Shown here: positions 1 to 64,000 of the stretch, in pieces | Layout: each line of letters opens with the position of its first letter | How positions within the stretch are numbered: position 1 is the stretch's first letter | Source of the DNA: Methylacidimicrobium fagopyrum | GTDB taxonomy: Bacteria > Verrucomicrobiota > Verrucomicrobiia > Limisphaerales > UBA11358 | Reading direction: 5' to 3' | Assembly: GCA_026225255.1 (NCBI GenBank) | Contig: JAMFSJ010000073.1 | Span: forward strand, 1-64,000 | Length of the DNA stretch: 64,000 nucleotides | The notes under the pieces: generated by a model | Told to the model about the DNA's origin: nothing | Databases searched by the model: none | The model's input: only the letters and a program-made list of their open reading frames with translations | Translations under genes and position numbers: made by a program

Positions 1-419
1 ACACGCGCGGCCAAGTCGCCCTGTTCATCGCTGCGGAACAACAATATGGCTTCGACGACATCCTTGATTGGATGCACTCCGGCATCACGTCGAAATTAGA
101 AGCCGGCCATCTCGATGAAATTCGCGACGTAAAAATCATTGCCGCCAAACCCAACGTCGCCGCGCCAATCGCTTACGCTGTGCCGGCTAAAACTTTGGTT
201 GCCGGGACGCCCGCCGCGCTCAAACTGCAAGGCATATTATGGGGTAACGCGCCGTCAGCCATCATCAACGGCCATTCCTTTTTCCTCAACGACGTTAGCT
301 CCGTAAAATTTGGGGGCACGAATGTGACCCTCCGTTGCGTGGCGATTCAAAAAGATTTCGTGCGTATCCAAGACGTGAATTCCGGTAAAGAACAACAGCT
401 CGATCTGCCAAAAAATTAA
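1..419 (+). CDS. 3' end of a GspB/PilP-like periplasmic protein (partial)
   Basis: The reading frame is open from the window edge, so the ATG at 72 given in the ORF track is internal. The last 60 or so residues form a small beta domain (LQGILWGNAPSAIINGH, then FVRIQDV near the end). It resembles the C-terminal domain of GspB/PilP-type proteins, which in other bacteria help assemble the type II secretion or pilus machinery. The GspB-like protein at 35477-35995 ends in a clearly related domain (LQGIFYSPNAPTAILGG). The upstream visible part contains a short helical stretch and an alanine/proline-rich linker. The function is inferred from this domain only, and the N-terminus lies outside the window. 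Confidence 0.6.
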   Translation, partial: TRGQVALFIAAEQQYGFDDILDWMHSGITSKLEAGHLDEIRDVKIIAAKPNVAAPIAYAVPAKTLVAGTPAALKLQGILWGNAPSAIINGHSFFLNDVSSVKFGGTNVTLRCVAIQKDFVRIQDVNSGKEQQLDLPKN

Positions 420-590
420 CCCGCCGCCCCAACGTGCGGCCCGCGTCTTGCCGGCACTCCGCTGGCAACCCACGCGTTCTCTCCCCGTCATTGGAGGCTG
501 GTTTTTCTCTGGGGGATTTTTCTGTTTCCCAATTTTTGCGAATTTGCTTGCACCATTTGCCAAACGGGCGAACTTGGGGAAGATTTAGGC

Positions 591-1160
591 ATGGCCACTC
601 CCAGCCAACGAAAGTTTTTGCAAGGGCAGTTGCTGCTCGACAGCGGCGGCTTGGGCGGCTCCTTTTTTGAACGCACCGTCGTCCTCATCTGCCAGCACGA
701 TGCCGAAGGCGCGTTCGGCCTCATCCTCAACCGTGCACTCGGCAAAACCGTCGGCGAAATGATCGTCGCCGATTTACCGGAAACCCTCAAAGAATCGCCG
801 CTCTTTCTCGGGGGTCCCGTGCAACCCAGCGCGTTGAGTTTTTTGCACACCGATCATTTTATTCCCGACGCCATTGCGCTGCCAAACCTCGCGCTCGGCC
901 ATTCGCTCGATGAATTGATCGAAGTCGGCGAATCGTTTTCGCCTGCGAAAAAAGTCCGCCTCTTCGCCGGTTACGCTGGCTGGAGCCCGGGCCAGCTGGA
1001 AAGCGAAATGAAACGCAAAGCGTGGCTGACCTTCCCCGCCTCGCTCGACCTCGTTTTTGAAACGCCGCCCGAACAACTCTGGCAAAACATTCTGCGTCGC
1101 AAAGGCGGCTGGCAAAATAAACTCCTCGCGCAAATGCCGGAAGATTTGTCGCGGAATTAA
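591..1160 (+). CDS. yqgE: YqgE/AlgH family protein (UPF0301)
   Basis: The 189-residue protein matches the YqgE/AlgH family along its full length. Visible hallmarks are FFERTVVLICQHDAEGAFGL near residues 24-43, LGGPVQP near residue 72 and FAGYAGWSPGQLE near residue 125. The biochemical role of the family is not established; AlgH has been linked to alginate regulation in Pseudomonas. The protein should be cytosolic, as no signal or membrane segment is seen. The length is normal for the family. A small ORF follows 7 bases after the stop. Confidence 0.92.
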   Translation: MATPSQRKFLQGQLLLDSGGLGGSFFERTVVLICQHDAEGAFGLILNRALGKTVGEMIVADLPETLKESPLFLGGPVQPSALSFLHTDHFIPDAIALPNLALGHSLDELIEVGESFSPAKKVRLFAGYAGWSPGQLESEMKRKAWLTFPASLDLVFETPPEQLWQNILRRKGGWQNKLLAQMPEDLSRN

Positions 1161-1167
1161 ATGCGTT

Positions 1168-1374
1168 ATGAACAATAAATTTGTGGCCAATGGTGGACAA
1201 CGTTTATTGAAAGGTCGCCACGCCAAACGCCTTGGAACCGCCCGGGCAAAATATGCTGACGAATGGGCGACCGCTAACTTTCTAAAACGAATCTGGCTTT
1301 GGTTCCAAATCCGCCACGCCGCCGAAAATCAAAAAACAGAAACCCACCAGCCCTCGTCCGGAACTTTGTGGTGA
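1168..1374 (+). CDS. small basic hypothetical protein
   Basis: This 68-codon ORF starts 7 bases after the yqgE stop, so it may be translated with it. The product is strongly basic in its first half (QRLLKGRHAKRLG), has an aromatic centre (RIWLWFQIRH) and ends in PSSGTLW. There is no signal peptide or known domain. The close coupling and the non-random look of the tail suggest a real gene, but I do not recognise it. A weak plus-strand hairpin follows at about 1412-1436. Confidence 0.4.
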   Translation: MNNKFVANGGQRLLKGRHAKRLGTARAKYADEWATANFLKRIWLWFQIRHAAENQKTETHQPSSGTLW

Positions 1375-1411
1375 TTTAAGTTCGAGCCGCCGAGCTGCCA
1401 GCGGAAATTAG

Positions 1412-1436
1412 CCAGACCCGCAGTGTCTGGTGTTTT
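1412..1436 (+). terminator. weak intrinsic terminator after yqgE and the small ORF
   Basis: A 6-bp stem (CCAGAC/GTCTGG) with a 7-base loop is followed by TGTTTTC. It lies just after the small ORF at 1168-1374 and could end the yqgE transcript. Confidence 0.4.
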
Positions 1437-1448
1437 CAAAAATAAAAA

Positions 1449-1467
1449 ACCGTCCCAGCGGGACGGT
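1449..1467 (-). terminator. intrinsic terminator for the minus-strand trpS-rlmI unit
   Basis: A perfect 8-bp stem (ACCGTCCC/GGGACGGT) with a 3-base loop is followed, read on the minus strand, by TTTTTTATTTTT. It lies 65 bases beyond the stop of the RlmI-type gene. Confidence 0.75.
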
Positions 1468-1531
1468 GGCGATATTATATCAGATTATTGAAAACCATTG
1501 ATCGCATGTATCCGTCAGGCTCATTCGTCAT

Positions 1532-2761
1532 TCACGTCGTGAATTTCAAATAAATCACCTTCAAATACTCCCCTTCCTTAAACGTCGCCGGATGATCCGG
1601 CGGATGCTGCAACGTCTTCAGTTCAGAAAATTTCCGGCCCGATTTCACCGCCGCTCGGCGCACCGCATCAAAAAATTCCACGGCGGAAACATGTGCGGAA
1701 CAGGAACCAGCGACCAAGATCCCATCACGCGCCAAGCGCGCAATGCCTAGTAAATTCAGCCGTTCGTAAGCGTGAATCGCACCTTCGCGTTCCGTAGCCC
1801 GCTTGGCGAGCGACGGAGGATCCAGCACGATGAGATCAAAATTTTCCGCACTCGCCGGCAGCCATTCAAACGTGTCCGCCTGCACCGTTTCATGCCGGCA
1901 GGCCGCGACGCCGGGATAGTTTTGATTCAACGCGAAATTCCGTTTTGCCGATTCCAAAGCATGCGCACTGATGTCCAGATCGGTCACGGAACTTGCGCCG
2001 CCGCGCGCGGCGTAAACCGAGAAGCCGCCGGAAAAACTAAACGCATTTAACACGCGACGACCTTGCGCCAATGTTTCGACTTCGCGCCGATTTTCGCGTT
2101 GATCGAGAAAGAATCCGGTTTTTTGCCCGCGCAAAACATCCGCCTCAAAACGCACCCCGTTCTCGGAGAAAATCACCGCACCTTCCGGTGAGCCACCGAA
2201 AAGAACTTGGCCGTCACGCAGTTGAAATTGCTTTTCCGCGAAGGCTTGAATATTCCGACTCAAGCGCAAAACAATCCGCTCGGATGAATTTTTTTTTTGG
2301 AACAATGCCACCATTTCACCCAAACGCGGCAACCACGCGGCGGTGTAAACTTTCAACACGAGCGTTGTGTCATAGCGATCCAAAACCAAACCCGGCCAGC
2401 CATCGCTTTCGCCGTGGATCAAGCGATAGCCGGTGGTTTGCGCGTCGAATAAATTTTGCCGACGCGCGAGCGTTTGCTCCAAACGCGCTTGCCACCACGC
2501 GGCATCGATCGTCTGCGGTTTGCCAACGTGCAAAATGCGGACGCGGATCGGCGAATCCACATCATACAAACCCACGGCGAGAAATTTATCTTTGCGATCG
2601 TAAATCACCGCCAGCTCGCCGGTCTGACCCGCGCGATTGGATTCGTGAATACTATCGGCAAACAGCCACGGATGACCGGAACGCACGATGCTCTCGGCGG
2701 TGTTGGTAACGCGTAGGCGCAGGCGGGTGGTCGCAGGTTGATTTGCGGCGGGCGGATTCAT
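1532..2761 (-). CDS. rlmI: RlmI-type SAM-dependent rRNA methyltransferase
   Basis: The 409-residue protein has the layout of the RlmI/RlmK-type 23S rRNA (cytosine-5) methyltransferases. A PUA-like RNA-binding region occupies residues 15-90 ([11 protein letters not shown]), a linker domain contains [15 protein letters not shown], and a Rossmann methyltransferase covers about 220-400. The SAM motif is [17 protein letters not shown] and the DPP motif is [13 protein letters not shown]. Start and stop overlap by 4 bases with trpS (ATGA), so the two are translationally coupled, with trpS first. The methylated base cannot be fixed from sequence alone; RlmI is the best-known member. Confidence 0.88.
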
Positions 2762-3723
2762 TCCAATCCACTCGCTTTACGAGCGCGTTTCAAGACGGTT
2801 TGCGCTAACGTCCGCGCTTTAGCAGCACCCTCAGCCAGCACGTCATTGACGTATTCCAGATTTTCCGCGAGTTCAGCGCGTTTGGCGCGAGCATCGGCAA
2901 AATAATTCCAATAGTTTTCGAATAGCGCCTTCTTGAGATCGCCGTAGCCCAAGCCACCAGCACGCAGACGGTTTTCAAAATCAGTTCCGACTTCGGGCGA
3001 CGCGACGAGTTTTAGGAGTTGCACGGCAAGATTTTTATCCGCATCCGGCTTTGGATCAGCGGGCTGGCGCGAGTCCATCTGGATGCCCATGATTTTTTTG
3101 CGCAACGCCTTTTCGTCACCAAAAATCTCAATCGTGTTACCATAACTCTTGCTCATCTTTTGGCCGTCGGTGCCTGGCACGACCGCCACTTCGTCGCGGA
3201 TTTGCGGCTCAGGAATCACGAAGGTCTGGCCGTATTGCTCATTGAATTTGATCGCGATATCCCGCGTCATTTCCACATGCTGCTTCTGATCGCGCCCGAC
3301 GGGGACGACATTGGAATCGTAAATCAAAATGTCCGCCGCCATCAAAACCGGATAGGCGAACAAGCCGTGATTCACGGGAATGCCCTTAGCCGACTTGTCT
3401 TTGAATGAATGGCCTTTTTCGAGCAGGCTCATCGGCGTCAGCGTCGAAAGCATCCACGAAAGTTCCGTGACTTCCGGCACATCGGATTGCTTGAAAAAAA
3501 CGGACTTCTTCGGATCCTGCCCGCACGCGAGAAAATCTAGCGCCACATCGAGCGTGTTCTGACGGCGTTGTTGCGCGTCGAACAGCGAGGTCATGGAATG
3601 ATAATCCGCGATGAAATAAAGCGCTTCGCCTTTTTCCTGAAGCTCGATGGCGGGCCGCATCATCCCGAAATAATTTCCGAGGTGCAACGCGCCGCTGGGT
3701 TGGATGCCTGACAAAATTCGCAT
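2758..3723 (-). CDS. trpS: tryptophanyl-tRNA synthetase
   Basis: This class I aminoacyl-tRNA synthetase charges tRNA-Trp in the cytosol. The 321-residue length is normal for bacterial TrpS. The HIGH-type motif appears as [10 protein letters not shown] at residues 11-20, and the KMSKS loop is [11 protein letters not shown] near residue 190. It is the first gene of a two-gene unit with the RlmI-type methyltransferase, sharing a 4-base overlap. A palindromic repeat separates it from recF upstream. Confidence 0.97.
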
Positions 3724-3734
3724 GCAGAAATTTT

Positions 3735-3805
3735 AATAAGGAAAGCAGGAAAACAGGAAGCTGAATCGCAAAAAAGAAAATTCCTGATTTTCTGCCTTCC
3801 TTATT
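3735..3805. repeat. imperfect palindrome of GGAAA/CAGGAA words
   Basis: The left arm at 3735-3759 and right arm at 3781-3805 pair over about 22 of 25 bases (AATAAGGAAAGCAGGAAAAC pairs with the right arm). The right arm overlaps the recF stop codon. It is one of several word-based hairpin families in the spacers of this window, and could also act as an RNA processing or termination signal between recF and trpS. Confidence 0.75.
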
Positions 3806-4877
3806 GTTTATGCAGCGTTCCCGTCTTCACTTCCCAACGTTGCAAATCCTTGCCGAGTTCGCGCGGCCAATTTTCCTCGGTGCACGTCATGAAAACTTGG
3901 CCGCTGGTTTTACGTGCATTTTCGAGCAACGGCAACAATCCACTGCGACGTTTTACATCGAGTTCGCCCATCACATCGTCGATCAGCAAAATCGGGGCGC
4001 TGCCATTGATGCCCGCGAGAAACTCCGCTTGCGCCATTTTTAAGGCGATGGCCAGCGTGCGCTTTTGACCTTCGCTGCCGAACTGCGCGGCGGATTTTTC
4101 GTTGAGTAATAATTGCACGTCGTCGCGATGCGGCCCGACGAGCGTGGCGCGAAAAGTTTTTTCCCGGACGCGCGAATTGAGCAGTTCAATCGCGAAATCA
4201 TTTTTCACGCTCGGTGAATATTCGATGCGCAATTCCTCGGCATCGTTGGAAATACGGCGATACGCTAAACGCGCGAGCGGCGAAAATTTCGGCACTAATT
4301 CGCGGCGGGCACGGATGAGCTCGTTGCCGAGTTTCACGAGTTCCAATGAAAAACTTTCGAGCGCCGCATCGTCTGCCGAGCGTTGTTTCAGCAACGCATT
4401 TCGCGCGCGAACACTGTGCATGTAACGTTGCAATAACGGCAGATAACCCGGCTGCGTCTGGGCGAGCAGCAGATCCAGAAAACGTCGACGCGCGCGCGCC
4501 GTGCCTTTTATCAATTGTAAATCTTCGGTGCAAAAAACCACCGTCCGCAGCGCACCAAAATAATCCGCCAACTTTTTTACCGGCTGGGCATCGAGGGTCA
4601 GATTGCGTTCACGTGACGACCAGAACATTTTGATTTCGCGTTCGCCTTGGCCGATGATTTTTCCACCGACAAAATAGCCTTTCGCGCCGTGCCGGATCAT
4701 CTGCGCACTGCCGACGCCGCGGAACGAACGCAGCGTGGCCATGAGATAAATGGCTTCGAGAATATTCGTCTTACCCTGCGCGTTATCGCCGAGCAGCAGA
4801 TGAAATCCGGGCGAAAAATCCACGTCCAACCGCGCGTAATTGCGGAAGTCTCGGAGTCGTAGATGAGCCAGATGCAC
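3801..4877 (-). CDS. recF: DNA replication/repair protein RecF
   Basis: This SMC-like ATPase loads RecA at single-strand gaps with RecO and RecR. The 358 residues include the Walker A motif GDNAQGKTNI near residues 30-39, GPHRDD near 248, the ABC-type signature SEGQKRTLAIAL near 268 and Walker B LLIDDVMGELD near 298. The N-terminus MHLAHLRLRDFRNY is typical, supporting the start at 4877. It is not next to dnaA, dnaN or gyrB here, unlike the classical recF neighbourhood. The stop codon sits inside a palindromic repeat. Confidence 0.96.
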   Translation of the reverse strand: MHLAHLRLRDFRNYARLDVDFSPGFHLLLGDNAQGKTNILEAIYLMATLRSFRGVGSAQMIRHGAKGYFVGGKIIGQGEREIKMFWSSRERNLTLDAQPVKKLADYFGALRTVVFCTEDLQLIKGTARARRRFLDLLLAQTQPGYLPLLQRYMHSVRARNALLKQRSADDAALESFSLELVKLGNELIRARRELVPKFSPLARLAYRRISNDAEELRIEYSPSVKNDFAIELLNSRVREKTFRATLVGPHRDDVQLLLNEKSAAQFGSEGQKRTLAIALKMAQAEFLAGINGSAPILLIDDVMGELDVKRRSGLLPLLENARKTSGQVFMTCTEENWPRELGKDLQRWEVKTGTLHKQ

Positions 4878-4957
4878 GGCGATAAAATAATTGGAACGGG
4901 AAACACCGCGAGTTTATTTATGTCGTGGCCCAGACAGCTTGCCCGCGAGTGGTTATT

Positions 4958-5698
4958 TCAATCAACCGTTTTGGCCATCGAACCTGACGGGCGAGACGCC
5001 CGGGCCACCACCGCGCGAACACGGCTGTGAATTTTCTTACGCAACGTAGCGACTTTTCCCGGCGTGGTTTCGTGTTGCAGCAGATAAGTAATGTGCGGCA
5101 CCGGCGTCTGCGCGATATCTTCCGGCGTGGTGTTTTTGCCGGTCACGCCGGGAACCAGATCAATGCCCGTCTGCTGAAAGAGCTGTTGCACAAACGCGGA
5201 GCAATAAACGGAACGCTCGCGCGCGAGCAAATTTTCTTTGGCGCGCAGCTCCGGTTTTCGTAACGCGATGAGGGTGCCGACCAGTTCGCGGAGCGAGTAG
5301 CGTTCATGGTTGGCGACCAAGTCCAGACCGTCGATCAACAGCTTCGCGACTTGGGTTTCGCTCAAACCGAAATCAAGGACGGCGAGCGAGGGAAACATTT
5401 TTTCATCAAAATATTTAGCCACCCGATTTTCCTGCGCGCCGAGCTGGATGTTTTTTCGAAGGATCTGGATATCGGATTCAAGCACCCAATGCTGACCGTC
5501 GAGCCGTTTGCCCTCGAACAAAAATGCGTGCGACCAATCGCTCCAGCGACGTTCCGCGTGGACATGCCGTTGCGCGCGGCGGATGGCGATATCCACCTTG
5601 GTGATGCCGCCGCATAAACCCACGCAACCCGGCTGCGCGTAGCGTTCCAGAAATTCGCGGTTCGACATGCCGCTGACGATGACGAGCTGGTTTTCCAT
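4958..5698 (-). CDS. YiiX/NlpC-P60-like cysteine hydrolase
   Basis: I place the start at 5698 (MENQLVIVSG); the longer ORF to 5830 has a non-homologous leader encoded by spacer repeats. The 246-residue protein has features of the permuted papain-like YiiX/YebB group: a histidine in DWSHAFLFEG and a catalytic-type cysteine in VYCSAFVQQLF. No signal peptide is visible from this start, so it may be cytosolic. The last 15 or so residues (ARASRPSGSMAKTVD) are encoded by a palindromic repeat (CGGGCGAGACGCCCG) and are probably an acquired tail. The substrate is unknown; the family includes lipid- and peptide-bond hydrolases. Confidence 0.6.
   Translation of the reverse strand: MENQLVIVSGMSNREFLERYAQPGCVGLCGGITKVDIAIRRAQRHVHAERRWSDWSHAFLFEGKRLDGQHWVLESDIQILRKNIQLGAQENRVAKYFDEKMFPSLAVLDFGLSETQVAKLLIDGLDLVANHERYSLRELVGTLIALRKPELRAKENLLARERSVYCSAFVQQLFQQTGIDLVPGVTGKNTTPEDIAQTPVPHITYLLQHETTPGKVATLRKKIHSRVRAVVARASRPSGSMAKTVD
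4988..5002. repeat. short palindrome inside the 3' end of the YiiX-like gene
   Basis: CGGGCGAGACGCCCG is a 6-bp perfect stem with a 3-base loop. The core GGCGTCTCGCC, seen on the other strand, recurs inside the squalene synthase gene near 52262, so it belongs to a dispersed repeat family. Confidence 0.6.
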
Positions 5699-5879
5699 GC
5701 GCGAATCATTAACCGGCGCGGACGAAAAAACAATTTCGTTTAACAGAAGGGAACAAAGGAAACTAAGGAATTTAATATTTGCGCTCTTTTGCGTCTGCCT
5801 CCGGTTCAAAATAAAGCCGCCGATTAGCACCGATGAGCGCAGATAAAATCCGTTTTGAATATCATAGCCATTTGCATAA

Positions 5880-6752
5880 TTAGAACCTTCCCTCTTTGTT
5901 CACTTCGTTCCCATCCCAATCAAACTCCATCGTGTTTCCTGCTCCTGATGCGTGGCGAACCACGTTGGATGACTCATCTATAATCTGCAAGGTCCAGCCG
6001 AATAACTGATAAACTCGACGTAACGCGCTGCGTCTCACCTAACGCGGAATCAAAGCCCGGCAGCGAGAAATTCCACTTGGAAATATAGTTGTCAAAGGTC
6101 ACTGGAATTTTTGCCGAGTTTCCGGCGCCGCTCTGCACGGTAGATGGAGTGTCGGTGGTTTCAGTGCTAGCAGTAGTTTCCACCACCACAAAAGTTTCAC
6201 GTGAACCGTTCGGCCATTCCGTGGTATTGATCATATAGCTGGCATTCCCAGCATCATCCGCGTCGGCAAATTCCACCTCCTCGCCATCTACGAAAAAATT
6301 TACGGAAATGATGGAATTCGTGGTGGCAATTTGAACATCTATTTCTACTTCGCCTGAAAAATTGGTTCCAGCAGCCAGATTGATAATTGTCACCACTGGT
6401 GGAACCAGTGTATTCGTGCCGGTCTGGGTGATGCGATAATATCGTTGCAAATCATCTTTCGGGTGCGTCAACGCCGGCTCCGTCCAATATTTTCCTGTTT
6501 CAAGAAACATGGTGTTTGTCCCCTAGGATGGCAAATTATCTGCCAACGTGCCCAGATGACAGTCCATGAAAATTCTTTTGCATATTCCACACAATAAATC
6601 GCATCGGTTTGGCTTTGCCAACGCAATTGAATCGCCCGTTCATCCCTAGTTTTGGCGGTCGTAAATCTTGACGGATTGATCTGTGCGTGACTATGAGGTG
6701 CAGATAAAATGAGCAGGGTTAACCCGATCACTCCGAGTTTGAAAGTTTTCAT
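5880..6752 (-). pseudogene. decayed secreted protein of the STNL/FYR-Ig type
   Basis: The original start is probably 6752, with a signal peptide (MKTFKLGVIGLTLLILSAP, then SHAQ). The first frame gives IQLRWQSQTDAIYCVEYA, then a frameshift near 6570 leads into LADNLPS, an in-frame TAG at 6523-6525, and GTNTMFLETGKYW plus DDLQRYYRITQTG. An Ig-like region follows (SVNFFVDGEEV). A second frameshift near 6010 leads into FGWTLQIIDESSNVVRHASG and EFDWDGNEVNKEGRF before a stop at 5880-5882. At least three lesions make it non-functional. The continuity of recognisable peptide across frames shows it was one gene. The ORF track shows it only as the pieces 5974-6510 and 6468-6827. Confidence 0.75.
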
Positions 6753-6935
6753 TTTTATGAATATTGTGGGTGTGACTCTTTCCAACTGGTGCGATGTCAA
6801 AGGTCGCAACGTCCACCTTCCCGTCAATTAAAATAATGAATTCTTATTCTATTTAATTACATCTTATTGTAACGCTGATAGATGCATTGAGAATTTATTT
6901 TCGAAACAACGTTTTGCGCAATTGCACAATTTAAA

Positions 6936-7346
6936 TTAAGCCCGCTTTTTAAAGATCAAACATACCCACCCGACGATAAAAGCCACGCCACCAATTGGCG
7001 TGATGGCGCCGAGCCACAGCACATTCGTCAACGCTAGTAAATAAAGCGAGCCGGAGAAAATCACGATGCCGGCGAGAAAACCCCACCACGCGACTTTGGG
7101 CAAGGTTTTGCGCTCCGCCAGCACGAACAACATCACCGCGTGGATGAAATGGTAAAATACCGCTTTCTCCCAAATCGCAAACGTGCCGTTTTGTGCCAGC
7201 AGAGGCTTCAATCCGTGCGCGCCAAAAGCCCCGAGCACCACCGCCAGCAATCCGGCGATGGCGGCGATACGTGTGGCCGTGGCGTTGGAGAATGTTTTCA
7301 AAATAGTGGCACCGGCGTCCCGCCGGATTTCATTGGTGGCCGACAT
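6936..7346 (-). CDS. DUF423 small membrane protein
   Basis: This protein of up to 136 residues belongs to the DUF423 (YgdD/TMEM256-type) family of inner-membrane proteins of unknown function. It has four predicted hydrophobic segments, with LGAFGAHGLKPLL in the first and FYHFIHAVMLFVLAE in the second, both typical. The first 20 residues (up to KTFSNA) are partly encoded by a palindromic repeat (7306-7326), so translation may begin somewhat downstream. There is no operon partner; the next gene upstream, the S1/P1-type nuclease, is separated by a repeat-rich spacer. Confidence 0.85.
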   Translation of the reverse strand: MSATNEIRRDAGATILKTFSNATATRIAAIAGLLAVVLGAFGAHGLKPLLAQNGTFAIWEKAVFYHFIHAVMLFVLAERKTLPKVAWWGFLAGIVIFSGSLYLLALTNVLWLGAITPIGGVAFIVGWVCLIFKKRA

Positions 7347-7440
7347 TGTTCTTCGGCGCGCGCAAATTCAAAACCAGTCACACCGCAAACGGTTTTGGGC
7401 GGGACGCTCGAAACGACAGGCCGGAGGCCTGTGCCACCCA
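7306..7440. repeat. interrupted inverted repeat overlapping the DUF423 start
   Basis: The left arm GTGGCACCGGCGTCCCGCC at 7306-7324 has its complement split between GGCGGGACG near 7398 and GGCCTGTGCCACC at about 7425-7437. It belongs to a GGCGGGACGCC / CTGTGCCACC repeat family and runs into the 5' end of the DUF423 reading frame. Confidence 0.55.
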
Positions 7441-7469
7441 GCGCATCTTGAAATGACGCCACCGACATC

Positions 7470-8480
7470 TTAGTTGGAATCCGGTGTCCGACGCTTGAGC
7501 TGGCCTTCGAGATACGTATCTTCCGGCGCTTCGAGCCACGCGGTCAACCACAAATTGCCGAGCATTTGACCACCTTTGATCAATTGACCATCCAAAAACG
7601 GACGACCTTGCATGCCTTTGTCATCCTTGCCGGAAAGCTGTCCATCTTTGTCCATCTGATAAAGCGGTTCGACGAATTTATTCTGATCCACGATATAATT
7701 CACCACGTCCTGAAAAATTCCGTCCGTTTCGCCCGCGTTGGCGATGCGCGTGGCAGTTTGAATTTTGCCGACCAGTTGATCCACCTTGATGCCGCCGGTT
7801 TTCTTAAAATAACCGCCATCAATCCAGGAATGAAATTTATTGCTGGTCGAAAAACCTTTCGGATTGGCCCCGACCCAACCATTGAATTGTTTGGTCGTGT
7901 GGAGCGGTTGTGAACCGTCGCCGACGTAATGGCCCATCACGCCCATCACATACACGCAATCGGCCTCGGCATTGGCGATCTCCACCGATGTGCCATAGAG
8001 CCGCATGGCTTTGAGTGTGCTGAAATCAGATTTCAATTTTTCGTAATTTTCGGTGATGGACCACGGCAGAAATCCGTCCAGTTCGCGGGTGTGATCCGCG
8101 TCTTTCGCGTCGTCAATCGCGGGAAATTTTTCCGGATGCGCCGTGCGGGCTTTTACCAGGGTAGCGAGAAATTCATAACGCAACGGCGGCAACGTGGCGG
8201 GCGTCAAACCGCAGAGATCAATATCTTCCAAGTCGAAATAATGATCCGGTCCGTTAACATGTTTTAACGGCAAATCCGGCGTGTTGCGCCAGCGATCCGG
8301 TTCGCCGGCGAGATAAGCCACGCGCGTTTTCAAGGCGGGCGTCAATTGAATCCCAAAATCCGAAGGCAACGAGGCGAGCGCCAGTTCATTGACCGCGTGA
8401 TGACCTTCGTAATCCCAAGCGCCTGCATTGAAAGTAAAACCGCCCACCGCAACCGCCAGTGCGAACATTGTTTTTTTCAT
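7470..8480 (-). CDS. S1/P1-type zinc nuclease / phospholipase C-like exoenzyme
   Basis: The start at 8480 is chosen because an AAGGGG ribosome binding site lies about 10 bases upstream and a signal peptide follows (MKKTMFALAVAVGGFTFNAGA). The mature protein then begins with Trp, as in S1/P1 nucleases, where the N-terminal Trp binds zinc. Further zinc-ligand patterns are WDYEGHHAVNELA, VNGPDHYFDLED, GHYVGDGSQPLH and NKFHSWIDGGYF. Family members hydrolyse single-stranded nucleic acids or phosphate monoesters outside the cytosol, probably here to scavenge phosphate or nucleosides. At 336 residues it is a little longer than fungal P1. The exact substrate is not determinable. Confidence 0.82.
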   Translation of the reverse strand: MKKTMFALAVAVGGFTFNAGAWDYEGHHAVNELALASLPSDFGIQLTPALKTRVAYLAGEPDRWRNTPDLPLKHVNGPDHYFDLEDIDLCGLTPATLPPLRYEFLATLVKARTAHPEKFPAIDDAKDADHTRELDGFLPWSITENYEKLKSDFSTLKAMRLYGTSVEIANAEADCVYVMGVMGHYVGDGSQPLHTTKQFNGWVGANPKGFSTSNKFHSWIDGGYFKKTGGIKVDQLVGKIQTATRIANAGETDGIFQDVVNYIVDQNKFVEPLYQMDKDGQLSGKDDKGMQGRPFLDGQLIKGGQMLGNLWLTAWLEAPEDTYLEGQLKRRTPDSN

Positions 8481-8555
8481 AATTTTTATTCCCCTTAATC
8501 GGCACGAGCTTAACCAATGACCCTGCAAATGCAAAACTGAATCCGCCCTTTCACA

Positions 8556-8691
8556 GGTTTGGCGTCTGGGTTCCAGGGTCTGGGTGGGAATTATTCTCCA
8601 TTCACGTATTGGGTGTATTTTGCGGTAAAAAACCACGAAAGACGCAAACGTAGAACAACCCCAGAGCCCAAACCCAGACACCAGACCCGCC
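8556..8691. repeat. GTCTGGGTT-word inverted repeat upstream of two divergent genes
   Basis: The left arm at 8561-8585 (GGCGTCTGGGTTCCAGGGTC) and the right arm at 8661-8690 (CCCAGACACCAGACCC) are imperfect complements. The loop holds another word pair (TTTGCGGT ... ACCACGAAAGACGC). The 274-base spacer between 8481 and 8754 holds little else recognisable. Confidence 0.6.
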
Positions 8692-8754
8692 ACCCCACCT
8701 GCCGCCCGACCCGTTTCAGCTCGACAATCGGGGCAAAAAACCTAGTTTCTCCGC

Positions 8755-9240
8755 ATGGTTGCGCCTATCGTTCCGATTTTCGTCGGTTTGTTTGCGTGGG
8801 GGACTTATCGCCGCGTGCGGCGCAATATCGGGCGCCAAAAACTTCGTTCGGTCCGCATCACGATTTCCATCGTCATCTTTTCACTCATTAGTGCACTTTT
8901 TTTCAGCCTGTCGCTGACCGAATCGGCTTTGCTGCTCGGCATCAGCGGCGGATTATTGCTTGGCGCCGCGTTGGGTTTTCTGGGCTTGCGGCTCACAAAA
9001 TTTGAGACGACCGAGGCCGGCCATTTCTACACGCCCAACACCCACATCGGCATCATTTTATCCGCGTTATTCATCGGCCGCATGGCCTATCGTTATTGGG
9101 TTTTAGACCACCCAACCACCGCCATGAATCATCCGCCCTCATTTCAAAGTCCGCTGACCTTTTTCATCTTCGGTCTGACCGCCGGTTATTATCTCGTTTA
9201 TTACGTCGGTCTTTTTGTGCACACGCGTGATAAAAAATAA
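8755..9240 (+). CDS. four-segment membrane protein, CcdC/DUF1453-like
   Basis: The 161-residue protein has four hydrophobic stretches, at about residues 3-16, 38-68, 94-112 and 132-152. The central part LRLTKFETTEAGHFYTPNTH followed by IGIILSALFIGRMAYRY resembles the DUF1453/CcdC-like group, whose function is unclear. Positive residues cluster after the first segment (RRVRRNIGRQK), which suggests that loop is cytosolic. It stands alone on the plus strand. The family assignment is by recall of the pattern and is moderate. Confidence 0.6.
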   Translation: MVAPIVPIFVGLFAWGTYRRVRRNIGRQKLRSVRITISIVIFSLISALFFSLSLTESALLLGISGGLLLGAALGFLGLRLTKFETTEAGHFYTPNTHIGIILSALFIGRMAYRYWVLDHPTTAMNHPPSFQSPLTFFIFGLTAGYYLVYYVGLFVHTRDKK

Positions 9241-9489
9241 GCCCGACCGACCGCGCTTGCGCCCTAAAACCAAGTTGAATTAAGGCTCGATAAAATTCAG
9301 TTTCGCCATCCGTCTACCGCTCTGGCAAGCTTGCTGGATGAATCCGTCGGAAAGTCTCATTTTGATCGAACGTATTGCGGTGGTTGCAAATTGTGACCAC
9401 ATTATCCGTATCAAATCTACCACTGACGAATTGAACCGATCACAGAGTGTGACCGGGGCCAAGCAAACCACGTTGGTCAAAAAATCCTC

Positions 9490-10407
9490 ATGACCGTTCT
9501 CGAAGCAATTCAAAAAAGCACCGAATTTCTTGACAAAAAGAAGGTCGAGTCGCCGCGTCTGCAAACGGAATTACTCCTCGCGCATCTGCTCAAAATGCCG
9601 CGCATGAAGCTGTATCTGAATTTTGATCGTGCGCTCGTCGTGGCGGAAACGGATGCGTTGCGCGAATTGATCAAACGCCGCGGCCTGCGTGAACCGTTGC
9701 AGCACATCATCGGCTCAACCTCGTTTTGCGGCTATGAAATCGCAGTGAACCGCCTCGTGCTCGTGCCGCGACCGGAAACGGAAATGCTCGCGGAACTGGG
9801 CTGGCAATATTTGAATGGCGCGCACGGCAAAGCGGAGGGCCAATCTCCCGATCGGCTCGAAGATAAACCGCAGAAACTGGCCGATCAGGCGGTCGGCGCT
9901 CCCAGGGTTTTGGATTTTTGCACGGGCAGCGGCTGTATCGCGATTGCCTTGGCGGCGAAATGTCCGTCGGCAAGCATTGTGGCCACGGATATTTCGGCGG
10001 AAGCATTGGTTTTGGCCCAGGAAAATGCGGTGAAAAGCGGCGTTGCCGAACGAATTGAGTTTTTACAAGGCGACGGTCTGGCAGCACTGAAAGCTGGACT
10101 TCAATTTGATTTGATCGTCAGCAACCCGCCTTACATCGCGTCGGCGGAAATTGCCACGCTCGATCCGGAAGTGCGTGATTTTGATCCGCGGCTGGCGCTG
10201 GATGGCGGCGCGGATGGCTTGGATTTTTATCGAATGCTCGCGAAAGCGGCTAAAATGTTCCTGAAACCGGACGGCAAAATCATGCTGGAGTTTGGGGATG
10301 GCCAAGCCGATGGAATAAAAAAGTTCTTCGAAGATGAAAAGTGGATTGTCGAAGCGGTGCAGGAAGATTACAGTCAGCGCGCCAGAATTTTAATCGCGCG
10401 GCAATAA
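9490..10407 (+). CDS. prmC: release factor glutamine N5-methyltransferase PrmC
   Basis: PrmC methylates the GGQ glutamine of release factors RF1/RF2. The 305-residue protein has the N-terminal helical domain (residues 1-85), the SAM-binding motif VLDFCTGSGCIAIALA near residue 140 and the catalytic NPPY motif (VSNPPYIAS) near 212. A segment at about residues 113-137 (GKAEGQSPDRLEDKPQKLA and following) lies between the helical and catalytic domains. It is not typical of the family and looks repeat-derived. prfA, the common partner, is not adjacent. The preceding 249 bases hold no gene I can support. Confidence 0.93.
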   Translation: MTVLEAIQKSTEFLDKKKVESPRLQTELLLAHLLKMPRMKLYLNFDRALVVAETDALRELIKRRGLREPLQHIIGSTSFCGYEIAVNRLVLVPRPETEMLAELGWQYLNGAHGKAEGQSPDRLEDKPQKLADQAVGAPRVLDFCTGSGCIAIALAAKCPSASIVATDISAEALVLAQENAVKSGVAERIEFLQGDGLAALKAGLQFDLIVSNPPYIASAEIATLDPEVRDFDPRLALDGGADGLDFYRMLAKAAKMFLKPDGKIMLEFGDGQADGIKKFFEDEKWIVEAVQEDYSQRARILIARQ

Positions 10408-10410
10408 TTT

Positions 10411-10502
10411 TTAGCCACAGATTTTCACCGATGAAACACAGATTTGTAAAAGCATCCGCGCGAAATTTTTATCTGTGTTCCTCGGTGAAAATCTGTGGCT
10501 AA
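10411..10502. repeat. CACAGATTTTCACCGATG-type palindrome
   Basis: The left arm (10411-10443, TTAGCCACAGATTTTCACCG) pairs with the right arm (10471-10502, CGGTGAAAATCTGTGGCTAA) in a stem of about 32 bp with few mismatches. It fills the prmC-murA spacer. Similar word composition (CACAGAT, CACGGAT) recurs elsewhere in the window. Confidence 0.85.
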
Positions 10503-10521
10503 AGAAAAAATTTAATTTCTC

Positions 10522-11784
10522 ATGGACAGTTTTTTAATCAAAGGCGGCGTGCCATTGCGCGGCGAAGTCACCATCAGCGGCAGTAAAAACGCGGCGTTGC
10601 CCATCATGGCGGCGACGTTGCTCACGGACGAGCCGTGCGTCATCCGGCGCGTGCCGGATTTGAGCGATACGCGGTTCATGGTGAAAATTTTGGAATCGCT
10701 CGGCGCCAGCGCGAAATACGAAAACGGCACGCTGACCGTGCACGCCAAAAAAATCAAAGGCTACGCCGATTACGAGCTCGTCCGCAAAATGCGCGGCTCC
10801 ATCTGCATCGCCGGGCCGTTGCTCGCGCGGTTGAAAAAGGCGCGGATTTCTTTGCCTGGCGGTTGCATCATCGGCGCTCGTCCCATCAATCTGCATTTGA
10901 AAGGTTTTGAAGCGCTCGGGGCAAAAATCAAAATCGAAGGTGGTTACATTGACGCGACGGTGAAGAAAATTTCCGGCGGTTCGGTGTTTCTCGGCGGTCG
11001 CGCCGGTCCCACCGTGCTCGGCACGGCCAACGTGATGATGGCGGCGACCCTTGGTGATGGCATCACGGTCATCGAAAGCGCGGCGTGCGAACCGGAAGTG
11101 GTGGATCTCGCGAATTTTCTGAACGCCATGGGCGCGAATATCACCGGTGTGGGCAGCCCGACGATCACGATTACGGGCGTGGCAAAATTACACGGCGCGG
11201 AGCATGAAGTGATTGCGGATCGCATCGAGGCGGCCACGTTTTTGATCGCCGCCGGCGCGACGAATGGCGAAGTGACGGTCAAAGGCGCGCGGGCGGAACA
11301 TTTGCGCGCGGTGATTGATAAACTGGGCGAAGCGGGCGTTTCCGTGGAACGGCGCGGCGCGGATTTGATCGCCAAACGCAAAGGTAAATTGAAGCCGGTG
11401 GACATCACGACGTTGCCGTATTCCGGTTTTCCGACCGATGTGCAGGCGCAAATGATGTCGCTCCTCGCGCTCGCGCCCGGCATCAGCATCATCACGGAAC
11501 GCATTTTTGAATCACGCTTCATGCACGTCAGCGAATTGGCGCGGCTCGGGGCGGAAATTGAAATCGAAGGCCCGAGCGCCATCGTAAAAGGTGGCAAACC
11601 GTTGAGCGGCGCGCCGGTGATGGCGAGCGATTTGCGCGCGTCCGCGGCGTTGGTCATCGCGGGTTTGGCAGCGAAAGGTTCCACGCAAGTGAATCGCATT
11701 TACCATCTCGATCGCGGTTACGAACAGATGGACGTGAAGCTGCAAAAGCTCGGCGCGCGCATCCAACGCGTTCAAGAGACTTAA
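10522..11784 (+). CDS. murA: UDP-N-acetylglucosamine 1-carboxyvinyltransferase MurA
   Basis: MurA catalyses the first committed step of peptidoglycan synthesis, transferring enolpyruvate to UDP-GlcNAc. The 420-residue length is standard. Visible motifs are ISGSKNAALPIMAATLL near residues 19-35 and LPGGCIIGARPINLHLKGFE near 112-131. The latter contains the reaction-loop Cys that fosfomycin alkylates, so the enzyme should be sensitive by this criterion. VTVKGARAEHL and PYSGFPTDVQAQ are also typical. Its presence indicates peptidoglycan synthesis in this organism. Confidence 0.97.
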   Translation: MDSFLIKGGVPLRGEVTISGSKNAALPIMAATLLTDEPCVIRRVPDLSDTRFMVKILESLGASAKYENGTLTVHAKKIKGYADYELVRKMRGSICIAGPLLARLKKARISLPGGCIIGARPINLHLKGFEALGAKIKIEGGYIDATVKKISGGSVFLGGRAGPTVLGTANVMMAATLGDGITVIESAACEPEVVDLANFLNAMGANITGVGSPTITITGVAKLHGAEHEVIADRIEAATFLIAAGATNGEVTVKGARAEHLRAVIDKLGEAGVSVERRGADLIAKRKGKLKPVDITTLPYSGFPTDVQAQMMSLLALAPGISIITERIFESRFMHVSELARLGAEIEIEGPSAIVKGGKPLSGAPVMASDLRASAALVIAGLAAKGSTQVNRIYHLDRGYEQMDVKLQKLGARIQRVQET

Positions 11785-11787
11785 AAA

Positions 11788-11875
11788 TCCTCCTCCTCGT
11801 CGTAGTCATCCTCCTCCTCACCCTTGGCGAAAAAACTGAGGATGACGATGACGATGAGGAGGAGCGAGACGAGGA
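11788..11875. repeat. CTCCTCCTC/GAGGATGACGATG palindrome
   Basis: The left arm 11788-11820 (TCCTCCTCCTCGTCGTAGTC) and right arm starting at 11837 (TGAGGATGACGATGACGATG) are imperfect complements. A second copy of the same family lies at 48957-49034. It starts 3 bases after the murA stop. Confidence 0.75.
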
Positions 11876-11917
11876 GCGGGCGGGCTCCTCGCGGATTGTT
11901 CCCTACAAATTCCTTGG

Positions 11918-11961
11918 CGGGTGATGAGTGACGAGCGATGAGTCTCGTCACTCATCACCCG
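11918..11961. repeat. perfect 18-bp hairpin GGGTGATGAGTGACGAG
   Basis: CGGGTGATGAGTGACGAG at 11918-11935 is followed by an 8-base loop and its exact complement at 11944-11961. There is no T-run beside it, so it is not an ordinary terminator. Confidence 0.85.
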
Positions 11962-11996
11962 TCACGGTTGGCCAACCATGTTCAGGGACTTCGTTT

Positions 11997-12335
11997 TCAT
12001 GCAATCGCCAATTCTACGCTGTTGGCATAAATGCGCGCCTGGCGTTTGACCTGGCGCAGAACGGTCGCGGTTTTTTCCTCGAATAACACGGGGAAAATGA
12101 GCAACGGGAATTGGCTCGCCCACGCGATGGCACCAGCGTCATTGGCGGCGCGGCGCACGGGGGCATACAATTCCGCTTCGTCCGCGAGATACAATTGCTC
12201 GGCGAGCAAAGTGTCCTTGAGCCGCTCGAATTCATTTTCGAGATTGGCCCGGAACGGCGCGGGTGGCGCCGGTGGCAACTCAAACCGCGCTTCGGGCGCG
12301 AATTGGTCGAATAATTTAGTTTTCTTTAATTTCAT
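11997..12335 (-). CDS. hypothetical 112-residue protein
   Basis: I place the start at 12335 (MKLKKTKLFDQFAPEA); the longer ORF to 12467 reads through a terminator hairpin. The product is helical and soluble-looking, with a proline-rich turn (ELPPAPPAPF) followed by ENEFERLKDTLLAEQLYLAD and a hydrophobic patch (FPLLIFPVLFEEK). There is no signal peptide or known domain. A weak AGAG ribosome binding site lies upstream. A 41-codon ORF and a terminator precede it on the same strand. I do not recognise the family. Confidence 0.65.
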   Translation of the reverse strand: MKLKKTKLFDQFAPEARFELPPAPPAPFRANLENEFERLKDTLLAEQLYLADEAELYAPVRRAANDAGAIAWASQFPLLIFPVLFEEKTATVLRQVKRQARIYANSVELAIA

Positions 12336-12392
12336 ATTTTTTTCTCTATTACTGTTCTTGGTTTGTTTTTGCGGTCTGGCTAAAAAGCGAAA

Positions 12393-12421
12393 AACCCGCG
12401 ATTGACTGGCAATCGCGGGTT
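12393..12421 (-). terminator. strong hairpin with T-run upstream of the hypothetical gene
   Basis: A perfect 11-bp stem (AACCCGCGATT/AATCGCGGGTT) with a 7-base loop is followed on the minus strand by TTTTCGCTTTTT. It sits 58 bases before the start at 12335 and 21 bases after the stop of the 41-codon ORF. It could end a short transcript or act as an attenuator. Confidence 0.75.
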
Positions 12422-12441
12422 CGGGAAAATTGATAAATCGT

Positions 12442-12567
12442 TTAGAATTTTCTACCCACGTTGCCAAAATGACGAGAGACGCGTGTCCAAATGGCGTTGC
12501 AGCCAGTCATGGACGCTTGCATCTTCAGTTGTTTGGCAAATATTGTTTTCATTGCTAACCTGTTCAT
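12442..12567 (-). CDS. possible 41-residue small protein or leader peptide
   Basis: An ORF of 41 codons begins MNRLAMKTIFAKQLKMQAS, is basic, and ends in RHFGNVGRKF, 21 bases before an intrinsic terminator. No clear ribosome binding site is visible. Its position between a spacer and a terminator that precedes the gene at 11997-12335 is compatible with a leader peptide or a small independent gene. It could also be chance. Confidence 0.25.
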   Translation of the reverse strand: MNRLAMKTIFAKQLKMQASMTGCNAIWTRVSRHFGNVGRKF

Positions 12568-12659
12568 AAGGAACACTTTTTCAAGGGGTTTGTCAAAGAG
12601 AATCTTTTTGGCGAATAATCCGTTGCTGGATTTGCCAATGGTGTTAGATTGAAATCACC

Positions 12660-13664
12660 ATGAGCAGTCAGTCGTTGAAGATGGTCACATGTCCCGGGTG
12701 CGATACGAGAACTTTCATTCCCGGCGATCTCGCGCCTTTGGGAACTGTGCCGTGCAGCAAATGCGGCCACGCGATCATGATGCCGATGCAGTTGCGGCAA
12801 TTTGAACTGCGCAGCAAAATCGCTTCCGGCGGCATGGGCATCGTTTACCGCGCTTGGGATACGACGCTGGAACGCCTCGTCGCGGTGAAGTTGATGAAGA
12901 AGGAGATGCTCACCGAGCCGGAGATGATCGAAAGTTTTGCGCTCGAAGCCCGCGCCTGCGCCCGGTTGAACCACACGAATATCATCCACATTTACACGTT
13001 CGACGAATGGCAGGGCGAGCGTTATCTCGTGATGGAAATTGCGGATCAAGGCAGCCTCGACGCGCGCATCGAAAAACTGCGTCTCTTACCGGAACTCCAA
13101 GTCCTCGATGTCGGCATCAAAATCGCCTCGGCTTTGGATACGGCGTTGAAACATGATCTGTTGCACTGCGACATCAAACCGGGAAATATTTTATTCGACG
13201 CCGATCACGAACCGAAGCTGGTGGATTTCGGCCTTGCGCGCAAAGCCGATGCGGAACACGAATCGGCCGAATTCACGCGCGGCACACCGTTCTACGTCGC
13301 CCCGGAAAAAATCAAACGCGAACCGGAAACCTTTCTTTCCGACATGTATAGTTTGGGGGCCACCCTTTATCACGCCATTACCGGCCACGTGCCGTTCGAT
13401 GCGCCGACGCCGGAAGAGGTCGTGCAAGCTCACGTCTACACGCCGCTGACGCCCGCGAATCAAGTCGAGCCGTCCATTTCTCAAGCCACGAGCGATGCGC
13501 TCAGCCAATCGCTTGCCAAAGATCCGAACGACCGGTTTCGCAACTACGAAGAATTCATCATGAGTTTCGAAGCCGCGCGTAGCCTGTTGTTATTTCAGCA
13601 GAACAGCCAAGCCAATCAACCCGATCAACCCAAGCGTCTGACGAGTTGGTGGAAGCGGAAATGA
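12660..13664 (+). CDS. Ser/Thr protein kinase with N-terminal zinc ribbon
   Basis: The 334-residue protein starts with a four-cysteine zinc ribbon (CPGC ... CSKCGHAI, residues 12-40) and continues as a Hanks-type kinase from about residue 50 to 320. Kinase motifs are SGGMGIVYRAWD (glycine loop), AVKLMKK (ATP lysine), HCDIKPGNILFD (catalytic loop), LVDFGLA (metal site) and GTPFYVAPEKIKREP (activation segment). The catalytic loop reads HCD rather than HRD, so it is a non-RD kinase and may not depend on activation-loop phosphorylation. There is no transmembrane or sensor domain, so the protein is probably cytosolic. A similar zinc ribbon begins the protein at 48038-48886. The substrate is unknown. 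Confidence 0.92.
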   Translation: MSSQSLKMVTCPGCDTRTFIPGDLAPLGTVPCSKCGHAIMMPMQLRQFELRSKIASGGMGIVYRAWDTTLERLVAVKLMKKEMLTEPEMIESFALEARACARLNHTNIIHIYTFDEWQGERYLVMEIADQGSLDARIEKLRLLPELQVLDVGIKIASALDTALKHDLLHCDIKPGNILFDADHEPKLVDFGLARKADAEHESAEFTRGTPFYVAPEKIKREPETFLSDMYSLGATLYHAITGHVPFDAPTPEEVVQAHVYTPLTPANQVEPSISQATSDALSQSLAKDPNDRFRNYEEFIMSFEAARSLLLFQQNSQANQPDQPKRLTSWWKRK

Positions 13665-13687
13665 TTCGGAGACAGTCTGACCTAATC

Positions 13688-13720
13688 GGCGGCGTTGAGC
13701 TAACGCCGGCGGGATTTTTT
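13688..13720 (+). terminator. intrinsic terminator after the protein kinase
   Basis: The stem GGCGTT/AACGCC with a 5-base loop is followed by GGCGGGATTTTTT, 24 bases after the kinase stop. Confidence 0.6.
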
Positions 13721-13752
13721 AGTTGAATTACTTTTCAACTCGCGAAAGAAGT

Positions 13753-13828
13753 TGGTGGGCGCTGAGGGACTCGAACCCCCGACCTACTCGGTGTAAGCGA
13801 GATGCGCTAGCCACTGCGCCAAGCGCCC
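13753..13828 (-). tRNA. tRNA-Val, anticodon TAC
   Basis: Read on the minus strand, the gene folds as a cloverleaf. The acceptor stem is GGGCGCT/AGCGCCC, the D arm is GCGC-AGTGGCTA-GCGC, the anticodon loop is CTTACAC (anticodon TAC), and the T arm contains GGGGG-TTCGAGT-CCCTC. The CCA end is encoded (13753-13755). It reads GTA and, with wobble, other valine codons. The first pair of the anticodon stem is a T-T mismatch. It is a single gene; the opposite strand carries the kinase terminator. Confidence 0.95.
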
Positions 13829-14225
13829 TAATCCAACTGATGACCTTCACCAAACGAAAGCCAGCGAAGTCCGGCACATAGTGAACGACGCCGGTGGTTT
13901 TGTCCATCTTCCTTAATACTCGATAACGGCGTTGCTCCAAAAATAATCGGTCGCGCAACGCTGCGTCACGCTCGATCCGGGCGATAATTCCAAAGGATTC
14001 CCGCCACGCAGCCGATCGGGATTCCGCTGGCGGATCGTGCCAAAATTTCAAAGCAATGTGCAGAAATAGAGGATGTTATGATTCTCCCGTTTTGATAATT
14101 TTAAATATCCACTATGGGTGCTTTCCCGAAAACAAAGCCTTTGCCATCGTCAGCGTTTGGCGAGCTTACAGACCTTTCGTTTTGATCCCGTCCATTAATC
14201 CCCACACCTCAATCCCCACCAAATC
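13829..14225. other. gene-poor stretch between tRNA-Val and the giant exoprotein gene
   Basis: No gene can be supported with confidence. A minus-strand reading frame from 14051 (MKFWHDPPAESRSAAW, later RVLRKMDKTTGVVHYVPDF) looks protein-like until it runs into the tRNA gene at 13828 and then stops at 13728. It may be the 5' remnant of a gene whose 3' end was displaced. The last 130 bases before 14226 should hold the promoter of the exoprotein gene, but no clear -35/-10 pair stands out. Confidence 0.4.
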
Positions 14226-17200
14226 ATGAAGACCCTACTAAAAATCATCGGCGCTGTCGCGTTAGCCGGACTGGCGTCCCGCGCCTCCGCTCAGTTGCAA
14301 TGGAGTTCGTATGACACGAGCGGCAATCTGGTCGCGACCAATGTCGCGAGCGGTGGCGATCTGGCTTCCGGCGGCACGGTGACGTTCACCATTCCGGCGA
14401 ATACGCAATTATCCTTCGTGACCAAAAGTTTCACGCCGTTCAGCCTGGCGTCCGGTGGGGCCAAGCGAACCGTCACCTTTAATGTTTCCGTCTCCGCCGG
14501 TTTTGGCGGCGTCAATCAACGCACGATGGGTTGGGGGCTTTTCAATTCGACGAACACCGCCAGTTTCACGGACGACGTCGGCTACTTCGGACTGTGGACG
14601 GGCGCTTTGATTGAAACCTACGATCATCCGGCGGGCACGGCGAATCTGTTCGGCATTCTTTCATCGCCTTCGAATAAGTTAGGCCAAGGCAACAGCGACG
14701 CGGGCGCGCCGGCGGATGGGTTGACTTACACCAATCAAATCCAATTAGTCATGAATGCGGCGGCCAGTGGAATCAGTTTGGGCACGAGCAGTTCAACCAT
14801 CGCCGCCGCCGGTTTGGCGATGAATGGATTGAACGGCGCGACGAGCGTGGCGCATCGGTCTTACACGAATCCGGTGAATCCATTACTCGGCGGCCAAAGT
14901 TTATTCGATGAATTTGCGTTTATGTTCAATAACACTACGGCCAATCCGGTGACAGTGACTCTGAGTGCGATTTCGTTGGGCAATTCGCTAACGTGGGACG
15001 CGAGTGGCACCAACCCCGCCTCGCCGACCGACGGTTCCGGCAACTGGGGCGATGCAGCGGCCAACTGGACGAGCGGCGCGAACGGTGGCAGTGACAGCGG
15101 TTGGGCCACCGCGCCGGGCTATAGCGCGATCATTGGCGCGAATAACGGCGCGGCAGGCGTGATCACGATCACCAATACCGCGGGCGTGACCGTTTCCAAT
15201 CTTACTTTCAACGTGGCGGGCAGTGGTAATTATAACCTTGCCGGTTCCGCCATCCTACTCACCACGAACTCAACGATTACGGTGGCGAACGGCGTCACGG
15301 CGACGAACAGTTCGCAACTCGGCGGCATCGGTTTTACGAAAGCGGGCAATGGCACATTGGTATTATTTCCTTCTGTCGCGGCCACCAATGTCGGGGCAAC
15401 GACCGTCAATGCCGGATCGCTTTTTCTCGCGGCCACGGCCGTCAATAGTTTGAACGGCGATCTCATCGTGAACTCGGGCGCGGCGGTTCAGATTGGTGCC
15501 AGCTTGAGTATTCCGGCCGCCAACCGTTTTTTCATCAATGGCGGATCCGTGACCAACGTTTCGGGCAGCAACCCGACTTTGACTTATAACCTAATGGCCT
15601 TCGATAACGCCGGTTTCCTCGGTTCGGCCGGCCCGCAAATCGGCCAGTTGAATGTGACTAACTTTGATTTCCGTAGCGGCACGGAAGCCTTCGCTAAATT
15701 CCCCTCAACCATGACGACTAACTTCAGTGTTAAATCCACGCCGGGAACGATGATTGTGCAAAGTCGCGCCAACTCTTCCGGCGCGAACGGCATTGCCGGA
15801 TTGAAAATCAATGCCGGCACTTTCATTTGTGATTATGCGAATCCCGCGCCGAATAACGATTCGACCGGCGGCGCCAAATACATCAACACCGCGCCGATGA
15901 CGTTGGCGGGCGGCACGCTCTTCCAACGTTTCAGTGCGACGGCCAATCGCACGGAAACCGTCGGCGGCGTCTTGATCAATCCCGGCGCCACGACCGTCCT
16001 GCTGACGAATAATAGTCCAACGGCCATCAACTATACTTTCGCGCAAGGCGTGATCACGCGAAACGTCGGCGGCACAGTGGATTATTCTAGCGGCGGCCCT
16101 AGCACTGGCACCAAAGCGATCACGACCACCACGGTGAATAGTTCCGCCGGTATCCTAGGTGGTTATGCTACTTATGCTGGAACCGATTGGGCGATCGGCC
16201 CCACGATCAATGCCTACGCGGCTTACCTCACCAGCGCCGATCCAACCACGTGGGCGACGGCCAACAACATAAGTCTGACGGGAAATCCGACGGCCAATGT
16301 TCCCGATCTAACGACCATTAACACCTTAAAACTCGGCGGCACTTCGGCGCTGAGTCTCAACGGTTCATTAACCCTTTCGGCGGGCGGCTTACTCGCTACC
16401 GGCACGGGGGCAAACTCCATTTCCGGCGGCACGCTCTTGGGTGGCAGCGGTAGCGACCTTATTATTCATCAGTATAGTAGCGGCAATTTAACGATCAGCT
16501 CTACTTTGACCGATAACGGCAGCCCGACCTCGTTAACAAAATCCGGCGCTGGAAAACTAATCATCGCGGGCAATAACGCGCTGACCGGCACCAACTATCT
16601 CAACGGCGGCACCGTTGAAGTCGGTAACGTGTCACAACTCGCTGCCGGCCCAGTAGTGCTAAATAACGGTGCCTTACGTTATACCGGTTCCGATACCACC
16701 ATCACGCGTTCCATCACGCTGAATGGTATCGGCGGAACGATTGATGTGGCTGGCAGTGCAACGCTAATTCAAGTCGGCGCCATCGTTGGTGGCGGCGGTT
16801 TTAATTCGCCACTGACGCCCGGCTTGAACTTGGGCGACTGGGGCGGACTCACTAAGATCGGCAGTGGCACATTAGTATTATCTGCCAATAATACTTACAA
16901 CGGCGCGACTGTTGTCAGCAATGGTGTGCTCACAATCAATGGCACGAACTTGCTGACCGGCGCGAGCGGTCTGACGAATTATGCGGGCGGCGGCAGTGTC
17001 ACCGTTTATGGCGGCACGCTCGGGGGCGCCGGAGTTATTTCGGGCGCAGTGGACATCAAGAGTGGCGGCACTATTTCGCCCGGCAACAGTAGCGGCACCT
17101 TGACCCTGGGATTCGGCCTCACCGTGGAAAGCGGTTCCACCAGCCTTTTCCAAGTGACCAATAATGCCGCTGGCGATCTACTGACCATCCAAGGTAACTT

Positions 17201-20200
17201 AGTCATTCAGCCCAATAGCACACTGGCGATCAGTATCCTAGGCACCGCCCTGGAACCAACCACCAATGTCTTGCTCACTTACACCGGAGCTAAATCTGGT
17301 TCGTTCAATCCAACCGTCGTCGTCGTTAGTGGTAACCCGGATGGTTCGGTGACAGTGGACGACAGCACGCCCGGCCAGATCAAATTAGTAATCATTCCGC
17401 AAGTGGCCATCACGAGCCAGCCGACTGATCTCACCGTTTCGACCAATGCTCCAGCGACGTTCAACGTCATTGCGACCGGCACCGCCCCACTGGCTTATCA
17501 ATGGTATCGTTACGCCGGCCTCAATGACACGGCGCCCGTGGCGCAAACGAGCGCGACGAACGCCACCTTTACCATTGCCAACGCGCAGGCTTCTGATTCG
17601 GGATATTACGGCGTGATCGTGACTAACAGCTACAATTCCGTTACCAGCCGGATTGCGACTCTCATTGTCGGCAATATCATTCCGACCCTTTCCGGGCCGA
17701 CGAATAAGACCGTGATCGCCGGTAATAACATTACGTTCAATACTACCGTCGTCCTCGCCAATCCCGCACCGACCTTACAATGGCAGACCAACGGTGTGAC
17801 TGTTTTGGGCGCGACCAATTCGTCGCTGACGCTGAACACGGTTCCGTCAGCCTACGATGGCTTATCGGTCTCGGTCATCGCGACCAATCCCGCGGGTAGC
17901 ACGACGAACTCCGCTACCTTGAGTGTCATCGTAACCCCCGTTATTACGCCGCAACCGACCGGGCAGTCAGTGAATGTTGGCGCAACCGCAATATTTACTT
18001 CCGGCGCGACTGGGGTGCCAACGCCGACGTTACAATGGTATAAAAATAACACTTCTATCGCCGGACAAACTGGCGGCACCCTCACGATTCCCAATGCACA
18101 AGGCACCAATATCGCTAGTTACAAACTGGTAGCGTCAAATGCGGCGGGCTCCGTCACCAGTTCCGTCGTCACGTTGACGGTGAGCTCAACCACGCTCGTC
18201 TCAACGACGCTGGCTCCGGCCAATGGCGCGACGAGCGTCGGCTATGATACGCCGTTGTATATCACCTTCAACGCGCCGATCTCGATCATCAACTCCGGCA
18301 AGATTCGCATCTACAACGCAACGAATTCCACCACGCCAGTAGACACGATTGATATGAGCTCCAATAGCGCCGTGATCAGTAGCGGCATTGGTATCACGAA
18401 TAACATCCAGCCACACAGTTTATTCGCCGGCGATTCGCAAGTGATTAATTATTTTCCCGTGATTATCTCCGGCAACACCGCGGCGATTTATCCGCACAGC
18501 GGCGTGCTGACGAGTAACCAGACTTACTATGTGACCCTGGATAGCGGCGTAGTGGCGGATAGCACCGGCGCGTATTTTGCGGGTATCTCAAACCCCAACG
18601 CTTGGAGCTTCACCACTAAGTTGGCTGGGCCCGCTAATCCAACAAACTTAGTCGTGGCCGCCGATGGCAGCGGGGATTTCGTCACGGTGCAAGGCGCGGT
18701 GGATGCCATCGCGCCCGGCAATACTAACTACACGTTGATCAATATCCACGATGGGAATTACGTCGAGATTGTAAATATTTCAGGTAAAAACAATCTGACC
18801 TTGCGCGGTCAAAGCCGGCGCGGAACAACGATCGGTTACGCCAACAATAATAACCTTACTGGCACCACCGCCGCGCGCATGGCGTTCAAAGTTAATTCCA
18901 GCGACATCAAGCTAGAGAATCTGACGTTGACCAACGGCACGCCACAGGGTGGGTCCCAGGCGGAAACCTTGCTGATTTATAACAACGGCTTGCGCTGCGT
19001 GGTGAATAATTGCGATATCGTCAGCCGGCAAGATACCATTCTGATCAATGCCGGCACATCGCAAGGTTACTTCAATAACTGTCGCATCGTTGGTAACTTC
19101 GATTACGTTTGGGGTGTGGGCAGCGGTTACTTCAATAACTGTGTGTTCCATACCGTCACTAACTCGCTCTCGGGTTCGTATAACTTGACGGCGGCGCGCA
19201 CGCTTACGGCTGCAACCGTGAGCACGAATACTCCGTGGGTGAATCCGAACGGCACCTTGTTTTCTGCGAATGGATTTTCATTCGTGGGTTGCATCATTGA
19301 AGCGGATTCCGGCGTCACGAGCATTACTATGGCGGGTTCGAACGGCACCGTGGGCGGGCTGGATTCATGGGTCAATTGCCGCATTGATACCAACGCTTAT
19401 GTGAATCCCTCTACTGCACTGCCACCATCCAGTTATGTTCTCTGGCAATATCAAAATACGGATCTTACTGGCGTCAATGCCATCACCTTCACCAATCTCC
19501 AAACGATTGGCGTGACGAACAGTGACCCGCGCTTACTCGCGGCCACAAATGTTCCGGTCTGGTTTTATGGTTGGACGCCGCAGTTGGCGCCCAACATCAT
19601 CCGCCAACCGGCGAGTGAAACGAATATTGTTGGTGATACGGCAACCCTTACCGTGGGTGTCACGGGTATTCCCAACGCTACCTATCAATGGCAATTAAAC
19701 GGAACGAACCTTGATAGTTCAATCAACGCCACCGTCACCAACGCTACGCTCGTGTTGAACCACGTCCAGCTCACGGATGCGGGCGTCTATTCCGTCGTCG
19801 CCAGCAACCTCGCCGGCGCGGCAACCAGTGGCAACGCGATCCTCACGGTCTGGCCGAATACGGCGCCCACGCTATCGCCGGTTGCGGATCAAATCGTTAA
19901 TGTCGGCGTCACGATTAACCTCACCAACGTCGCCACGGATACCGAAGTGCCGCCGCAAACGTTGACCTTTAATCTGCTCAACGCGCCTGCGGGTGCCACG
20001 TTAGGTTCCAGCAACGGCGTCCTTAATTGGCGTCCGCCCGTTAGCGTCGCCAACACGACCAACCTTGTTTCCGTCGTCGTGACGGACAGTGGCACTCCGG
20101 GCTTAAGCGCAACGAATAGCTTTAAGATCGTCGTTAATCCGTTGCCTCAACCCACGGTCGGCACCGTTGCTTACGCCGGCGGACAATTCAGCTTAACCGT

Positions 20201-20372
20201 CACTGGTCAGGTCGGACCGGACTATGCCGTGCAAGCTTCCACCAACTTGACCGATTGGGTCACGCTCTTCATCACGAATTCGCCGACCGCGCCATTCAAT
20301 TGGGTGGATGCAAATACCAATGGCTTCAACCTGCGTTTCTACCGTGTAAAAGTCGGGCCGCCGTTGCCGTAA
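14226..20372 (+). CDS. giant secreted multi-domain pectinesterase-like protein
   Basis: This 2048-residue exoprotein begins with a signal peptide (MKTLLKIIGAVALAGLASRA). Residues 23-1055 are beta-rich and include autotransporter-type beta-strand repeats (GKLIIAGNNALTGTNYLNGG near 780; GTLVLSANNTYNGATVVSNG near 880). Three Ig-like domains follow at about 1058-1318 (typical AYQWYR, LQWQTNG, LQWYKNN). An SbsA-type Ig domain covers about 1320-1470, and a pectinesterase-like beta-helix covers about 1475-1788 (AADGSGDFVTVQGAVDAI; SQAETL; SRQDTIL; GNFDYVWG). Then come another Ig domain, a cadherin/He-PIG-like domain and a C-terminal STNLTDW ... RFYRV module. The QDT and FDYVWG motifs retain the catalytic acids. 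The usual LGRPW motif is not evident, so activity is uncertain. No outer-membrane barrel is present, so export must use another route. Confidence 0.88.
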   Translation: MKTLLKIIGAVALAGLASRASAQLQWSSYDTSGNLVATNVASGGDLASGGTVTFTIPANTQLSFVTKSFTPFSLASGGAKRTVTFNVSVSAGFGGVNQRTMGWGLFNSTNTASFTDDVGYFGLWTGALIETYDHPAGTANLFGILSSPSNKLGQGNSDAGAPADGLTYTNQIQLVMNAAASGISLGTSSSTIAAAGLAMNGLNGATSVAHRSYTNPVNPLLGGQSLFDEFAFMFNNTTANPVTVTLSAISLGNSLTWDASGTNPASPTDGSGNWGDAAANWTSGANGGSDSGWATAPGYSAIIGANNGAAGVITITNTAGVTVSNLTFNVAGSGNYNLAGSAILLTTNSTITVANGVTATNSSQLGGIGFTKAGNGTLVLFPSVAATNVGATTVNAGSLFLAATAVNSLNGDLIVNSGAAVQIGASLSIPAANRFFINGGSVTNVSGSNPTLTYNLMAFDNAGFLGSAGPQIGQLNVTNFDFRSGTEAFAKFPSTMTTNFSVKSTPGTMIVQSRANSSGANGIAGLKINAGTFICDYANPAPNNDSTGGAKYINTAPMTLAGGTLFQRFSATANRTETVGGVLINPGATTVLLTNNSPTAINYTFAQGVITRNVGGTVDYSSGGPSTGTKAITTTTVNSSAGILGGYATYAGTDWAIGPTINAYAAYLTSADPTTWATANNISLTGNPTANVPDLTTINTLKLGGTSALSLNGSLTLSAGGLLATGTGANSISGGTLLGGSGSDLIIHQYSSGNLTISSTLTDNGSPTSLTKSGAGKLIIAGNNALTGTNYLNGGTVEVGNVSQLAAGPVVLNNGALRYTGSDTTITRSITLNGIGGTIDVAGSATLIQVGAIVGGGGFNSPLTPGLNLGDWGGLTKIGSGTLVLSANNTYNGATVVSNGVLTINGTNLLTGASGLTNYAGGGSVTVYGGTLGGAGVISGAVDIKSGGTISPGNSSGTLTLGFGLTVESGSTSLFQVTNNAAGDLLTIQGNLVIQPNSTLAISILGTALEPTTNVLLTYTGAKSGSFNPTVVVVSGNPDGSVTVDDSTPGQIKLVIIPQVAITSQPTDLTVSTNAPATFNVIATGTAPLAYQWYRYAGLNDTAPVAQTSATNATFTIANAQASDSGYYGVIVTNSYNSVTSRIATLIVGNIIPTLSGPTNKTVIAGNNITFNTTVVLANPAPTLQWQTNGVTVLGATNSSLTLNTVPSAYDGLSVSVIATNPAGSTTNSATLSVIVTPVITPQPTGQSVNVGATAIFTSGATGVPTPTLQWYKNNTSIAGQTGGTLTIPNAQGTNIASYKLVASNAAGSVTSSVVTLTVSSTTLVSTTLAPANGATSVGYDTPLYITFNAPISIINSGKIRIYNATNSTTPVDTIDMSSNSAVISSGIGITNNIQPHSLFAGDSQVINYFPVIISGNTAAIYPHSGVLTSNQTYYVTLDSGVVADSTGAYFAGISNPNAWSFTTKLAGPANPTNLVVAADGSGDFVTVQGAVDAIAPGNTNYTLINIHDGNYVEIVNISGKNNLTLRGQSRRGTTIGYANNNNLTGTTAARMAFKVNSSDIKLENLTLTNGTPQGGSQAETLLIYNNGLRCVVNNCDIVSRQDTILINAGTSQGYFNNCRIVGNFDYVWGVGSGYFNNCVFHTVTNSLSGSYNLTAARTLTAATVSTNTPWVNPNGTLFSANGFSFVGCIIEADSGVTSITMAGSNGTVGGLDSWVNCRIDTNAYVNPSTALPPSSYVLWQYQNTDLTGVNAITFTNLQTIGVTNSDPRLLAATNVPVWFYGWTPQLAPNIIRQPASETNIVGDTATLTVGVTGIPNATYQWQLNGTNLDSSINATVTNATLVLNHVQLTDAGVYSVVASNLAGAATSGNAILTVWPNTAPTLSPVADQIVNVGVTINLTNVATDTEVPPQTLTFNLLNAPAGATLGSSNGVLNWRPPVSVANTTNLVSVVVTDSGTPGLSATNSFKIVVNPLPQPTVGTVAYAGGQFSLTVTGQVGPDYAVQASTNLTDWVTLFITNSPTAPFNWVDANTNGFNLRFYRVKVGPPLP

Positions 20373-20391
20373 AGCGAAGTCGTAAAAAATC

Positions 20392-20434
20392 AAAACATCC
20401 CAGCGCGCTCAGCTTGGGCGCGTTGGGATGTTTT
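20392..20434. terminator. bidirectional terminator between the exoprotein gene and trmL
   Basis: AAAACATCCCA(G/A)CGCG-type arms form a long stem (AAAACATCCCAGCGCGC against GCGCGTTGGGATGTTTT) flanked by A and T runs. It can terminate both converging transcripts. Confidence 0.85.
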
Positions 20435-20447
20435 ATGAGGAAGGTTG

Positions 20448-20915
20448 TTAAAGCTCGCCGGAAAATCCCTGCTGTCGCAAGGCCTCAAACAAAACCAGCG
20501 CGACACAATTCGATAAATTCAGCGAACGCGATTCCGTATTGAACATGGGAATCCGTAACCAGTGATCCGGATATTGTTCCAAAAGCTGTTTCGGCAAACC
20601 GGCGGTCTCGCGGCCGAAGATAATAAAATCGTCCGGCGAAAATTTTGCGTCGCTGTAAATTTTTGGTCCGTCCGATTCGACGAACCAAAATTTGCCGCCG
20701 CCAGTTTTGTGGGCGGCTTCAAATTCGCCCCAATTTTTCCAACGCAGCCACGTCACTTGCTGCCAATAATCCATGCCGGCGCGTTTCAAGCTCGCATCGT
20801 CCAGCTTGAAACCGAATGGCTCGATTAAGTGCAGCACTGATTTCGTGGCCGCGCACAACCGCGCCACGTTGCCCGTGTTGGGCGGAATTTCCGGTTGAAG
20901 TAAAACAATGTTCAT
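20448..20915 (-). CDS. trmL: tRNA (cytidine/uridine-34 2'-O)-methyltransferase TrmL
   Basis: This SPOUT-class methyltransferase 2'-O-methylates the wobble base of certain leucine tRNAs. The 155 residues match the family throughout: MNIVLLQPEIPPNTGNVARL at the N-terminus, FGRETAGLPKQLLE near residue 97 and the knot-forming SRSLNLSNCVALVLFEALRQ near the C-terminus. The start at 20915 is set by the conserved N-terminus. The spacer to truA contains a TTCAGAA/CCAGAAG word repeat. Confidence 0.96.
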   Translation of the reverse strand: MNIVLLQPEIPPNTGNVARLCAATKSVLHLIEPFGFKLDDASLKRAGMDYWQQVTWLRWKNWGEFEAAHKTGGGKFWFVESDGPKIYSDAKFSPDDFIIFGRETAGLPKQLLEQYPDHWLRIPMFNTESRSLNLSNCVALVLFEALRQQGFSGEL

Positions 20916-20922
20916 TGCAGAA

Positions 20923-21023
20923 GAATTCAGAATTCAGGAGCCAGAATCCAGTAAAAGACACTTAATCCAGATCGTCGGTGGTTGCCAGATTCGGTTTTCT
21001 AGCTTCTGACTTCTGGCTTCTCC
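20923..21023. repeat. GAAGCCAGAAGTCAGAAG-type inverted repeat reaching into truA
   Basis: The left arm 20923-20951 (GAATTCAGAATTCAGGAGCC) reads like the complement of the right arm 21001-21023 (AGCTTCTGACTTCTGGCTTC). The right arm and the spacer encode the last 20 or so residues of truA. Confidence 0.65.
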
Positions 21024-21774
21024 CATAAAAAACTTTCCACAAAACCAAACCATGCGCGGGCGCCGTCATGCCGGCGACGCGCCGGTCTTTGCTCGCTAAA
21101 ATATCCGCCACGCGTGTCATGGGGATTTTTCCCTGACCGACCTGCACCAACGTGCCGACGATACCGCGGCACATCTTGTAGAGAAAGCCGTCGCCTTCGA
21201 TGACGAAGGTCAGTTGCGCGCCGGATTTTTTGATATCGCAACGCGACAACGTGCGCACATTGGATGCCATTTCGTAGGTGCGGGTAACGGCGAAACAGCG
21301 GAAGTCATGCTTGCCGACAAATAATTTTGCGGCCGCCCGCATCTTGACCAGATCCAGTTTAGCGGGAAAATGCCACGCCCGTTTTTGCAACAGCGGATTC
21401 ATCGCCGGATGATTCCAAACGGTGTAGCGATATTGTTTGCCCGTCGCGTGAAAGCGCGCGTGAAATTTCGCCGGCACCCGCGACGCGGTGAGCACGCGGA
21501 TGTCGTCCGGCAAAAAAGCGTTGAGCGCGAGCGCGAGCCGGGCCTCGGGCATCTTGAATTCCGCCCGCGGAATTTCCACATGGGCGACCATGCCGAGCGC
21601 GTGAACGCCGGTATCCGTGCGACTGGAACTGTGAATGCGTTTCACGCTCGGAAACATTTTTCCGAACGCGGTCTCAATTTTTTCCTGCACGCCCGTGCCG
21701 ATTTTCTGCACCTGCCAGCCCTGATAAGCCGTGCCGTCATAAGCGATGACGAGTTTGAATTTTAACGTGTCCAC
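20962..21774 (-). CDS. truA: tRNA pseudouridine(38-40) synthase TruA
   Basis: TruA isomerises uridines 38-40 of the tRNA anticodon arm. The 270-residue enzyme has LVIAYDGTAYQGWQVQ at the N-terminus and the catalytic Asp in HSSSRTDTGVHALG near residue 53. DFRCFAVTRTYE and EGDGFLYKMCRGIVGTLVQV come further on. The fold ends near ALVLWKVFYGR-type sequence; the extra tail (SQKSEARKPNLATTDDLD) is encoded by a GAAGTCAGAAG-type repeat and is probably not part of the enzyme. The start is supported by the conserved N-terminus. Confidence 0.95.
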   Translation of the reverse strand: MDTLKFKLVIAYDGTAYQGWQVQKIGTGVQEKIETAFGKMFPSVKRIHSSSRTDTGVHALGMVAHVEIPRAEFKMPEARLALALNAFLPDDIRVLTASRVPAKFHARFHATGKQYRYTVWNHPAMNPLLQKRAWHFPAKLDLVKMRAAAKLFVGKHDFRCFAVTRTYEMASNVRTLSRCDIKKSGAQLTFVIEGDGFLYKMCRGIVGTLVQVGQGKIPMTRVADILASKDRRVAGMTAPAHGLVLWKVFYGRSQKSEARKPNLATTDDLD

Positions 21775-21784
21775 CGGGAAAATT

Positions 21785-21898
21785 TAACCACGGATGGACG
21801 CGGATGAACATGGCTAAAAACCCGCCACGATTTTGACGCGATAATTTGTAGGATTTGCGTCTAAAAAATCTTTTCCGATCCGCGTCTGTCCGGGATTA
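21785..21898. repeat. CCACGGATGGACGCGGATG-type inverted repeat
   Basis: The left arm 21785-21809 (TAACCACGGATGGACGCGGA) is the near complement of the right arm 21877-21898 (GATCCGCGTCTGTCCGGGAT). It fills the divergent spacer between truA and corA. A single arm of the same word family is seen near 53507. Confidence 0.7.
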
Positions 21899-21963
21899 AT
21901 TTTTGCCGCTTTGCGCCGCCGCGCCTTTGCGTTAGAGTCCGCGGCAGCCGAAACCTATTTCTC

Positions 21964-22962
21964 ATGATCCGTTCATTTGCATTCACCACGCAGGGCAAGC
22001 TGCATAGCAAGGACATCGAACCGTTCCTGATGCCGACGTTGCTGGCAGACACGAATCTTTTTCTCTGGGTGGATTTGGAAAGCCCGACGACGACCGAATG
22101 GAAATCGGTGTTGGAACAGATTTTTCATTTTCATCCCTTGTCCATTGAAGACTGCGTGTCGCCGAGTCCGTCGCCCAAGGTGGAAGAATATTCGCCTAAG
22201 GAAGGCGATTTGTTCACCCCATATCTGTTCATGGTCATTCACGCGGTAGATTACAGTCGTAAGGATGGTTGTTTTGCGACGAGCGAATTGGATTTTTTCC
22301 TCGGTAAAAATTTTCTCGTCACGTTTCACGAAAAAGCGTTGCGCAGCGTCTCGACCGTGGAAGAACGCGCACTCAATGGCACGATGGGCATCGCGCGCGC
22401 GCCCGACCGGGTGGCGCATTCGTTGTTGGATACGTTGGTAGATAATTACAAGCCGGCGCTCGATGAACTTGGTTTGGAGATCGCGGAACTGGAGCAGGAA
22501 GCCTTGCAGAAACCGACGCAGCAAACGCTTAATCGCATCTTGCAGGTGAAAAAGGAAGTGTTGCACCTGCGCCAGATCATCGGCCCGCAACGCGAAGTGT
22601 TGGGGAAATTTGCCGCGGGTGATTTCAAGCTCGTGCGCCCGCATCTCACGCCGTATTTCCGCGATGTGTATGACGCCATTTTTCACATCGGCGAACTGGC
22701 GCACACTTACACGGATTCGCTCACCGGGATCTTGCAAGTTTACTTGAACATGTCGTCGAATCAGACCGGCGAAGTCGTGAAATTGCTCACGCTCATCACG
22801 GTCATCACGACGCCGCTGATGATGATCGGCACGTGGTATGGGATGAATTTCAAAGATATGCCGGAGTTGGAATACCAACATGCGTATCCGTTTGCGGTCG
22901 GGATCACCGCGCTGGCGACGTTGGCGACGTATTTGTATTTCAAGAAGCGGAAGTGGTTCTGA
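21964..22962 (+). CDS. corA: CorA-type magnesium/cobalt transporter
   Basis: This pentameric inner-membrane channel takes up Mg2+. The 332 residues comprise a large cytosolic N-terminal domain (residues 1-265, with FHPLSIEDCVSP near 56), a long helix (QQTLNRILQVKKEVLHLRQI) and two C-terminal membrane segments. The signature YGMNFKDMPE follows the first membrane segment (LLTLITVITTPLMMIGTW). The protein ends in the basic tail FKKRKWF, as usual. It stands alone, convergent with the MEKHLA gene 10 bases away. Confidence 0.95.
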   Translation: MIRSFAFTTQGKLHSKDIEPFLMPTLLADTNLFLWVDLESPTTTEWKSVLEQIFHFHPLSIEDCVSPSPSPKVEEYSPKEGDLFTPYLFMVIHAVDYSRKDGCFATSELDFFLGKNFLVTFHEKALRSVSTVEERALNGTMGIARAPDRVAHSLLDTLVDNYKPALDELGLEIAELEQEALQKPTQQTLNRILQVKKEVLHLRQIIGPQREVLGKFAAGDFKLVRPHLTPYFRDVYDAIFHIGELAHTYTDSLTGILQVYLNMSSNQTGEVVKLLTLITVITTPLMMIGTWYGMNFKDMPELEYQHAYPFAVGITALATLATYLYFKKRKWF

Positions 22963-22972
22963 ACGTCAAATT

Positions 22973-23437
22973 TCACAAAAACTTCCACTCGCAAAAGGTC
23001 GCGGCCTGACCGCACGGTTTTCCGTCCGGCGTGATCAAATTCCAAACCGTCGCCTGCGAAATTTGGAAGCGGCGACCGTTCTTGGAAATTCGCACACCCG
23101 AATAATCATCAATAAAACCGTGCGTGGTGACCGCCGCGAGCAAGCGCGCGCGTTCCTCGCGATTGGGCGCTTCGGCGGTCAGACGCGAAGGCGTGCGGGT
23201 CAATTCTGCCCACGACATTTCCCAAAGCGACAGTGCGGTTTGATTGCCATAATTCAAAACCGGATCCGCTTCCGTGCCATGCGAAACAAGCACGAAAGGC
23301 GAATTAAAAATGATCTCCGCTTGCTCCGCGCTGGAAAAATTTCCCGCCAATAAGTTGCGTCGCGTAAAATGTTTGAAGCTGCGCACCAAAATTTCCGCGT
23401 GCGCCACGGCGAATTCACTTTGCCAGATTTCTTTCAC
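22973..23437 (-). CDS. MEKHLA domain protein
   Basis: The 154-residue protein consists of a single MEKHLA domain, a PAS-like fold. Recognisable stretches are VLNYGNQTALSLWEMSWAEL and the C-terminal IDDYSGVRISKNGRRFQI plus ATVWNLITPDGKPCGQAATF. Such domains may bind small molecules or light-absorbing cofactors, but no function is established for stand-alone proteins. It lies next to a ferritin remnant. Confidence 0.85.
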   Translation of the reverse strand: MKEIWQSEFAVAHAEILVRSFKHFTRRNLLAGNFSSAEQAEIIFNSPFVLVSHGTEADPVLNYGNQTALSLWEMSWAELTRTPSRLTAEAPNREERARLLAAVTTHGFIDDYSGVRISKNGRRFQISQATVWNLITPDGKPCGQAATFCEWKFL

Positions 23438-23534
23438 GCGAGGATGGTGAATTTTTTAGCGGCGGTCGGCAATCTGTATCCACGCTGCGGGCGATTGAAT
23501 TTTGCTGCGGGGAGGTTTTCTTTGCGTCTTAGCG

Positions 23535-23760
23535 TTAAAACCGGCCGCGCAATTTGCGCTCGGTCACGAATTGAAAGTGAACGATTCCAGCAAGGAATTA
23601 CTCACTCGCAGAAAAGGAAAAAGATCGTTTCACGCAAAATTCGCTGCAATGGTTCATCAACGAACAGTTGGAAGAAGTTTCTTCCGCCGATGAACTGTTG
23701 CAAGTCATCAGCCGCGCCGGGGATACGGTTTTTGTTTTTAATCGAGACCTGCAAATCTGA
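23535..23760 (+). pseudogene. ferritin 3' remnant with a frameshift
   Basis: The frame of the ORF at 23502 gives QFALGHELKVNDSSKELL. Another frame then continues with LAEKEKDRFTQNSLQWFINE, later ELLQVISRAGDTVFVFNRDL and a stop at 23758-23760. Together these match the last two helices and tail of ferritin, including the pattern EKD..T.NxLQWF.xEQ.EE. A frameshift near 23600 splits it and the first half of the gene is missing. It is therefore a broken copy, not a working iron store. Confidence 0.7.
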
Positions 23761-23774
23761 AGAGTTTCTTTTTT

Positions 23775-23845
23775 GACAGGATTAACCGGATTTACCGGAT
23801 TAAAAAATGGCGCTTTCCGGCTGATTTAATCCGGTTAATTCTGTC
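23775..23845. repeat. GACAGGATTAACCGGATTTACCGGATT palindrome
   Basis: The left arm 23775-23802 (GACAGGATTAACCGGATTTA) pairs with the right arm 23827-23845 (TAATCCGGTTAATTCTGTC). This ACAGGATTTACAGGATT-like word pattern is a class of dispersed repeat seen in many bacterial genomes. Confidence 0.8.
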
Positions 23846-23868
23846 TTCTTTTCAGGTCCGATCGGCGC

Positions 23869-24570
23869 TCACCACGGGCGTTCCAGATCAGGGCGTTTCT
23901 TCGTCGGGCCCTTTGATTTTTGGCCCAACGTGGCCAAACCTTCGGGCGTCGCGTCGGCTTTCGCGGCTTCAGCGGCGATGGCGTCCATGGTTTCACCGAT
24001 GACGCCGAGCAACGCGGCGCGACCTTGTCCGGACACGGCAGAACAGGTGAAATACGCGGGCGGTTGCACGAACCACGGAGAGATTTGCGCCATAAATGCG
24101 GCGATATTTTTCTCCGTGTCCACGGGCAGATTTTTATCCGTCTTGGTGAAAACGAGCACGAACGGGATTTCGTTGCGCGTAAGCCATTCGAGAAATTCGA
24201 GGTCAATCTCTTGCGGTGTCAGCCCCGAATCAATCAGCGCGAAAACGTGGCACAGATTCGTGCGGTTTTTCAGATATTCAGAAACGGCGTTATTAAAACG
24301 ACGACTGGCCTTGCGCGAACCTTCGGCGAAACCGTAGCCGGGCAAATCCACCAGCCGCCACGTTTTGTTCATCGTAAATATATTGATGAGCTTGGTGAAA
24401 CCGGGCGTGGGCGAGACGCGCGCCAGACCCACTTCGCCCGCCAGAAAATTCAGCAGCGACGATTTGCCGACGTTCGAGCGGCCGATGAAAGCGAATTCCG
24501 GCAACGATTCATCGGGACACGAATCCAAGTCCGGTGCGCTGCAATCAAAAATGGCGGATGAAATATCCAT
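23869..24570 (-). CDS. engB: ribosome biogenesis GTPase EngB/YsxC
   Basis: EngB is an essential GTPase that helps assemble the large ribosomal subunit. From MDISSAIFDCSAPDLDSCP the protein is 233 residues. The G1 motif is FIGRSNVGKSSLLN, G3 is LVDLPGYGFAEGS, and G4 is VFTKTDK. The ORF extends 17 codons upstream to 24621 (MMMSASRIF...), with a GGGA-like site there, so the longer start is possible. The C-terminal 35 residues past the GTPase fold (KADATPEGLATLGQKSKG) are longer than in Escherichia coli and highly charged. Confidence 0.93.
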   Translation of the reverse strand: MDISSAIFDCSAPDLDSCPDESLPEFAFIGRSNVGKSSLLNFLAGEVGLARVSPTPGFTKLINIFTMNKTWRLVDLPGYGFAEGSRKASRRFNNAVSEYLKNRTNLCHVFALIDSGLTPQEIDLEFLEWLTRNEIPFVLVFTKTDKNLPVDTEKNIAAFMAQISPWFVQPPAYFTCSAVSGQGRAALLGVIGETMDAIAAEAAKADATPEGLATLGQKSKGPTKKRPDLERPW

Positions 24571-24704
24571 AATATATCTGGATTGATTATCGCAGAAAAT
24601 CCGCGACGCGGACATCATCATTTTTCCCGGGTGATGGAAGCGTGCCGGTTTTTTTATTTAAACGTTTTGACCGGCGCTTAAAATGCCCTTCACGCGTGCG
24701 CCAT

Positions 24705-26345
24705 TTACCACTGAAAGGTCACGGCTTTGCCATCTAACTTCCATTGCGTGGGCGTGCGGGTTTGCAACCAGTCGAGCGGTTCGCCGAGCGGTTGCGGTTG
24801 GGCGGCGGCGGTCAAGGCGGCCTGCAACGCTTGGGTTTGTTCTGGGCCAGCCAATCGTTGCGGCCAGCTCACAAAGAGCGGCGTGCCGCTGTGGGCCAGC
24901 AAATCGAGCCACTGCCGATTTTTCTCCCACGGAACCGCGTTGCTGCGGGCGAGGCCGGAACAGTCAGCGTCCACCAAATAGAACGCGCCATTTTGCGCCG
25001 CGCGGAAGGCCAGGCAATTCACGCCCATCTTGCGCGTGCGATTCCAGTCCGTGCCGCTGGTGTCGTCACCGATGCGCGCCAGCTCAAAAATGCCGGCGGA
25101 AAGGTGGCTCATCGTGTTGCAACCATTTAACAGCACCTTATTTCCAGCGGCCTGACGAAGCGTGCGATAAAAATTCAAAATGATTTCCGCGGTCGTGTGG
25201 CTGCGATCAGAAAACGCCCAGCCGTCTTCCGTTATTTCATCGCCCATGTGGTTTCCCCAGCGGCCCAAAATTTCTTCGGTGGAAAAATCATGCTTAATCA
25301 TTTCGTAACCCCAGCCGCGAAAACGCTGCATATTTTCGGTGATGTCTTTCAAGACTTCCGGGTTTGAGGGATCGAGTGTTTCCGACCGGTTGGCCAGACG
25401 CCACGTTGCCGGGCAATCCGGCCACGCTTGCAAGGGGCGATACCACAGGCCGGGCCGCGCGTTCAGGGCTTTGATTGCCTGCGCCACTTCGGACATCGTG
25501 GAACCGAATTTTTCGTTCGTTTTTTTCCACGGATTACCGCGGTCTTTGCCGCCTTGCCGGTTCGCTTGCCAGCCATCATCAATCACCATATAAGGCTGGT
25601 TTTCTTTCGTCGGAGAAAGTGCGGACGTAAAGGCGGCGTCTTTCAAAAAACCCGCGGCGGTGTTGGCGCCGTAAGCGCAATACCAATCGTTAAATCCGTA
25701 AACCGGCTGACGAACAATCCTCGGGTGCGGACACATCTGCCGGCAAAAAACGCTCGCCGCCGCAAAAGCATTTTCACTCGCCTGACCTTGGTGAGTGATG
25801 ATCGTGCAAACGGTCAAGGTGCGTTTGCCGAGTTCAACCCCGACTCCACCGCTGCGCACATCGGCCCACAGATCAATGCCGTTCGCATCCGTTCGCCAAT
25901 AACACAACGCCGCCGGACCGGTCATCACGCCGTAACCATCGGTGGTCGTTCCATTCGAAACTAAAAAATACCACGGCATCGCGCCGGTGCGGCCGATCGG
26001 TTTCCATTGCAGATCGCCGTAGGCCCGCTCCCAGGCGTCGCCCAGAAAAACCGCATTGGTATCGAAAGTTGCCGCCCAATGCAGATGCAGTTTTTTCACC
26101 GGCACGCCCGGGGCTTTCAGCGACACGACAGCGGGGTTTGCGCGAATGATTACTTGGATGCCGCCGCCCGACCACTTGCCCTGATCGCCTGAAGTCAACG
26201 TGATGGTTCCGTTGGTCAAAACCACTTCAACCGAACTGGGCGGTTGCGTGAGGTCGGTGAAATTAGCGGCCACCAAATTTTCGCCGGCGAGCCGAAAAAA
26301 TAACGCCGTTAGCAAACCTAACCAAAATTGTTTTGGACGGATCAT
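24705..26345 (-). CDS. secreted GH27/GH36-like glycoside hydrolase (alpha-galactosidase superfamily)
   Basis: From the start at 26345 the protein has 546 residues and a signal peptide (MIRPKQFWLGLLTALFFRLA). A beta-sandwich domain precedes a TIM barrel of the clan GH-D kind. Relevant segments are QPVYGFNDWYCAYGAN, QPYMVIDDGWQANRQGG, RPGLWYRPLQAWP and YEMIKHDFSTEEILGR. The last has a KxD pattern where clan GH-D nucleophiles lie. ARIGDDTSGTDW is the likely acid/base region. Clan enzymes cleave alpha-galactosides or related sugars. It lies 135 bases after the DUF1080 gene on the same strand, so they were probably co-expressed. The exact substrate is unknown. Confidence 0.75.
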   Translation of the reverse strand: MIRPKQFWLGLLTALFFRLAGENLVAANFTDLTQPPSSVEVVLTNGTITLTSGDQGKWSGGGIQVIIRANPAVVSLKAPGVPVKKLHLHWAATFDTNAVFLGDAWERAYGDLQWKPIGRTGAMPWYFLVSNGTTTDGYGVMTGPAALCYWRTDANGIDLWADVRSGGVGVELGKRTLTVCTIITHQGQASENAFAAASVFCRQMCPHPRIVRQPVYGFNDWYCAYGANTAAGFLKDAAFTSALSPTKENQPYMVIDDGWQANRQGGKDRGNPWKKTNEKFGSTMSEVAQAIKALNARPGLWYRPLQAWPDCPATWRLANRSETLDPSNPEVLKDITENMQRFRGWGYEMIKHDFSTEEILGRWGNHMGDEITEDGWAFSDRSHTTAEIILNFYRTLRQAAGNKVLLNGCNTMSHLSAGIFELARIGDDTSGTDWNRTRKMGVNCLAFRAAQNGAFYLVDADCSGLARSNAVPWEKNRQWLDLLAHSGTPLFVSWPQRLAGPEQTQALQAALTAAAQPQPLGEPLDWLQTRTPTQWKLDGKAVTFQW

Positions 26346-26480
26346 AAAAATTGGATTCAAAAAAATTGCGGTGATCTGGTTCACGGCATTTTCGGACCGC
26401 AAACCAGATGGTTCCGACGATGACAAAACTAGCCAGTTCCCAATTGCCCGGCCATTCAGACTAAATTTACGCCGGGAATT

Positions 26481-27220
26481 TTACGGTTTCGCGGCAATCG
26501 GGCGAATCTTGATGTTGCGGAACGAGACGCTGCCGTGATCGCCTTGCAAACCGATGAAGCCGAGATCGGATTTTGCAAAGCCGGGCATCTGGCTGAATTT
26601 GCAGGCGGCCACGCGCGCATTGAAATCGGCGCTGTGCAGGACGTAATCAAAATATTTTACGCCGTTGATGTCGTGTTCGCATTTTTCGGGCGTGACGAGG
26701 AGGCGGATATGATTCCATTGGCCAACGGGTTTAGTGGCGTCGAGCGTCTTGCCGGTGGCAGGATCAATCGGCGGTTGATAGAGCGCGTAGAGCCAGCCGC
26801 AACGGATTTTATCGGCGGCTTTTTCGTTATCTTCCAATTGAAATTCCGGTCCGGTCGCCCACGTGGCGCCGCCGTCGTTGGTGATGTGATACAAGATGCC
26901 GAGTTGCCGCCTTCGGAAATGTTGTAATCGAGTTGGAGTTCGAACCAATCGTATTTGCCAGCGCTGACGATGTCGCCGGCGTTATGCGGATCCACACACG
27001 TAAGGACGCCGTCTTTCACCTGCCAACCGGGGCGGACGCCGTCTTTTTTGAAATTACTCCAACCGTTAAAATCTTCGCCGTCGAACAGCAGTTGCCAACC
27101 CGCGGCTTTTTCCGCCGAGGTGAGCGTGTTGGGTTTGACGCAAGTGGTGCCGCAATGCGTGGTGCAGCCGGTGAAAGCCAAAGCGGAGGCGGCGAAGGCG
27201 ATGAGTAAAGTGTTTTTCAT
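26481..27220 (-). pseudogene. DUF1080 (3-keto-disaccharide hydrolase-type) lipoprotein gene with one frameshift
   Basis: The start at 27220 gives MKNTLLIAFAASALAFTGC, a lipoprotein signal with lipobox AFTGC. Next come GWQLLFDGEDFNGWSNF and ELQLDYNISEGGNS. At about 26896-26902 one G appears to be missing (AACTCGGCATC where AACTCGGGCATC is expected), and the sequence continues in another frame as GILYHITNDGGATWATGPEF. It ends with FIGLQGDHGSVSFRNIKIRP. DUF1080 proteins are concanavalin-like hydrolases abundant in Verrucomicrobiota and Planctomycetota. The gene is otherwise intact from lipobox to C-terminus, so the shift may be recent or an assembly error. Confidence 0.85.
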
Positions 27221-27259
27221 GGTGGGGAAAAAATTAGACGAAGTTGGCGGCGGGGACAA

Positions 27260-27445
27260 TGGAAAGAATTGGCGAATATTTTGCAGTCGCGGCCTGGCTG
27301 GGAAAACATCGCCGACGCCCAATTGCCGCCCATTCACGATGATCCGTGTGACCGATTCATTATCGCCGCCGCAAAACAGCATGATTTAACGGGCGTGGCT
27401 GGCGATGAATAGTTTGAGAAATATGGCCTGACGGTGATCCGTTAG
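27260..27445 (+). pseudogene. PIN-domain toxin (VapC-like) remnant
   Basis: In one frame the sequence reads LPPIHDDPCDRFIIAAAKQH, then DLTGVAGDE, an in-frame TAG at 27410-27412, FEKYGLTVIR and a stop at 27443-27445. The HxDPxDRxxIAxA pattern followed by a D/E and FxxYGxxVI is the C-terminal half of VapC-type PIN ribonucleases. The 5' half is missing or unrecognisable, and the TAG sits where the last strand would start. No antitoxin is next to it. The upstream end is approximate. Confidence 0.6.
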
Positions 27446-27474
27446 GCAATGCCATAAAGAACGTGTGTCACGAC

Positions 27475-27503
27475 CGGAGCGCCGAGCATTGCTCGGCGCT
27501 CCG
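27475..27503. repeat. 14-bp perfect hairpin CGGAGCGCCGAGCA
   Basis: CGGAGCGCCGAGCA, one base, then its complement TGCTCGGCGCTCCG. The right arm resembles the GGTCGGCGCTCC stretch inside prmC near 9890-9902, so the two may belong to one repeat family. Confidence 0.7.
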
Positions 27504-27506
27504 ATT

Positions 27507-27554
27507 AAAATAAAAAACGGGAGGGAAGCGCCTTACGGCAAACTTCACCTCCCG
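27507..27554 (-). terminator. intrinsic terminator of the phosphofructokinase gene
   Basis: On the minus strand, a GGGAGGTGAAG/CTTCCCTCCCG stem is followed by TTTTTTATTTTA. It lies 20 bases beyond the stop at 27574. Confidence 0.75.
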
Positions 27555-27573
27555 GGTAAATCGTGAATGCGGA

Positions 27574-28806
27574 TCAGTGTTTCACTTCAATCGCCTGGCC
27601 CATCGGCTGGCCAATTTCTTTGAGCAATTGCACGAACCATTTCGTTTTAACAGCGAACGGTTTGCCGCCTTTGATGCGCTCGAATTCGATGGCGCGGAGT
27701 TGATCGCCGCGTTCTTCGTCTTCGCCTACCACGCCGCCTTTGCCGGCGAAAGCGCATTGCACGGCCTTGACGGCGCAACGTTTGATGAGTTTGCGATCCG
27801 CCGCATTGGCCGCGGCGGCGCGGCTGTAATAACCACTTTTTTGCACGAGCGTTTTTTCCGCGCCGAGCAATTCAGCGAACTGTTTGGAGAACCACGAGCC
27901 GACGTTCACCTTGTCCAACCGGACGTGGCCGAACGCATCGCGCGGAACTTCTTCACCGCGCGATTTCATTTCCGCAACGATCGACTCCACGCCGGCACCT
28001 TCGGATATGAACAGGTTCACGCAATCGTGTTTGTCCATGATCTTTTTCAGACGCGCGGCTTCGGCCTTGATGTCGAGTGCCATTTCGGGAATGAAGATCG
28101 CGTGCACCCCGCGACGTTCGCTGCTCAAACCGAGCTCCGGCAAGAAGCTCATTTCTGACATCAACTTCGAGTATTCCGCCGCCGTCGCCGCCGTGAGCCA
28201 GCCGCAATTGCGGCCCATGACTTCGTGAATGATGAGCATGCGCGGATTCGCGTTGTGCTCGGCCACGACGTTGGCGAAATAATGCGCGCCTTCCTCGGCC
28301 GCCGTCCACGCGCCCAAACTTTGGCGGATCGGAATCACGTCATTATCAATCGTCTTCGGCATGCCGACGACCGTGAGATTATAATTGTTCGCCTTGAGAA
28401 ATTTCGCGAGGTCCGCCGCCGCCGTATTGGTGTCGTCACCGCCGATGGTGTGCAACACGTCCACGCCGTCCTTGATCAATTGATCCGCCGCGACCTTCTG
28501 CGGATCTTGACCTTCCTTGACGAGCCCGCGCTTCACGCAATCCTTGATGTTGGTGAGCTTCACGCGGCTGTTGCCGATGGGACTGCCGCCGTGTTCGACC
28601 AGCGCCTTCCACTTTTTGCGCGCCGAAGCGGTCACCTTCAAACTCTTGCCTTGCAACAAGCCCATGTAACCGTTCACGTAGCAGATGATCTCCACCTTCG
28701 GCGCCGTGCGCGTGTAAGTTTCGATCAAATAACCAATGGAAGCGCTCAAGCACGGAGCTAAACCGCCCGCTGTCAGGATGCCAACTTTCTTAATTTTTTT
28801 ATTCAT
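27574..28806 (-). CDS. pfp: 6-phosphofructokinase, PPi-dependent type
   Basis: The enzyme phosphorylates fructose 6-phosphate in glycolysis. The start ATG at 28806 gives 410 residues (MNKKIKKVGILTAGGLAPCL). The motif GGDDTNT and the motif PKTIDNDV both carry the residues typical of pyrophosphate-using enzymes (Asp after GGD, and Lys before TIDND) rather than ATP-using ones (GGDGS, PGTIDND). A reversible PPi reaction is therefore expected. MGRNCGWLTAATA forms part of the sugar-phosphate site. It stands alone with its own terminator. The donor preference is inferred from motifs. Confidence 0.9.
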   Translation of the reverse strand: MNKKIKKVGILTAGGLAPCLSASIGYLIETYTRTAPKVEIICYVNGYMGLLQGKSLKVTASARKKWKALVEHGGSPIGNSRVKLTNIKDCVKRGLVKEGQDPQKVAADQLIKDGVDVLHTIGGDDTNTAAADLAKFLKANNYNLTVVGMPKTIDNDVIPIRQSLGAWTAAEEGAHYFANVVAEHNANPRMLIIHEVMGRNCGWLTAATAAEYSKLMSEMSFLPELGLSSERRGVHAIFIPEMALDIKAEAARLKKIMDKHDCVNLFISEGAGVESIVAEMKSRGEEVPRDAFGHVRLDKVNVGSWFSKQFAELLGAEKTLVQKSGYYSRAAAANAADRKLIKRCAVKAVQCAFAGKGGVVGEDEERGDQLRAIEFERIKGGKPFAVKTKWFVQLLKEIGQPMGQAIEVKH

Positions 28807-28996
28807 AAATTTTTGGAGGGCCAAGCCTCAAGCCGCCGATGATGTGGCAAAGACGTTTCAAGCTCAATTTCAAACCGCGCCGCAACCAACGGTAACCCGT
28901 TTTACGGCGGCCCGTAATCGAGGTCGTCCGCGGTTCAATTTTCTCAGCTTACCGAAATGGCTCGTAAAGCGTAAATCGCCTGTCGTAAATTTGGTC

Positions 28997-29533
28997 GTGG
29001 CCAAGAATATTGTTTATTTCGATCTCGAAACGCAGAAGTCCGCTGATGAAGTGGGCGGTTGGGGTAATATTTCCAAAATGGGCATGAGCATCGGCGTGAC
29101 TTACAGCACGGCGACAGGTGAATATAAAATTTACGGCGAACCGCAGGTCAACGATCTGCTCAAGGAATTGCAACGCGCGGATTTGGTCGTCGGTTTCAAT
29201 AATTTGCGGTTCGATTACGAAGTGTTGCACGGCTACACGGCCTATGATCTCGCGCAATTGCCGACGCTCGACATGCTCGTGGAATTGCAAAACACGTTGA
29301 ATCACCGGCTCTCGCTGGATTCCATCGCCACCGCGACGTTCGGCGTGGAAAAAACGGCGGAAGGTTTGCAGGCGATCCGATGGTTCAACGAAGGCAAGAT
29401 GGCCGAGATCGCCGAGTATTGCTGCTACGACGTGAAGATCACCAAGCTCGTTCACGAATACGGCGTGCAACACCGGCAGCTTCATTACAATAATCGCTTC
29501 GGCAAAAAAATGACCGTGCCGGTGAAGTGGTGA
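28997..29533 (+). CDS. DEDD-type 3'-5' exonuclease-like / RNase H-like protein
   Basis: No ATG precedes the conserved N-terminus, so a GTG start at 28997 (AKNIVYFDLETQKS follows) is chosen; a TTG at 28991 is also possible. The 178-residue protein has the first acidic motif FDLET, the second in GFNNLRFDYEVL and the third in YCCYDVKIT, the DEDD pattern of RNase H-like 3'-5' exonucleases. Such stand-alone proteins may trim DNA or RNA ends; the substrate is unknown. The long upstream ORF extension in the track (from 28736) overlaps the phosphofructokinase gene and is not coding. Confidence 0.78.
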   Translation: MAKNIVYFDLETQKSADEVGGWGNISKMGMSIGVTYSTATGEYKIYGEPQVNDLLKELQRADLVVGFNNLRFDYEVLHGYTAYDLAQLPTLDMLVELQNTLNHRLSLDSIATATFGVEKTAEGLQAIRWFNEGKMAEIAEYCCYDVKITKLVHEYGVQHRQLHYNNRFGKKMTVPVKW

Positions 29534-29545
29534 CCAGACGGGGGA

Positions 29546-29664
29546 TTTTTAACCGCTAATCTACGCTGATCTGCGCTAATCAAAAACGGTCGCGCAAAGT
29601 TGCTGCCCCACCCGTTAAGCTTGTTTCCATTAGCGAAGATCAGCGTAGATTAGCGGTTAAAAAA
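29546..29664. repeat. TTAACCGCTAATCTACGCTGATC palindrome
   Basis: The left arm 29546-29580 (AACCGCTAATCTACGCTGAT) and right arm 29629-29664 (ATCAGCGTAGATTAGCGGTT) form a stem of about 30 bp between two converging genes. It may also terminate transcription, since T-runs flank it. Confidence 0.85.
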
Positions 29665-29680
29665 ATTCACAATTTTGGGT

Positions 29681-30349
29681 TTAAACTAATTTTCGAAATA
29701 TCCGCGTCACGTCTGATCGCTGCAAAACTTTCGCGGCGTCAAAGCGTTTGCCTAACCATGGCGCGGTGAAAATTTTTTCAGAGGATATAAATTGCTCCAA
29801 TAACTTTACGTTAGAACTCGTCGCCGCGTCGGGTTTTGGCGGCGACATCAAAATCACTTTAGCTTGGGCGCGAAGATTTTTTGGTAACGCCTCCAACGTG
29901 AGTCGCAGGTGATTGACCACGCCAAGCTTATTGGGCGCGACAATGATGGGCGTGGCGCGCAGGGCGACCAGCAGATGGCGCGAGTCAAAATTTTTGCCCA
30001 GCGGACTCAATAATCCGCCGGCGCCTTCAACCAAGACGACGTCGAATTTTTTCTGCGTCGCCCGAATGTGCGTGAGCACAGACGCGAGCTTGACGGTCTT
30101 TTTTTCAAGCTTCGCGGCCAGCACGGGCGCGATCGCCGCGCGAAAATGCCACGGATTGATTTCATCCAACGTCAATGCGCCGTCGAGGGCCGCACACAAA
30201 GCTTCAGCGTCGGCGCGTCCCCCGGAACACAACGGCTTGAAGGCCGCGACGCGGGTTTTCTGCGCGCGCAAAAATTGGGCGAAAAGCGCGGTGAAAACCG
30301 TTTTGCCGACGCCCGTATCCGTGCCCGTGATGAAAAACGTTGGCTGCAT
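29681..30349 (-). CDS. bioD: dethiobiotin synthetase BioD
   Basis: BioD closes the ureido ring of biotin using ATP and CO2. The start at 30349 (MQPTFFITGTDTGVGKTVFT) contains the P-loop and sets 222 residues; the longer ORF upstream is a shadow. Further motifs are AFKPLCSGGRADAE, VLVEGAGGLLSPL (switch region) and IIVAPNKLGVVNH. No other biotin gene is in the window. It is transcribed away from hisD, with a 135-base divergent spacer. Confidence 0.93.
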   Translation of the reverse strand: MQPTFFITGTDTGVGKTVFTALFAQFLRAQKTRVAAFKPLCSGGRADAEALCAALDGALTLDEINPWHFRAAIAPVLAAKLEKKTVKLASVLTHIRATQKKFDVVLVEGAGGLLSPLGKNFDSRHLLVALRATPIIVAPNKLGVVNHLRLTLEALPKNLRAQAKVILMSPPKPDAATSSNVKLLEQFISSEKIFTAPWLGKRFDAAKVLQRSDVTRIFRKLV

Positions 30350-30484
30350 TGGTTTGGAAAATATAAGCCAACGGCGCGGCAGAATAAAAGAAAACCCGTC
30401 GCGGTGCGCGGGTAATGTTCGCTGAAAGCGGAAACTTTTTTCACGCGTTTTGACTTGGCGGCGAATCTTTTCTAATCTGTGACC

Positions 30485-31777
30485 ATGAAGATCGTTCGCC
30501 ATACTGACAAAGATTTTTCCGCCAAACTGCGTGAGATTGCCGCTGATTCCAGCTTGTTCGATACCGAGATCGAGCAACGGACCAAGGTGATTCTCCACGA
30601 TGTTTTCTTGCACGGCGATGCGGCGATTTTGGAGCTCACGGAAAAATTCGACGGCGCGACGCTAACCGCCGAGCAACTCGCGGTGACGTCGGCGGAATTA
30701 TTTAACGCCTCGCTGATGGCGGATGATGCGCTGCGTGCCGCAGTGGCCGAAGCGGACGCGAACATCGCCAGCTTTGCTAAAAAATCCAAACGCAAAAATT
30801 GGTCGGGTAAAAATTCTCACGGCGCGAGCGTGGGCGAAAAATTTGATCCATTCACGCGCGTTGGCATTTACATTCCTGGCGGCACCGCGCCGCTCGTTTC
30901 CACCGCGTTGATGACGATCACGCTGGCGCGTGTCGCGGGCTGCAAAGAGATCGTCGTCACCACGCCGTGCGGCCCAGACGGCTCCGTAAATCCCGCGATT
31001 TTATTCGCCGCGCGGGCGGCGGGCGCGACGGAAATTTATCGCGTCGGCGGCGCGCAAGCGATTGCTGCGTTCGCTTACGGCACGAAGACGATCCGGCGCG
31101 TGCAGAAAATTTTCGGCCCCGGCAACGCCTACGTCAGCACGGCCAAGCGACTGCTCTTCGGGCGCGTGGCGATTGATCTGCTCGCCGGCCCGAGCGACGT
31201 TTTGATTTTCGCCGATGATACGGCGAATCCCGCGTTCGCCGCCGCCGACATGCTCGCCCAAGCCGAACACGGTTCCGGCCACGAACGTGTCTGGCTCGTC
31301 ACGACTTCCGCAAAAATTCTTCGCGCGGTGGAAAAAGAAATCGCGAAACAATTGCCCAAACTGCCGCGCCGCGAATTTATCCAACGCGTGCTCGACCGCA
31401 ACGTGTGGCTCATCCACGTTGCGACCCTAGCCGACGGCGTCGCGCTGACGAACCAACTCGCGCCGGAACATTGCGAAGTCATCACGCGCAACGCGCGCCG
31501 CGTGAGCGATGGCATCGTGACGGCGGGCGCAATTTTCCTCGGCAACTGGTCGCCGACCGTCCTCGGTGATTACGTTGCTGGCCCAAGCCACACCTTGCCC
31601 ACCGATGGCGCGGGTGCCTCCTTCGCCGGCTTGACCGTGGATCAATTTCAACGTCGCACCAGCGTGGTGGAATACAATCGCGCCTCGCTCAAGAAAGCAC
31701 TGAAGACCGTAAAGAAATTCGCGGAACTGGAAGGCTTGGCGGCACACGGAAAAAGTGCGGAAGTGCGTTTGGGATAA
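30485..31777 (+). CDS. hisD: histidinol dehydrogenase HisD
   Basis: HisD catalyses the last two oxidations of histidine synthesis in the cytosol, using zinc and NAD. The ATG at 30485 (MKIVRHTDKDFSAKL) gives 430 residues, the normal length. Family motifs are RVGIYIPGGTAPLVSTALM, VGGAQAIAAFAYGT, VAIDLLAGPSDVLIFAD and the catalytic LTNQLAPEHCEVIT. HisC follows 1.75 kb downstream, but a foreign-looking block lies between them, so the expected hisD-hisC adjacency is broken. Confidence 0.96.
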   Translation: MKIVRHTDKDFSAKLREIAADSSLFDTEIEQRTKVILHDVFLHGDAAILELTEKFDGATLTAEQLAVTSAELFNASLMADDALRAAVAEADANIASFAKKSKRKNWSGKNSHGASVGEKFDPFTRVGIYIPGGTAPLVSTALMTITLARVAGCKEIVVTTPCGPDGSVNPAILFAARAAGATEIYRVGGAQAIAAFAYGTKTIRRVQKIFGPGNAYVSTAKRLLFGRVAIDLLAGPSDVLIFADDTANPAFAAADMLAQAEHGSGHERVWLVTTSAKILRAVEKEIAKQLPKLPRREFIQRVLDRNVWLIHVATLADGVALTNQLAPEHCEVITRNARRVSDGIVTAGAIFLGNWSPTVLGDYVAGPSHTLPTDGAGASFAGLTVDQFQRRTSVVEYNRASLKKALKTVKKFAELEGLAAHGKSAEVRLG

Positions 31778-31869
31778 ACTTTTTTAAAACGACCGACTAG
31801 AGACTAGCTGAATTTAACCCATAGCTGGTTTCCAAAACAAGTAGCGGCAAAAGAGGTTTCATGATTTGA

Positions 31870-32874
31870 TTGGATTTGTTCCAAACCTTCAACGTTGCGG
31901 CAGATGTGAGCAAATACTTAACAAAAGGAATGCATCTGGTCTACCTTGACCAATGCGTTCTCAGTCGTTTTTTGGAAACCCCAAAAAACACTCAATGGTG
32001 TGATTTGTGTGAAATAATTTTAAAAGGGAATGCGAGCCGTCGAATTCTTTGTCCTACATCTTTAGAACATTTGATTGAAACCTCCTCTCTGCCGAACGAG
32101 GACGCTGTCTATTTAGATGAGTTGATAAGAAAACTATCATTTGGATGGGCACTTTCAGATGAGTTCTTGCTGATAGCTCATCAAATAATAGCCAAACTAC
32201 GTGACCGTCTATTTTCTCGTGCACATTTTTTAGAAAAACGAGTTTTGCGCCCAATTACCTATCCTGGAACATTGGAAAAATTAAGGGAAATAAAAACTGG
32301 CTTGGATGAGCATAATGCTTGGCGTGTTCAAGGTGTAAATGAGCTAAACTCTTTAGTCCGCGATGGTCCCAAAGCTGGTGCTGAAATGTTACAAGCCTTG
32401 ATCAAGTTAAGTTCTGAAGGTTATGTTAAAAAGCTGCTAGCTGAAGTTTCGAATTCTTTGCTAGCTGGCCATGTCATTATACGCTTTGAAGACAACAATG
32501 ATAAAATGTTAAATTGGGCATCCAAGGTTGTTTATGAATTGATTGTTAAATATCGGCTCACTCTTGAAGAAGGGCAGAAATTATGTCAGTTATTACGCGC
32601 AGAAGGTTTAAATTTCATTCCCTCGCTCCAAATAAGAGCAGAGCTTCATGCCATGCAATTTTTTCGCAGAGAGAAAATCGAACCGCGCGATCAATATGAT
32701 ATCACTCGTGCTGCATGCGCGCTTCCTTATGCAGATGTTTTTATTACAGATGGCGGAAAAGCGAGCGCGATCAGAGAAATGAAACTAGATGCAGCTAATA
32801 AATCAGTAGTTTTTTCAATGAAGAAATCAGAACTCAATTCAATGATAGCCCACCTCAAAAAAATTGTGAATTAA
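31870..32874 (+). CDS. PIN-like domain protein, possible toxin
   Basis: I do not recognise a named family, but the layout is PIN-like. Near the N-terminus MHLVYLDQCVLSRFLE carries an early Asp, and the C-terminal YDITRAACALPYADVFITDG resembles the last acidic motif of PIN nucleases. The middle is helical. The DNA is visibly more A+T-rich than the neighbours, suggesting transfer. The start is odd: an ATG at 31861 preceded by AGAGG is followed by ATT and TGA, and the open frame begins at TTG 31870 (334 residues); ATG 31930 is the next choice. A DUF433 gene lies 65 bases downstream, so the pair may act as toxin and antitoxin. Confidence 0.65.
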   Translation: MDLFQTFNVAADVSKYLTKGMHLVYLDQCVLSRFLETPKNTQWCDLCEIILKGNASRRILCPTSLEHLIETSSLPNEDAVYLDELIRKLSFGWALSDEFLLIAHQIIAKLRDRLFSRAHFLEKRVLRPITYPGTLEKLREIKTGLDEHNAWRVQGVNELNSLVRDGPKAGAEMLQALIKLSSEGYVKKLLAEVSNSLLAGHVIIRFEDNNDKMLNWASKVVYELIVKYRLTLEEGQKLCQLLRAEGLNFIPSLQIRAELHAMQFFRREKIEPRDQYDITRAACALPYADVFITDGGKASAIREMKLDAANKSVVFSMKKSELNSMIAHLKKIVN

Positions 32875-32939
32875 ATGAGTTTTTTCTGTTGTTCTTATAA
32901 ACGGCATAAAAACTTGCTTGAGCAATTGGAATTCGATGT

Positions 32940-33140
32940 ATGAAAAAATGGATTGTTGTTGATGCAGAACATTTAGGCGGAAGTCAGCGTGTGCGTGGCA
33001 CCCGCATTTCCGTGGCCTTCATTCTTGAATCGCTCGCCGCTGGAATGTCTGTTGCTGAGATCGTAGATGCATATCCAAGTTTAACCAAAGAGGCGGTTAA
33101 TGGAGTTTTAGCAGAAATTAGAATATGTGGACCGATTTAA
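32940..33140 (+). CDS. DUF433 small protein, antitoxin-like
   Basis: The 66-residue protein fits DUF433, a small winged-helix-like family often found as the first gene of PIN (DUF5615) toxin pairs. The signature is VRGTRISVAFILESLAAGMS followed by VAEIVDAYPSL and AVNGVLAEI. Here the order is reversed: a larger PIN-like gene precedes it and no DUF5615 gene follows. The C-terminal end (RICGPI) lacks the usual final helix, so it may be trimmed. The region shares the low G+C content of the gene upstream. Confidence 0.75.
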   Translation: MKKWIVVDAEHLGGSQRVRGTRISVAFILESLAAGMSVAEIVDAYPSLTKEAVNGVLAEIRICGPI

Positions 33141-33188
33141 TTTTGTTCGCGTATTTTGCGTATTTCGCGGTTAATATTTAATTAATTT

Positions 33189-33515
33189 ATGCCCTGGACT
33201 TGTCTCATCATTGCCGGCCTGCTGGAAATCGGTTGGGCCATTGGTATGAAATACACTGAAGGTTTCACGCGCCTGTGGCCGACCGTGGGCACCGCCATTT
33301 GTTTGATCGTCAGCTTTTTTCTGCTGTCGTATTCGATCAAAACCATTCCCATGGGCACGGCTTACGCGGTCTGGACCGGCATCGGCGCGGCAGGTGCGGC
33401 CTTTTTTGGGATGCTGGTGTTTGGCGAATCACGCGAGGTCGGACGAATCGTTTGTTTGGTGTTGATCGTCGCCGGCACGGTGGGTTTAAAATGGTTTTCG
33501 GGAAAAGCAGGTTAA
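33189..33515 (+). CDS. sugE: SMR-family exporter SugE/Gdx
   Basis: The 108-residue, four-helix membrane protein belongs to the small multidrug resistance family, Gdx/SugE branch, which exports guanidinium in exchange for protons. The conserved glutamate is in LLEIGWAIGMKYTEGF (residues 11-26), and IPMGTAYAVWTGIGAAGAAF marks the third helix. Length and motifs are standard. Only 48 bases separate it from the DUF433 gene, and I see no guanidine riboswitch. hisC follows 12 bases after the stop. Confidence 0.92.
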   Translation: MPWTCLIIAGLLEIGWAIGMKYTEGFTRLWPTVGTAICLIVSFFLLSYSIKTIPMGTAYAVWTGIGAAGAAFFGMLVFGESREVGRIVCLVLIVAGTVGLKWFSGKAG

Positions 33516-33527
33516 TCTTATTATCAC

Positions 33528-34643
33528 ATGACCAAAGGGAATTCATTGATCCGGCCGCTGGTCCACGACTTGCACGCGTATGTGCCGGGCGAACAGCCGA
33601 AGATCAAAGGGCTGATCAAACTTAACACGAACGAAAATCCGTATCCGCCGTCGCCCAAAGTTTTGGCCGCCGTGCGCAAGGCGACGGATGAACGTTTGCG
33701 ACTGTATCCCAATCCGACGGCGCAAGTCTTGCGTGAAAAACTGGCAAAACTGCACAATTGCAAACCGGAGAATATCATCATCGGCAACGGTTCAGATGAA
33801 GTATTGGCGTTGGCGGTGAAATGTTTTGTCGAGCCAGCCGCCAACTCAAAACTAAAAACTAAAAATTCAAAACGGTCGGCGACGACCGTGCAATATTTCA
33901 CGCCGAGTTATTCGCTGTATCCCGTGCTGGCGGATATCCATGGCGCGGCGAAAAATGCCGTGCCGTTGAAATCCGATTTTTCCCTGCCGAGCGTTGCAGA
34001 ATTGCAGCGTGGCAAGCAGTGGGATTTCAAAGCGGCCTTGACGTTGGTGACTACGCCCAATGCGCCCAGCGGTCGCGGTTACTCGACGGCTTCCTTGGAA
34101 AAATTGTGTCGCGCGCAAAAAGGGGTCGTGGTTTTGGACGAAGCTTACGTTGATTTTGCGGAAGAAAATGCGCTGAAACTGGCGTTGAAATATCCACATG
34201 TGCTCGTGGCGCGGACTTTTTCCAAAGCGTATTCGCTGTGCTTCCAGCGCGTCGGTTATTTTGTTGGCAGCGCGGAACTGATCGCCGCGCTGGATAAAAT
34301 CCGCGACAGCTACAATGTGAACGGTCTGGGCCAGATCGCCGCCGCCGCGACGTTGGACGATCTGAAATATTATCGCGAAAATTTTGTGCGGATCATCACG
34401 ATCCGTCAATGGCTGGAACGCGAACTCGCTGCGCTCGGTTTTCAAGTATTGCCCAGCCAGACGAATTTTCTGTTAGCCAAGCCGCCGCAATTTCCCGCCC
34501 AAGCCTGGTTGCAAAAATTGCGCGATAAAAAAATTCTCGTCCGCTGGTTCAGCGCGCCGGGAATCAATCAATACCTGCGCATCACTATCGGCACGCCGGC
34601 GGAAGCGGTGGCGTTGGTCAAAGCGGTGCGCGCCATTTTATAA
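33528..34643 (+). CDS. hisC: histidinol-phosphate aminotransferase HisC
   Basis: HisC is a PLP-dependent transaminase of histidine synthesis. The 371 residues include KLNTNENPYPPSPKV near the N-terminus, TTPNAPSGRGYS, VLDEAYVDFAEE and the PLP lysine in RTFSKAYSLCFQRVGY. At about residues 105-118 a basic insertion (ANSKLKTKNSKRSA) replaces the short turn normally found between GNGSDEVL...FVEP and QYFTPSYSLYP. It is encoded by A-rich words (CTAAAAACTAAAAATTC) typical of a repeat, yet the frame is kept. It is separated from hisD by the A+T-rich block. Confidence 0.93.
   Translation: MTKGNSLIRPLVHDLHAYVPGEQPKIKGLIKLNTNENPYPPSPKVLAAVRKATDERLRLYPNPTAQVLREKLAKLHNCKPENIIIGNGSDEVLALAVKCFVEPAANSKLKTKNSKRSATTVQYFTPSYSLYPVLADIHGAAKNAVPLKSDFSLPSVAELQRGKQWDFKAALTLVTTPNAPSGRGYSTASLEKLCRAQKGVVVLDEAYVDFAEENALKLALKYPHVLVARTFSKAYSLCFQRVGYFVGSAELIAALDKIRDSYNVNGLGQIAAAATLDDLKYYRENFVRIITIRQWLERELAALGFQVLPSQTNFLLAKPPQFPAQAWLQKLRDKKILVRWFSAPGINQYLRITIGTPAEAVALVKAVRAIL
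33841..33880. repeat. ACTAAAAACTAAAAATTCAAAA repeat inside hisC
   Basis: The segment AACTCAAAACTAAAAACTAA and following bases is A-rich and word-like, unlike the surrounding G+C-rich hisC sequence. It encodes the basic insertion ANSKLKTKNSK and keeps the frame open. Confidence 0.55.
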
Positions 34644-34664
34644 GTGACAATCTAAAAAACGCGC

Positions 34665-35480
34665 GTGTATTTGGAATTCTACAGTTTGAAGCAGGCCCCG
34701 TTCGACATCACGCCGAACCCGCGCTTCCTTTTCCACAGCACGAAACATCGCGAGGCGTTCAATCATCTGCTCTACGGTATCCGCGAACGGAAAGGTTTTG
34801 TCCAACTGACGGGCGAAGTCGGCGCGGGCAAAACGACGTTATGCCGCGCGTTGCTGGAGCAGTTGGATGAAAAATATTCCACCGCGCTGATTTTGAATCC
34901 GGTGTTGAACGGCGATGAATTAATGAAAGCCATCGCGACAGAATACGGCCTCGACGTGAAAGGCAAAGATCGTCTGGAAACGATTTCGGCGATCAGTAAT
35001 TTTTTATTAACGCAAACGTTGGCGGGTAAAGAAACGGTGCTGATCATCGATGAAGCGCAGAATTTAACGGAAGATTTGTTGGAACAAGTGCGATTGATTT
35101 CCAACATCGAAACGGACGACCGCAAATTGTTGCAAATCGTTTTGATGGGCCAGCCGGAATTGCGCGACCGCCTCAACAGCCCGCGCTTGAAACAACTGCG
35201 CCAGCGCATCACGGTGCGTTATCATTTGTCGGCGTTGACGCGTGCGGAAGTTGGCGAATATATCCGCCATCGGCTCACTTTGGCCGGGGCGAGCGGTGGT
35301 CCGACGTTTACCGCGCCGGCGGTTTGGCGCGTGTTTCGTTACAGCGGCGGCGTGCCGCGATTGGTCAACGCGGTTTGCGACAAAGCTTTGCTGGCCGGAT
35401 TTGTTGAACGCAGCCAGCAAATTAATTATCGAATGATCGGCCGCGCCATCCGCGAGCTCGAAGGCCACATCCACGCATGA
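34665..35480 (+). CDS. ExeA/GspA-like AAA ATPase
   Basis: The 271-residue ATPase resembles GspA/ExeA, which with GspB/ExeB helps insert the type II secretin through the peptidoglycan. It starts with GTG (34665). Walker A is GEVGAGKTTLCRALL (about residues 46-60), Walker B is VLIIDEAQNL near 126, and sensor-like segments are QIVLMGQPELRDRL and SGGVPRLVNAVCDKALL. Unlike full GspA it lacks a C-terminal membrane and peptidoglycan-binding part, so it is the ATPase half only. It overlaps the next gene by 4 bases. Confidence 0.88.
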   Translation: MYLEFYSLKQAPFDITPNPRFLFHSTKHREAFNHLLYGIRERKGFVQLTGEVGAGKTTLCRALLEQLDEKYSTALILNPVLNGDELMKAIATEYGLDVKGKDRLETISAISNFLLTQTLAGKETVLIIDEAQNLTEDLLEQVRLISNIETDDRKLLQIVLMGQPELRDRLNSPRLKQLRQRITVRYHLSALTRAEVGEYIRHRLTLAGASGGPTFTAPAVWRVFRYSGGVPRLVNAVCDKALLAGFVERSQQINYRMIGRAIRELEGHIHA

Positions 35481-35995
35481 GCGAAATCAACGACGCCTTA
35501 AAACGCGCGCGCCAAGCGCCAGCGGATAAGTCCAATGAGCCGCGGGCGATCTATCTGCCGCCACGGCCAGTTGAGAAAACGCCGACAGTTTTGGGGTGGC
35601 TGATTCCGGCGTTTATCGTAGTGCTGGTCGTGGCGGCGGTTTTCTTTATCGGTTGGGCGGCGACGCATCGGCATGCGCAAAAAGTAATCGCGGTGCCAAA
35701 TCGCGCCGCGCCCGTGCCGCCCGTCGCGGATATTGCGCCGACGGTTTCGCCCAGCGCAACGCTGACAACTGCCCCCACGCCACTACCCGCGCAGATAGTT
35801 GCGCCAGCAACGCCTCCACTACCAAAGTTGCAGGGGATTTTTTATTCGCCCAATGCGCCGACCGCGATTTTGGGTGGAAAAACAATTGGCCTTGGCGACA
35901 AATTCGGTGATTATCGCGTGCAACACATTTCCCCAACTGCCGTAACGCTCGTTGATGCCAGCGGCCGGGAAATCAAAATCGAGATAAATCACTAA
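35477..35995 (+). CDS. GspB-like membrane protein
   Basis: The 172-residue protein begins with MSEINDALKRARQ, has one membrane helix (about residues 38-62), a long Ala/Pro/Val linker and a C-terminal domain (KLQGIFYSPNAPTAILGGKT onward). This is the GspB layout, the partner of the ATPase whose gene it overlaps by 4 bases. The C-terminal domain is related to the partial protein at the window start. The pair may support secretin or pilus assembly for the pseudopilins at 45-47 kb, though secretin genes are not in the window. Confidence 0.8.
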   Translation: MSEINDALKRARQAPADKSNEPRAIYLPPRPVEKTPTVLGWLIPAFIVVLVVAAVFFIGWAATHRHAQKVIAVPNRAAPVPPVADIAPTVSPSATLTTAPTPLPAQIVAPATPPLPKLQGIFYSPNAPTAILGGKTIGLGDKFGDYRVQHISPTAVTLVDASGREIKIEINH

Positions 35996-35998
35996 GTT

Positions 35999-36703
35999 AT
36001 GTTGCTGCGGAAATTGTTTTCGACTTCGCCCAGCGGCGCGCGCGCCCTGCCGTTCATTCTTTTCGTCGCGCTTACGTTTTGTCAGGGCCAGTTTGGTGAC
36101 GCTTCGGCTTACTGGTTTTACTTCGCCAAAACGCTCGTCGGCCTTTGGTTGATTTTTGAGATGCGCCCGTTCGTCACGGAAATGCGTTGGGCATTCAGTT
36201 GGGAAGCGGTCGTAGTTGGCATTGCGGTCTTCGCGGTTTGGGTGGGCATCAATGGCGAATGGACAACGCAAAATACGCTTTGGATTAAACTTGGTCTTTC
36301 GCATCCGGCCACGAAGCCGGCTTTAGTCTGGAATCCGAATGAACAATTCGGTTCCGGTTCCGCGTTGGCGTGGTTTTTTATCGCGGTGCGGATTTTGGGT
36401 TCCGCCTTCGTCGTGCCGCCGCTGGAAGAAGCTTTTTACCGTTCGTTTTTATATCGCTACATCGCCAATCAAAATTTTTTATCCGTGCCGTTGAATCAAT
36501 TTCTGTCCGTGCCGTTTTTTACAACGATTTTGATCTTTGGCTTGTCGCATAACGAATGGCTCGCCGGCATTATTTGCGGGGCCGCGTTTCAATGGCTTGT
36601 GCTCCGCAAAAATCGTCTCGGTGACGCGATGACCGCGCACGCGATCACAAATTTTCTACTCGGCGTGTGGGTGGTCTGGCGTGGCGCATGGAATTTTTGG
36701 TAA
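35999..36703 (+). CDS. exosortase-associated CAAX protease-like membrane protein
   Basis: The 234-residue polytopic protein belongs to the CPBP (type II CAAX) family and looks like the subgroup linked to exosortase systems. Catalytic motifs are PPLEEAFYRSFLYR (EExxxR), FGLSHNEW and AHAITNFLLGVW (HxxxN). It begins 3 bases after the GspB-like gene, so it is co-transcribed. In exosortase genomes these proteases are thought to process or support sorting; the role is inferred. Its gene is 19 kb from the exosortase at 55770. Confidence 0.82.
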   Translation: MLLRKLFSTSPSGARALPFILFVALTFCQGQFGDASAYWFYFAKTLVGLWLIFEMRPFVTEMRWAFSWEAVVVGIAVFAVWVGINGEWTTQNTLWIKLGLSHPATKPALVWNPNEQFGSGSALAWFFIAVRILGSAFVVPPLEEAFYRSFLYRYIANQNFLSVPLNQFLSVPFFTTILIFGLSHNEWLAGIICGAAFQWLVLRKNRLGDAMTAHAITNFLLGVWVVWRGAWNFW

Positions 36704-36730
36704 GCCCAAGCGCGCACTCCAAACCATTTC

Positions 36731-39700
36731 TTACGGGGATACGACGCGATAGAATTGCGCCGGATTCGTCGCTGCAAGATCGGTATAAGTCATCACGCTC
36801 GCGCTAGCTGTGCCGTTGGTCAAAACCCACCAATTCGTCAGCGGCAGCAGTAAATTCGTGCTGCTCAAAACGCGAAAACTTTGGCCACTCGCGCCACTGA
36901 AGTTGAAGGTGAAAACACCCGGACCAACGATGCCGTAGCTCCCGATCACCGGCGTGATGGTGGCCGTATAAATTAAATTCAACGAATTGCCGTTGGTATT
37001 CACACTGAAGATTCCAGCGAAGGAATTACTAAAATGACTCACGTCCATCACGAACGTTGACGGATTGAAATGCGTGATGCCGCCGCTGGTCGTCGCCAGC
37101 GTCCAAACATAATTGCTGCCAAACGCAAATCCGGGCAGACCACTGCTGGAAATTAATTGAATGGTAAACGGATTATTCGTCGTCGCTGCCAGATCAAGCG
37201 CGCCATTGATAGCTAATAAGTCTTGGCCGAAAATGTTAGTGGCATTCGTTAATTGAAAGCCTAGGGCGCCACCGGAGTTCCATGTTTCACTGCCCGTTGT
37301 CAAAGTGCCCACGCTGTTATTGCCCGGTGAAATCAAGCCGTTCACGATCACCGAACCGGTGACCGCGCCGTTGCCGCTCAACGTCGCGCCCGCCGCCGCC
37401 GTCACGGTGCCGGCCAGCGAACCATTGAGGACTAACACGCCATTACTGATAATGGTATTGCCCGAATAAGTATTCGCTCCGGCTAAAATTAATACGCCGG
37501 AACCGGTCTTACTCAGGGCGCCTGCGCCAACAAAACTTGCAGTCACCGTTGCGGTTTGATTGCCGCTCACGTCAACGGTATGGGTGCCGGAAATATTGCC
37601 GGTATTGGCGAGATTGAGATTGAGTCTGTTCACGCTTAAATCGGAATTCGTTAGATTGCCCAACGTGCCGTCCGCCCAAATAAAAGTTCCCGTGCGACTG
37701 CCGCCGCTATTCGCGCCCGCTTGCAAAATCTCGGTTCGCAACGTGCCGCTATCGAGTAACAAAGTTCCACTCGCCGTCGCCGTGCCCGTGCCGGTGGCGG
37801 CAATATTGTTGCCCAAAGTGATCGTGTTCGCCGCGACGTTGCCACCTTTCAATTCAAACGTGCCGTTGCCGGTGCGCGAATAGGAGGAGCCGCTGGTAGC
37901 ACCTTGCGCCTGGCCGATGGTCAAATTACTCGTGGTCAAAGTGCCGCCGCCCATCACAAAGTTAGCCGTGGTGACCCCATCACGATCGGAAGCATTGCCG
38001 AGTAATAACGTGGTTAACTGCGCGTCTAGCGTGCCATTGCTGACATTGAAGGTCGCGGTCGTGCTTTGTGCGGCGAAATTATTTTGCCAGCCGACGGTCA
38101 TCGTCGCCGGACTAATGCCATCGCTGGCACGAATCGTGACGGATGGATTGGTCAGGCCGGACGCAAACGCAACGCTGCTGGATTGTTTTTGGAAACCGAG
38201 ATTGATCGTATTCGCGTTGAAGTTATTGATCTGACCTAAAGTCAAAGCGCCGACGAACCCTGGCTGGCCAAGGCCGTTGAATCCCGCGACCAATAAATTC
38301 GCCGCCGTGATGTTATTCGTCGCTGCCAACTTCAACGTCGCCGTGCCCGCACCGGACGTGGCAAAGGTATTGGGTCCGACGCTGAACGTATTGCCCGGCG
38401 AATTGAAAGTGAAGCTACCCAATCCCGACAAGTCCAACGTCACACTAGTATGATTGGGCGAACCGAAATACCAATTACTAGAACTTAACTGTAACGTCCC
38501 GCCGCCGGTCACCGCCGCCGCTACGCCATCGTTCACCACCGGCGCATTCATTGGCTGCACGCCGCCAGCGAGATTCAGCGTCGTGGTGTTTTGGATGTCC
38601 GCGAAATTAATGGCGACGATATTCGTCCCGAGTTGGTTAGTGCTGCTCAAGCTCACGGTGCCGGCACCCAAAATTGTCAATGTCGTTGGCGTCGGTGCCG
38701 TCACGATGCCGCCGATGGTCAATGTTTGATTCGTCGGGACGATCCAGCATTGACCGTCCAATAAATTCAATCCGGCGATGATCGTCGCTGAAGCATTCGC
38801 GACAATGCCATTGCTGATGCTTAATGGCCCGGCTCCGGTCAATTTATAGCTGACACTGGCGACGGGATTAAAAGTCAGTTGCGCCACGGTATGCGCGCTG
38901 AGCAATGTCACTGTTCCGGCCGTGCTGCCCGCGCCAAAAATCGCGCCATAGCCAGTCGTGTCGTCCCAAGCCACATTGCTGCCCATACCGCCCCACCAAT
39001 TATTGCCGCCGGAACTCCAGAAGCCACCGCCATCTTGTGCGCCGGTCGTAAACGGGCCCATGTCCCAAGTTAGATTTGATCCGGAATAGTCGAATACCGC
39101 TTGGAACGATTTGCCATGCGCGCCGCTGGTATTGACCGTCAGAATAATCGTCGGGCTTAACTGCACCACGGTAACTCCGGCGTCGGCGGACACGACACTG
39201 CTGGCAGAACGATTCAGCGTCACAGTGATAGAACTCGTGTTCGTCTGCGTCGGATCGGCGATGCCGACGGATAAGCCGCCCAGCGTTTCCAGCGTGATGA
39301 CGGAAGACTTTTTGTTCACGGTGATCAAGTCGGCCGAATTATTTCCATCCAACCAGAAGTTAGCCGCGACTACGCCCAGCGCCGGTTTGCTGACCGCTTG
39401 AACGGTCGTCGTATTCGCCAGCACGATGATGTCAGGATTCGCCGCATAAGTGCTCATGGCGCTCGCCGTAAAGTTGGGCAGAACAACATAGGCATAAGTT
39501 GAGTTCACTGGTTTAAGACCGTGACTGAACCAGAGTTTAAGATAGTTATCGGTCAACAAATTTGTGGTGGAGCTGGTGTAAGTGCCGTTATTGATCTGTG
39601 ACCAACTATTGGTATTCGCGACGAATGACATTTGCAAATTCGTTGCGCCGCCGGGAAAGTAATAGCCGCCCACGCCATCCAAAGCACACCACGAAACACT

Positions 39701-41275
39701 GGCGGGTTGTGCGTTCCAACCGATGGTCGGCGGATAACTAACGCCGTTCACGGTGAAGTTATTGGTCGGAGATGTTCCGAGCCGACGATCTTCGACCGTG
39801 GTATCCACGCCGTAGTTATCGCCGCAAGTCACACCGGCACCGAGACAGACCATTTCGTTATCCAACATGAACCACGATTTTTTAGCCGTGAGCGTGGTTT
39901 TAACCGCGGCCAATGACATGCCGCTCACCCCATAAGTATTCGCCACTTGCGCGCCGCCCACCCAGTTCTGTGTGGTCTTCGCCGCTGAGTTGGCAGCATT
40001 GACCCGCGTATTCGTTACGACCGTAGTTCCGGGTAAATGATACGGATCCACCGTCGGCCAAAAGTCGCCGGTAAATTGCGTTTCGGTATTTCCTAAGTAG
40101 AGATAAGTCATGCCGTCCCCGGTGAACCAGCCGTGTAGATTTTCGCCGTTGATGCTTTCGTAAGAGGTGATGCGCGTGGAGGACAGACTCAAGCCGATGC
40201 CGAAATTATTTCGCCACGCAACCGCACGATCCATATTGGCAAATTGAAATTGTTGCGGCGATAAAAACGGTGCGTTCGCCCAATTATTAAAAGCGGTCGC
40301 CGTGGCGGACGGCGCAAATTTGGCGATGCTGCGAACGCTCGCAATCGTGCCCGCACCGTCGGACGATTCCGTTTCGCCAAATCGGGAAATCGCCCGGCCA
40401 CGCATCATATCCATCATCGCGCCATGATAGACCAGCGGTTCAAAAGAATTGGAAACCCAACTATAAACATTATTCAAGTTCGGATCGGTGATCTGCCAGG
40501 TCGAGCCGTTCAGCAGATTGACTAACTGAGCGACATCGCTCAACAAGATATTGCCGTAAGTTCCCGTATAGGCGATGACAGTGTGCTGCACGAACGAGCC
40601 ATCGGTATAAAATCCATCGCCACTAGTGACATAGGGAAAAACCGGGCTTAGGTTGGTCTGGCCAAAAGTCATCTTGGCGCTGTTCTTGCCAATAATTCCC
40701 CGGATCAAAACCACCTTGCATATATCCGTCAAATTAGCCCCCGTGCCAAAAGCATTGTGGGGCGGACTATGCCCGTCAATCGCGGCGGTGCAATTGGTGA
40801 TTTGCGTTCCCGTCAGCGCCGGATACATCAGCGTCAGGATGTTATTAAAAGTTTGCGGTGAACCAATTTCCCAATCCCACCAGTTATTATATTCCGTCGC
40901 GGTCGCCGTGTAACTATTGGCGACCATCCAATCGAGGCTATTCGTGATGGCACTGGCTAGACTGGGGTTGGCAAATAAGGAAGAGGCGGGCGCCGCCCAC
41001 GCTTGGGCCATGCTATAGAGTCGTCCGTAAGTAGTCGTCACGTTGGCGGAAACGCTGCCGAGCGGCAGATCGCTCCACAGATTAGTGCGTGTGGCGTTGG
41101 TATTCAGGCTGGTCCAATAAGTGGTCGCCGTAGTGACATTGTAGCCGCTGCCTAACTGGGTTTGCCAATAGGAACGCAAGGTATCGAATTGATCGGCGCG
41201 CAGAGTATTTGCGAGCAGGAAAATAAATAAAAAAACTCGCCAGCGAAAGGCGGCTCCACCTTTCGGCCAACTCAT
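36731..41275 (-). CDS. secreted PL8 polysaccharide lyase fused to beta-strand repeats
   Basis: The start at 41275 is favoured because AAGGA lies 10 bases upstream and a signal peptide follows (MSWPKGGAAFRWRVFLFIFL); ATG at 41293 is an alternative. It gives 1514 residues. The N-terminal alpha-toroid and beta domains are those of family PL8 (hyaluronate/chondroitin/xanthan lyases). The likely catalytic Asn lies in TGANLTDICKVVLIRG, His and Tyr in DGSFVQHTVIAYTGTYG, Arg in AMMDMMRGRAISR and Glu in NGENLHGWFTGDGMTYLYLG. From about residue 770 on come autotransporter-type repeats (GVLILAGANTYSGNTIISNG). The protein ends in an SSTNLLLPLTNWWV ... FYRVVSP module. It probably cleaves an acidic polysaccharide at the cell surface. 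No barrel domain is present. Confidence 0.9.
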   Translation of the reverse strand: MSWPKGGAAFRWRVFLFIFLLANTLRADQFDTLRSYWQTQLGSGYNVTTATTYWTSLNTNATRTNLWSDLPLGSVSANVTTTYGRLYSMAQAWAAPASSLFANPSLASAITNSLDWMVANSYTATATEYNNWWDWEIGSPQTFNNILTLMYPALTGTQITNCTAAIDGHSPPHNAFGTGANLTDICKVVLIRGIIGKNSAKMTFGQTNLSPVFPYVTSGDGFYTDGSFVQHTVIAYTGTYGNILLSDVAQLVNLLNGSTWQITDPNLNNVYSWVSNSFEPLVYHGAMMDMMRGRAISRFGETESSDGAGTIASVRSIAKFAPSATATAFNNWANAPFLSPQQFQFANMDRAVAWRNNFGIGLSLSSTRITSYESINGENLHGWFTGDGMTYLYLGNTETQFTGDFWPTVDPYHLPGTTVVTNTRVNAANSAAKTTQNWVGGAQVANTYGVSGMSLAAVKTTLTAKKSWFMLDNEMVCLGAGVTCGDNYGVDTTVEDRRLGTSPTNNFTVNGVSYPPTIGWNAQPASVSWCALDGVGGYYFPGGATNLQMSFVANTNSWSQINNGTYTSSTTNLLTDNYLKLWFSHGLKPVNSTYAYVVLPNFTASAMSTYAANPDIIVLANTTTVQAVSKPALGVVAANFWLDGNNSADLITVNKKSSVITLETLGGLSVGIADPTQTNTSSITVTLNRSASSVVSADAGVTVVQLSPTIILTVNTSGAHGKSFQAVFDYSGSNLTWDMGPFTTGAQDGGGFWSSGGNNWWGGMGSNVAWDDTTGYGAIFGAGSTAGTVTLLSAHTVAQLTFNPVASVSYKLTGAGPLSISNGIVANASATIIAGLNLLDGQCWIVPTNQTLTIGGIVTAPTPTTLTILGAGTVSLSSTNQLGTNIVAINFADIQNTTTLNLAGGVQPMNAPVVNDGVAAAVTGGGTLQLSSSNWYFGSPNHTSVTLDLSGLGSFTFNSPGNTFSVGPNTFATSGAGTATLKLAATNNITAANLLVAGFNGLGQPGFVGALTLGQINNFNANTINLGFQKQSSSVAFASGLTNPSVTIRASDGISPATMTVGWQNNFAAQSTTATFNVSNGTLDAQLTTLLLGNASDRDGVTTANFVMGGGTLTTSNLTIGQAQGATSGSSYSRTGNGTFELKGGNVAANTITLGNNIAATGTGTATASGTLLLDSGTLRTEILQAGANSGGSRTGTFIWADGTLGNLTNSDLSVNRLNLNLANTGNISGTHTVDVSGNQTATVTASFVGAGALSKTGSGVLILAGANTYSGNTIISNGVLVLNGSLAGTVTAAAGATLSGNGAVTGSVIVNGLISPGNNSVGTLTTGSETWNSGGALGFQLTNATNIFGQDLLAINGALDLAATTNNPFTIQLISSSGLPGFAFGSNYVWTLATTSGGITHFNPSTFVMDVSHFSNSFAGIFSVNTNGNSLNLIYTATITPVIGSYGIVGPGVFTFNFSGASGQSFRVLSSTNLLLPLTNWWVLTNGTASASVMTYTDLAATNPAQFYRVVSP

Positions 41276-41336
41276 GAAACAAAAATCCTTCATAACTTTT
41301 CTACAACGACGACTACGGACGCATGATGACGCGGGG

Positions 41337-41424
41337 CTGTGATCCGCAGCAACCTCCAAATGCTCGAGACATAATCATTGAATCCCCAAACGCTCGAACC
41401 GGCAGACATTACTGCGGATCACAG
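41337..41424. promoter_or_regulatory. 13-bp inverted repeat upstream of the PL8 lyase
   Basis: CTGTGATCCGCAG (41337-41349) and its exact complement CTGCGGATCACAG (41412-41424) flank 62 bases that also hold two related words (CAAATGCTCGAGA and CAAACGCTCGAAC). The element lies about 60-150 bases before the start of the lyase gene and could bind a regulator. Confidence 0.4.
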
Positions 41425-41462
41425 GCTCGCGCTGATTTACGGCAACCTGTGATGGCGCACCG

Positions 41463-41509
41463 TTAAAACGAACACGGTCGCTGGAAGATTTCTCGCCGGC
41501 GACCGTGTC
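41463..41509 (-). terminator. intrinsic terminator of the 1130-residue protein gene
   Basis: On the minus strand a 10-bp stem (ACACGGTCGC/GCGACCGTGT) is followed by TCGTTTTAAC, 21 bases beyond the stop at 41530. Confidence 0.65.
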
Positions 41510-41529
41510 GGTGAAACTGCTTTAACTTA

Positions 41530-44500
41530 TTATTGCACAACTTTGGTGCTAAAGAACGCCGCGGGTTGCGCCGGATCAATGACGTTCGTGTAACTGAATG
41601 AGCCATTCGCATTGAATGAATTGGTGCTCAATACCGTCCAGTTCGTCAACGCTGTCGCGAGGTTCGTCGTGGTCAGCACAAGGTAGTGGAAGCTCGTGCC
41701 GCCATTTAGATTCGTGCCGGTCAAGATCACGTTGCCGCCGGAGATCGTGACACTGGTGATGTTCGCGGGGGCCGTCGGATTCGAGCTGGCCATGATGCCG
41801 ATGACGCCGCTGGTATAGAGCGCCGAAGTATCCCAAGCCAACGTGGAGGGTAATGCGGGCAAGTTATAATTGGTGAAGACGCCGGTGACGGTGGAACTCC
41901 AATTCGCGATTTTCCATCTATCGCCAATCGTCCAAGCGGTCAGGTTATTGAGATTGCTAACCGTCAATGTGGCGTTGGTGATGATGACTTGCGTTTGCGC
42001 CTGGAGCACGTCCGCGGCGGCGGCATTGCCGGTGTTATCGCCGGCACCGACACCACTGAATAAATCGACGAGCAAGGTGCTGCTAGCATTGAACCTCAAG
42101 GCAGCGGTCGTATTGGTGACGGTAAAGCTCTTACCAGTCGTATCGCCCGCATTGCCCACAGATAATTTGCCGTTGATAGAAACGCCGTTCGTGCCTTCGT
42201 AGATGGAACCGTTGCCGGCGAGCGTTCCCGCCGCCGCCACGGAAACACCGAACGGATTCAAACCAGTGCCGGTAGGGTTATTGATCGCCAAGGTGCCAGC
42301 GTTGATTGAAGTGGCGCCGGTATTCGTATAAAAACCCGACGAAGCCCCGGTGAAGTCGCCGGTGAAGATTTCTGTGCCGGTGCCATTCTTGATCACGCTC
42401 GGCGTCCAGCCGCCGCTATTGGTGGTGATAATGCCGCTGAACGTGCCGGAGCCATTACCATTGCCGAGACTCAAGCTTGGAATATAAGCCGCACCCGGGC
42501 CGGCAATGACATTGCCTGCGCCGATCAAGGCGTTGAACGTCGGGGAGTTGACATCGCCGAGTTGCGTGCCGGCGGCCAAGTTGATGCTGGTATTGGCGGC
42601 GAGCGTGGCGTTGACATTGCACAGCGTCGTGCCCGAGGTTCCCGGTAAAACATAGATGTTGCCCGTAAAGGAACAGGCACCCGTCTGTAATTTTACACCG
42701 CCACCACCCAGCACCGTTACATCGCCGGTGCCGGTGATGCCGCCTTGGATCATGAACGTATTGAGAGCGCTATTGGCATTGCTGAACGTAATCCCGCGTT
42801 GCAATACGATCGGACCGTTATAGGTAACGCTGGTGGAACTGCTCATATTTGCAATGACTGCTGTGCCCGTGCTGCCAGCAGCGGTTGTCACCGGATTAAC
42901 TGCGGATACGCCGCCGCTAAATCCAAGCGTCGTCACGTTCGTGCCCGTATTGGCATCTCCCAAAGTCACCCCGCCGGTGCCGAAGGCGGTTGCGCTGCCA
43001 GCTTGAACGGTGCCGGCACTAATTATTGTGCCTTCACTAAAACTATTCGCGGAAGAAATCAGTAATGACCCCGAACCTTGCTTGAGTAAAAAGGCATCGG
43101 TCAAGCCGCCACCGCTACTACTGGCGAACGTGTAATTATTTACATTGTTGGAAACGGTGAGGTTGTTGACTACTAATTGACCTACGAGATTGACTGCCGT
43201 CTGGCTGGCCGAATTATTAAAAACAGCGTTATTGCCGGCGCTAAAATTGGCGCTGCTGCCGCCGTTAAGCCAATTTGCCGTCGTGGTATCCCAATCACCA
43301 CTGACGTTACCTTGCCAGACGAGATTAACAATACTGCCACCGCTCGGGACAAAAGTCACCGTGATGAGATTGGGGGTGGCGGTGCTGACGGAAGCCGTGT
43401 AGAGACCATTGGGGGCAATCACATTCAATCCCGCCGCCGAACCGGTCAAGGTTCCATTGTAAGCAATCAATGTGTAAGGCACGTTAACTTGGACTGGACC
43501 ATGGAAAGCCCTTAAATTGACTGTTGCCGCGCCTTGACTCAAATCCAGATTTCCCGCGACCGTGATCAAATCGCTCACGCCGGCGGCATTTGTATTCATG
43601 TCCATGTTGATAATGGCAGCTCCTGGCGTAAAATTGCCGTTGATGGCCAGGGTGGCGGCGATGCCGATGGTCGAAACATTTAAGGTAACCGAGGCGGCAC
43701 CGCCATTCAGACTTAAACTACCATTGATATCTGGCGCGCTGGTATTGTTGGTGTGTCCGGCAACCAAAGTTTGAGGATAATTTACATTGGCACCCAACGT
43801 GAATATTTGACCACTAGCATCAAACGAGCTGACATCCAAAGTGGTGCCCGAACTCATGGTTATGGTTGAGCACAGAGGATCAGAAGTGGCTATATCACTA
43901 TAAAATCCCAGCGCAATATGGGCATTGGCGGTGATAGTCAAATTGCTGGTGGTATTAATTGGCTGGTTGAACACCCATGTTCCAGGGCCGTTAACTTGCA
44001 AAGTCCCGCCCCATTGTCCGTTGGGAGCGCCATTATTGGCACTATTATAGACTCCAATCGGTTGATTAAATGTATTGGTGCCGGTAGAAGTGCCACCAAA
44101 GATTGTTGGAAAATTCGTTGGCAGCAGGCTGCCGTCGGTAAAGGTAAATAAGCCATTAAATATCAAGCTCGAATTATTCGGGCTGTTATTATTCAACGTG
44201 GTCGTCCCAGTATTCAGACTTTGCAAATGAAGCGGCCGGTCGGTAGTGCCGTTGTTTGTTCCCACGTATGTAATGGTCGCGGGATAACCCGTATTTAAAG
44301 CACCGATATTAATAGCACCTATGCCCGCTCCCAATGCGCTATTCTGACCACCCAAAGCGAGACTGAAATAAGCCAACGTTCCCGAAATATTAACCGGGCC
44401 AGTGAAACTATTATTAGTATTCATCAAATAAAGCACCCCTTGACCGTTGCCCCCAGCGGTCTTGGTTAGCCCCCCGCTACCGGATAAAACTCCGCGCAAA

Positions 44501-44922
44501 TAAAGATTGTCACCGGTGGCATTTTGGGTGATTGACGGCGTTACGCTCAAAACACTGTCGAGGTTCCAATTACAATTTCCAGCCACGTTCGCATTAAAGG
44601 TGCTGGTGGTCAATGTCACTGGATTCCCACTAATATTCCAAACCCCGTTGGTAAGAGTGATCGCCCCAAGACTCAACCCAGTAATATCATTAAAATTGGT
44701 GGTAAGTTTTGTGCCGGCAAACGTCGCGGCACTTCCACTTGTAATTGCAGTGCCCCCCCAATTGGCGGCATCACTCCAATTACTGCTCGTCGTGCTCCCA
44801 CCATTCCAAGTGCTGGCGTGGGCAGACAAAGAAAATCCGAGAATCAAAGTGACGGCTGCGGCAGTGCTGTCACTTAGGAAAAAACGGCATTTATTTCCAA
44901 TTTTATGAAGTTGATTTATCAT
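41530..44922 (-). CDS. secreted autotransporter-type beta-strand repeat protein
   Basis: The 1130-residue protein has a signal peptide (ending near LGFSLSAHA) and starts its mature part with STWNGGSTTSSNWSDAANW, a typical opening of these proteins. Passenger repeats include LLKQGSGSLLISSANSFSEG and SVIKNGTGTEIFTGDFTG. No catalytic domain is visible. The C-terminus carries the shared module (TTTNLATALTNWTVLSTNSF, then AAFFSTKVVQ) in place of a beta-barrel. It is probably a long surface or matrix protein. It lies between the PL8 lyase and the pseudopilins on the same strand. Asn, Thr, Gly and Ser dominate, as in beta-helices. Confidence 0.85.
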   Translation of the reverse strand: MINQLHKIGNKCRFFLSDSTAAAVTLILGFSLSAHASTWNGGSTTSSNWSDAANWGGTAITSGSAATFAGTKLTTNFNDITGLSLGAITLTNGVWNISGNPVTLTTSTFNANVAGNCNWNLDSVLSVTPSITQNATGDNLYLRGVLSGSGGLTKTAGGNGQGVLYLMNTNNSFTGPVNISGTLAYFSLALGGQNSALGAGIGAINIGALNTGYPATITYVGTNNGTTDRPLHLQSLNTGTTTLNNNSPNNSSLIFNGLFTFTDGSLLPTNFPTIFGGTSTGTNTFNQPIGVYNSANNGAPNGQWGGTLQVNGPGTWVFNQPINTTSNLTITANAHIALGFYSDIATSDPLCSTITMSSGTTLDVSSFDASGQIFTLGANVNYPQTLVAGHTNNTSAPDINGSLSLNGGAASVTLNVSTIGIAATLAINGNFTPGAAIINMDMNTNAAGVSDLITVAGNLDLSQGAATVNLRAFHGPVQVNVPYTLIAYNGTLTGSAAGLNVIAPNGLYTASVSTATPNLITVTFVPSGGSIVNLVWQGNVSGDWDTTTANWLNGGSSANFSAGNNAVFNNSASQTAVNLVGQLVVNNLTVSNNVNNYTFASSSGGGLTDAFLLKQGSGSLLISSANSFSEGTIISAGTVQAGSATAFGTGGVTLGDANTGTNVTTLGFSGGVSAVNPVTTAAGSTGTAVIANMSSSTSVTYNGPIVLQRGITFSNANSALNTFMIQGGITGTGDVTVLGGGGVKLQTGACSFTGNIYVLPGTSGTTLCNVNATLAANTSINLAAGTQLGDVNSPTFNALIGAGNVIAGPGAAYIPSLSLGNGNGSGTFSGIITTNSGGWTPSVIKNGTGTEIFTGDFTGASSGFYTNTGATSINAGTLAINNPTGTGLNPFGVSVAAAGTLAGNGSIYEGTNGVSINGKLSVGNAGDTTGKSFTVTNTTAALRFNASSTLLVDLFSGVGAGDNTGNAAAADVLQAQTQVIITNATLTVSNLNNLTAWTIGDRWKIANWSSTVTGVFTNYNLPALPSTLAWDTSALYTSGVIGIMASSNPTAPANITSVTISGGNVILTGTNLNGGTSFHYLVLTTTNLATALTNWTVLSTNSFNANGSFSYTNVIDPAQPAAFFSTKVVQ

Positions 44923-45029
44923 TTGATCGGGGGGTTATTTTAGTGATTGATAATTGAATCCTCTTAAATTTTCGTTTCTTGCAAGTAGTTCTTAGTGAGA
45001 TTGAATAATATAGCCATACCTGCTGACCA

Positions 45030-45824
45030 TTAAGGGGTTGCCGTCGGCCAAGCGGCGGCCGCACTTCCGCGTCCGCCGGCACTTAATGTTGGCAGGTCGC
45101 TTTGATAAATGTATAAAGGCCAGTCAGCACGCCATGAGTTGACAAAAAGTAATTTTTCCAACTTATACCATGAGGCTGACCCGTCCACCATCACTTCATT
45201 GGCCCCATCTGGACATCCTGCATTAGCCCTTTTATGCGGTGGGTTTGGTGCCCAAGCGCTGGTTCCATTAGGTTTTGCCACATTGTCCGCTGCCAAGACC
45301 CAACTCGCTTTTGAAGAGCTTAATTTAACCGGGCTGTAGGAAGGTCCAGTGTAAGCTCCGTTATTCGCCCAATAAGCTACGCCGCCATAATATTGGTAAC
45401 TGATACTCCATTGCGGCGGGGTGACATTGGCATCATAAATGGGATTCCCTCCTCCCAACGAAGGGCACGCCCAGATGGAAGCCGTATTGGTTTGAATACC
45501 CAAACCTGTGGAGGTAAGAGCGCCCGCTGCCGGCTCATTGATGGCCAGACAATTATAGGGGCCGGGGTCATTGTGCGAACCGGTAGGATTCCCAGTATTG
45601 CGCGCTGAAGCGACATAATCATTATTGTCACCCGCATAGATATTCATGCCGACACCTATTTGGCGAAGATTATTCACACAGGCAATGCGTTTGGCCTTAT
45701 CCTTTGCCCGCGCCAACGCGGGCAATAACATTGCCGCCAAAATCGCAATGATGGCGATAACGACTAATAATTCGATGAGCGTGAAACCTGATGCCCGCCC
45801 TTTGAGTGCCCCATTTTGTTTCAT
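45030..45824 (-). CDS. pseudopilin-like protein with type IV prepilin signal (copy 1)
   Basis: From the start at 45824 ([20 protein letters not shown]) the 264-residue protein has a class III signal. Cleavage would fall before the Phe of GFTLIE, and the helix [17 protein letters not shown] follows. Residues [18 protein letters not shown] are typical of the large Verrucomicrobiota/Planctomycetota pseudopilin family. The C-terminal [20 protein letters not shown] fits its DG-containing end. It would be processed by a prepilin peptidase and sit in the inner membrane or a pseudopilus. A paralogue lies 320 bases upstream on the same strand. Confidence 0.87.
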
Positions 45825-46144
45825 AATTTTATGCCAGCTGTTCCCCGCATTACCCAAAAATAAATCTAATCAAGTTTTAGCAACAATATGTAAATCCGTA
45901 TAGGGCATGAATATGCTCAGGTAGACAAATTCGGTGCTCAGCTAAATTCACCGCCGATACGAATTAAGTCGGAAAAATAGAAAACAAGGCGTCATAACCA
46001 ATCTGAGCCTTCACGGCATCCTGCCTGCCGGATCGAGAGTGGTTGGGCGTTCAAGCTGGGAGCGTTTTTGTCATCAGCCAAACTCTCAAATAGGTCGCCG
46101 AATGATAATTAATTAAACTGCTAAATTCGTCAAATAGCCCGGGT
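45825..46144. other. gene-free spacer between the two pseudopilin genes
   Basis: No gene is seen in these 320 bases. At about 45897-45916 the minus strand has CATATTCATGCCCTATAC, matched upstream of the other pseudopilin gene at about 47000-47017 (CATCTTCATGCTCTATGC). It is either a shared promoter or regulator site, or a leftover of the duplication. Confidence 0.5.
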
Positions 46145-46942
46145 TCAAGGGGTTGCGGTAATCCAATCATACGCCAAAGAGGAACCGTCTTGGGCCAATC
46201 CGGGTTTCACTGGTAAATCCGCTTGATAAATATACCGCGGCAGGTCGTCGCGCCACGAGTTGAGCAGCGTCAAGGTCTCCAATTTGCACCAAGTGACCGA
46301 ACCATCCACCATCACTTCGTTCGCGCCGTCGGAGCAGTTCGCATAGTCCCGCGGATGAGCTAAAGCGGTCGGCCAAGCGCCGTTTACTTTGCTGACGTCG
46401 TCGGCTGCCAAAACCCAACCGGATCGTGATTTGCTCAATTTTACCGGGCTAAATGACGGTCCGGCATAAACGCCATTATTCGTCCAGTAAGCGATGCCGC
46501 CATAATATTGATAGCTGATGCGCCACTGCGCGGGTTGGCTGGCGGTATCATGAACCGGTTGACCCCGCTGCCCTAGCGCAGGACAAGCCCAGATGCAATT
46601 GAGATTCGTTTGGATTGATAAACCGGCCGTCGCCAGCGCGCCCGCCACCGGCTCATTGATGGCCATTGAATCATAGAAACCGGGATTTCCATGTGAACCG
46701 TTGGGATTGGCCGTGTTTCGCGCCGAGGCGACGTAATCATTGTTGTCACCGGCATAAATATTCATGCCAATTCCAATCTGCCGCAGGTTATCCACGCACG
46801 CTATCCGCTTGGCTTTATCCTTGGCCCGTGCCAGCGAGGGCAAAAGCATTGCCGCCACAATGGCAATGACCGACATAATCACTAATAATTCAACTAGTGA
46901 AAAGCCCGCCCGCCAATTGCCAGATGCCCCGATTTTTTTCAT
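46145..46942 (-). CDS. pseudopilin-like protein with type IV prepilin signal (copy 2)
   Basis: This 265-residue paralogue of the gene at 45030 shares most of its sequence ([20 protein letters not shown] against [20 protein letters not shown]). The prepilin signal is [20 protein letters not shown]. The same [18 protein letters not shown] helix extension and [15 protein letters not shown]-terminus are present. The tandem arrangement shows a duplication. Both lie upstream of the beta-strand-repeat protein, which suggests a role in its export or surface display; that link rests on position only. Confidence 0.87.
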
Positions 46943-47094
46943 AAGCCCACGCCGTATAAAGTGCTAAGTGCTTATAAATTAACAAATTACGAAATTCCTG
47001 CATAGAGCATGAAGATGTTTGTGCGGGCACCGTTCGTTTTACCTGACCAAACGTGGGCGAGCCGAGAAAATCACGGGAATTTTCGGGCAATCGT

Positions 47095-47916
47095 TCAAAA
47101 AAACGGATTGCACGCTTGCTCTTCACCGACCGTCGTGAGGGGGCCGTGGCCGGGACACAGCAACGTGGCCGCTGAAAGCGATAAAATCTCGATGCGCACT
47201 TTTTGCTTCGCCAAATCCCATGCGCCATTGCCGTTGCCCATCGAGCCGGCAAAAATCGTATCGCCCACGATCGCGACGGGCGGCGCCTCCTTCGGCCAAT
47301 GCTCAATGACATACGTCACGCCATCGTCCGCGTGACCGGGCGTTTCGCGATGCGCGATGCGCAAGCTGCCCAGCGTCACGACTTCGCCCGTTTTATTACG
47401 TTGATTTACGGGTGCTTTGGGGGAACTGGAATGCAACTGCGCCGCGGGGAACGTCGCCCGCAGTTTCGGCAACGCCTCGACGTGATCATAGTGCGAATGC
47501 GTGATGAAAATGTGGCGGAGCGAAAGTTTTTCGGCCGCGAGACAATCCAAAATCGGTTGCGCGTCCAGACCGGTGTCGAACAACGCCGCCTCGCGCGTCG
47601 CTTCATCCCAAACGAGATAGCAATTCACGGAGAAACCTTCGTCCGTCGTCGTGAACGAACGGATTGCGTGCCAGCGGCTCAAATCCTTTTTCGTCGGCAA
47701 CCAGCCCTGCGCGAGGGTTTCGAGTTTTTGTGGAGCGAGGTCGAGAATTTTTCCCAACGCGTTGAAATTGATCTTTTTGGTGACCTGCCCGGATTCATGA
47801 AAAGCGGCGAGTTCATTTTCCGAAAGGCCGGCGGCACTGGCCGCCGCCGCCGGCGAGACGTTGTTCATGAGGCCGGCTTTGCGGACGATGTCGCCCAAAT
47901 GATCTTCGAGATTCAT
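47095..47916 (-). CDS. MBL-fold hydrolase with N-terminal helix-turn-helix-like region
   Basis: The 273-residue protein has an N-terminal helical region of about 70 residues (NVSPAAAASAAGLSENELAA, which resembles an XRE-type helix-turn-helix) and a C-terminal metallo-beta-lactamase fold. Zinc ligands are seen in FITHSHYDHVEAL (HxHxDH), RETPGHADDGV, AIVGDTIFAG and LLCPGHGPLTTVGEE. It belongs near the glyoxalase II-type hydrolases, but the extra N-terminal part is unusual. The substrate is unknown. It stands alone. Confidence 0.85.
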   Translation of the reverse strand: MNLEDHLGDIVRKAGLMNNVSPAAAASAAGLSENELAAFHESGQVTKKINFNALGKILDLAPQKLETLAQGWLPTKKDLSRWHAIRSFTTTDEGFSVNCYLVWDEATREAALFDTGLDAQPILDCLAAEKLSLRHIFITHSHYDHVEALPKLRATFPAAQLHSSSPKAPVNQRNKTGEVVTLGSLRIAHRETPGHADDGVTYVIEHWPKEAPPVAIVGDTIFAGSMGNGNGAWDLAKQKVRIEILSLSAATLLCPGHGPLTTVGEEQACNPFF

Positions 47917-48037
47917 GTAAAAACGTTAACGCAAAATTTTCCGACCGCAAGCGGTCGCGCCGGAGAATCGAAGCCGGCAAAAAACCGCCGACCGTTCCAT
48001 CTTTTTTAGAGAACCCAAACCCGCGGCGCGCGCCCCG

Positions 48038-48886
48038 TTATTTCTTTGGCTTGGGCTTGCGCGCATCGGCGACAAACGTTCCCGCGAGATAACTTTTCGC
48101 TTCGTCCGGCAGGCACAGATAAATTTTTCCAGGCAAATGATTATTCGTTAGCGTGCCAAATTCCAACCGTAAGGCATAACCGGTGGTGAAACTTTCCTTG
48201 CTGGATTCCGCGCCGGATTGCCAGTGCAACAGCACGCGCGCCGCCGGATTAACGTTGGTGGTGACGTTGATTATTTTGCCGGATAACGCGGCCGGCAACC
48301 CGCCGTTGAAATTAATGGAGCAGCCAAACGTCATCGGCCCGTGCGTGCCCGCGCGCAAAATCAATGAACCGTTGGCAAGGTTTGCGCGTTCGCTGATGAA
48401 ATCCTGTCCGTGAATCCGGCCGGAGGGCATCGCCTCGGGAAAGGAGGTTCCCGCGAGATTCAACAGCCAATTCGTGTCGTTGGCGGGCGGCGCAACGACT
48501 TCTGGCTTGCTGGGTGTTGGCGCGGCGGCAACGGAATTAGTGGCCACCACGGGCACCGGCGCGGCTGATTTGAAAATGGTTCCGCGATAAACGAACGCCG
48601 CGGTCGCGCCCATGCAAATTAAAATTCCCACCACGACTAACACGCCGGAAGAACCTTTCACTTGGGTCGGCGCGTAAGGATTAAGATTAGCTGTGGGCGG
48701 TTTGGGCGCGCTCCGTTCAACGAATTTTGAGCCCGTCAAAATCAACTTTTGCGTCGGATCAGCGGGGGCTTGCGGCACGACGATCTTTTGGAAGCACGTC
48801 GGGCAATCCACCACCGCGCCCGTTTGCGATGAATCAGACTGCATGTGCTGGCCGCAGACGGGACACGCGTATTTGAATTCGCTCAT
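48038..48886 (-). CDS. zinc-ribbon, single-pass membrane protein of unknown function
   Basis: From the start at 48886 (MSEFKYACPVCGQHM) the 282-residue protein has a four-cysteine ribbon (CPVC ... CPTCFQKIVVP) at residues 8-40, a linker, one membrane helix (VLVVVGILICMGATAAFVY, about residues 82-100) and an outer domain of about 150 residues with no known match. The ribbon resembles that of the kinase at 12660. The layout suggests a cytosolic zinc sensor or adaptor tied to an external domain. No close partner gene is present. Confidence 0.7.
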   Translation of the reverse strand: MSEFKYACPVCGQHMQSDSSQTGAVVDCPTCFQKIVVPQAPADPTQKLILTGSKFVERSAPKPPTANLNPYAPTQVKGSSGVLVVVGILICMGATAAFVYRGTIFKSAAPVPVVATNSVAAAPTPSKPEVVAPPANDTNWLLNLAGTSFPEAMPSGRIHGQDFISERANLANGSLILRAGTHGPMTFGCSINFNGGLPAALSGKIINVTTNVNPAARVLLHWQSGAESSKESFTTGYALRLEFGTLTNNHLPGKIYLCLPDEAKSYLAGTFVADARKPKPKK

Positions 48887-48956
48887 CGGCAAAAACATTC
48901 CACATTTGCCAGCTAACTGCAACGGGACTTTCGCGCCATGTTGCTACGGAAATAAA

Positions 48957-49034
48957 ATCATCCTCATCGTCATCCTCCTCCTCATCCTCAATTTTTCATT
49001 CGAGGAGGAAGGATGACGATGACGATGAGGATGA
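48957..49034. repeat. second CATCCTCATCGTCATCC/GGATGACGATGACGATG palindrome
   Basis: The left arm 48957-48989 (TCATCCTCATCGTCATCCTC) and right arm 49002-49034 (GGATGACGATGACGATGAGG) are near-complements. It is the same family as 11788-11875. Confidence 0.8.
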
Positions 49035-49090
49035 ATCGGACGACATAAAATACCCTTGCGTCCTGCGCCGTTGCGTTAAAAACTTGCGTG

Positions 49091-50497
49091 ATGAGCTTGA
49101 ATAAAAAATCTCCCGTTTCGCGCAGTGGACGTTTTGCCAGCGGCCCGGCGGCGGACGTTGCGCAATTCACCGAATCCATTTCCTTTGACTGGCGCTTGTG
49201 GAAGCACGACATCCTCGGTTCGCTCGCCCACGCCGCCATGCTCAAGAAAATCGGCGTGCTCACCAAGGCCGAAGAGATCGCCATCATCCGCGGCCTCGAC
49301 CAGATCGCCAAAGAGATCAAAGCTGGCCAATTCAAGTGGAAACCGGAATTGGAAGATGTCCACATGAACATCGAAGCGGAACTCACCAAGCGCGTGCCCG
49401 CCGGTGCCAAATTGCACACCGCCCGTTCGCGCAATGATCAAGTCGCGCTCGACGTGCGGTTATGGTTGCGCGATGAAATCACGGCATTGCTCGGCGAAAT
49501 CGCCAATCTTCAACGCGCTCTCGTCGGCCTCGGCGAAAAAAATGCGGACGTGATCATTCCTGGTTACACGCATCTACAACGCGCCCAGCCGGTTTATTTT
49601 GCGCATCATCTACTCGCCTACGTCGAGATGCTTGAGCGCGATTGCGAACGGCTTTGGGATTGTCATTCGCGCGTAAACATCTGCCCGCTCGGCAGCGGCG
49701 CAATCGCGGGTTCCACGCTGCCGCTCGACCGCGCGTTCGTCGCGAAGCTGCTCGATTTCGTGGATGTGAACGGCCAGGTTCAACTTACGCAAAATTCTAT
49801 GGACGCCGTGAGCGACCGCGATTTCGCCGTCGAATTTTGCGCCGCCGGCGCGTTGCTCGCGATGCATATGTCCCGTCTCGCCGAGGACGTGATTCTTTGG
49901 GCCGGCGCGGAATTTAATTTCATCAAGATCGCCGATGCCTACACCACCGGATCGTCGCTCATGCCGCAGAAGAAAAATCCTGACATTGCCGAATTGTCAC
50001 GTGGCAAAACCGGTCGTGTCTATGGCAATTTGATGTCGCTGCTCACGCTGCTGAAAGGTTTGCCAATGACCTACAATCGCGATTTGCAAGAAGACAAAGA
50101 ACGTCTCTTCGACACCGCCGACACCGTCCGCGCCACGACGCGCCTGATGGCCGCGATGTTGCAAAACACCAAGATCAACGCCGCCGCCTGTGCCGCCGCC
50201 GCGAGCGATCCCGCATTGCTCGCGACCGATCTCGCCGATTATCTCGTGCTCAAAGGCATGGCCTTCCGTCCCGCGCATCACGTCGTCGGCGCCGTGGTCG
50301 CGCTCGCGGAAAAAACCGGCAAGCCGCTGAACCAACTCACACTCACAGAATTACAAAGCGTGGATAAAACCTTTGGCCGTGATGCCCTGGACGTGTTCAA
50401 TCTGAAAACCGCGATGGCCAAACGCAACCTGACCGGTGCACCGGGAACGAAGGAAGTCGCGAAGCAACTGGTGCGCTGGCGCGAACAACTTTCGTGA
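49091..50497 (+). CDS. argH: argininosuccinate lyase ArgH
   Basis: ArgH splits argininosuccinate into arginine and fumarate. The ATG at 49091 gives 468 residues, the usual length. Family signatures are TARSRNDQVALDVRLWLRD near residue 112, PGYTHLQRAQPV near 158 and the mobile-loop GSSLMPQKKNPDIAE near 283, whose Ser is catalytic. The next gene begins one base past the stop codon, so the two may be read together. Its base composition is typical of the window, unlike that downstream gene. Confidence 0.97.
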   Translation: MSLNKKSPVSRSGRFASGPAADVAQFTESISFDWRLWKHDILGSLAHAAMLKKIGVLTKAEEIAIIRGLDQIAKEIKAGQFKWKPELEDVHMNIEAELTKRVPAGAKLHTARSRNDQVALDVRLWLRDEITALLGEIANLQRALVGLGEKNADVIIPGYTHLQRAQPVYFAHHLLAYVEMLERDCERLWDCHSRVNICPLGSGAIAGSTLPLDRAFVAKLLDFVDVNGQVQLTQNSMDAVSDRDFAVEFCAAGALLAMHMSRLAEDVILWAGAEFNFIKIADAYTTGSSLMPQKKNPDIAELSRGKTGRVYGNLMSLLTLLKGLPMTYNRDLQEDKERLFDTADTVRATTRLMAAMLQNTKINAAACAAAASDPALLATDLADYLVLKGMAFRPAHHVVGAVVALAEKTGKPLNQLTLTELQSVDKTFGRDALDVFNLKTAMAKRNLTGAPGTKEVAKQLVRWREQLS

Positions 50498-50498
50498 A

Positions 50499-51242
50499 AT
50501 GAAAATACGCTGCATAATAAATTTGCTGACAACTGTTCTCTCACTTGGGGTAATATCATCCATTTTGACTGCTCACTCGGAGCCATTAGAATTGACGAAC
50601 GAAGCCACTGCTTTGCAATCACAGACGTTGTCTTCTAAAAAAGAAATTTGGCCTCCTGCAAAGCAATCCGAGTTGCCAGACGTGACAGCGCAAGACCCCA
50701 ATGCAACGAACTTTTTGCCGAGAATGCTTATATTATCTGGCAAGATTAACGAGTCGAGAACGACGGGCTATCCAATCGAATGGTGCGGCGACAGTTTTGA
50801 GTTAGCCATTCAGGATTCCACAAATTATTACTACAAAGAATGGCGCGACCAAAAAGATAAGTCGAACGGCCAAATGTATGGAAGCGAGGTTTTTGTTATT
50901 CAGGGCGATTCTGCCGTGCGATGGGCTTGTTTTGAACCACGATCCGGTTTGGGAATAGATTGTGGCGGTGGCAAATTTTCACCAAGAAGCATGGCAGACA
51001 TTCTGCCCGCAAGAAACCTTTGGGCTGAAAATGTTTTTGAAGGAGTGAAATCAGATAATCAAAAGGCCGAAATGTTTGACGGTGATAAAACGGAGAAGTA
51101 TTTGAATTTGGAAAAATTCGGTTCATGGTTTTTGCCACGCAAGATAGTCATTATAGAAAAATTCGGTCCTTCAGTGGTTTTGACAAAAGAATACATTGTC
51201 GCAAATTATTTTTTCAAAAGAACTAGCGGCTCAATGGCTTGA
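50499..51242 (+). CDS. hypothetical secreted protein with a possible C-terminal frameshift
   Basis: The start at 50499 gives 247 residues with a signal peptide (MKIRCIINLLTTVLSLGVIS). I do not recognise the family. The mature part has several Trp and Cys and ends in a KRTSGSMA tail. In the next frame, directly after a run of six T at 51209-51214, the sequence continues as AAQWLDEINEKYSKAVNYPT to a stop at 51318, which looks like the real C-terminus. A poly-T slip is likely, either biological or from sequencing. The DNA is more A+T-rich than argH, suggesting transfer. Confidence 0.6.
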   Translation: MKIRCIINLLTTVLSLGVISSILTAHSEPLELTNEATALQSQTLSSKKEIWPPAKQSELPDVTAQDPNATNFLPRMLILSGKINESRTTGYPIEWCGDSFELAIQDSTNYYYKEWRDQKDKSNGQMYGSEVFVIQGDSAVRWACFEPRSGLGIDCGGGKFSPRSMADILPARNLWAENVFEGVKSDNQKAEMFDGDKTEKYLNLEKFGSWFLPRKIVIIEKFGPSVVLTKEYIVANYFFKRTSGSMA

Positions 51243-51396
51243 TGAAATCAACGAGAAATATTCCAAAGCCGTGAACTACCCAACAAAAATAACCGGAATT
51301 AAGTTCGATAAAAATTGAAACTCAAACCGACGGGCAAATTGAATTCTGAAAATTCTGTTCATTCTGTCTAAAAATATCCGCGCGTTTTAATTTGAA

Positions 51397-51855
51397 ATGA
51401 AAGTCGCCGCCAAAACCAGAACGTCCAAGCCCGCCCGGCGCAAGCCATTGGCCAAGGCGGTGGCAGTCAAAGGTCATGCGCTGGCGTTCCGCGAGATTGT
51501 CGGGCTGATCCAGTCTGCCCGAACACGCGCGTTTCTGGCGGTCAATACGGAGTTGATCGGACTTTACTGGCGCGTGGGCGAATACATCAGCCGCCAGCTC
51601 GCCACCGCCGCCTGGGGTGAAGGCGTGGTGGATGAATTGGCACGTTATATCGCGCTGCGACATCCGGAGTTCAAGGGTTTCACCCGCGCCAGCCTGTTTC
51701 GGATGCGGCAACTTTATGATACTTACCGCGCTTTCCAAAAAGTCGCACCACTGGTGCGACAATTGCCGTGGACGCATAATTTGTTGATCCTTTCGCAATG
51801 CAAACACTCGGAAGAGCGCGAATTTTATCAACTGGCCGTGCCTAAAACTAAATGA
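51397..51855 (+). CDS. truncated DUF1016 (YhcG N-terminal) protein
   Basis: The 152-residue product has the DUF1016 N-terminal domain: FLAVNTELIGLYWRVGEYIS near residue 47, GWTRASLF-like FTRASLFRMRQLYDTYRAF and VRQLPWTHNLLILSQCKHSE. Full-length YhcG-type proteins continue with a PD-(D/E)XK nuclease domain, which is missing: the protein ends in QLAVPKTK. The stop overlaps the start of the squalene/phytoene synthase gene by 4 bases, so a deletion probably fused the two. The nuclease function is lost; the N-terminal DNA-binding-like part may still fold. Confidence 0.78.
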   Translation: MKVAAKTRTSKPARRKPLAKAVAVKGHALAFREIVGLIQSARTRAFLAVNTELIGLYWRVGEYISRQLATAAWGEGVVDELARYIALRHPEFKGFTRASLFRMRQLYDTYRAFQKVAPLVRQLPWTHNLLILSQCKHSEEREFYQLAVPKTK

Positions 51856-52904
51856 CTGCATCGCTCAACGAATTGCTGAAACAAACCTCGCGCTCGTTTT
51901 ATTTGACGTTGCGCGTGTTACCCGTGCGGGTGCGGTCGCAAATTGGCCTCGCGTATTTGCTCGCGCGTTTGACGGATACGATTGCCGATACGGAAATTAT
52001 TCCAGTGGAGCAAAGGCTGCTGGCGTTGCAGAAATTGCGCGAACGGATTCTCGGCCAGAATTCTGCACCGCTAAATTTTGGCGAACTGGCCCAGCAACAA
52101 GGTTCGCCGGCGGAACGACGGTTGCTCGAAAGAAGCGAAGACAGTTTGGCGTTGTTGGAAAAACTTTCGCCCGCTGATCGGCAACTCGTCCGCACGGTGC
52201 TGACGACGATTACGAGCGGTCAGGAACTGGATTTACGGCGGTTTGGACATTTAGGTTCGACGGCGTCTCGCCCAACCGATCAGCTGGCTGATAAACAAAT
52301 TGCCATGCTCGCAACGGCGGATGAACTGGACGATTACACCTATCGCGTCGCCGGTTGCGTGGGCGAATTTTGGACGAAGATTTGCCGCGCCCATTTGTTT
52401 CCCAATGCGCGACTGGATGAAAAACAGTTGATTGAGGACGGCATCCGTTTTGGTAAAGGTTTGCAATTGGTGAACATCCTGCGCGATCTGCCGGCCGATC
52501 TGAAAATTGGCCGTTGCTATCTGCCGATGCAACGATTGGCCGAAGTAAAATTGTCGCCGGAACTTTTATTTTCGCCCGCGTCCGAAGAAAAATTTCTCAA
52601 GCTCTACCACGAATATCTGGATCAAGCCGAAGCACATCTGGCGGCGGGTTGGCGTTATACGAACACGTTGCCGTTCGGACAATTTCGCGTGCGACTCGCG
52701 TGTGCGTGGCCGGTTTTGATCGGCTTGCGGACGATTGAAAAATTGCGGGCAGCGAACGTGGCAGAATTGCAAGCCCGCGTGAAAATTTCGCGCAACGAAG
52801 TGTATGGAATCATGTGGCGCTCGGTGTTGGCAAGTCCGTTGCCGTTTGTCTGGAGGAAGTTATACCCAGTAAAAGCTGTTGCATCCGCTGACAAATTGGC
52901 GTAA
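51852..52904 (+). CDS. squalene/phytoene synthase family protein
   Basis: The 350-residue enzyme condenses two prenyl diphosphates head to head. The first Asp-rich motif is ARLTDTIADTE (residues 39-49) and the second is LVNILRDLPADLKIGRCYLP near 206. SRSFYLTLRVLP at residues 14-25 is also typical. A segment at about residues 134-148 (STASRPTDQLADKQ) interrupts the domain between helices; the DNA carries GGCGTCTCGCC, the same core as the repeat at 4988-5002. It stands alone, without hopanoid or carotenoid genes, so whether the product is squalene or a carotenoid precursor cannot be told. Confidence 0.88.
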   Translation: MTASLNELLKQTSRSFYLTLRVLPVRVRSQIGLAYLLARLTDTIADTEIIPVEQRLLALQKLRERILGQNSAPLNFGELAQQQGSPAERRLLERSEDSLALLEKLSPADRQLVRTVLTTITSGQELDLRRFGHLGSTASRPTDQLADKQIAMLATADELDDYTYRVAGCVGEFWTKICRAHLFPNARLDEKQLIEDGIRFGKGLQLVNILRDLPADLKIGRCYLPMQRLAEVKLSPELLFSPASEEKFLKLYHEYLDQAEAHLAAGWRYTNTLPFGQFRVRLACAWPVLIGLRTIEKLRAANVAELQARVKISRNEVYGIMWRSVLASPLPFVWRKLYPVKAVASADKLA

Positions 52905-52913
52905 AAAAACGCT

Positions 52914-53384
52914 ATGCAAGATTTAAAGTTTCACGTAATCGCTTGCGCCTGTGCGCTTAGTTTCGTTGTCACCGCGCACGCCCAAGATAATGCCGCCCAA
53001 GCCGCCGCGCGCGCTGCGGTGATCGCGCAGCTGGCTCAACTGGATAACACTAAGCCAGCTCCGGTCGCGCCCGCACCCAAGCCCGCACCAGTTGCCCCCG
53101 TCGTGGTCGCGCCGGCGGTCATCGCGCCGGTGGTCGTATCACCGACCCCGGTCGTCGCGGTGACGAATCAAGATAACGCCGCCCAAGCCCAAGCCCGCGC
53201 TGTCTTGGTGCAGCCTGCGCCCGCGCCTGTCGCGCCGATCGCCGCGCCCGTGGTCGTTGCGGTTGCCCCCGCGCCCACCACCAAAGCTGGCCGCTTGCAA
53301 GCGCTTAACGCACAATACAAAGCCAACCAAATCGCGCCGCAAAATTATTACATCCAACGTGAAGCGATCTTGAGTGGAAATTAA
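52914..53384 (+). CDS. small secreted Pro/Ala/Val-rich protein with SHOCT-like tail
   Basis: The 156-residue protein has a signal peptide (ending CALSFVVTAHAQ). The middle is low-complexity Pro/Ala/Val with a twice-used word (DNAAQAAARA and DNAAQAQARA). The C-terminal 30 residues (RLQALNAQYKANQIAPQNYY) resemble the SHOCT-like short helical hairpin often found at protein ends. It starts 9 bases after the squalene synthase stop. The repeated word and composition suggest a structural or periplasmic linker role, but nothing firm can be said. A strong terminator follows. Confidence 0.7.
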   Translation: MQDLKFHVIACACALSFVVTAHAQDNAAQAAARAAVIAQLAQLDNTKPAPVAPAPKPAPVAPVVVAPAVIAPVVVSPTPVVAVTNQDNAAQAQARAVLVQPAPAPVAPIAAPVVVAVAPAPTTKAGRLQALNAQYKANQIAPQNYYIQREAILSGN

Positions 53385-53395
53385 AAGTTATTTTC

Positions 53396-53431
53396 AAAAA
53401 ACGCCCGCTGGATTTTCCGGCGGGCGTTTTT
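53396..53431 (+). terminator. strong intrinsic terminator
   Basis: AACGCCCGC and GCGGGCGTT pair around an 11-base loop, followed by TTTTTG. It ends the transcript of the genes at 51397-53384. Confidence 0.85.
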
Positions 53432-53532
53432 GTTGTTGGCCTTTCCAAGTTGAGCCAGTGGTGACCGACTGAAAGACCCAGTGTCGGGCGGCCTCAAATG
53501 TTTTTCCCATCCGTGTCTATCCGTGGTTCAAT

Positions 53533-54750
53533 TTATTTTGAAGGACCATCGGTTTCCACGCTGCGAAGGGCGTCGGCGAGGGCGGTGAGATGTTGCTTCA
53601 AGGCGAAACGGCGGGTGAAATTTTCGCGGAGTTGCCCGCCGTCTTCGTGCAATAGCATTTCCAAGAGCGCGGTCGCGAGTTCCGTCGCATTTTGGCCATC
53701 GGTCAAGCCGGGATAATCCGGCGAGAACATTTCCGGCAGCGAACGCCAACGTGTGGTGACAATGGGCAAGCCGAACGCCATCGCCTCGATCAAATTCACA
53801 GGCTGGTTTTCGCCGAGGTAATTAGTTGGGAAAAGAAATAGATCGGCTTCACGAAGCAGCCGGTTTTTTTGTTCGCCGCTGACGAAACCAAGAGGTTCAA
53901 CCATCGCACCAATCTCAGGATTTTGCCGCAACTGATTAAACTCGGCTTGTTCGGCAGGGGTCACGAAATTTCCGGCAACGGCTAATTTTAAACGCAATCC
54001 GCAGTGGCGGGCGGCCAGTTTTTGATTCGCCTGTCGCACGGCTTCAATCGCCGCGAAGACGCCCTTTTCGTGGGTGCAATGCGCGAGAAATAAAATGTTC
54101 ACAATCAGCGTTTTATCCGGCTTTTCGTCGGTAAACATTTTCTGCCGCGCGCGAAAACGTTCGTTGCGCTGCGGTAGGATTTTTTCGGAAAAATCCGGGC
54201 AAGGATCAGGGATGCCATTATTGACGATGCGAATCTGGTGCGACCTCAACTTTTCGGCGTCGGCAAAATTATAGCGCGAGAGGACGATGCTTAAATCAAC
54301 CGGTCGGAACAGGTGATACGTCATGGCGCGCGATCGGATTTGCACGGAGGTTTCGAGCCATTTGGCGAGGCCGGCGGCATGCCAGTGCAGGATCACGTTT
54401 TTGAAAAACGGACGGCAAAGAAACATGATCAGCCAGTCGCGATAGAGGGCGACGCGTTTGCCGGGCGCCGGAACGTAATAGAAATTCTTCACGCCGTAGC
54501 GGAAGCGAATCCAGATCGCTTGCAAACAATACCAAAAAATGAGGAGAATTTTTCCGGCTTGAAATTCGCCAATGTTCGACAGGCTGCGCGAAAAGCGGGC
54601 GTTGACGTGATAACATTCGACCCCGGGCACGGTGGCTGGCGGCCCGTTTTTTTGACGCACGTCGCCGCCAAAACCTTCGAGCATCAATTGCACCATGTAG
54701 CTCTGGCCATGGTGCGGCGGCGGTGTATGAGCAAAAACAAGGAGCTTCAT
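53533..54750 (-). CDS. GT4-type glycosyltransferase
   Basis: The 405-residue protein is a GT-B glycosyltransferase, family GT4 by pattern. The N-terminal glycine-rich-like segment is HTPPPHHGQSYM. The C-terminal nucleotide-sugar part has ILFLAHCTHEKGVFAAIEAV and ENQPVNLIEAMAFGLPIVTT (E-x7-E type). It probably adds a sugar to a lipid-linked glycan made by this cluster. It is the only minus-strand gene of the exopolysaccharide cluster. The sugar is unknown. Confidence 0.88.
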   Translation of the reverse strand: MKLLVFAHTPPPHHGQSYMVQLMLEGFGGDVRQKNGPPATVPGVECYHVNARFSRSLSNIGEFQAGKILLIFWYCLQAIWIRFRYGVKNFYYVPAPGKRVALYRDWLIMFLCRPFFKNVILHWHAAGLAKWLETSVQIRSRAMTYHLFRPVDLSIVLSRYNFADAEKLRSHQIRIVNNGIPDPCPDFSEKILPQRNERFRARQKMFTDEKPDKTLIVNILFLAHCTHEKGVFAAIEAVRQANQKLAARHCGLRLKLAVAGNFVTPAEQAEFNQLRQNPEIGAMVEPLGFVSGEQKNRLLREADLFLFPTNYLGENQPVNLIEAMAFGLPIVTTRWRSLPEMFSPDYPGLTDGQNATELATALLEMLLHEDGGQLRENFTRRFALKQHLTALADALRSVETDGPSK

Positions 54751-54933
54751 TTAGGCAAATGTGGTGGAGAATTTGGGCGAAAACTGGGCGGCAAGGAAGA
54801 TTTTTCCGAGGGGTGACCGCGAAATATGCAAAATACGCGAACGAAGCATAACCCAAAAACCAAGACGTCAGACCCGGTTTCGCGCGCGAGCTGGCATTTT
54901 GGTGGTTAACCGCTATGCTGGCAGCGAATTTTT

Positions 54934-55701
54934 ATGGCCATCCAGAAGGTCAATGTCCTCGGCGCCGGTATCAGCGTTTTGAATTTGCAAACCGCGTTGG
55001 ACGCCATTGCCGACGCGGTCAAGGCGCGACGCAAAGGTTATATTTGCGTCACCGGCGTGCATGGCGTGATGGAGGCGCAGGACGACGCCGATTTCAAAAA
55101 CATTTTGAATGGCGCGTTTCTGTGCACGCCGGATGGCATGCCGATGGTTTGGGCGGGCAAATTGAATAAGCATGGCGAGATGCGCCGCGTTTATGGTCCG
55201 GATTTGATGATGGATGTTTGCGCGTGGAGCGAAAAATCTGGCTGTAAACATTTTTTCTACGGCGGCGCGGAAGGCGTGGCGAAATTATTAGCGGAAAAGT
55301 TGCAGGCGAAATTTCCAAAACTCGATGTCGTCGGCACTTACACGCCACCGTTTCGGCCGCTGAATGCAACGGAAGAAAAAGCCCTGGCCGAACAAATCCG
55401 CATTTTGCAGCCGGACATTTTGTGGGTGGGATTGAGCACGCCGAAGCAGGAAAAGTTCATGGCGGAATATTTGCCAAAACTGGAGGTAACGTTGATGGTC
55501 GGGGTCGGCGCGGCGTTCGATTTTCACAGCGGGCGCATCAAGCAAGCGCCGCGGTGGATGCAGCGCAGCGGAATGGAATGGTTTTATCGGCTTTGCAGGG
55601 AGCCGCGCCGGCTGGCAAAACGTTATTGTCGCAATAATCCATTGTTCGTCTGGAAATTTTCCGGCCAGTTGCTGGGCTTGAAAAAATATCCACTGCCGTG
55701 A
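54934..55701 (+). CDS. WecG/TagA/CpsF family glycosyltransferase (GT26)
   Basis: The 255-residue protein matches the WecG/TagA family, which transfers ManNAc-type sugars to lipid-linked GlcNAc. Signatures are VTGVHGVMEAQDDADFKNIL, FLCTPDGMPMVWAGKLN near residue 67, YGPDLMMDVCAW and VGLSTPKQEKFMAEY near 165. GVGAAFDFHSGRIKQAPRWM with the downstream EWFYRL completes the family pattern. It heads the plus-strand part of the cluster. Confidence 0.92.
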   Translation: MAIQKVNVLGAGISVLNLQTALDAIADAVKARRKGYICVTGVHGVMEAQDDADFKNILNGAFLCTPDGMPMVWAGKLNKHGEMRRVYGPDLMMDVCAWSEKSGCKHFFYGGAEGVAKLLAEKLQAKFPKLDVVGTYTPPFRPLNATEEKALAEQIRILQPDILWVGLSTPKQEKFMAEYLPKLEVTLMVGVGAAFDFHSGRIKQAPRWMQRSGMEWFYRLCREPRRLAKRYCRNNPLFVWKFSGQLLGLKKYPLP

Positions 55702-55769
55702 TCGGCCGCGAATTTGTTTGAGTCATTTCAGCCATTTCGCTATCTATACAATGCAAATTCACCAAAACC

Positions 55770-56873
55770 GTGACTAACCAAAAGACAATCAAGCAGCCTC
55801 CGATCGGCGGAATGCTGTGGCCGCACGAAGTCGCCTTTTTGGCGTTGCTGGCGGTGGCCTATTATTACACCGATTCAAAATTTCGCGGCACGGGCGACAT
55901 GCCACTGATGTTGTTTAGCGCGGCGGTGATCGCGGCGATTCCGGTGCTTGCCTATCGCTGCAAAGACGAATGGGCAAAGTTGCCGAACAAATTATTTTTC
56001 TTCGTGCTGGCCGGCGCGTGGGTAGCGCTGTTCGCTTTTTTGGGCAATGCCACTTTCGGTTACGTGCATTCGGCTTCGCTGTTCAATTGGATGTTCGATA
56101 GCTACACCTCGCCGATTGCCGAGGAACAATATGGTCTGCTGCTGCCGTTCGCGGTGTTGGTTTTATTCTGGTGGAAACGTGAACAATTGGTCGCGAAACC
56201 GCTGAAATTTTGGTGGCCAGGAGCAATTTTGGTCGCGGTGGCGCTGTTCGTGCACTTGGTCGGTTTTATTTCGCAACAACCCAAATTATCCGTAATGGCG
56301 TTTTTGTTTGGTCTTTATGGTTTGACGGGTCTGGCGTGGGGCAAAAATTGGTTGAAGGCCAGTTTCTTTCCATTTTTCCTGCTGATATTTTGCGTTCCTG
56401 CGAGCGACACGGCGAATTGGCTGACGTTGCGGCTGCGCTTGATGGTGTCGTGGATCGTTGCGTTCATCGCGCATCTCGGCCTCGCGCCAGATTTGATCCG
56501 CGACGGCACGCAACTTTACGACGCTCAACACACCTTCGCTTACGAAGTTGCGGCGGCGTGCAGCGGCATCCACAGCCTCGTAGCGTTGTTGGCGTTGACC
56601 ACAATCTACGGTTTTATGACGTTTAAATCGTCGTGGAAACGCACGATCATGGTGCTGTCCGCGCTGCCATTAGCGGTTTTAGGCAACGTGATGCGGCTGT
56701 GTTTCACGATCATGGTCGCGGAACTCGGCGGCCAAGCCGCTGGCAAAGCGGTGGAAACCTATGCGGGCTTCGTCACGTTTGCGTTCGCCATCGTCTGTAT
56801 TTTTCTGATTGCACGCTGGCTGGAAAAGTCCGAACCCAAAAAACCGTCAACTACTGAACCCGCCAGCGTATGA
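55770..56873 (+). CDS. exosortase/archaeosortase-family membrane protein
   Basis: This 367-residue, multi-pass protein has a likely GTG start at 55770. The exosortase active site Cys is in AAACSGIHSLVALLALT (Cys near residue 264) and the Arg is in GNVMRLCFTIMVAEL (near 309). The third catalytic position, normally His in a FHEFSGW-like motif, here aligns with Glu in AVETYAGFVTFAFAI (near 329). Exosortases act as transpeptidases that cut PEP-CTERM-type signals and often lie in exopolysaccharide clusters. EpsI follows with a 4-base overlap. The missing His leaves activity open. Confidence 0.87.
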   Translation: MTNQKTIKQPPIGGMLWPHEVAFLALLAVAYYYTDSKFRGTGDMPLMLFSAAVIAAIPVLAYRCKDEWAKLPNKLFFFVLAGAWVALFAFLGNATFGYVHSASLFNWMFDSYTSPIAEEQYGLLLPFAVLVLFWWKREQLVAKPLKFWWPGAILVAVALFVHLVGFISQQPKLSVMAFLFGLYGLTGLAWGKNWLKASFFPFFLLIFCVPASDTANWLTLRLRLMVSWIVAFIAHLGLAPDLIRDGTQLYDAQHTFAYEVAAACSGIHSLVALLALTTIYGFMTFKSSWKRTIMVLSALPLAVLGNVMRLCFTIMVAELGGQAAGKAVETYAGFVTFAFAIVCIFLIARWLEKSEPKKPSTTEPASV

Positions 56874-57601
56874 ATCGTTCTCAAAAAATTATCGGGGGCG
56901 TGCTGCTGGTTTTGATCGCCGTCACGGCGGCGTTGCTGATGCACATGAAAGCGCACCAGCAATTGGGTTTACCGGGCGTGAAAACCCGCCCGCTGGCGGA
57001 CAGTAAAAATTTAGAAATTTTGGTGCCAGCCACCGTGCCGGGCTTCACTTCGGAAATTTTGACCAACGCGGAAACGGTGTTGCAGGTCTTGCCCGCCGAC
57101 ACCAGTTTTCGCGTGCGGGCTTATCAGGCGAGCGATGGTTTTTTTGCGCAATTAAGCGTTGTGCTGATGGGTGCAGACCGTTCCAGTATCCACAAACCGC
57201 AGATTTGCATGACGGGTCAAGGCTGGGCGATTGATAATGACCTGACCAGCGTGGTGCCGGTTCATATGGATCGCCCGTTTGCATATGATCTGCCGATCAA
57301 CAAAGTCGTAGCCACCAAAGTCATCACGGATCCTACGGGTCGGTCGCAAACAGTTACCGGCATCTATTTGTATTGGTTTGTGGACGCCACGCATTACACG
57401 GCTGATTCGTGGCGGTGGATGACGTGGTGGGTGCCGCGCGATTTGCTATTGAACGGCGTGCTTGAACGTTGGGCTTATATCTCTTATTTTTCGCCGTGTC
57501 TGCCGGGACAGGAAGCGGCGACGTTTGACCGGATGAAAAAATTAATTGCCGAGACCGTGCCGGAATTTCAGCTTGTGCCGCAGGTGAAATTGGGAAAATA
57601 A
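56870..57601 (+). CDS. epsI: EpsI-type exosortase-associated protein (DUF3485)
   Basis: The 243-residue protein has one N-terminal membrane helix (GVLLVLIAVTAALLM) and a DUF3485/EpsI domain. The signature is SSIHKPQICMTGQGWAI near residue 103, with YLYWFVDATHYTADSW further on. EpsI proteins accompany exosortases in exopolysaccharide loci and are needed for EPS production in some bacteria. The 4-base overlap with the exosortase gene indicates coupled translation. Confidence 0.9.
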   Translation: MNRSQKIIGGVLLVLIAVTAALLMHMKAHQQLGLPGVKTRPLADSKNLEILVPATVPGFTSEILTNAETVLQVLPADTSFRVRAYQASDGFFAQLSVVLMGADRSSIHKPQICMTGQGWAIDNDLTSVVPVHMDRPFAYDLPINKVVATKVITDPTGRSQTVTGIYLYWFVDATHYTADSWRWMTWWVPRDLLLNGVLERWAYISYFSPCLPGQEAATFDRMKKLIAETVPEFQLVPQVKLGK

Positions 57602-57646
57602 ATCCTAACTCTGGGCCGGTTAGTTTGAAGAAGTTTAAAAACTGAC

Positions 57647-59050
57647 ATGTTGCAACGCGACCAACGTTTTCGGACGCAAGTTCATCAACTCACCGACGCG
57701 TGTGTCTTTGCAACGGCGTTCTGGCTGGCCTTCGCCCTGCGCGGCAACGATTGGTTTTCGCATTTATTTGGGTTGGGATCCGTTGTCATCGGCGAGGCTA
57801 AATTCAGTAAAGTCATGTGGCTTTATCTGGTAATTTTCCCCTGCGCACCGCTGGTGTTGGAATCCCAAGGTTTTTACAAACGCACAGTTACCGGTTCGCG
57901 TTCGTCCATGCTTTGGTCGCTGTTCAAAGGCTGTTTTCTCGTGACCGTTGGGTTGGTGCTGGTCGTCTACCCTTTTAAGTTGATCTTGCCCCGTGGCGCG
58001 ACGACCCTTTTCGGCACGCTGGCCTTTTTTCTGGTCTGGATTAAGGGCGAACTATTGCGGCTGGCATTGAGCAGCCAAATCGCCAAAGCCCAATCAAAAC
58101 GCCGGATCATTCTCGCCGGCACACCGTGGGAAACCTCCCGTTTACGGCGGATGTTGCAAGATAATGGTAACAATGATTTTGAAATCGCCGCCGAATTCAA
58201 CCTCGCCGAAGCCCCCGCGAAACATCTCATCGAACTGCTCCACGAACATTCCATCAGCGGCGTGCTCGTCAGCGCGCGGCATACGCAGATCGAACGCGTC
58301 GAGGGCGTCATCCAAGTTTGCGAGATTGAAGGCGTCGAAGCGTGGCTCGTGGCGGATTTTTTTACGACGCAAATCGCCCGCGCCAGTTTTGACGAAATGT
58401 TCGGTCATCCGCTCATCGTCTTCCGTAGTGCGCCCGAAGTGTCGTGGCAGATGTTCGCCAAAGTATTGCTCGATTTTGTCGGCGCAACGCTGATGCTCCT
58501 CGTCGCCGCGTTGCCCATGCTTACGATTGCGTTACTGGTGAAATGGACTTCGCCCGGCCCCATCTTTTTCCGCCAACAACGTTCCGGCCTCAATGGTTCG
58601 CCGTTCATGATCTATAAATTCCGCACCATGACCTCCAACGCGGAGCAGCTCAAGCACGAGCTTGCAGCGATGAACGAAATGACCGGCCCCGTTTTCAAAG
58701 TCACCAACGATCCACGCGTCACGCCCATTGGCAAATGGCTTCGCAAATTCAGCCTCGACGAACTGCCGCAACTCTTCAACGTGCTGCGCGGCGAAATGAG
58801 CCTCGTCGGCCCGCGCCCGTTGCCCGTGGACGAAGTGAAACGTTTCAACGACGTCGCGCATCGCCGCCGTTTAAGCGTCAAACCCGGCCTGACCTGCCTC
58901 TGGCAAGTCAGCGGGCGCAACAAAATTTCCGATTTCAAAGAATGGGTTCGCCTCGACCTGGAATACATCGATAACTGGTCCATCTGGCTTGATCTCACCA
59001 TTCTCCTTCGCACCATTCCCGCCGTCTTTGTCGGCACCGGCGCGAAATGA
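57647..59050 (+). CDS. polyprenyl glycosylphosphotransferase (initiating sugar transferase)
   Basis: The 467-residue enzyme transfers a sugar phosphate to undecaprenyl phosphate to start a repeat unit. N-terminal membrane helices (residues 12-155) precede a nucleotide-binding-like region and a C-terminal bacterial sugar transferase domain. Domain motifs are SPGPIFFRQQRSGLNGSPFM, YKFRTM, LDELPQLFNVLRGEMSLVGP and KPGLTCLWQVSGRNK. It follows epsI and probably belongs to the same transcript. Confidence 0.93.
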   Translation: MLQRDQRFRTQVHQLTDACVFATAFWLAFALRGNDWFSHLFGLGSVVIGEAKFSKVMWLYLVIFPCAPLVLESQGFYKRTVTGSRSSMLWSLFKGCFLVTVGLVLVVYPFKLILPRGATTLFGTLAFFLVWIKGELLRLALSSQIAKAQSKRRIILAGTPWETSRLRRMLQDNGNNDFEIAAEFNLAEAPAKHLIELLHEHSISGVLVSARHTQIERVEGVIQVCEIEGVEAWLVADFFTTQIARASFDEMFGHPLIVFRSAPEVSWQMFAKVLLDFVGATLMLLVAALPMLTIALLVKWTSPGPIFFRQQRSGLNGSPFMIYKFRTMTSNAEQLKHELAAMNEMTGPVFKVTNDPRVTPIGKWLRKFSLDELPQLFNVLRGEMSLVGPRPLPVDEVKRFNDVAHRRRLSVKPGLTCLWQVSGRNKISDFKEWVRLDLEYIDNWSIWLDLTILLRTIPAVFVGTGAK

Positions 59051-59068
59051 AGCACTTGCAACGTTGCC

Positions 59069-59123
59069 GCGTTAAAGAGTTGAAGCGTCAACCTGTTTTG
59101 CCTACGCTTCAACTCTTTAACGC
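59069..59123. repeat. perfect 19-bp hairpin GCGTTAAAGAGTTGAAGCG
   Basis: GCGTTAAAGAGTTGAAGCG (59069-59087) and its exact complement (59105-59123) flank a 17-base loop between the sugar transferase and uxs. There is no T-run, so a plain terminator is unlikely. Confidence 0.85.
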
Positions 59124-59155
59124 CTTAATCCGTCAACCGTCCTAAAAAATTGGAA

Positions 59156-60100
59156 ATGAAAAACAAACAACTGACCTCTGTCGTCACCGGCGCCGCCGGT
59201 TTTCTTGGCTCGCACCTTACTGATTTGCTTTTATCGCGCGGCCACAAAGTTATTGGCATTGATAATTTTGTCACCGGTTCGGTGGACAACATTTCGCACC
59301 TCGGCGGCAATCCTAATTTCAAATTCATCCAGCAAGACGTCACGGAATTTATTTTCCTCGATGTGCCGGTGAATTACGTCTGGCATTTCGCATCGCCCGC
59401 GAGCCCGATTGATTATCTGCAAATCCCGATCCAGACGATGAAAGTCGGCTCGCTCGGCACGCACAAAGCGCTCGGCCTCGCAAAAAATAAAGGCGCGCGC
59501 TTCCTCGTCGCGTCCACCTCCGAAATTTACGGCGATCCGATCGTTCATCCGCAAGTCGAAGAATATTGGGGTAATGTCAACACCATCGGCCCGCGCGGTT
59601 GCTACGACGAAGCCAAACGTTTTGCCGAAGCGTTGACAATGGCCTATCATCGCGAGCACAAAGTCGAGACCCGCATCGTCCGCATTTTCAATACTTATGG
59701 CCCGCGTATGCGCCTCAACGATGGTCGCGTCGTTCCGGCTTTCATCGGCCAGGCGTTGAAGAATAAGTCCATCACTGTTTTTGGCGAAGGCACGCAGACG
59801 CGCAGTTTTTGTTACGTCTCGGATTTGATTGAAGGCATTTATCGCCTGATGATGAGCGATTACGATTTGCCGGTGAACATTGGTAATCCGACCGAAATGA
59901 CGATGTTGCAATTTGCCGAAGAAATTATTCGCGCGACCAAATCCAAAAGCAAAATCGTCCACAAGCCGTTGCCGCAAGACGATCCCAAACAGCGCAAGCC
60001 GAACATCACCAAGGCAAAATCCATTCTGAAATGGGAACCGAAAGTAAAGTTGGCCGACGGCTTGACCGATACGATCGCCTATTTCCGCACGAAGGTTTGA
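59156..60100 (+). CDS. uxs: UDP-glucuronate decarboxylase (UDP-xylose synthase)
   Basis: The short-chain dehydrogenase converts UDP-glucuronate to UDP-xylose. The ATG at 59156 gives 314 residues. The NAD motif is [15 protein letters not shown], the catalytic Tyr and Lys lie in [14 protein letters not shown], and [18 protein letters not shown] and [17 protein letters not shown] are typical of the UXS branch. It supplies xylose-type precursors for the exopolysaccharide cluster. The 19-bp hairpin lies just upstream. Confidence 0.9.
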
Positions 60101-60190
60101 GGCGTTTACGATTTTCTCGCCGGTGGGATAATTTTGCAGCAAGTTAACTGGTGTCAGGGAAGCTTTGGCAGGCAGCGCGCTTGCAGCTTC

Positions 60191-60341
60191 ACCCTAATTC
60201 TCTCTCCTAATGGGGGAGGGGAATGGAATGGGGCTGGCCACGCGTTTTTTGCGTTAGCTGTAGGAATTGCGGATCACATAATTATTCGCAGACACAGGGC
60301 TTATCACCGCGTCCCTCCGAGGGGCGCGGGCGAGAGGGTCG
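60191..60341. repeat. CACCCTAATTCTCTC / GAGAGGGTCG-type partial inverted repeat
   Basis: The left arm near 60191-60222 (ACCCTAATTCTCTCTCCTAA) and right arm near 60313-60341 (CCCTCCGAGGGGCGCGGGCG, then AGAGGGT) are partial complements of the common CCCTCTCCC/GGGGAGAGGG class. This fills most of the 289-base gene-free spacer before folP. Confidence 0.5.
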
Positions 60342-60389
60342 CAAACGCGCCGGAATTTCCCGCAACCCGCAACATCGTAAATTCAACCC

Positions 60390-61280
60390 ATGTTTTTTCG
60401 CGCGCGCCAATTTGAAATCCGTTTTCCCCGCCCCGCCATCGTCATGGGCATCGTCAACGTCACGCCGGATTCGTTTTCGGATGGCGGAAAAACTCCGAGC
60501 ACCCATGCCGCCGTCAAACACGCGCTGAAACTCGTGGCGGAAGGCGCGGAGATTTTGGACATCGGCGGCGAATCCACGCGTCCCGGCGCAAAACCCGTCA
60601 GCGAAAAAGAAGAATTGCGCCGCGTCATTCCCGTCCTGGAAAAACTGGCGGCAAAAATCAGTTCCCGCCCCGCCAAATTTACCAAGCAAATTTTGCTCTC
60701 AATTGACACCATGAAACCTGCCGTCGCCCGCGCGGCGTTGGCGGCGGGCGCGAGCATCGTCAACGATGTGGGCGCGAATCGCCAGGATCCGGCGATGTGG
60801 CAAGTCGTCGCGGAATTTCATGCGGGCTACATCTGTATGCACGCTGGCGGTGGTGGCATCGGCCTCTTGCCGATGAGTTTGCACGCGCCAACGGAATCGA
60901 AAAACAGCGTTCGTGAAGTCCGCGAATTTTTTTCCGAACGCCTTAAAAAAATGAAAGCCAGCGGCCTCACACCGGAACAAATCATTTTCGATCCCGGCAT
61001 CGGTTTTGGCAAAACACTCGAACAAAATTTACAGTTACTCGCGCACCTGAAAAATTTCGCGAAATTAAAACGTCCGTTGCTGCTCGGCGTTTCGCGGAAA
61101 TCATTTATCGAAAAAATTTCCGGCGCAAAGTTGAATGAACGCTTGCCAGCCTCGCTCGCGTGCGCGACTCTGGCAATTGACTTGGGCACGCACCTCGTTC
61201 GCACGCATGACGTGGCGGAAACAGTGCAGGCGTTGCGGATGGCGGAAGCGATCTTGGGCCGGAAACCAAATGTGGACTAA
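60390..61280 (+). CDS. folP: dihydropteroate synthase FolP
   Basis: FolP joins p-aminobenzoate to the pterin in folate synthesis and is the target of sulfonamides. The 296-residue length is normal. Motifs are GIVNVTPDSFSDGG near residue 19, LDIGGESTRPGAKPVSE near 54 and ILFDPGIGFGKTL-like IIFDPGIGFGKTLEQN near 197. LLLGVSRKSFIEK completes the set. Its last 11 bases overlap cdaA, so the two are coupled. Confidence 0.96.
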   Translation: MFFRARQFEIRFPRPAIVMGIVNVTPDSFSDGGKTPSTHAAVKHALKLVAEGAEILDIGGESTRPGAKPVSEKEELRRVIPVLEKLAAKISSRPAKFTKQILLSIDTMKPAVARAALAAGASIVNDVGANRQDPAMWQVVAEFHAGYICMHAGGGGIGLLPMSLHAPTESKNSVREVREFFSERLKKMKASGLTPEQIIFDPGIGFGKTLEQNLQLLAHLKNFAKLKRPLLLGVSRKSFIEKISGAKLNERLPASLACATLAIDLGTHLVRTHDVAETVQALRMAEAILGRKPNVD

Positions 61281-62139
61281 CTTCAATGATGTTTGCCGTC
61301 ACGCGGTGGAAATTTTAATCCTCGCGGTGATCATCTATTTCGCTTTGCGGATTGTGCGCGGCACGCGTGGCTGGCCGGTCGTGATCGGTTTTTTTGTGAT
61401 TCTGCTGGCCGTCGTCGCGGCGACGACCATCCTCGATTTAAAAGTTTTGCAATGGCTGCTCGGTAGTGCTTCCGTGTTCATCGTTTTTGGCGCGTTGGTT
61501 ATTTTCCAGCCGGAGCTGCGCCGCATGTTGGCGGAATTGGGCAACTTACCCTTGTTCGCCACGGCGCACGAGCAGCGTGAGAGCATCGAGATCGTGATTC
61601 AAACGTGCGAGCGATTGGCGGATGTGAAAATCGGTGCGCTGATCGCCATCGAACAATCCATTCAATTGCAGGAAGCGGTTGAGTCCGGCATCAAGGTGGA
61701 TTGCGAGGTGACGGCGGAAATGTTGGAGACGATTTTTTTCCCGAACAACGCGATTCACGACGGCGGCGTGATCATTAAAGGGGATCGGATCGCTTACGCC
61801 GCGTGTATTTTTCCGCTCACGCAACGGTCGGATTTGAACAAATCGCTCGGCACGCGCCATCGCGCCGCCATCGGTTTGAGCGAAGAAACGGACGCGCTCA
61901 TCGTCGTCGTTTCAGAAGAAAGCGGCATGTTATCTTATGCGCACAAAGGTCAACTCGTGCGCGGGGTGACGCCGGAAGAATTACGCGCCTTCCTGACCTC
62001 GATCATTTTGCGCCCCGCCAAAACCCACAATTTTGTGCGTTGGGTCCGTTCGCAGTTCAGCGAGAAAAACCAACCGTCCGGCCCGGCGGTCATCACCAAA
62101 CACGAACCGCGTCCGGCCGGAAAACCAAACCCAAAATAA
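61270..62139 (+). CDS. cdaA: diadenylate cyclase CdaA
   Basis: CdaA makes cyclic di-AMP at the inner membrane. The start at 61270 (MWTNFNDVCRHAVEILIL) lies within the end of folP and gives 289 residues with three N-terminal membrane helices. The DAC domain shows NAIHDGGVIIKGDRIAYAAC (DGG in place of the common DGA) and SLGTRHRAAIGLSEETDAL (RHR motif). The folP-cdaA-cdaR-glmM order matches the classic operon. The C-terminal tail is basic and Pro-rich. Confidence 0.95.
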   Translation: MWTNFNDVCRHAVEILILAVIIYFALRIVRGTRGWPVVIGFFVILLAVVAATTILDLKVLQWLLGSASVFIVFGALVIFQPELRRMLAELGNLPLFATAHEQRESIEIVIQTCERLADVKIGALIAIEQSIQLQEAVESGIKVDCEVTAEMLETIFFPNNAIHDGGVIIKGDRIAYAACIFPLTQRSDLNKSLGTRHRAAIGLSEETDALIVVVSEESGMLSYAHKGQLVRGVTPEELRAFLTSIILRPAKTHNFVRWVRSQFSEKNQPSGPAVITKHEPRPAGKPNPK

Positions 62140-62144
62140 ATCCG

Positions 62145-62534
62145 ATGCGCAACCTGTTCATCAAAGATTGGGGCTGGAAATTGTTCTCGCTGTTTTTGGC
62201 GGTGACGATCTGGCTGACGGTGCACAGTATTTTGGAACCGGAAGCGGCTTCGCTCGCCGGCCAGAACAGTAAATTCACTTTGGAAAAAACCGTGTTGATC
62301 GTTTCTTCCACTGCGGACGTGAGTTTTTTTCGCACGAGCCCGGCCGTGGTCGCCGTCACCGTCAGCGGTCCGCCCGCAGTGATGGATCAACTAAAAGGCA
62401 GCCAGATTCGGGCGTTGGTGGATCTCACCAACAGCGCGCCCGGCATGGTTCAAGTGAGCGTGCTGGCGCCGCCAGAAGTGACTTTGATCCGGATTGAGCC
62501 GCCGATGGTGGTGGTGATTCCACCAAAGCGTTGA
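62145..62534 (+). CDS. short YbbR/CdaR-like protein
   Basis: The 129-residue protein begins 5 bases after cdaA. It has one N-terminal membrane helix (WKLFSLFLAVTIWLTVHSIL) and one YbbR-like domain (PAVVAVTVSGPPAVMDQLKG). CdaR, the usual regulator of CdaA, carries three or four YbbR repeats; this one has a single repeat and is correspondingly short. Position and topology support a CdaA partner. Confidence 0.85.
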   Translation: MRNLFIKDWGWKLFSLFLAVTIWLTVHSILEPEAASLAGQNSKFTLEKTVLIVSSTADVSFFRTSPAVVAVTVSGPPAVMDQLKGSQIRALVDLTNSAPGMVQVSVLAPPEVTLIRIEPPMVVVIPPKR

Positions 62535-62596
62535 GATGATTTCGGCGCTAACATTTTTATTCAGCTTGAATTCCAACCGCAGACCCTAATTTTAAG

Positions 62597-63979
62597 ATGA
62601 GTTTACCCAAAAAAATCTTCGGCACGGACGGCGTCCGTGGCACGGCCAACGTGGAACCTGTCACCGCTGAAACCGCGTTGAAACTCGGACGCGCCGCCGC
62701 GCATGTTTTTCGCAATCTCGAACGTCAGTCACGCGGGCGCGGCAAACACAAGATTGTCATCGGCAAAGACACGCGCCTTTCCGGTTACATGCTGGAGAAC
62801 GCGATTTCGTCCGGCATTCTTTCAATGGGTGTGGACGTATTGTTCATCGGGCCGTTGCCGACGCCAGGAGTGGCTTACGCGACGCGCAGCTTGCGCGCCG
62901 ACGCGGGACTCGTCATCACGGCTTCGCACAATCCTTACACCGACAACGGGATTAAATTTTTCCGCGCGGACGGTTACAAACTCGACGATAAAATCGAAGG
63001 CGAAATCGAGAATCTTGTTTTCTCCGGTGAGATTGAAAAAGTGCGTCCGAACTCTGATCAAATCGGCAAGGCCGTGCGCATTGACGACGCGCTGGGTCGT
63101 TACATCGAATTTGCCAAATCGTCTTTTCCCAAGGGCCTGACGCTCGAAGGCGTGAAGATTGTTTTGGATTGCGGCCACGGCGCGGCCTATAAATCGTCGC
63201 CCTGCGTCCTGCGCGAACTCGGTGCGGAAGTCATCGTTTTCAACGACCGGCCGGACGGCAAAAACATCAATGAAAACTGCGGTTCCATGCATCCCGAAGC
63301 CATGTGTCAAAAAGTCGTCGAACACGGCGCGCACATCGGCATCGCGCATGACGGCGACGCGGACCGTGTTTTGTTGTGCGACGAACATGGGACGTTGATT
63401 GACGGCGATGACATCATGGCGATCGCGACGCTGGACATGATCGCGGAAAATACGTTGGCCGAAAAAACGCTCGTCAGCACCGTGATGAGCAATGCCGGTC
63501 TTGAAGCCGCCATCAAAAAAGCGGGCGGGCGGATGTTGCGCACGGCGGTCGGCGACAAGAACGTGATTGATGAAATGTTGAAAAACGGTTTCAACTTCGG
63601 CGGCGAACAGAGCGGCCATTTGATCTTCCGCGATTTCGCCAGCACCGGCGATGGCTTGGTGGCCGCGTTGCAAATCTTGCGGATTCTCAAGGCGAAAGAT
63701 CAACCGCTCTCCAAGCTCGCGCAATGTTGGACGCGTTTCCCGCAACTGGTGACGAACGTAAAAGTGCGCGAGAAAAAACCGTTTGACCAACTCGGCGACG
63801 TCAATTTACTCGTAGCTGAGGCGGAAAAAGAATTGCAAGCGCAGGGCGGTCGTTTGCTGTTGCGTTATTCCGGCACGGAACCGAAAGTGCGTTTGCTTGT
63901 GGAAGGCCGCGACGACGCAACGTTGCAAAAATGGTCGCAAATAATCTGCGGCGCGATTCAAAAGCAGATCGGCGTGTAA
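62597..63979 (+). CDS. glmM: phosphoglucosamine mutase GlmM
   Basis: GlmM converts glucosamine 6-phosphate to glucosamine 1-phosphate for UDP-GlcNAc synthesis. The 460 residues include FGTDGVRGTANVEPVTAETA at the N-terminus, the phosphoserine loop ITASHNPYTDNGIKFF near residue 107 and the metal loop DGDADRVLLCDEHG near 254. The sugar loop GGEQSGHLIF and phosphate loop RYSGTEPKVRLLVEGRD follow. It follows the c-di-AMP genes, a conserved link between c-di-AMP and wall precursor supply. Complete; the window ends 21 bases later. Confidence 0.97.
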   Translation: MSLPKKIFGTDGVRGTANVEPVTAETALKLGRAAAHVFRNLERQSRGRGKHKIVIGKDTRLSGYMLENAISSGILSMGVDVLFIGPLPTPGVAYATRSLRADAGLVITASHNPYTDNGIKFFRADGYKLDDKIEGEIENLVFSGEIEKVRPNSDQIGKAVRIDDALGRYIEFAKSSFPKGLTLEGVKIVLDCGHGAAYKSSPCVLRELGAEVIVFNDRPDGKNINENCGSMHPEAMCQKVVEHGAHIGIAHDGDADRVLLCDEHGTLIDGDDIMAIATLDMIAENTLAEKTLVSTVMSNAGLEAAIKKAGGRMLRTAVGDKNVIDEMLKNGFNFGGEQSGHLIFRDFASTGDGLVAALQILRILKAKDQPLSKLAQCWTRFPQLVTNVKVREKKPFDQLGDVNLLVAEAEKELQAQGGRLLLRYSGTEPKVRLLVEGRDDATLQKWSQIICGAIQKQIGV

Positions 63980-64000
63980 ACGCACAACATTGCGGAGCGC

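Follow-up and report, generated by a model that had tools for sequence, protein, structure and literature searches.

A C-terminal module shared by unrelated exported proteins of a verrucomicrobial order and frequently encoded beside pseudopilin genes

The window analysed here is a stretch of 64,000 nt from Methylacidimicrobium fagopyrum (contig JAMFSJ010000073.1, positions 1 to 64,000). As listed in Table 1, it encodes three large exoproteins, a pectinesterase-like protein, a polysaccharide lyase of family 8 (PL8) and a 1130-aa protein; two pilin-like genes precede the last two on the same strand. Also encoded is an ATPase whose match to the PEP-CTERM ATPase model falls slightly below the cut-off (TIGR03015, 313.8 bits versus 324.5). 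A preliminary description of the window had proposed a common C-terminal module for the three exoproteins. This was borne out: the three ends that it quoted are present and belong to one domain of ~65 residues. The interval given for the first copy, 19980-20372, does enclose the module but is slightly overlong (about 20139-20369). In a search of the own genome with a 29-copy profile, the pectinesterase, PL8 and 1130-aa ends scored 87.9, 75.0 and 59.3 bits, respectively; these scores are circular, since the profile includes the three ends. Free of this circularity is the search with the pectinesterase end as single query, which gave 33 matches in the own genome and reached relatives elsewhere in it with E-values down to 2e-22 (best non-self match). 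In alignment, the ends of the PL8 and 1130-aa proteins fall into the same columns as the pectinesterase end. A regular-expression search of the window recovered only one of the three copies, and profiles were required for the others.

Table 1. Features of the window (positions in the 64,000-nt stretch)
Feature	Position	Strand	Remarks
Frame-shifted gene	5974..6752	-	signal peptide (start 6752); QRYYRITQTG (6447-6418) closes a marginal module-like segment
2048-aa pectinesterase-like exoprotein	14226..20372	+	signal peptide, PATR repeats, Ig domains, pectinesterase domain, C-terminal module
C-terminal module, pectinesterase-like exoprotein	20139..20369	+	predicted to form six beta strands; FYR is followed by 8 more residues
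CAAX-protease-related protein, PEP-CTERM type	35999..36703	+	TIGR03008, above cut-off; context only
1542-aa PL8 exoprotein	36731..41359	-	polysaccharide lyase family 8 domains, PATR repeat, C-terminal module
C-terminal module, PL8 lyase-like exoprotein	36734..36964	-	profile match 36740-36958, E 1.3e-20
1130-aa exoprotein	41530..44922	-	PATR repeats and C-terminal module; PL8 gene next, same direction
C-terminal module, 1130-aa PATR-repeat exoprotein	41533..41790	-	profile match 41536-41775, E 1.0e-15
Pseudopilin-like gene	45030..45857	-	N_methyl, weak DUF1559; 107 bp upstream of 1130-aa module gene
Second pseudopilin-like gene	46145..46942	-	same run as 45030-45857
Exosortase, EpsH family	55770..56873	+	PF09721, 1.6e-40; context only
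EpsI/DUF3485 protein	56870..57601	+	context only

The own genome was searched as 79 contigs (3.92 Mb, 86% complete). The alignment of 29 ends has the consensus GxFxLxxxGxxGxxYxVQxSTNLxxW...TD......RFYRV, with one invariant Trp and a nearly invariant F-Y-R; within the STNL stretch, T35 and L37 are invariant and N36 is conserved in at least 90% of the sequences. The 29-copy profile found 80 matches at E<=1, of which 73 also passed E<=1e-5. For the back-translation search the query was a six-sequence subset, the 29-end alignment being too diverse (one of the six sequences was two residues short; the subset served as search query only). Comparison of the module members with Pfam and NCBIfam gave no family match beyond isolated scores at chance level. 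Genes adjoining pseudopilins frequently have F-Y/F-R ends without STNL (e.g. ...LQSANVNGPWVTN...FYRAQQ). Twelve such ends, compared with the 29-end alignment, gave an hhalign probability of 95.5 (E 1.5e-8), and the iterated, widened profile joins both sets: 96 genes within 0.94 Mb of genome. The module is one family, as a rule present once per protein, and by extrapolation the whole genome would hold about 100 module genes or more.

Exported proteins with no other relationship to one another carry the module at their very C-terminus. Open frames were read from ~7 kb of sequence surrounding each own-genome match; in 69 of these 75 frames, the match lies 0 to 8 residues from the stop codon. The exceptions are two partial matches (tails of 26-27 residues), three proteins that by eye look like di-haem peroxidases, and a YHYH protein recognized by Pfam (tails of ~93-108 residues in these four). 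In one own-genome protein the module occurs as a tandem of three, of which the last copy is terminal. Elsewhere, 120 of 127 proteins (from 80 named loci and the phylum-search loci) end at most 8 residues past the module; with the widened profile, the tail beyond the domain is at most 10 residues long in 89 of the 95 proteins whose end is known. The last residue is itself constrained: it is Pro or Gln in 76% of the own-genome module proteins versus 16% of the other proteins of the same loci (P about 1e-28), and in 80% versus 16% in other genomes (P about 1e-32), usually 3 to 6 residues after FYR. By a simple and lenient rule, a signal peptide was found in 82 of 89 module proteins versus 153 of 327 other genes, the background having been run with a shorter window; the seven module proteins that fail the rule have truncated or borderline starts. 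The module is thus neither equally common at internal positions nor a feature of cytosolic proteins, two outcomes that would have spoken against the preliminary description. The partner domains are diverse (Ig, LamG, PATR, LRR, kelch, GH18, GH25, astacin and kumamolisin).

An AlphaFold2 model built from 57 aligned sequences (pLDDT 89.8) predicts with confidence that the module folds as a small Ig/Fn3-like beta sandwich. Its six strands span residues 6-13, 16-22, 29-34, 40-45, 53-57 and 67-72, and T35-N36-L37 falls in the turn between strands three and four. Foldseek returned no match below 1e-3 in the PDB; the best E-value (2e-3) was for a de novo protein and the nearest natural fold was at 0.04. 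Ig and Fn3 domains abound among the matches, with TM scores of 0.69 to an Ig domain of PECAM-1 and 0.68-0.69 to the pectate lyase Pel3, whose Fn3 domain we regard as the natural match for the modelled fold. A search of a viral fold library added nothing on the fold. At the profile level, the widened alignment matched Fn3 repeats of the same genomes over strands B to F (probability 88.8, E 2.5e-6). This match depends on the widened set, since the STNL alignments by themselves gave a probability of at most 2.3, which is not significant; nor did the 29-end members match the Pfam Fn3 profile. Where the classical sandwich has seven strands (A-B-C-C'-E-F-G), the model has six and the chain ends at most ~10 residues past the last one. 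With our putative naming of the module strands (A to G), we infer an Fn3 ancestry for the module, whose chain would end with strand F and lack a strand G. The likely ancestors, judging from the widened-alignment comparison, are the GGPY-type Fn3 repeats of Verrucomicrobiota; they differ from the module in possessing a strand G, in their internal and often repeated occurrence and in having no FYR end.

The module was present in 113 of 116 genomes of the order, many of them with more than 40 copies each (lower bounds, as up to 49 per genome were scored). In the phylum-wide draw, where counts are likewise lower bounds with 19 candidates scored per genome, it was found in at least 97 of 289 genomes at E<=1e-5. 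Named matches belong to Limisphaerales, Pedosphaera, 'Verrucomicrobia subdivision 3' and other Verrucomicrobiota; two further module loci are assigned to Patescibacteria, bacteria without an outer membrane. The module is a mobile domain of Verrucomicrobiota, chiefly of the window's own order (Limisphaerales / 'subdivision 3', judging by the named matches). The preliminary suggestion of a group-specific surface-attachment or export domain holds as far as an order-wide C-terminal module typical of exported proteins.

The pseudopilin and type II secretion system (T2SS) link goes beyond what that first reading of the sequence had offered. The genome has a T2SS operon (secretin GspD and GspE, F, G, H and K-like genes) and about 65 genes with a prepilin N-terminus. 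By eye, other loci resemble a second, partial T2SS set and a type IV pilus set. A same-strand module gene lies within 300 bp of 28 of the 54 placed pseudopilin genes, for about 2-3 expected (P<1e-20; simple binomial, taking 95-150 of an assumed 3300 genes to be module genes). The module gene precedes the pilin in 20 pairs and follows it in 10. Of the 39 same-strand neighbours within this distance that have at least 450 aa, 29 carry the module. From coordinates alone, three other genomes of the order gave 23 pairs versus about 1 expected. Module genes therefore adjoin pseudopilin genes far beyond chance, although part of the pairing may come from both kinds of genes belonging to exoprotein loci. 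The 80 named loci, which had been picked via one subfamily, contained three pseudopilins, too few for a judgement, and no significant pairing (P = 0.07). The pairing did not carry over to the phylum sample: there, the genomes richest in pseudopilins (100-300 candidates) were without detected module, so that pseudopilin expansion does not need the module.

Taken together, the terminal position, the constrained end residue, the gene pairing and the precedents given below lead us to favour, tentatively and at somewhat less than an even chance, the view that the module is a tag on exoproteins, putatively read by the T2SS for export. The module protein would be exported by Sec and fold in the periplasm; the T2SS apparatus, together with the pseudopilin encoded next to it, would recognize the module as one of several surfaces, and the protein would then be moved across the outer membrane. 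Contact might be made through two sites, the turn that holds the conserved T-N-L, linking strands three and four, and the strand of the FYR end. Sec signal peptides on 82 of the 89 module proteins and the T2SS genes of the genome are what would be expected of T2SS substrates. Other observations weigh against the T2SS reading: the module is internal in some proteins and tandem in a few, so that a terminal place is not necessary for its retention; the pseudopilin-richest genomes and the 80 named loci behave as described above; the Foldseek E-values are weak and the STNL-only comparison with Fn3 is not significant; and the module occurs in the two loci assigned to Patescibacteria.

The closest precedent is that of Pel3 and PelI, where, according to one article, loop 3 of the Fn3 domain, between strands C and C', is a key T2SS secretion signal; folded surfaces are considered to take part in substrate recognition, and the article calls the recruitment mechanism elusive (PMC7949064). 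As with the module, a small Fn3 sandwich is there fused to an exoenzyme (TM of ~0.69 between Pel3 and the module model), and, under our putative strand assignment, the C-C' loop would correspond to the T-N-L turn. The Fn3 domain of Pel3 is, however, N-terminal, seven-stranded and found on few proteins, whereas the module is C-terminal, apparently devoid of strand G and carried by ~100 proteins per genome; the Pel3/PelI Fn3 domain and the module gave no significant sequence match. MYXO-CTERM and GlyGly-CTERM are C-terminal tags found on dozens of proteins whose crossing of the outer membrane is T2SS-dependent, and in Myxococcota such tags lead to T2SS-dependent surface display (PMC11980579). 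They consist of a short motif with a transmembrane helix and are cleaved, whereas the module has no helix. In another isolate of Verrucomicrobiota, alginate-degradation genes are linked to a PulG-like pseudopilin that has 67 homologues, and the T2SS was proposed to export the lyases (PMC13274419).

Two serious rivals to the T2SS reading have to be considered. The module could be an extracellular binding or attachment domain which, after export, keeps the enzyme or fibre attached to the surface of the cell, to exopolysaccharide or to the substrate. Ig/Fn3-like sandwiches are often binding domains, the partners are mainly polymer-degrading and adhesive domains, tandem copies exist, and there is a weak profile similarity to a glucanase/chitosanase domain (E 0.012). 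Binding modules are usually multi-copy, however, and placed at either end or in the middle of proteins; a module that is terminal in ~94% of cases and constrained in its last residue departs from this pattern, and binding does not predict the pairing with pseudopilins. We consider this role rather unlikely. Equally doubtful, in our estimation, is a plain structural cap, closing long beta-rich exoproteins and shielding their C-terminus from proteases without any partner. Conserved residues can be structural, the domains upstream are unrelated, and a C-terminal Pro or Gln would fit resistance to carboxypeptidases; a cap predicts neither the neighbouring pseudopilin genes nor the conserved T-N-L turn, and caps would then be expected on the large exported proteins of related, module-free lineages.

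A more specific version of T2SS recognition can be imagined, to which we give little credence. An Fn3 domain lacking its last strand would present an open edge of strand F at the C-terminus of the protein; a T2SS component, perhaps the adjacent pseudopilin, would contact or complete this edge by strand complementation, read the cargo as folded and release it outside. The domain would then be portable and the pseudopilins cargo-specific.

The preliminary description had also hinted that the module stands in for PEP-CTERM in the presence of the nearby exosortase. On such a reading it would be a substrate of the exosortase or CAAX protease of the window. The three window proteins do lack PEP-CTERM, as it stated; genome-wide this no longer applies, with 16 PEP-CTERM proteins above the Pfam cut-off (PF07589), none of them inside the window. 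None of the 16 carries the module, although five of their genes adjoin a module gene. Like the module, PEP-CTERM tags are C-terminal, numerous per genome and accompanied by an exosortase encoded nearby, but they are made of a ~24-residue motif, a membrane helix and a basic tail, whereas the module is a folded domain with none of these: a C-terminal hydrophobic helix was absent from 94 of 95 module proteins, the remaining one having a helix-like segment. The module is kept apart from PEP-CTERM tags, and the 16 true PEP-CTERM proteins are the likely exosortase substrates. An export system common to module genomes, on which the preliminary idea depended, does exist: both an exosortase and pseudopilins are present in each of the 97 genomes of the phylum sample that carry the module. 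About 117 sampled genomes have an exosortase and no detected module (cross-table compiled by reading two lists), so that the co-occurrence is confounded by lineage. The replacement idea was thus abandoned: the exosortase, EpsI and PEP-CTERM-type CAAX genes of the window fit it, but with no protein shared with PEP-CTERM and no C-terminal membrane segment, an exosortase tag is very improbable. Type IX secretion (T9SS) type A/B sorting domains are likewise terminal, Ig-like and carried by dozens of unrelated exported proteins, and a single terminal domain of ~70 aa resembles them in size too, but they need the T9SS translocon, whose SprA was looked for in 12 module-rich genomes without any match reaching the cut-off. 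NCBIfam sorting-domain models did not match the module either; this reading is largely refuted by the missing translocon and can hardly be entertained.

C-terminal domains that tag exported proteins are already known as a kind; the present family, its extent and its pairing with pseudopilins were not found in Pfam, NCBIfam or the open-licence full texts searched. One terminal domain on ~100 unrelated exoproteins per genome, often paired with a pseudopilin, would make the choice of cargo by the T2SS testable. It would also label a large part of the secretome in an order of polymer degraders that is abundant and mostly uncultured, and whose module proteins are now annotated piecemeal because the domain is in neither Pfam nor NCBIfam.

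A last observation concerns the frame-shifted gene of the window. Its QRYYRITQTG segment, which the preliminary description had placed further inside, is N-terminal and comes after the signal peptide, and the two halves of the gene gave marginal scores with the module profile (2.8 and 0.3 bits).

In the frame-broken gene of the window (first row of the table), the module-like segment directly follows the signal peptide and is therefore N-terminal, not C-terminal. An internal copy of the module, lying 93-107 residues from the end, is carried by three paralogous proteins of the same genome (loci L096, L100 and L110), which, as judged by eye, resemble di-haem cytochrome c peroxidases.

Genes for the module and for PEP-CTERM proteins are found side by side: for 5 of the 16 PEP-CTERM genes of the genome (at L061, L067, L099 and other loci), an immediate same-strand neighbour is a module gene. 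The PEP-CTERM-type system of the window is itself in two separate places, the exosortase gene being about 20 kb away from the TIGR03015 ATPase and TIGR03008 CAAX genes.

Features in the window, on its contig (C29) and on another contig of the same genome (C10)
Feature	Location	Strand	Remarks
Frame-broken gene, signal peptide and module-like segment	window, 5974-6752	-	
PEP-CTERM-type ATPase and CAAX protein	window, 34665-36703		TIGR03015 (slightly under cut-off); TIGR03008
1338-aa protein, terminal module	C29:64030-68043	-	just beyond window; E 5e-20
Another module protein	C29:69254-70192	-	adjoins pseudopilin gene and PEP-CTERM gene
Six clustered PEP-CTERM genes	C10:41295-46416		about 190-280 aa each, within about 5 kb

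Very large pseudopilin expansions, with about 100-300 prepilin-like candidates per genome, were seen in families f17, f22, f33, f35 and f42 of the phylum sample, where the module was not detected. Loci L189 and L211, whose contigs are placed in Nomurabacteria and Taylorbacteria, both of the Patescibacteria, have one module gene each, which may result from transfer or from a binning error; by eye, the genes adjoining the one at L211 resemble those for a pilus-assembly ATPase and GspF.
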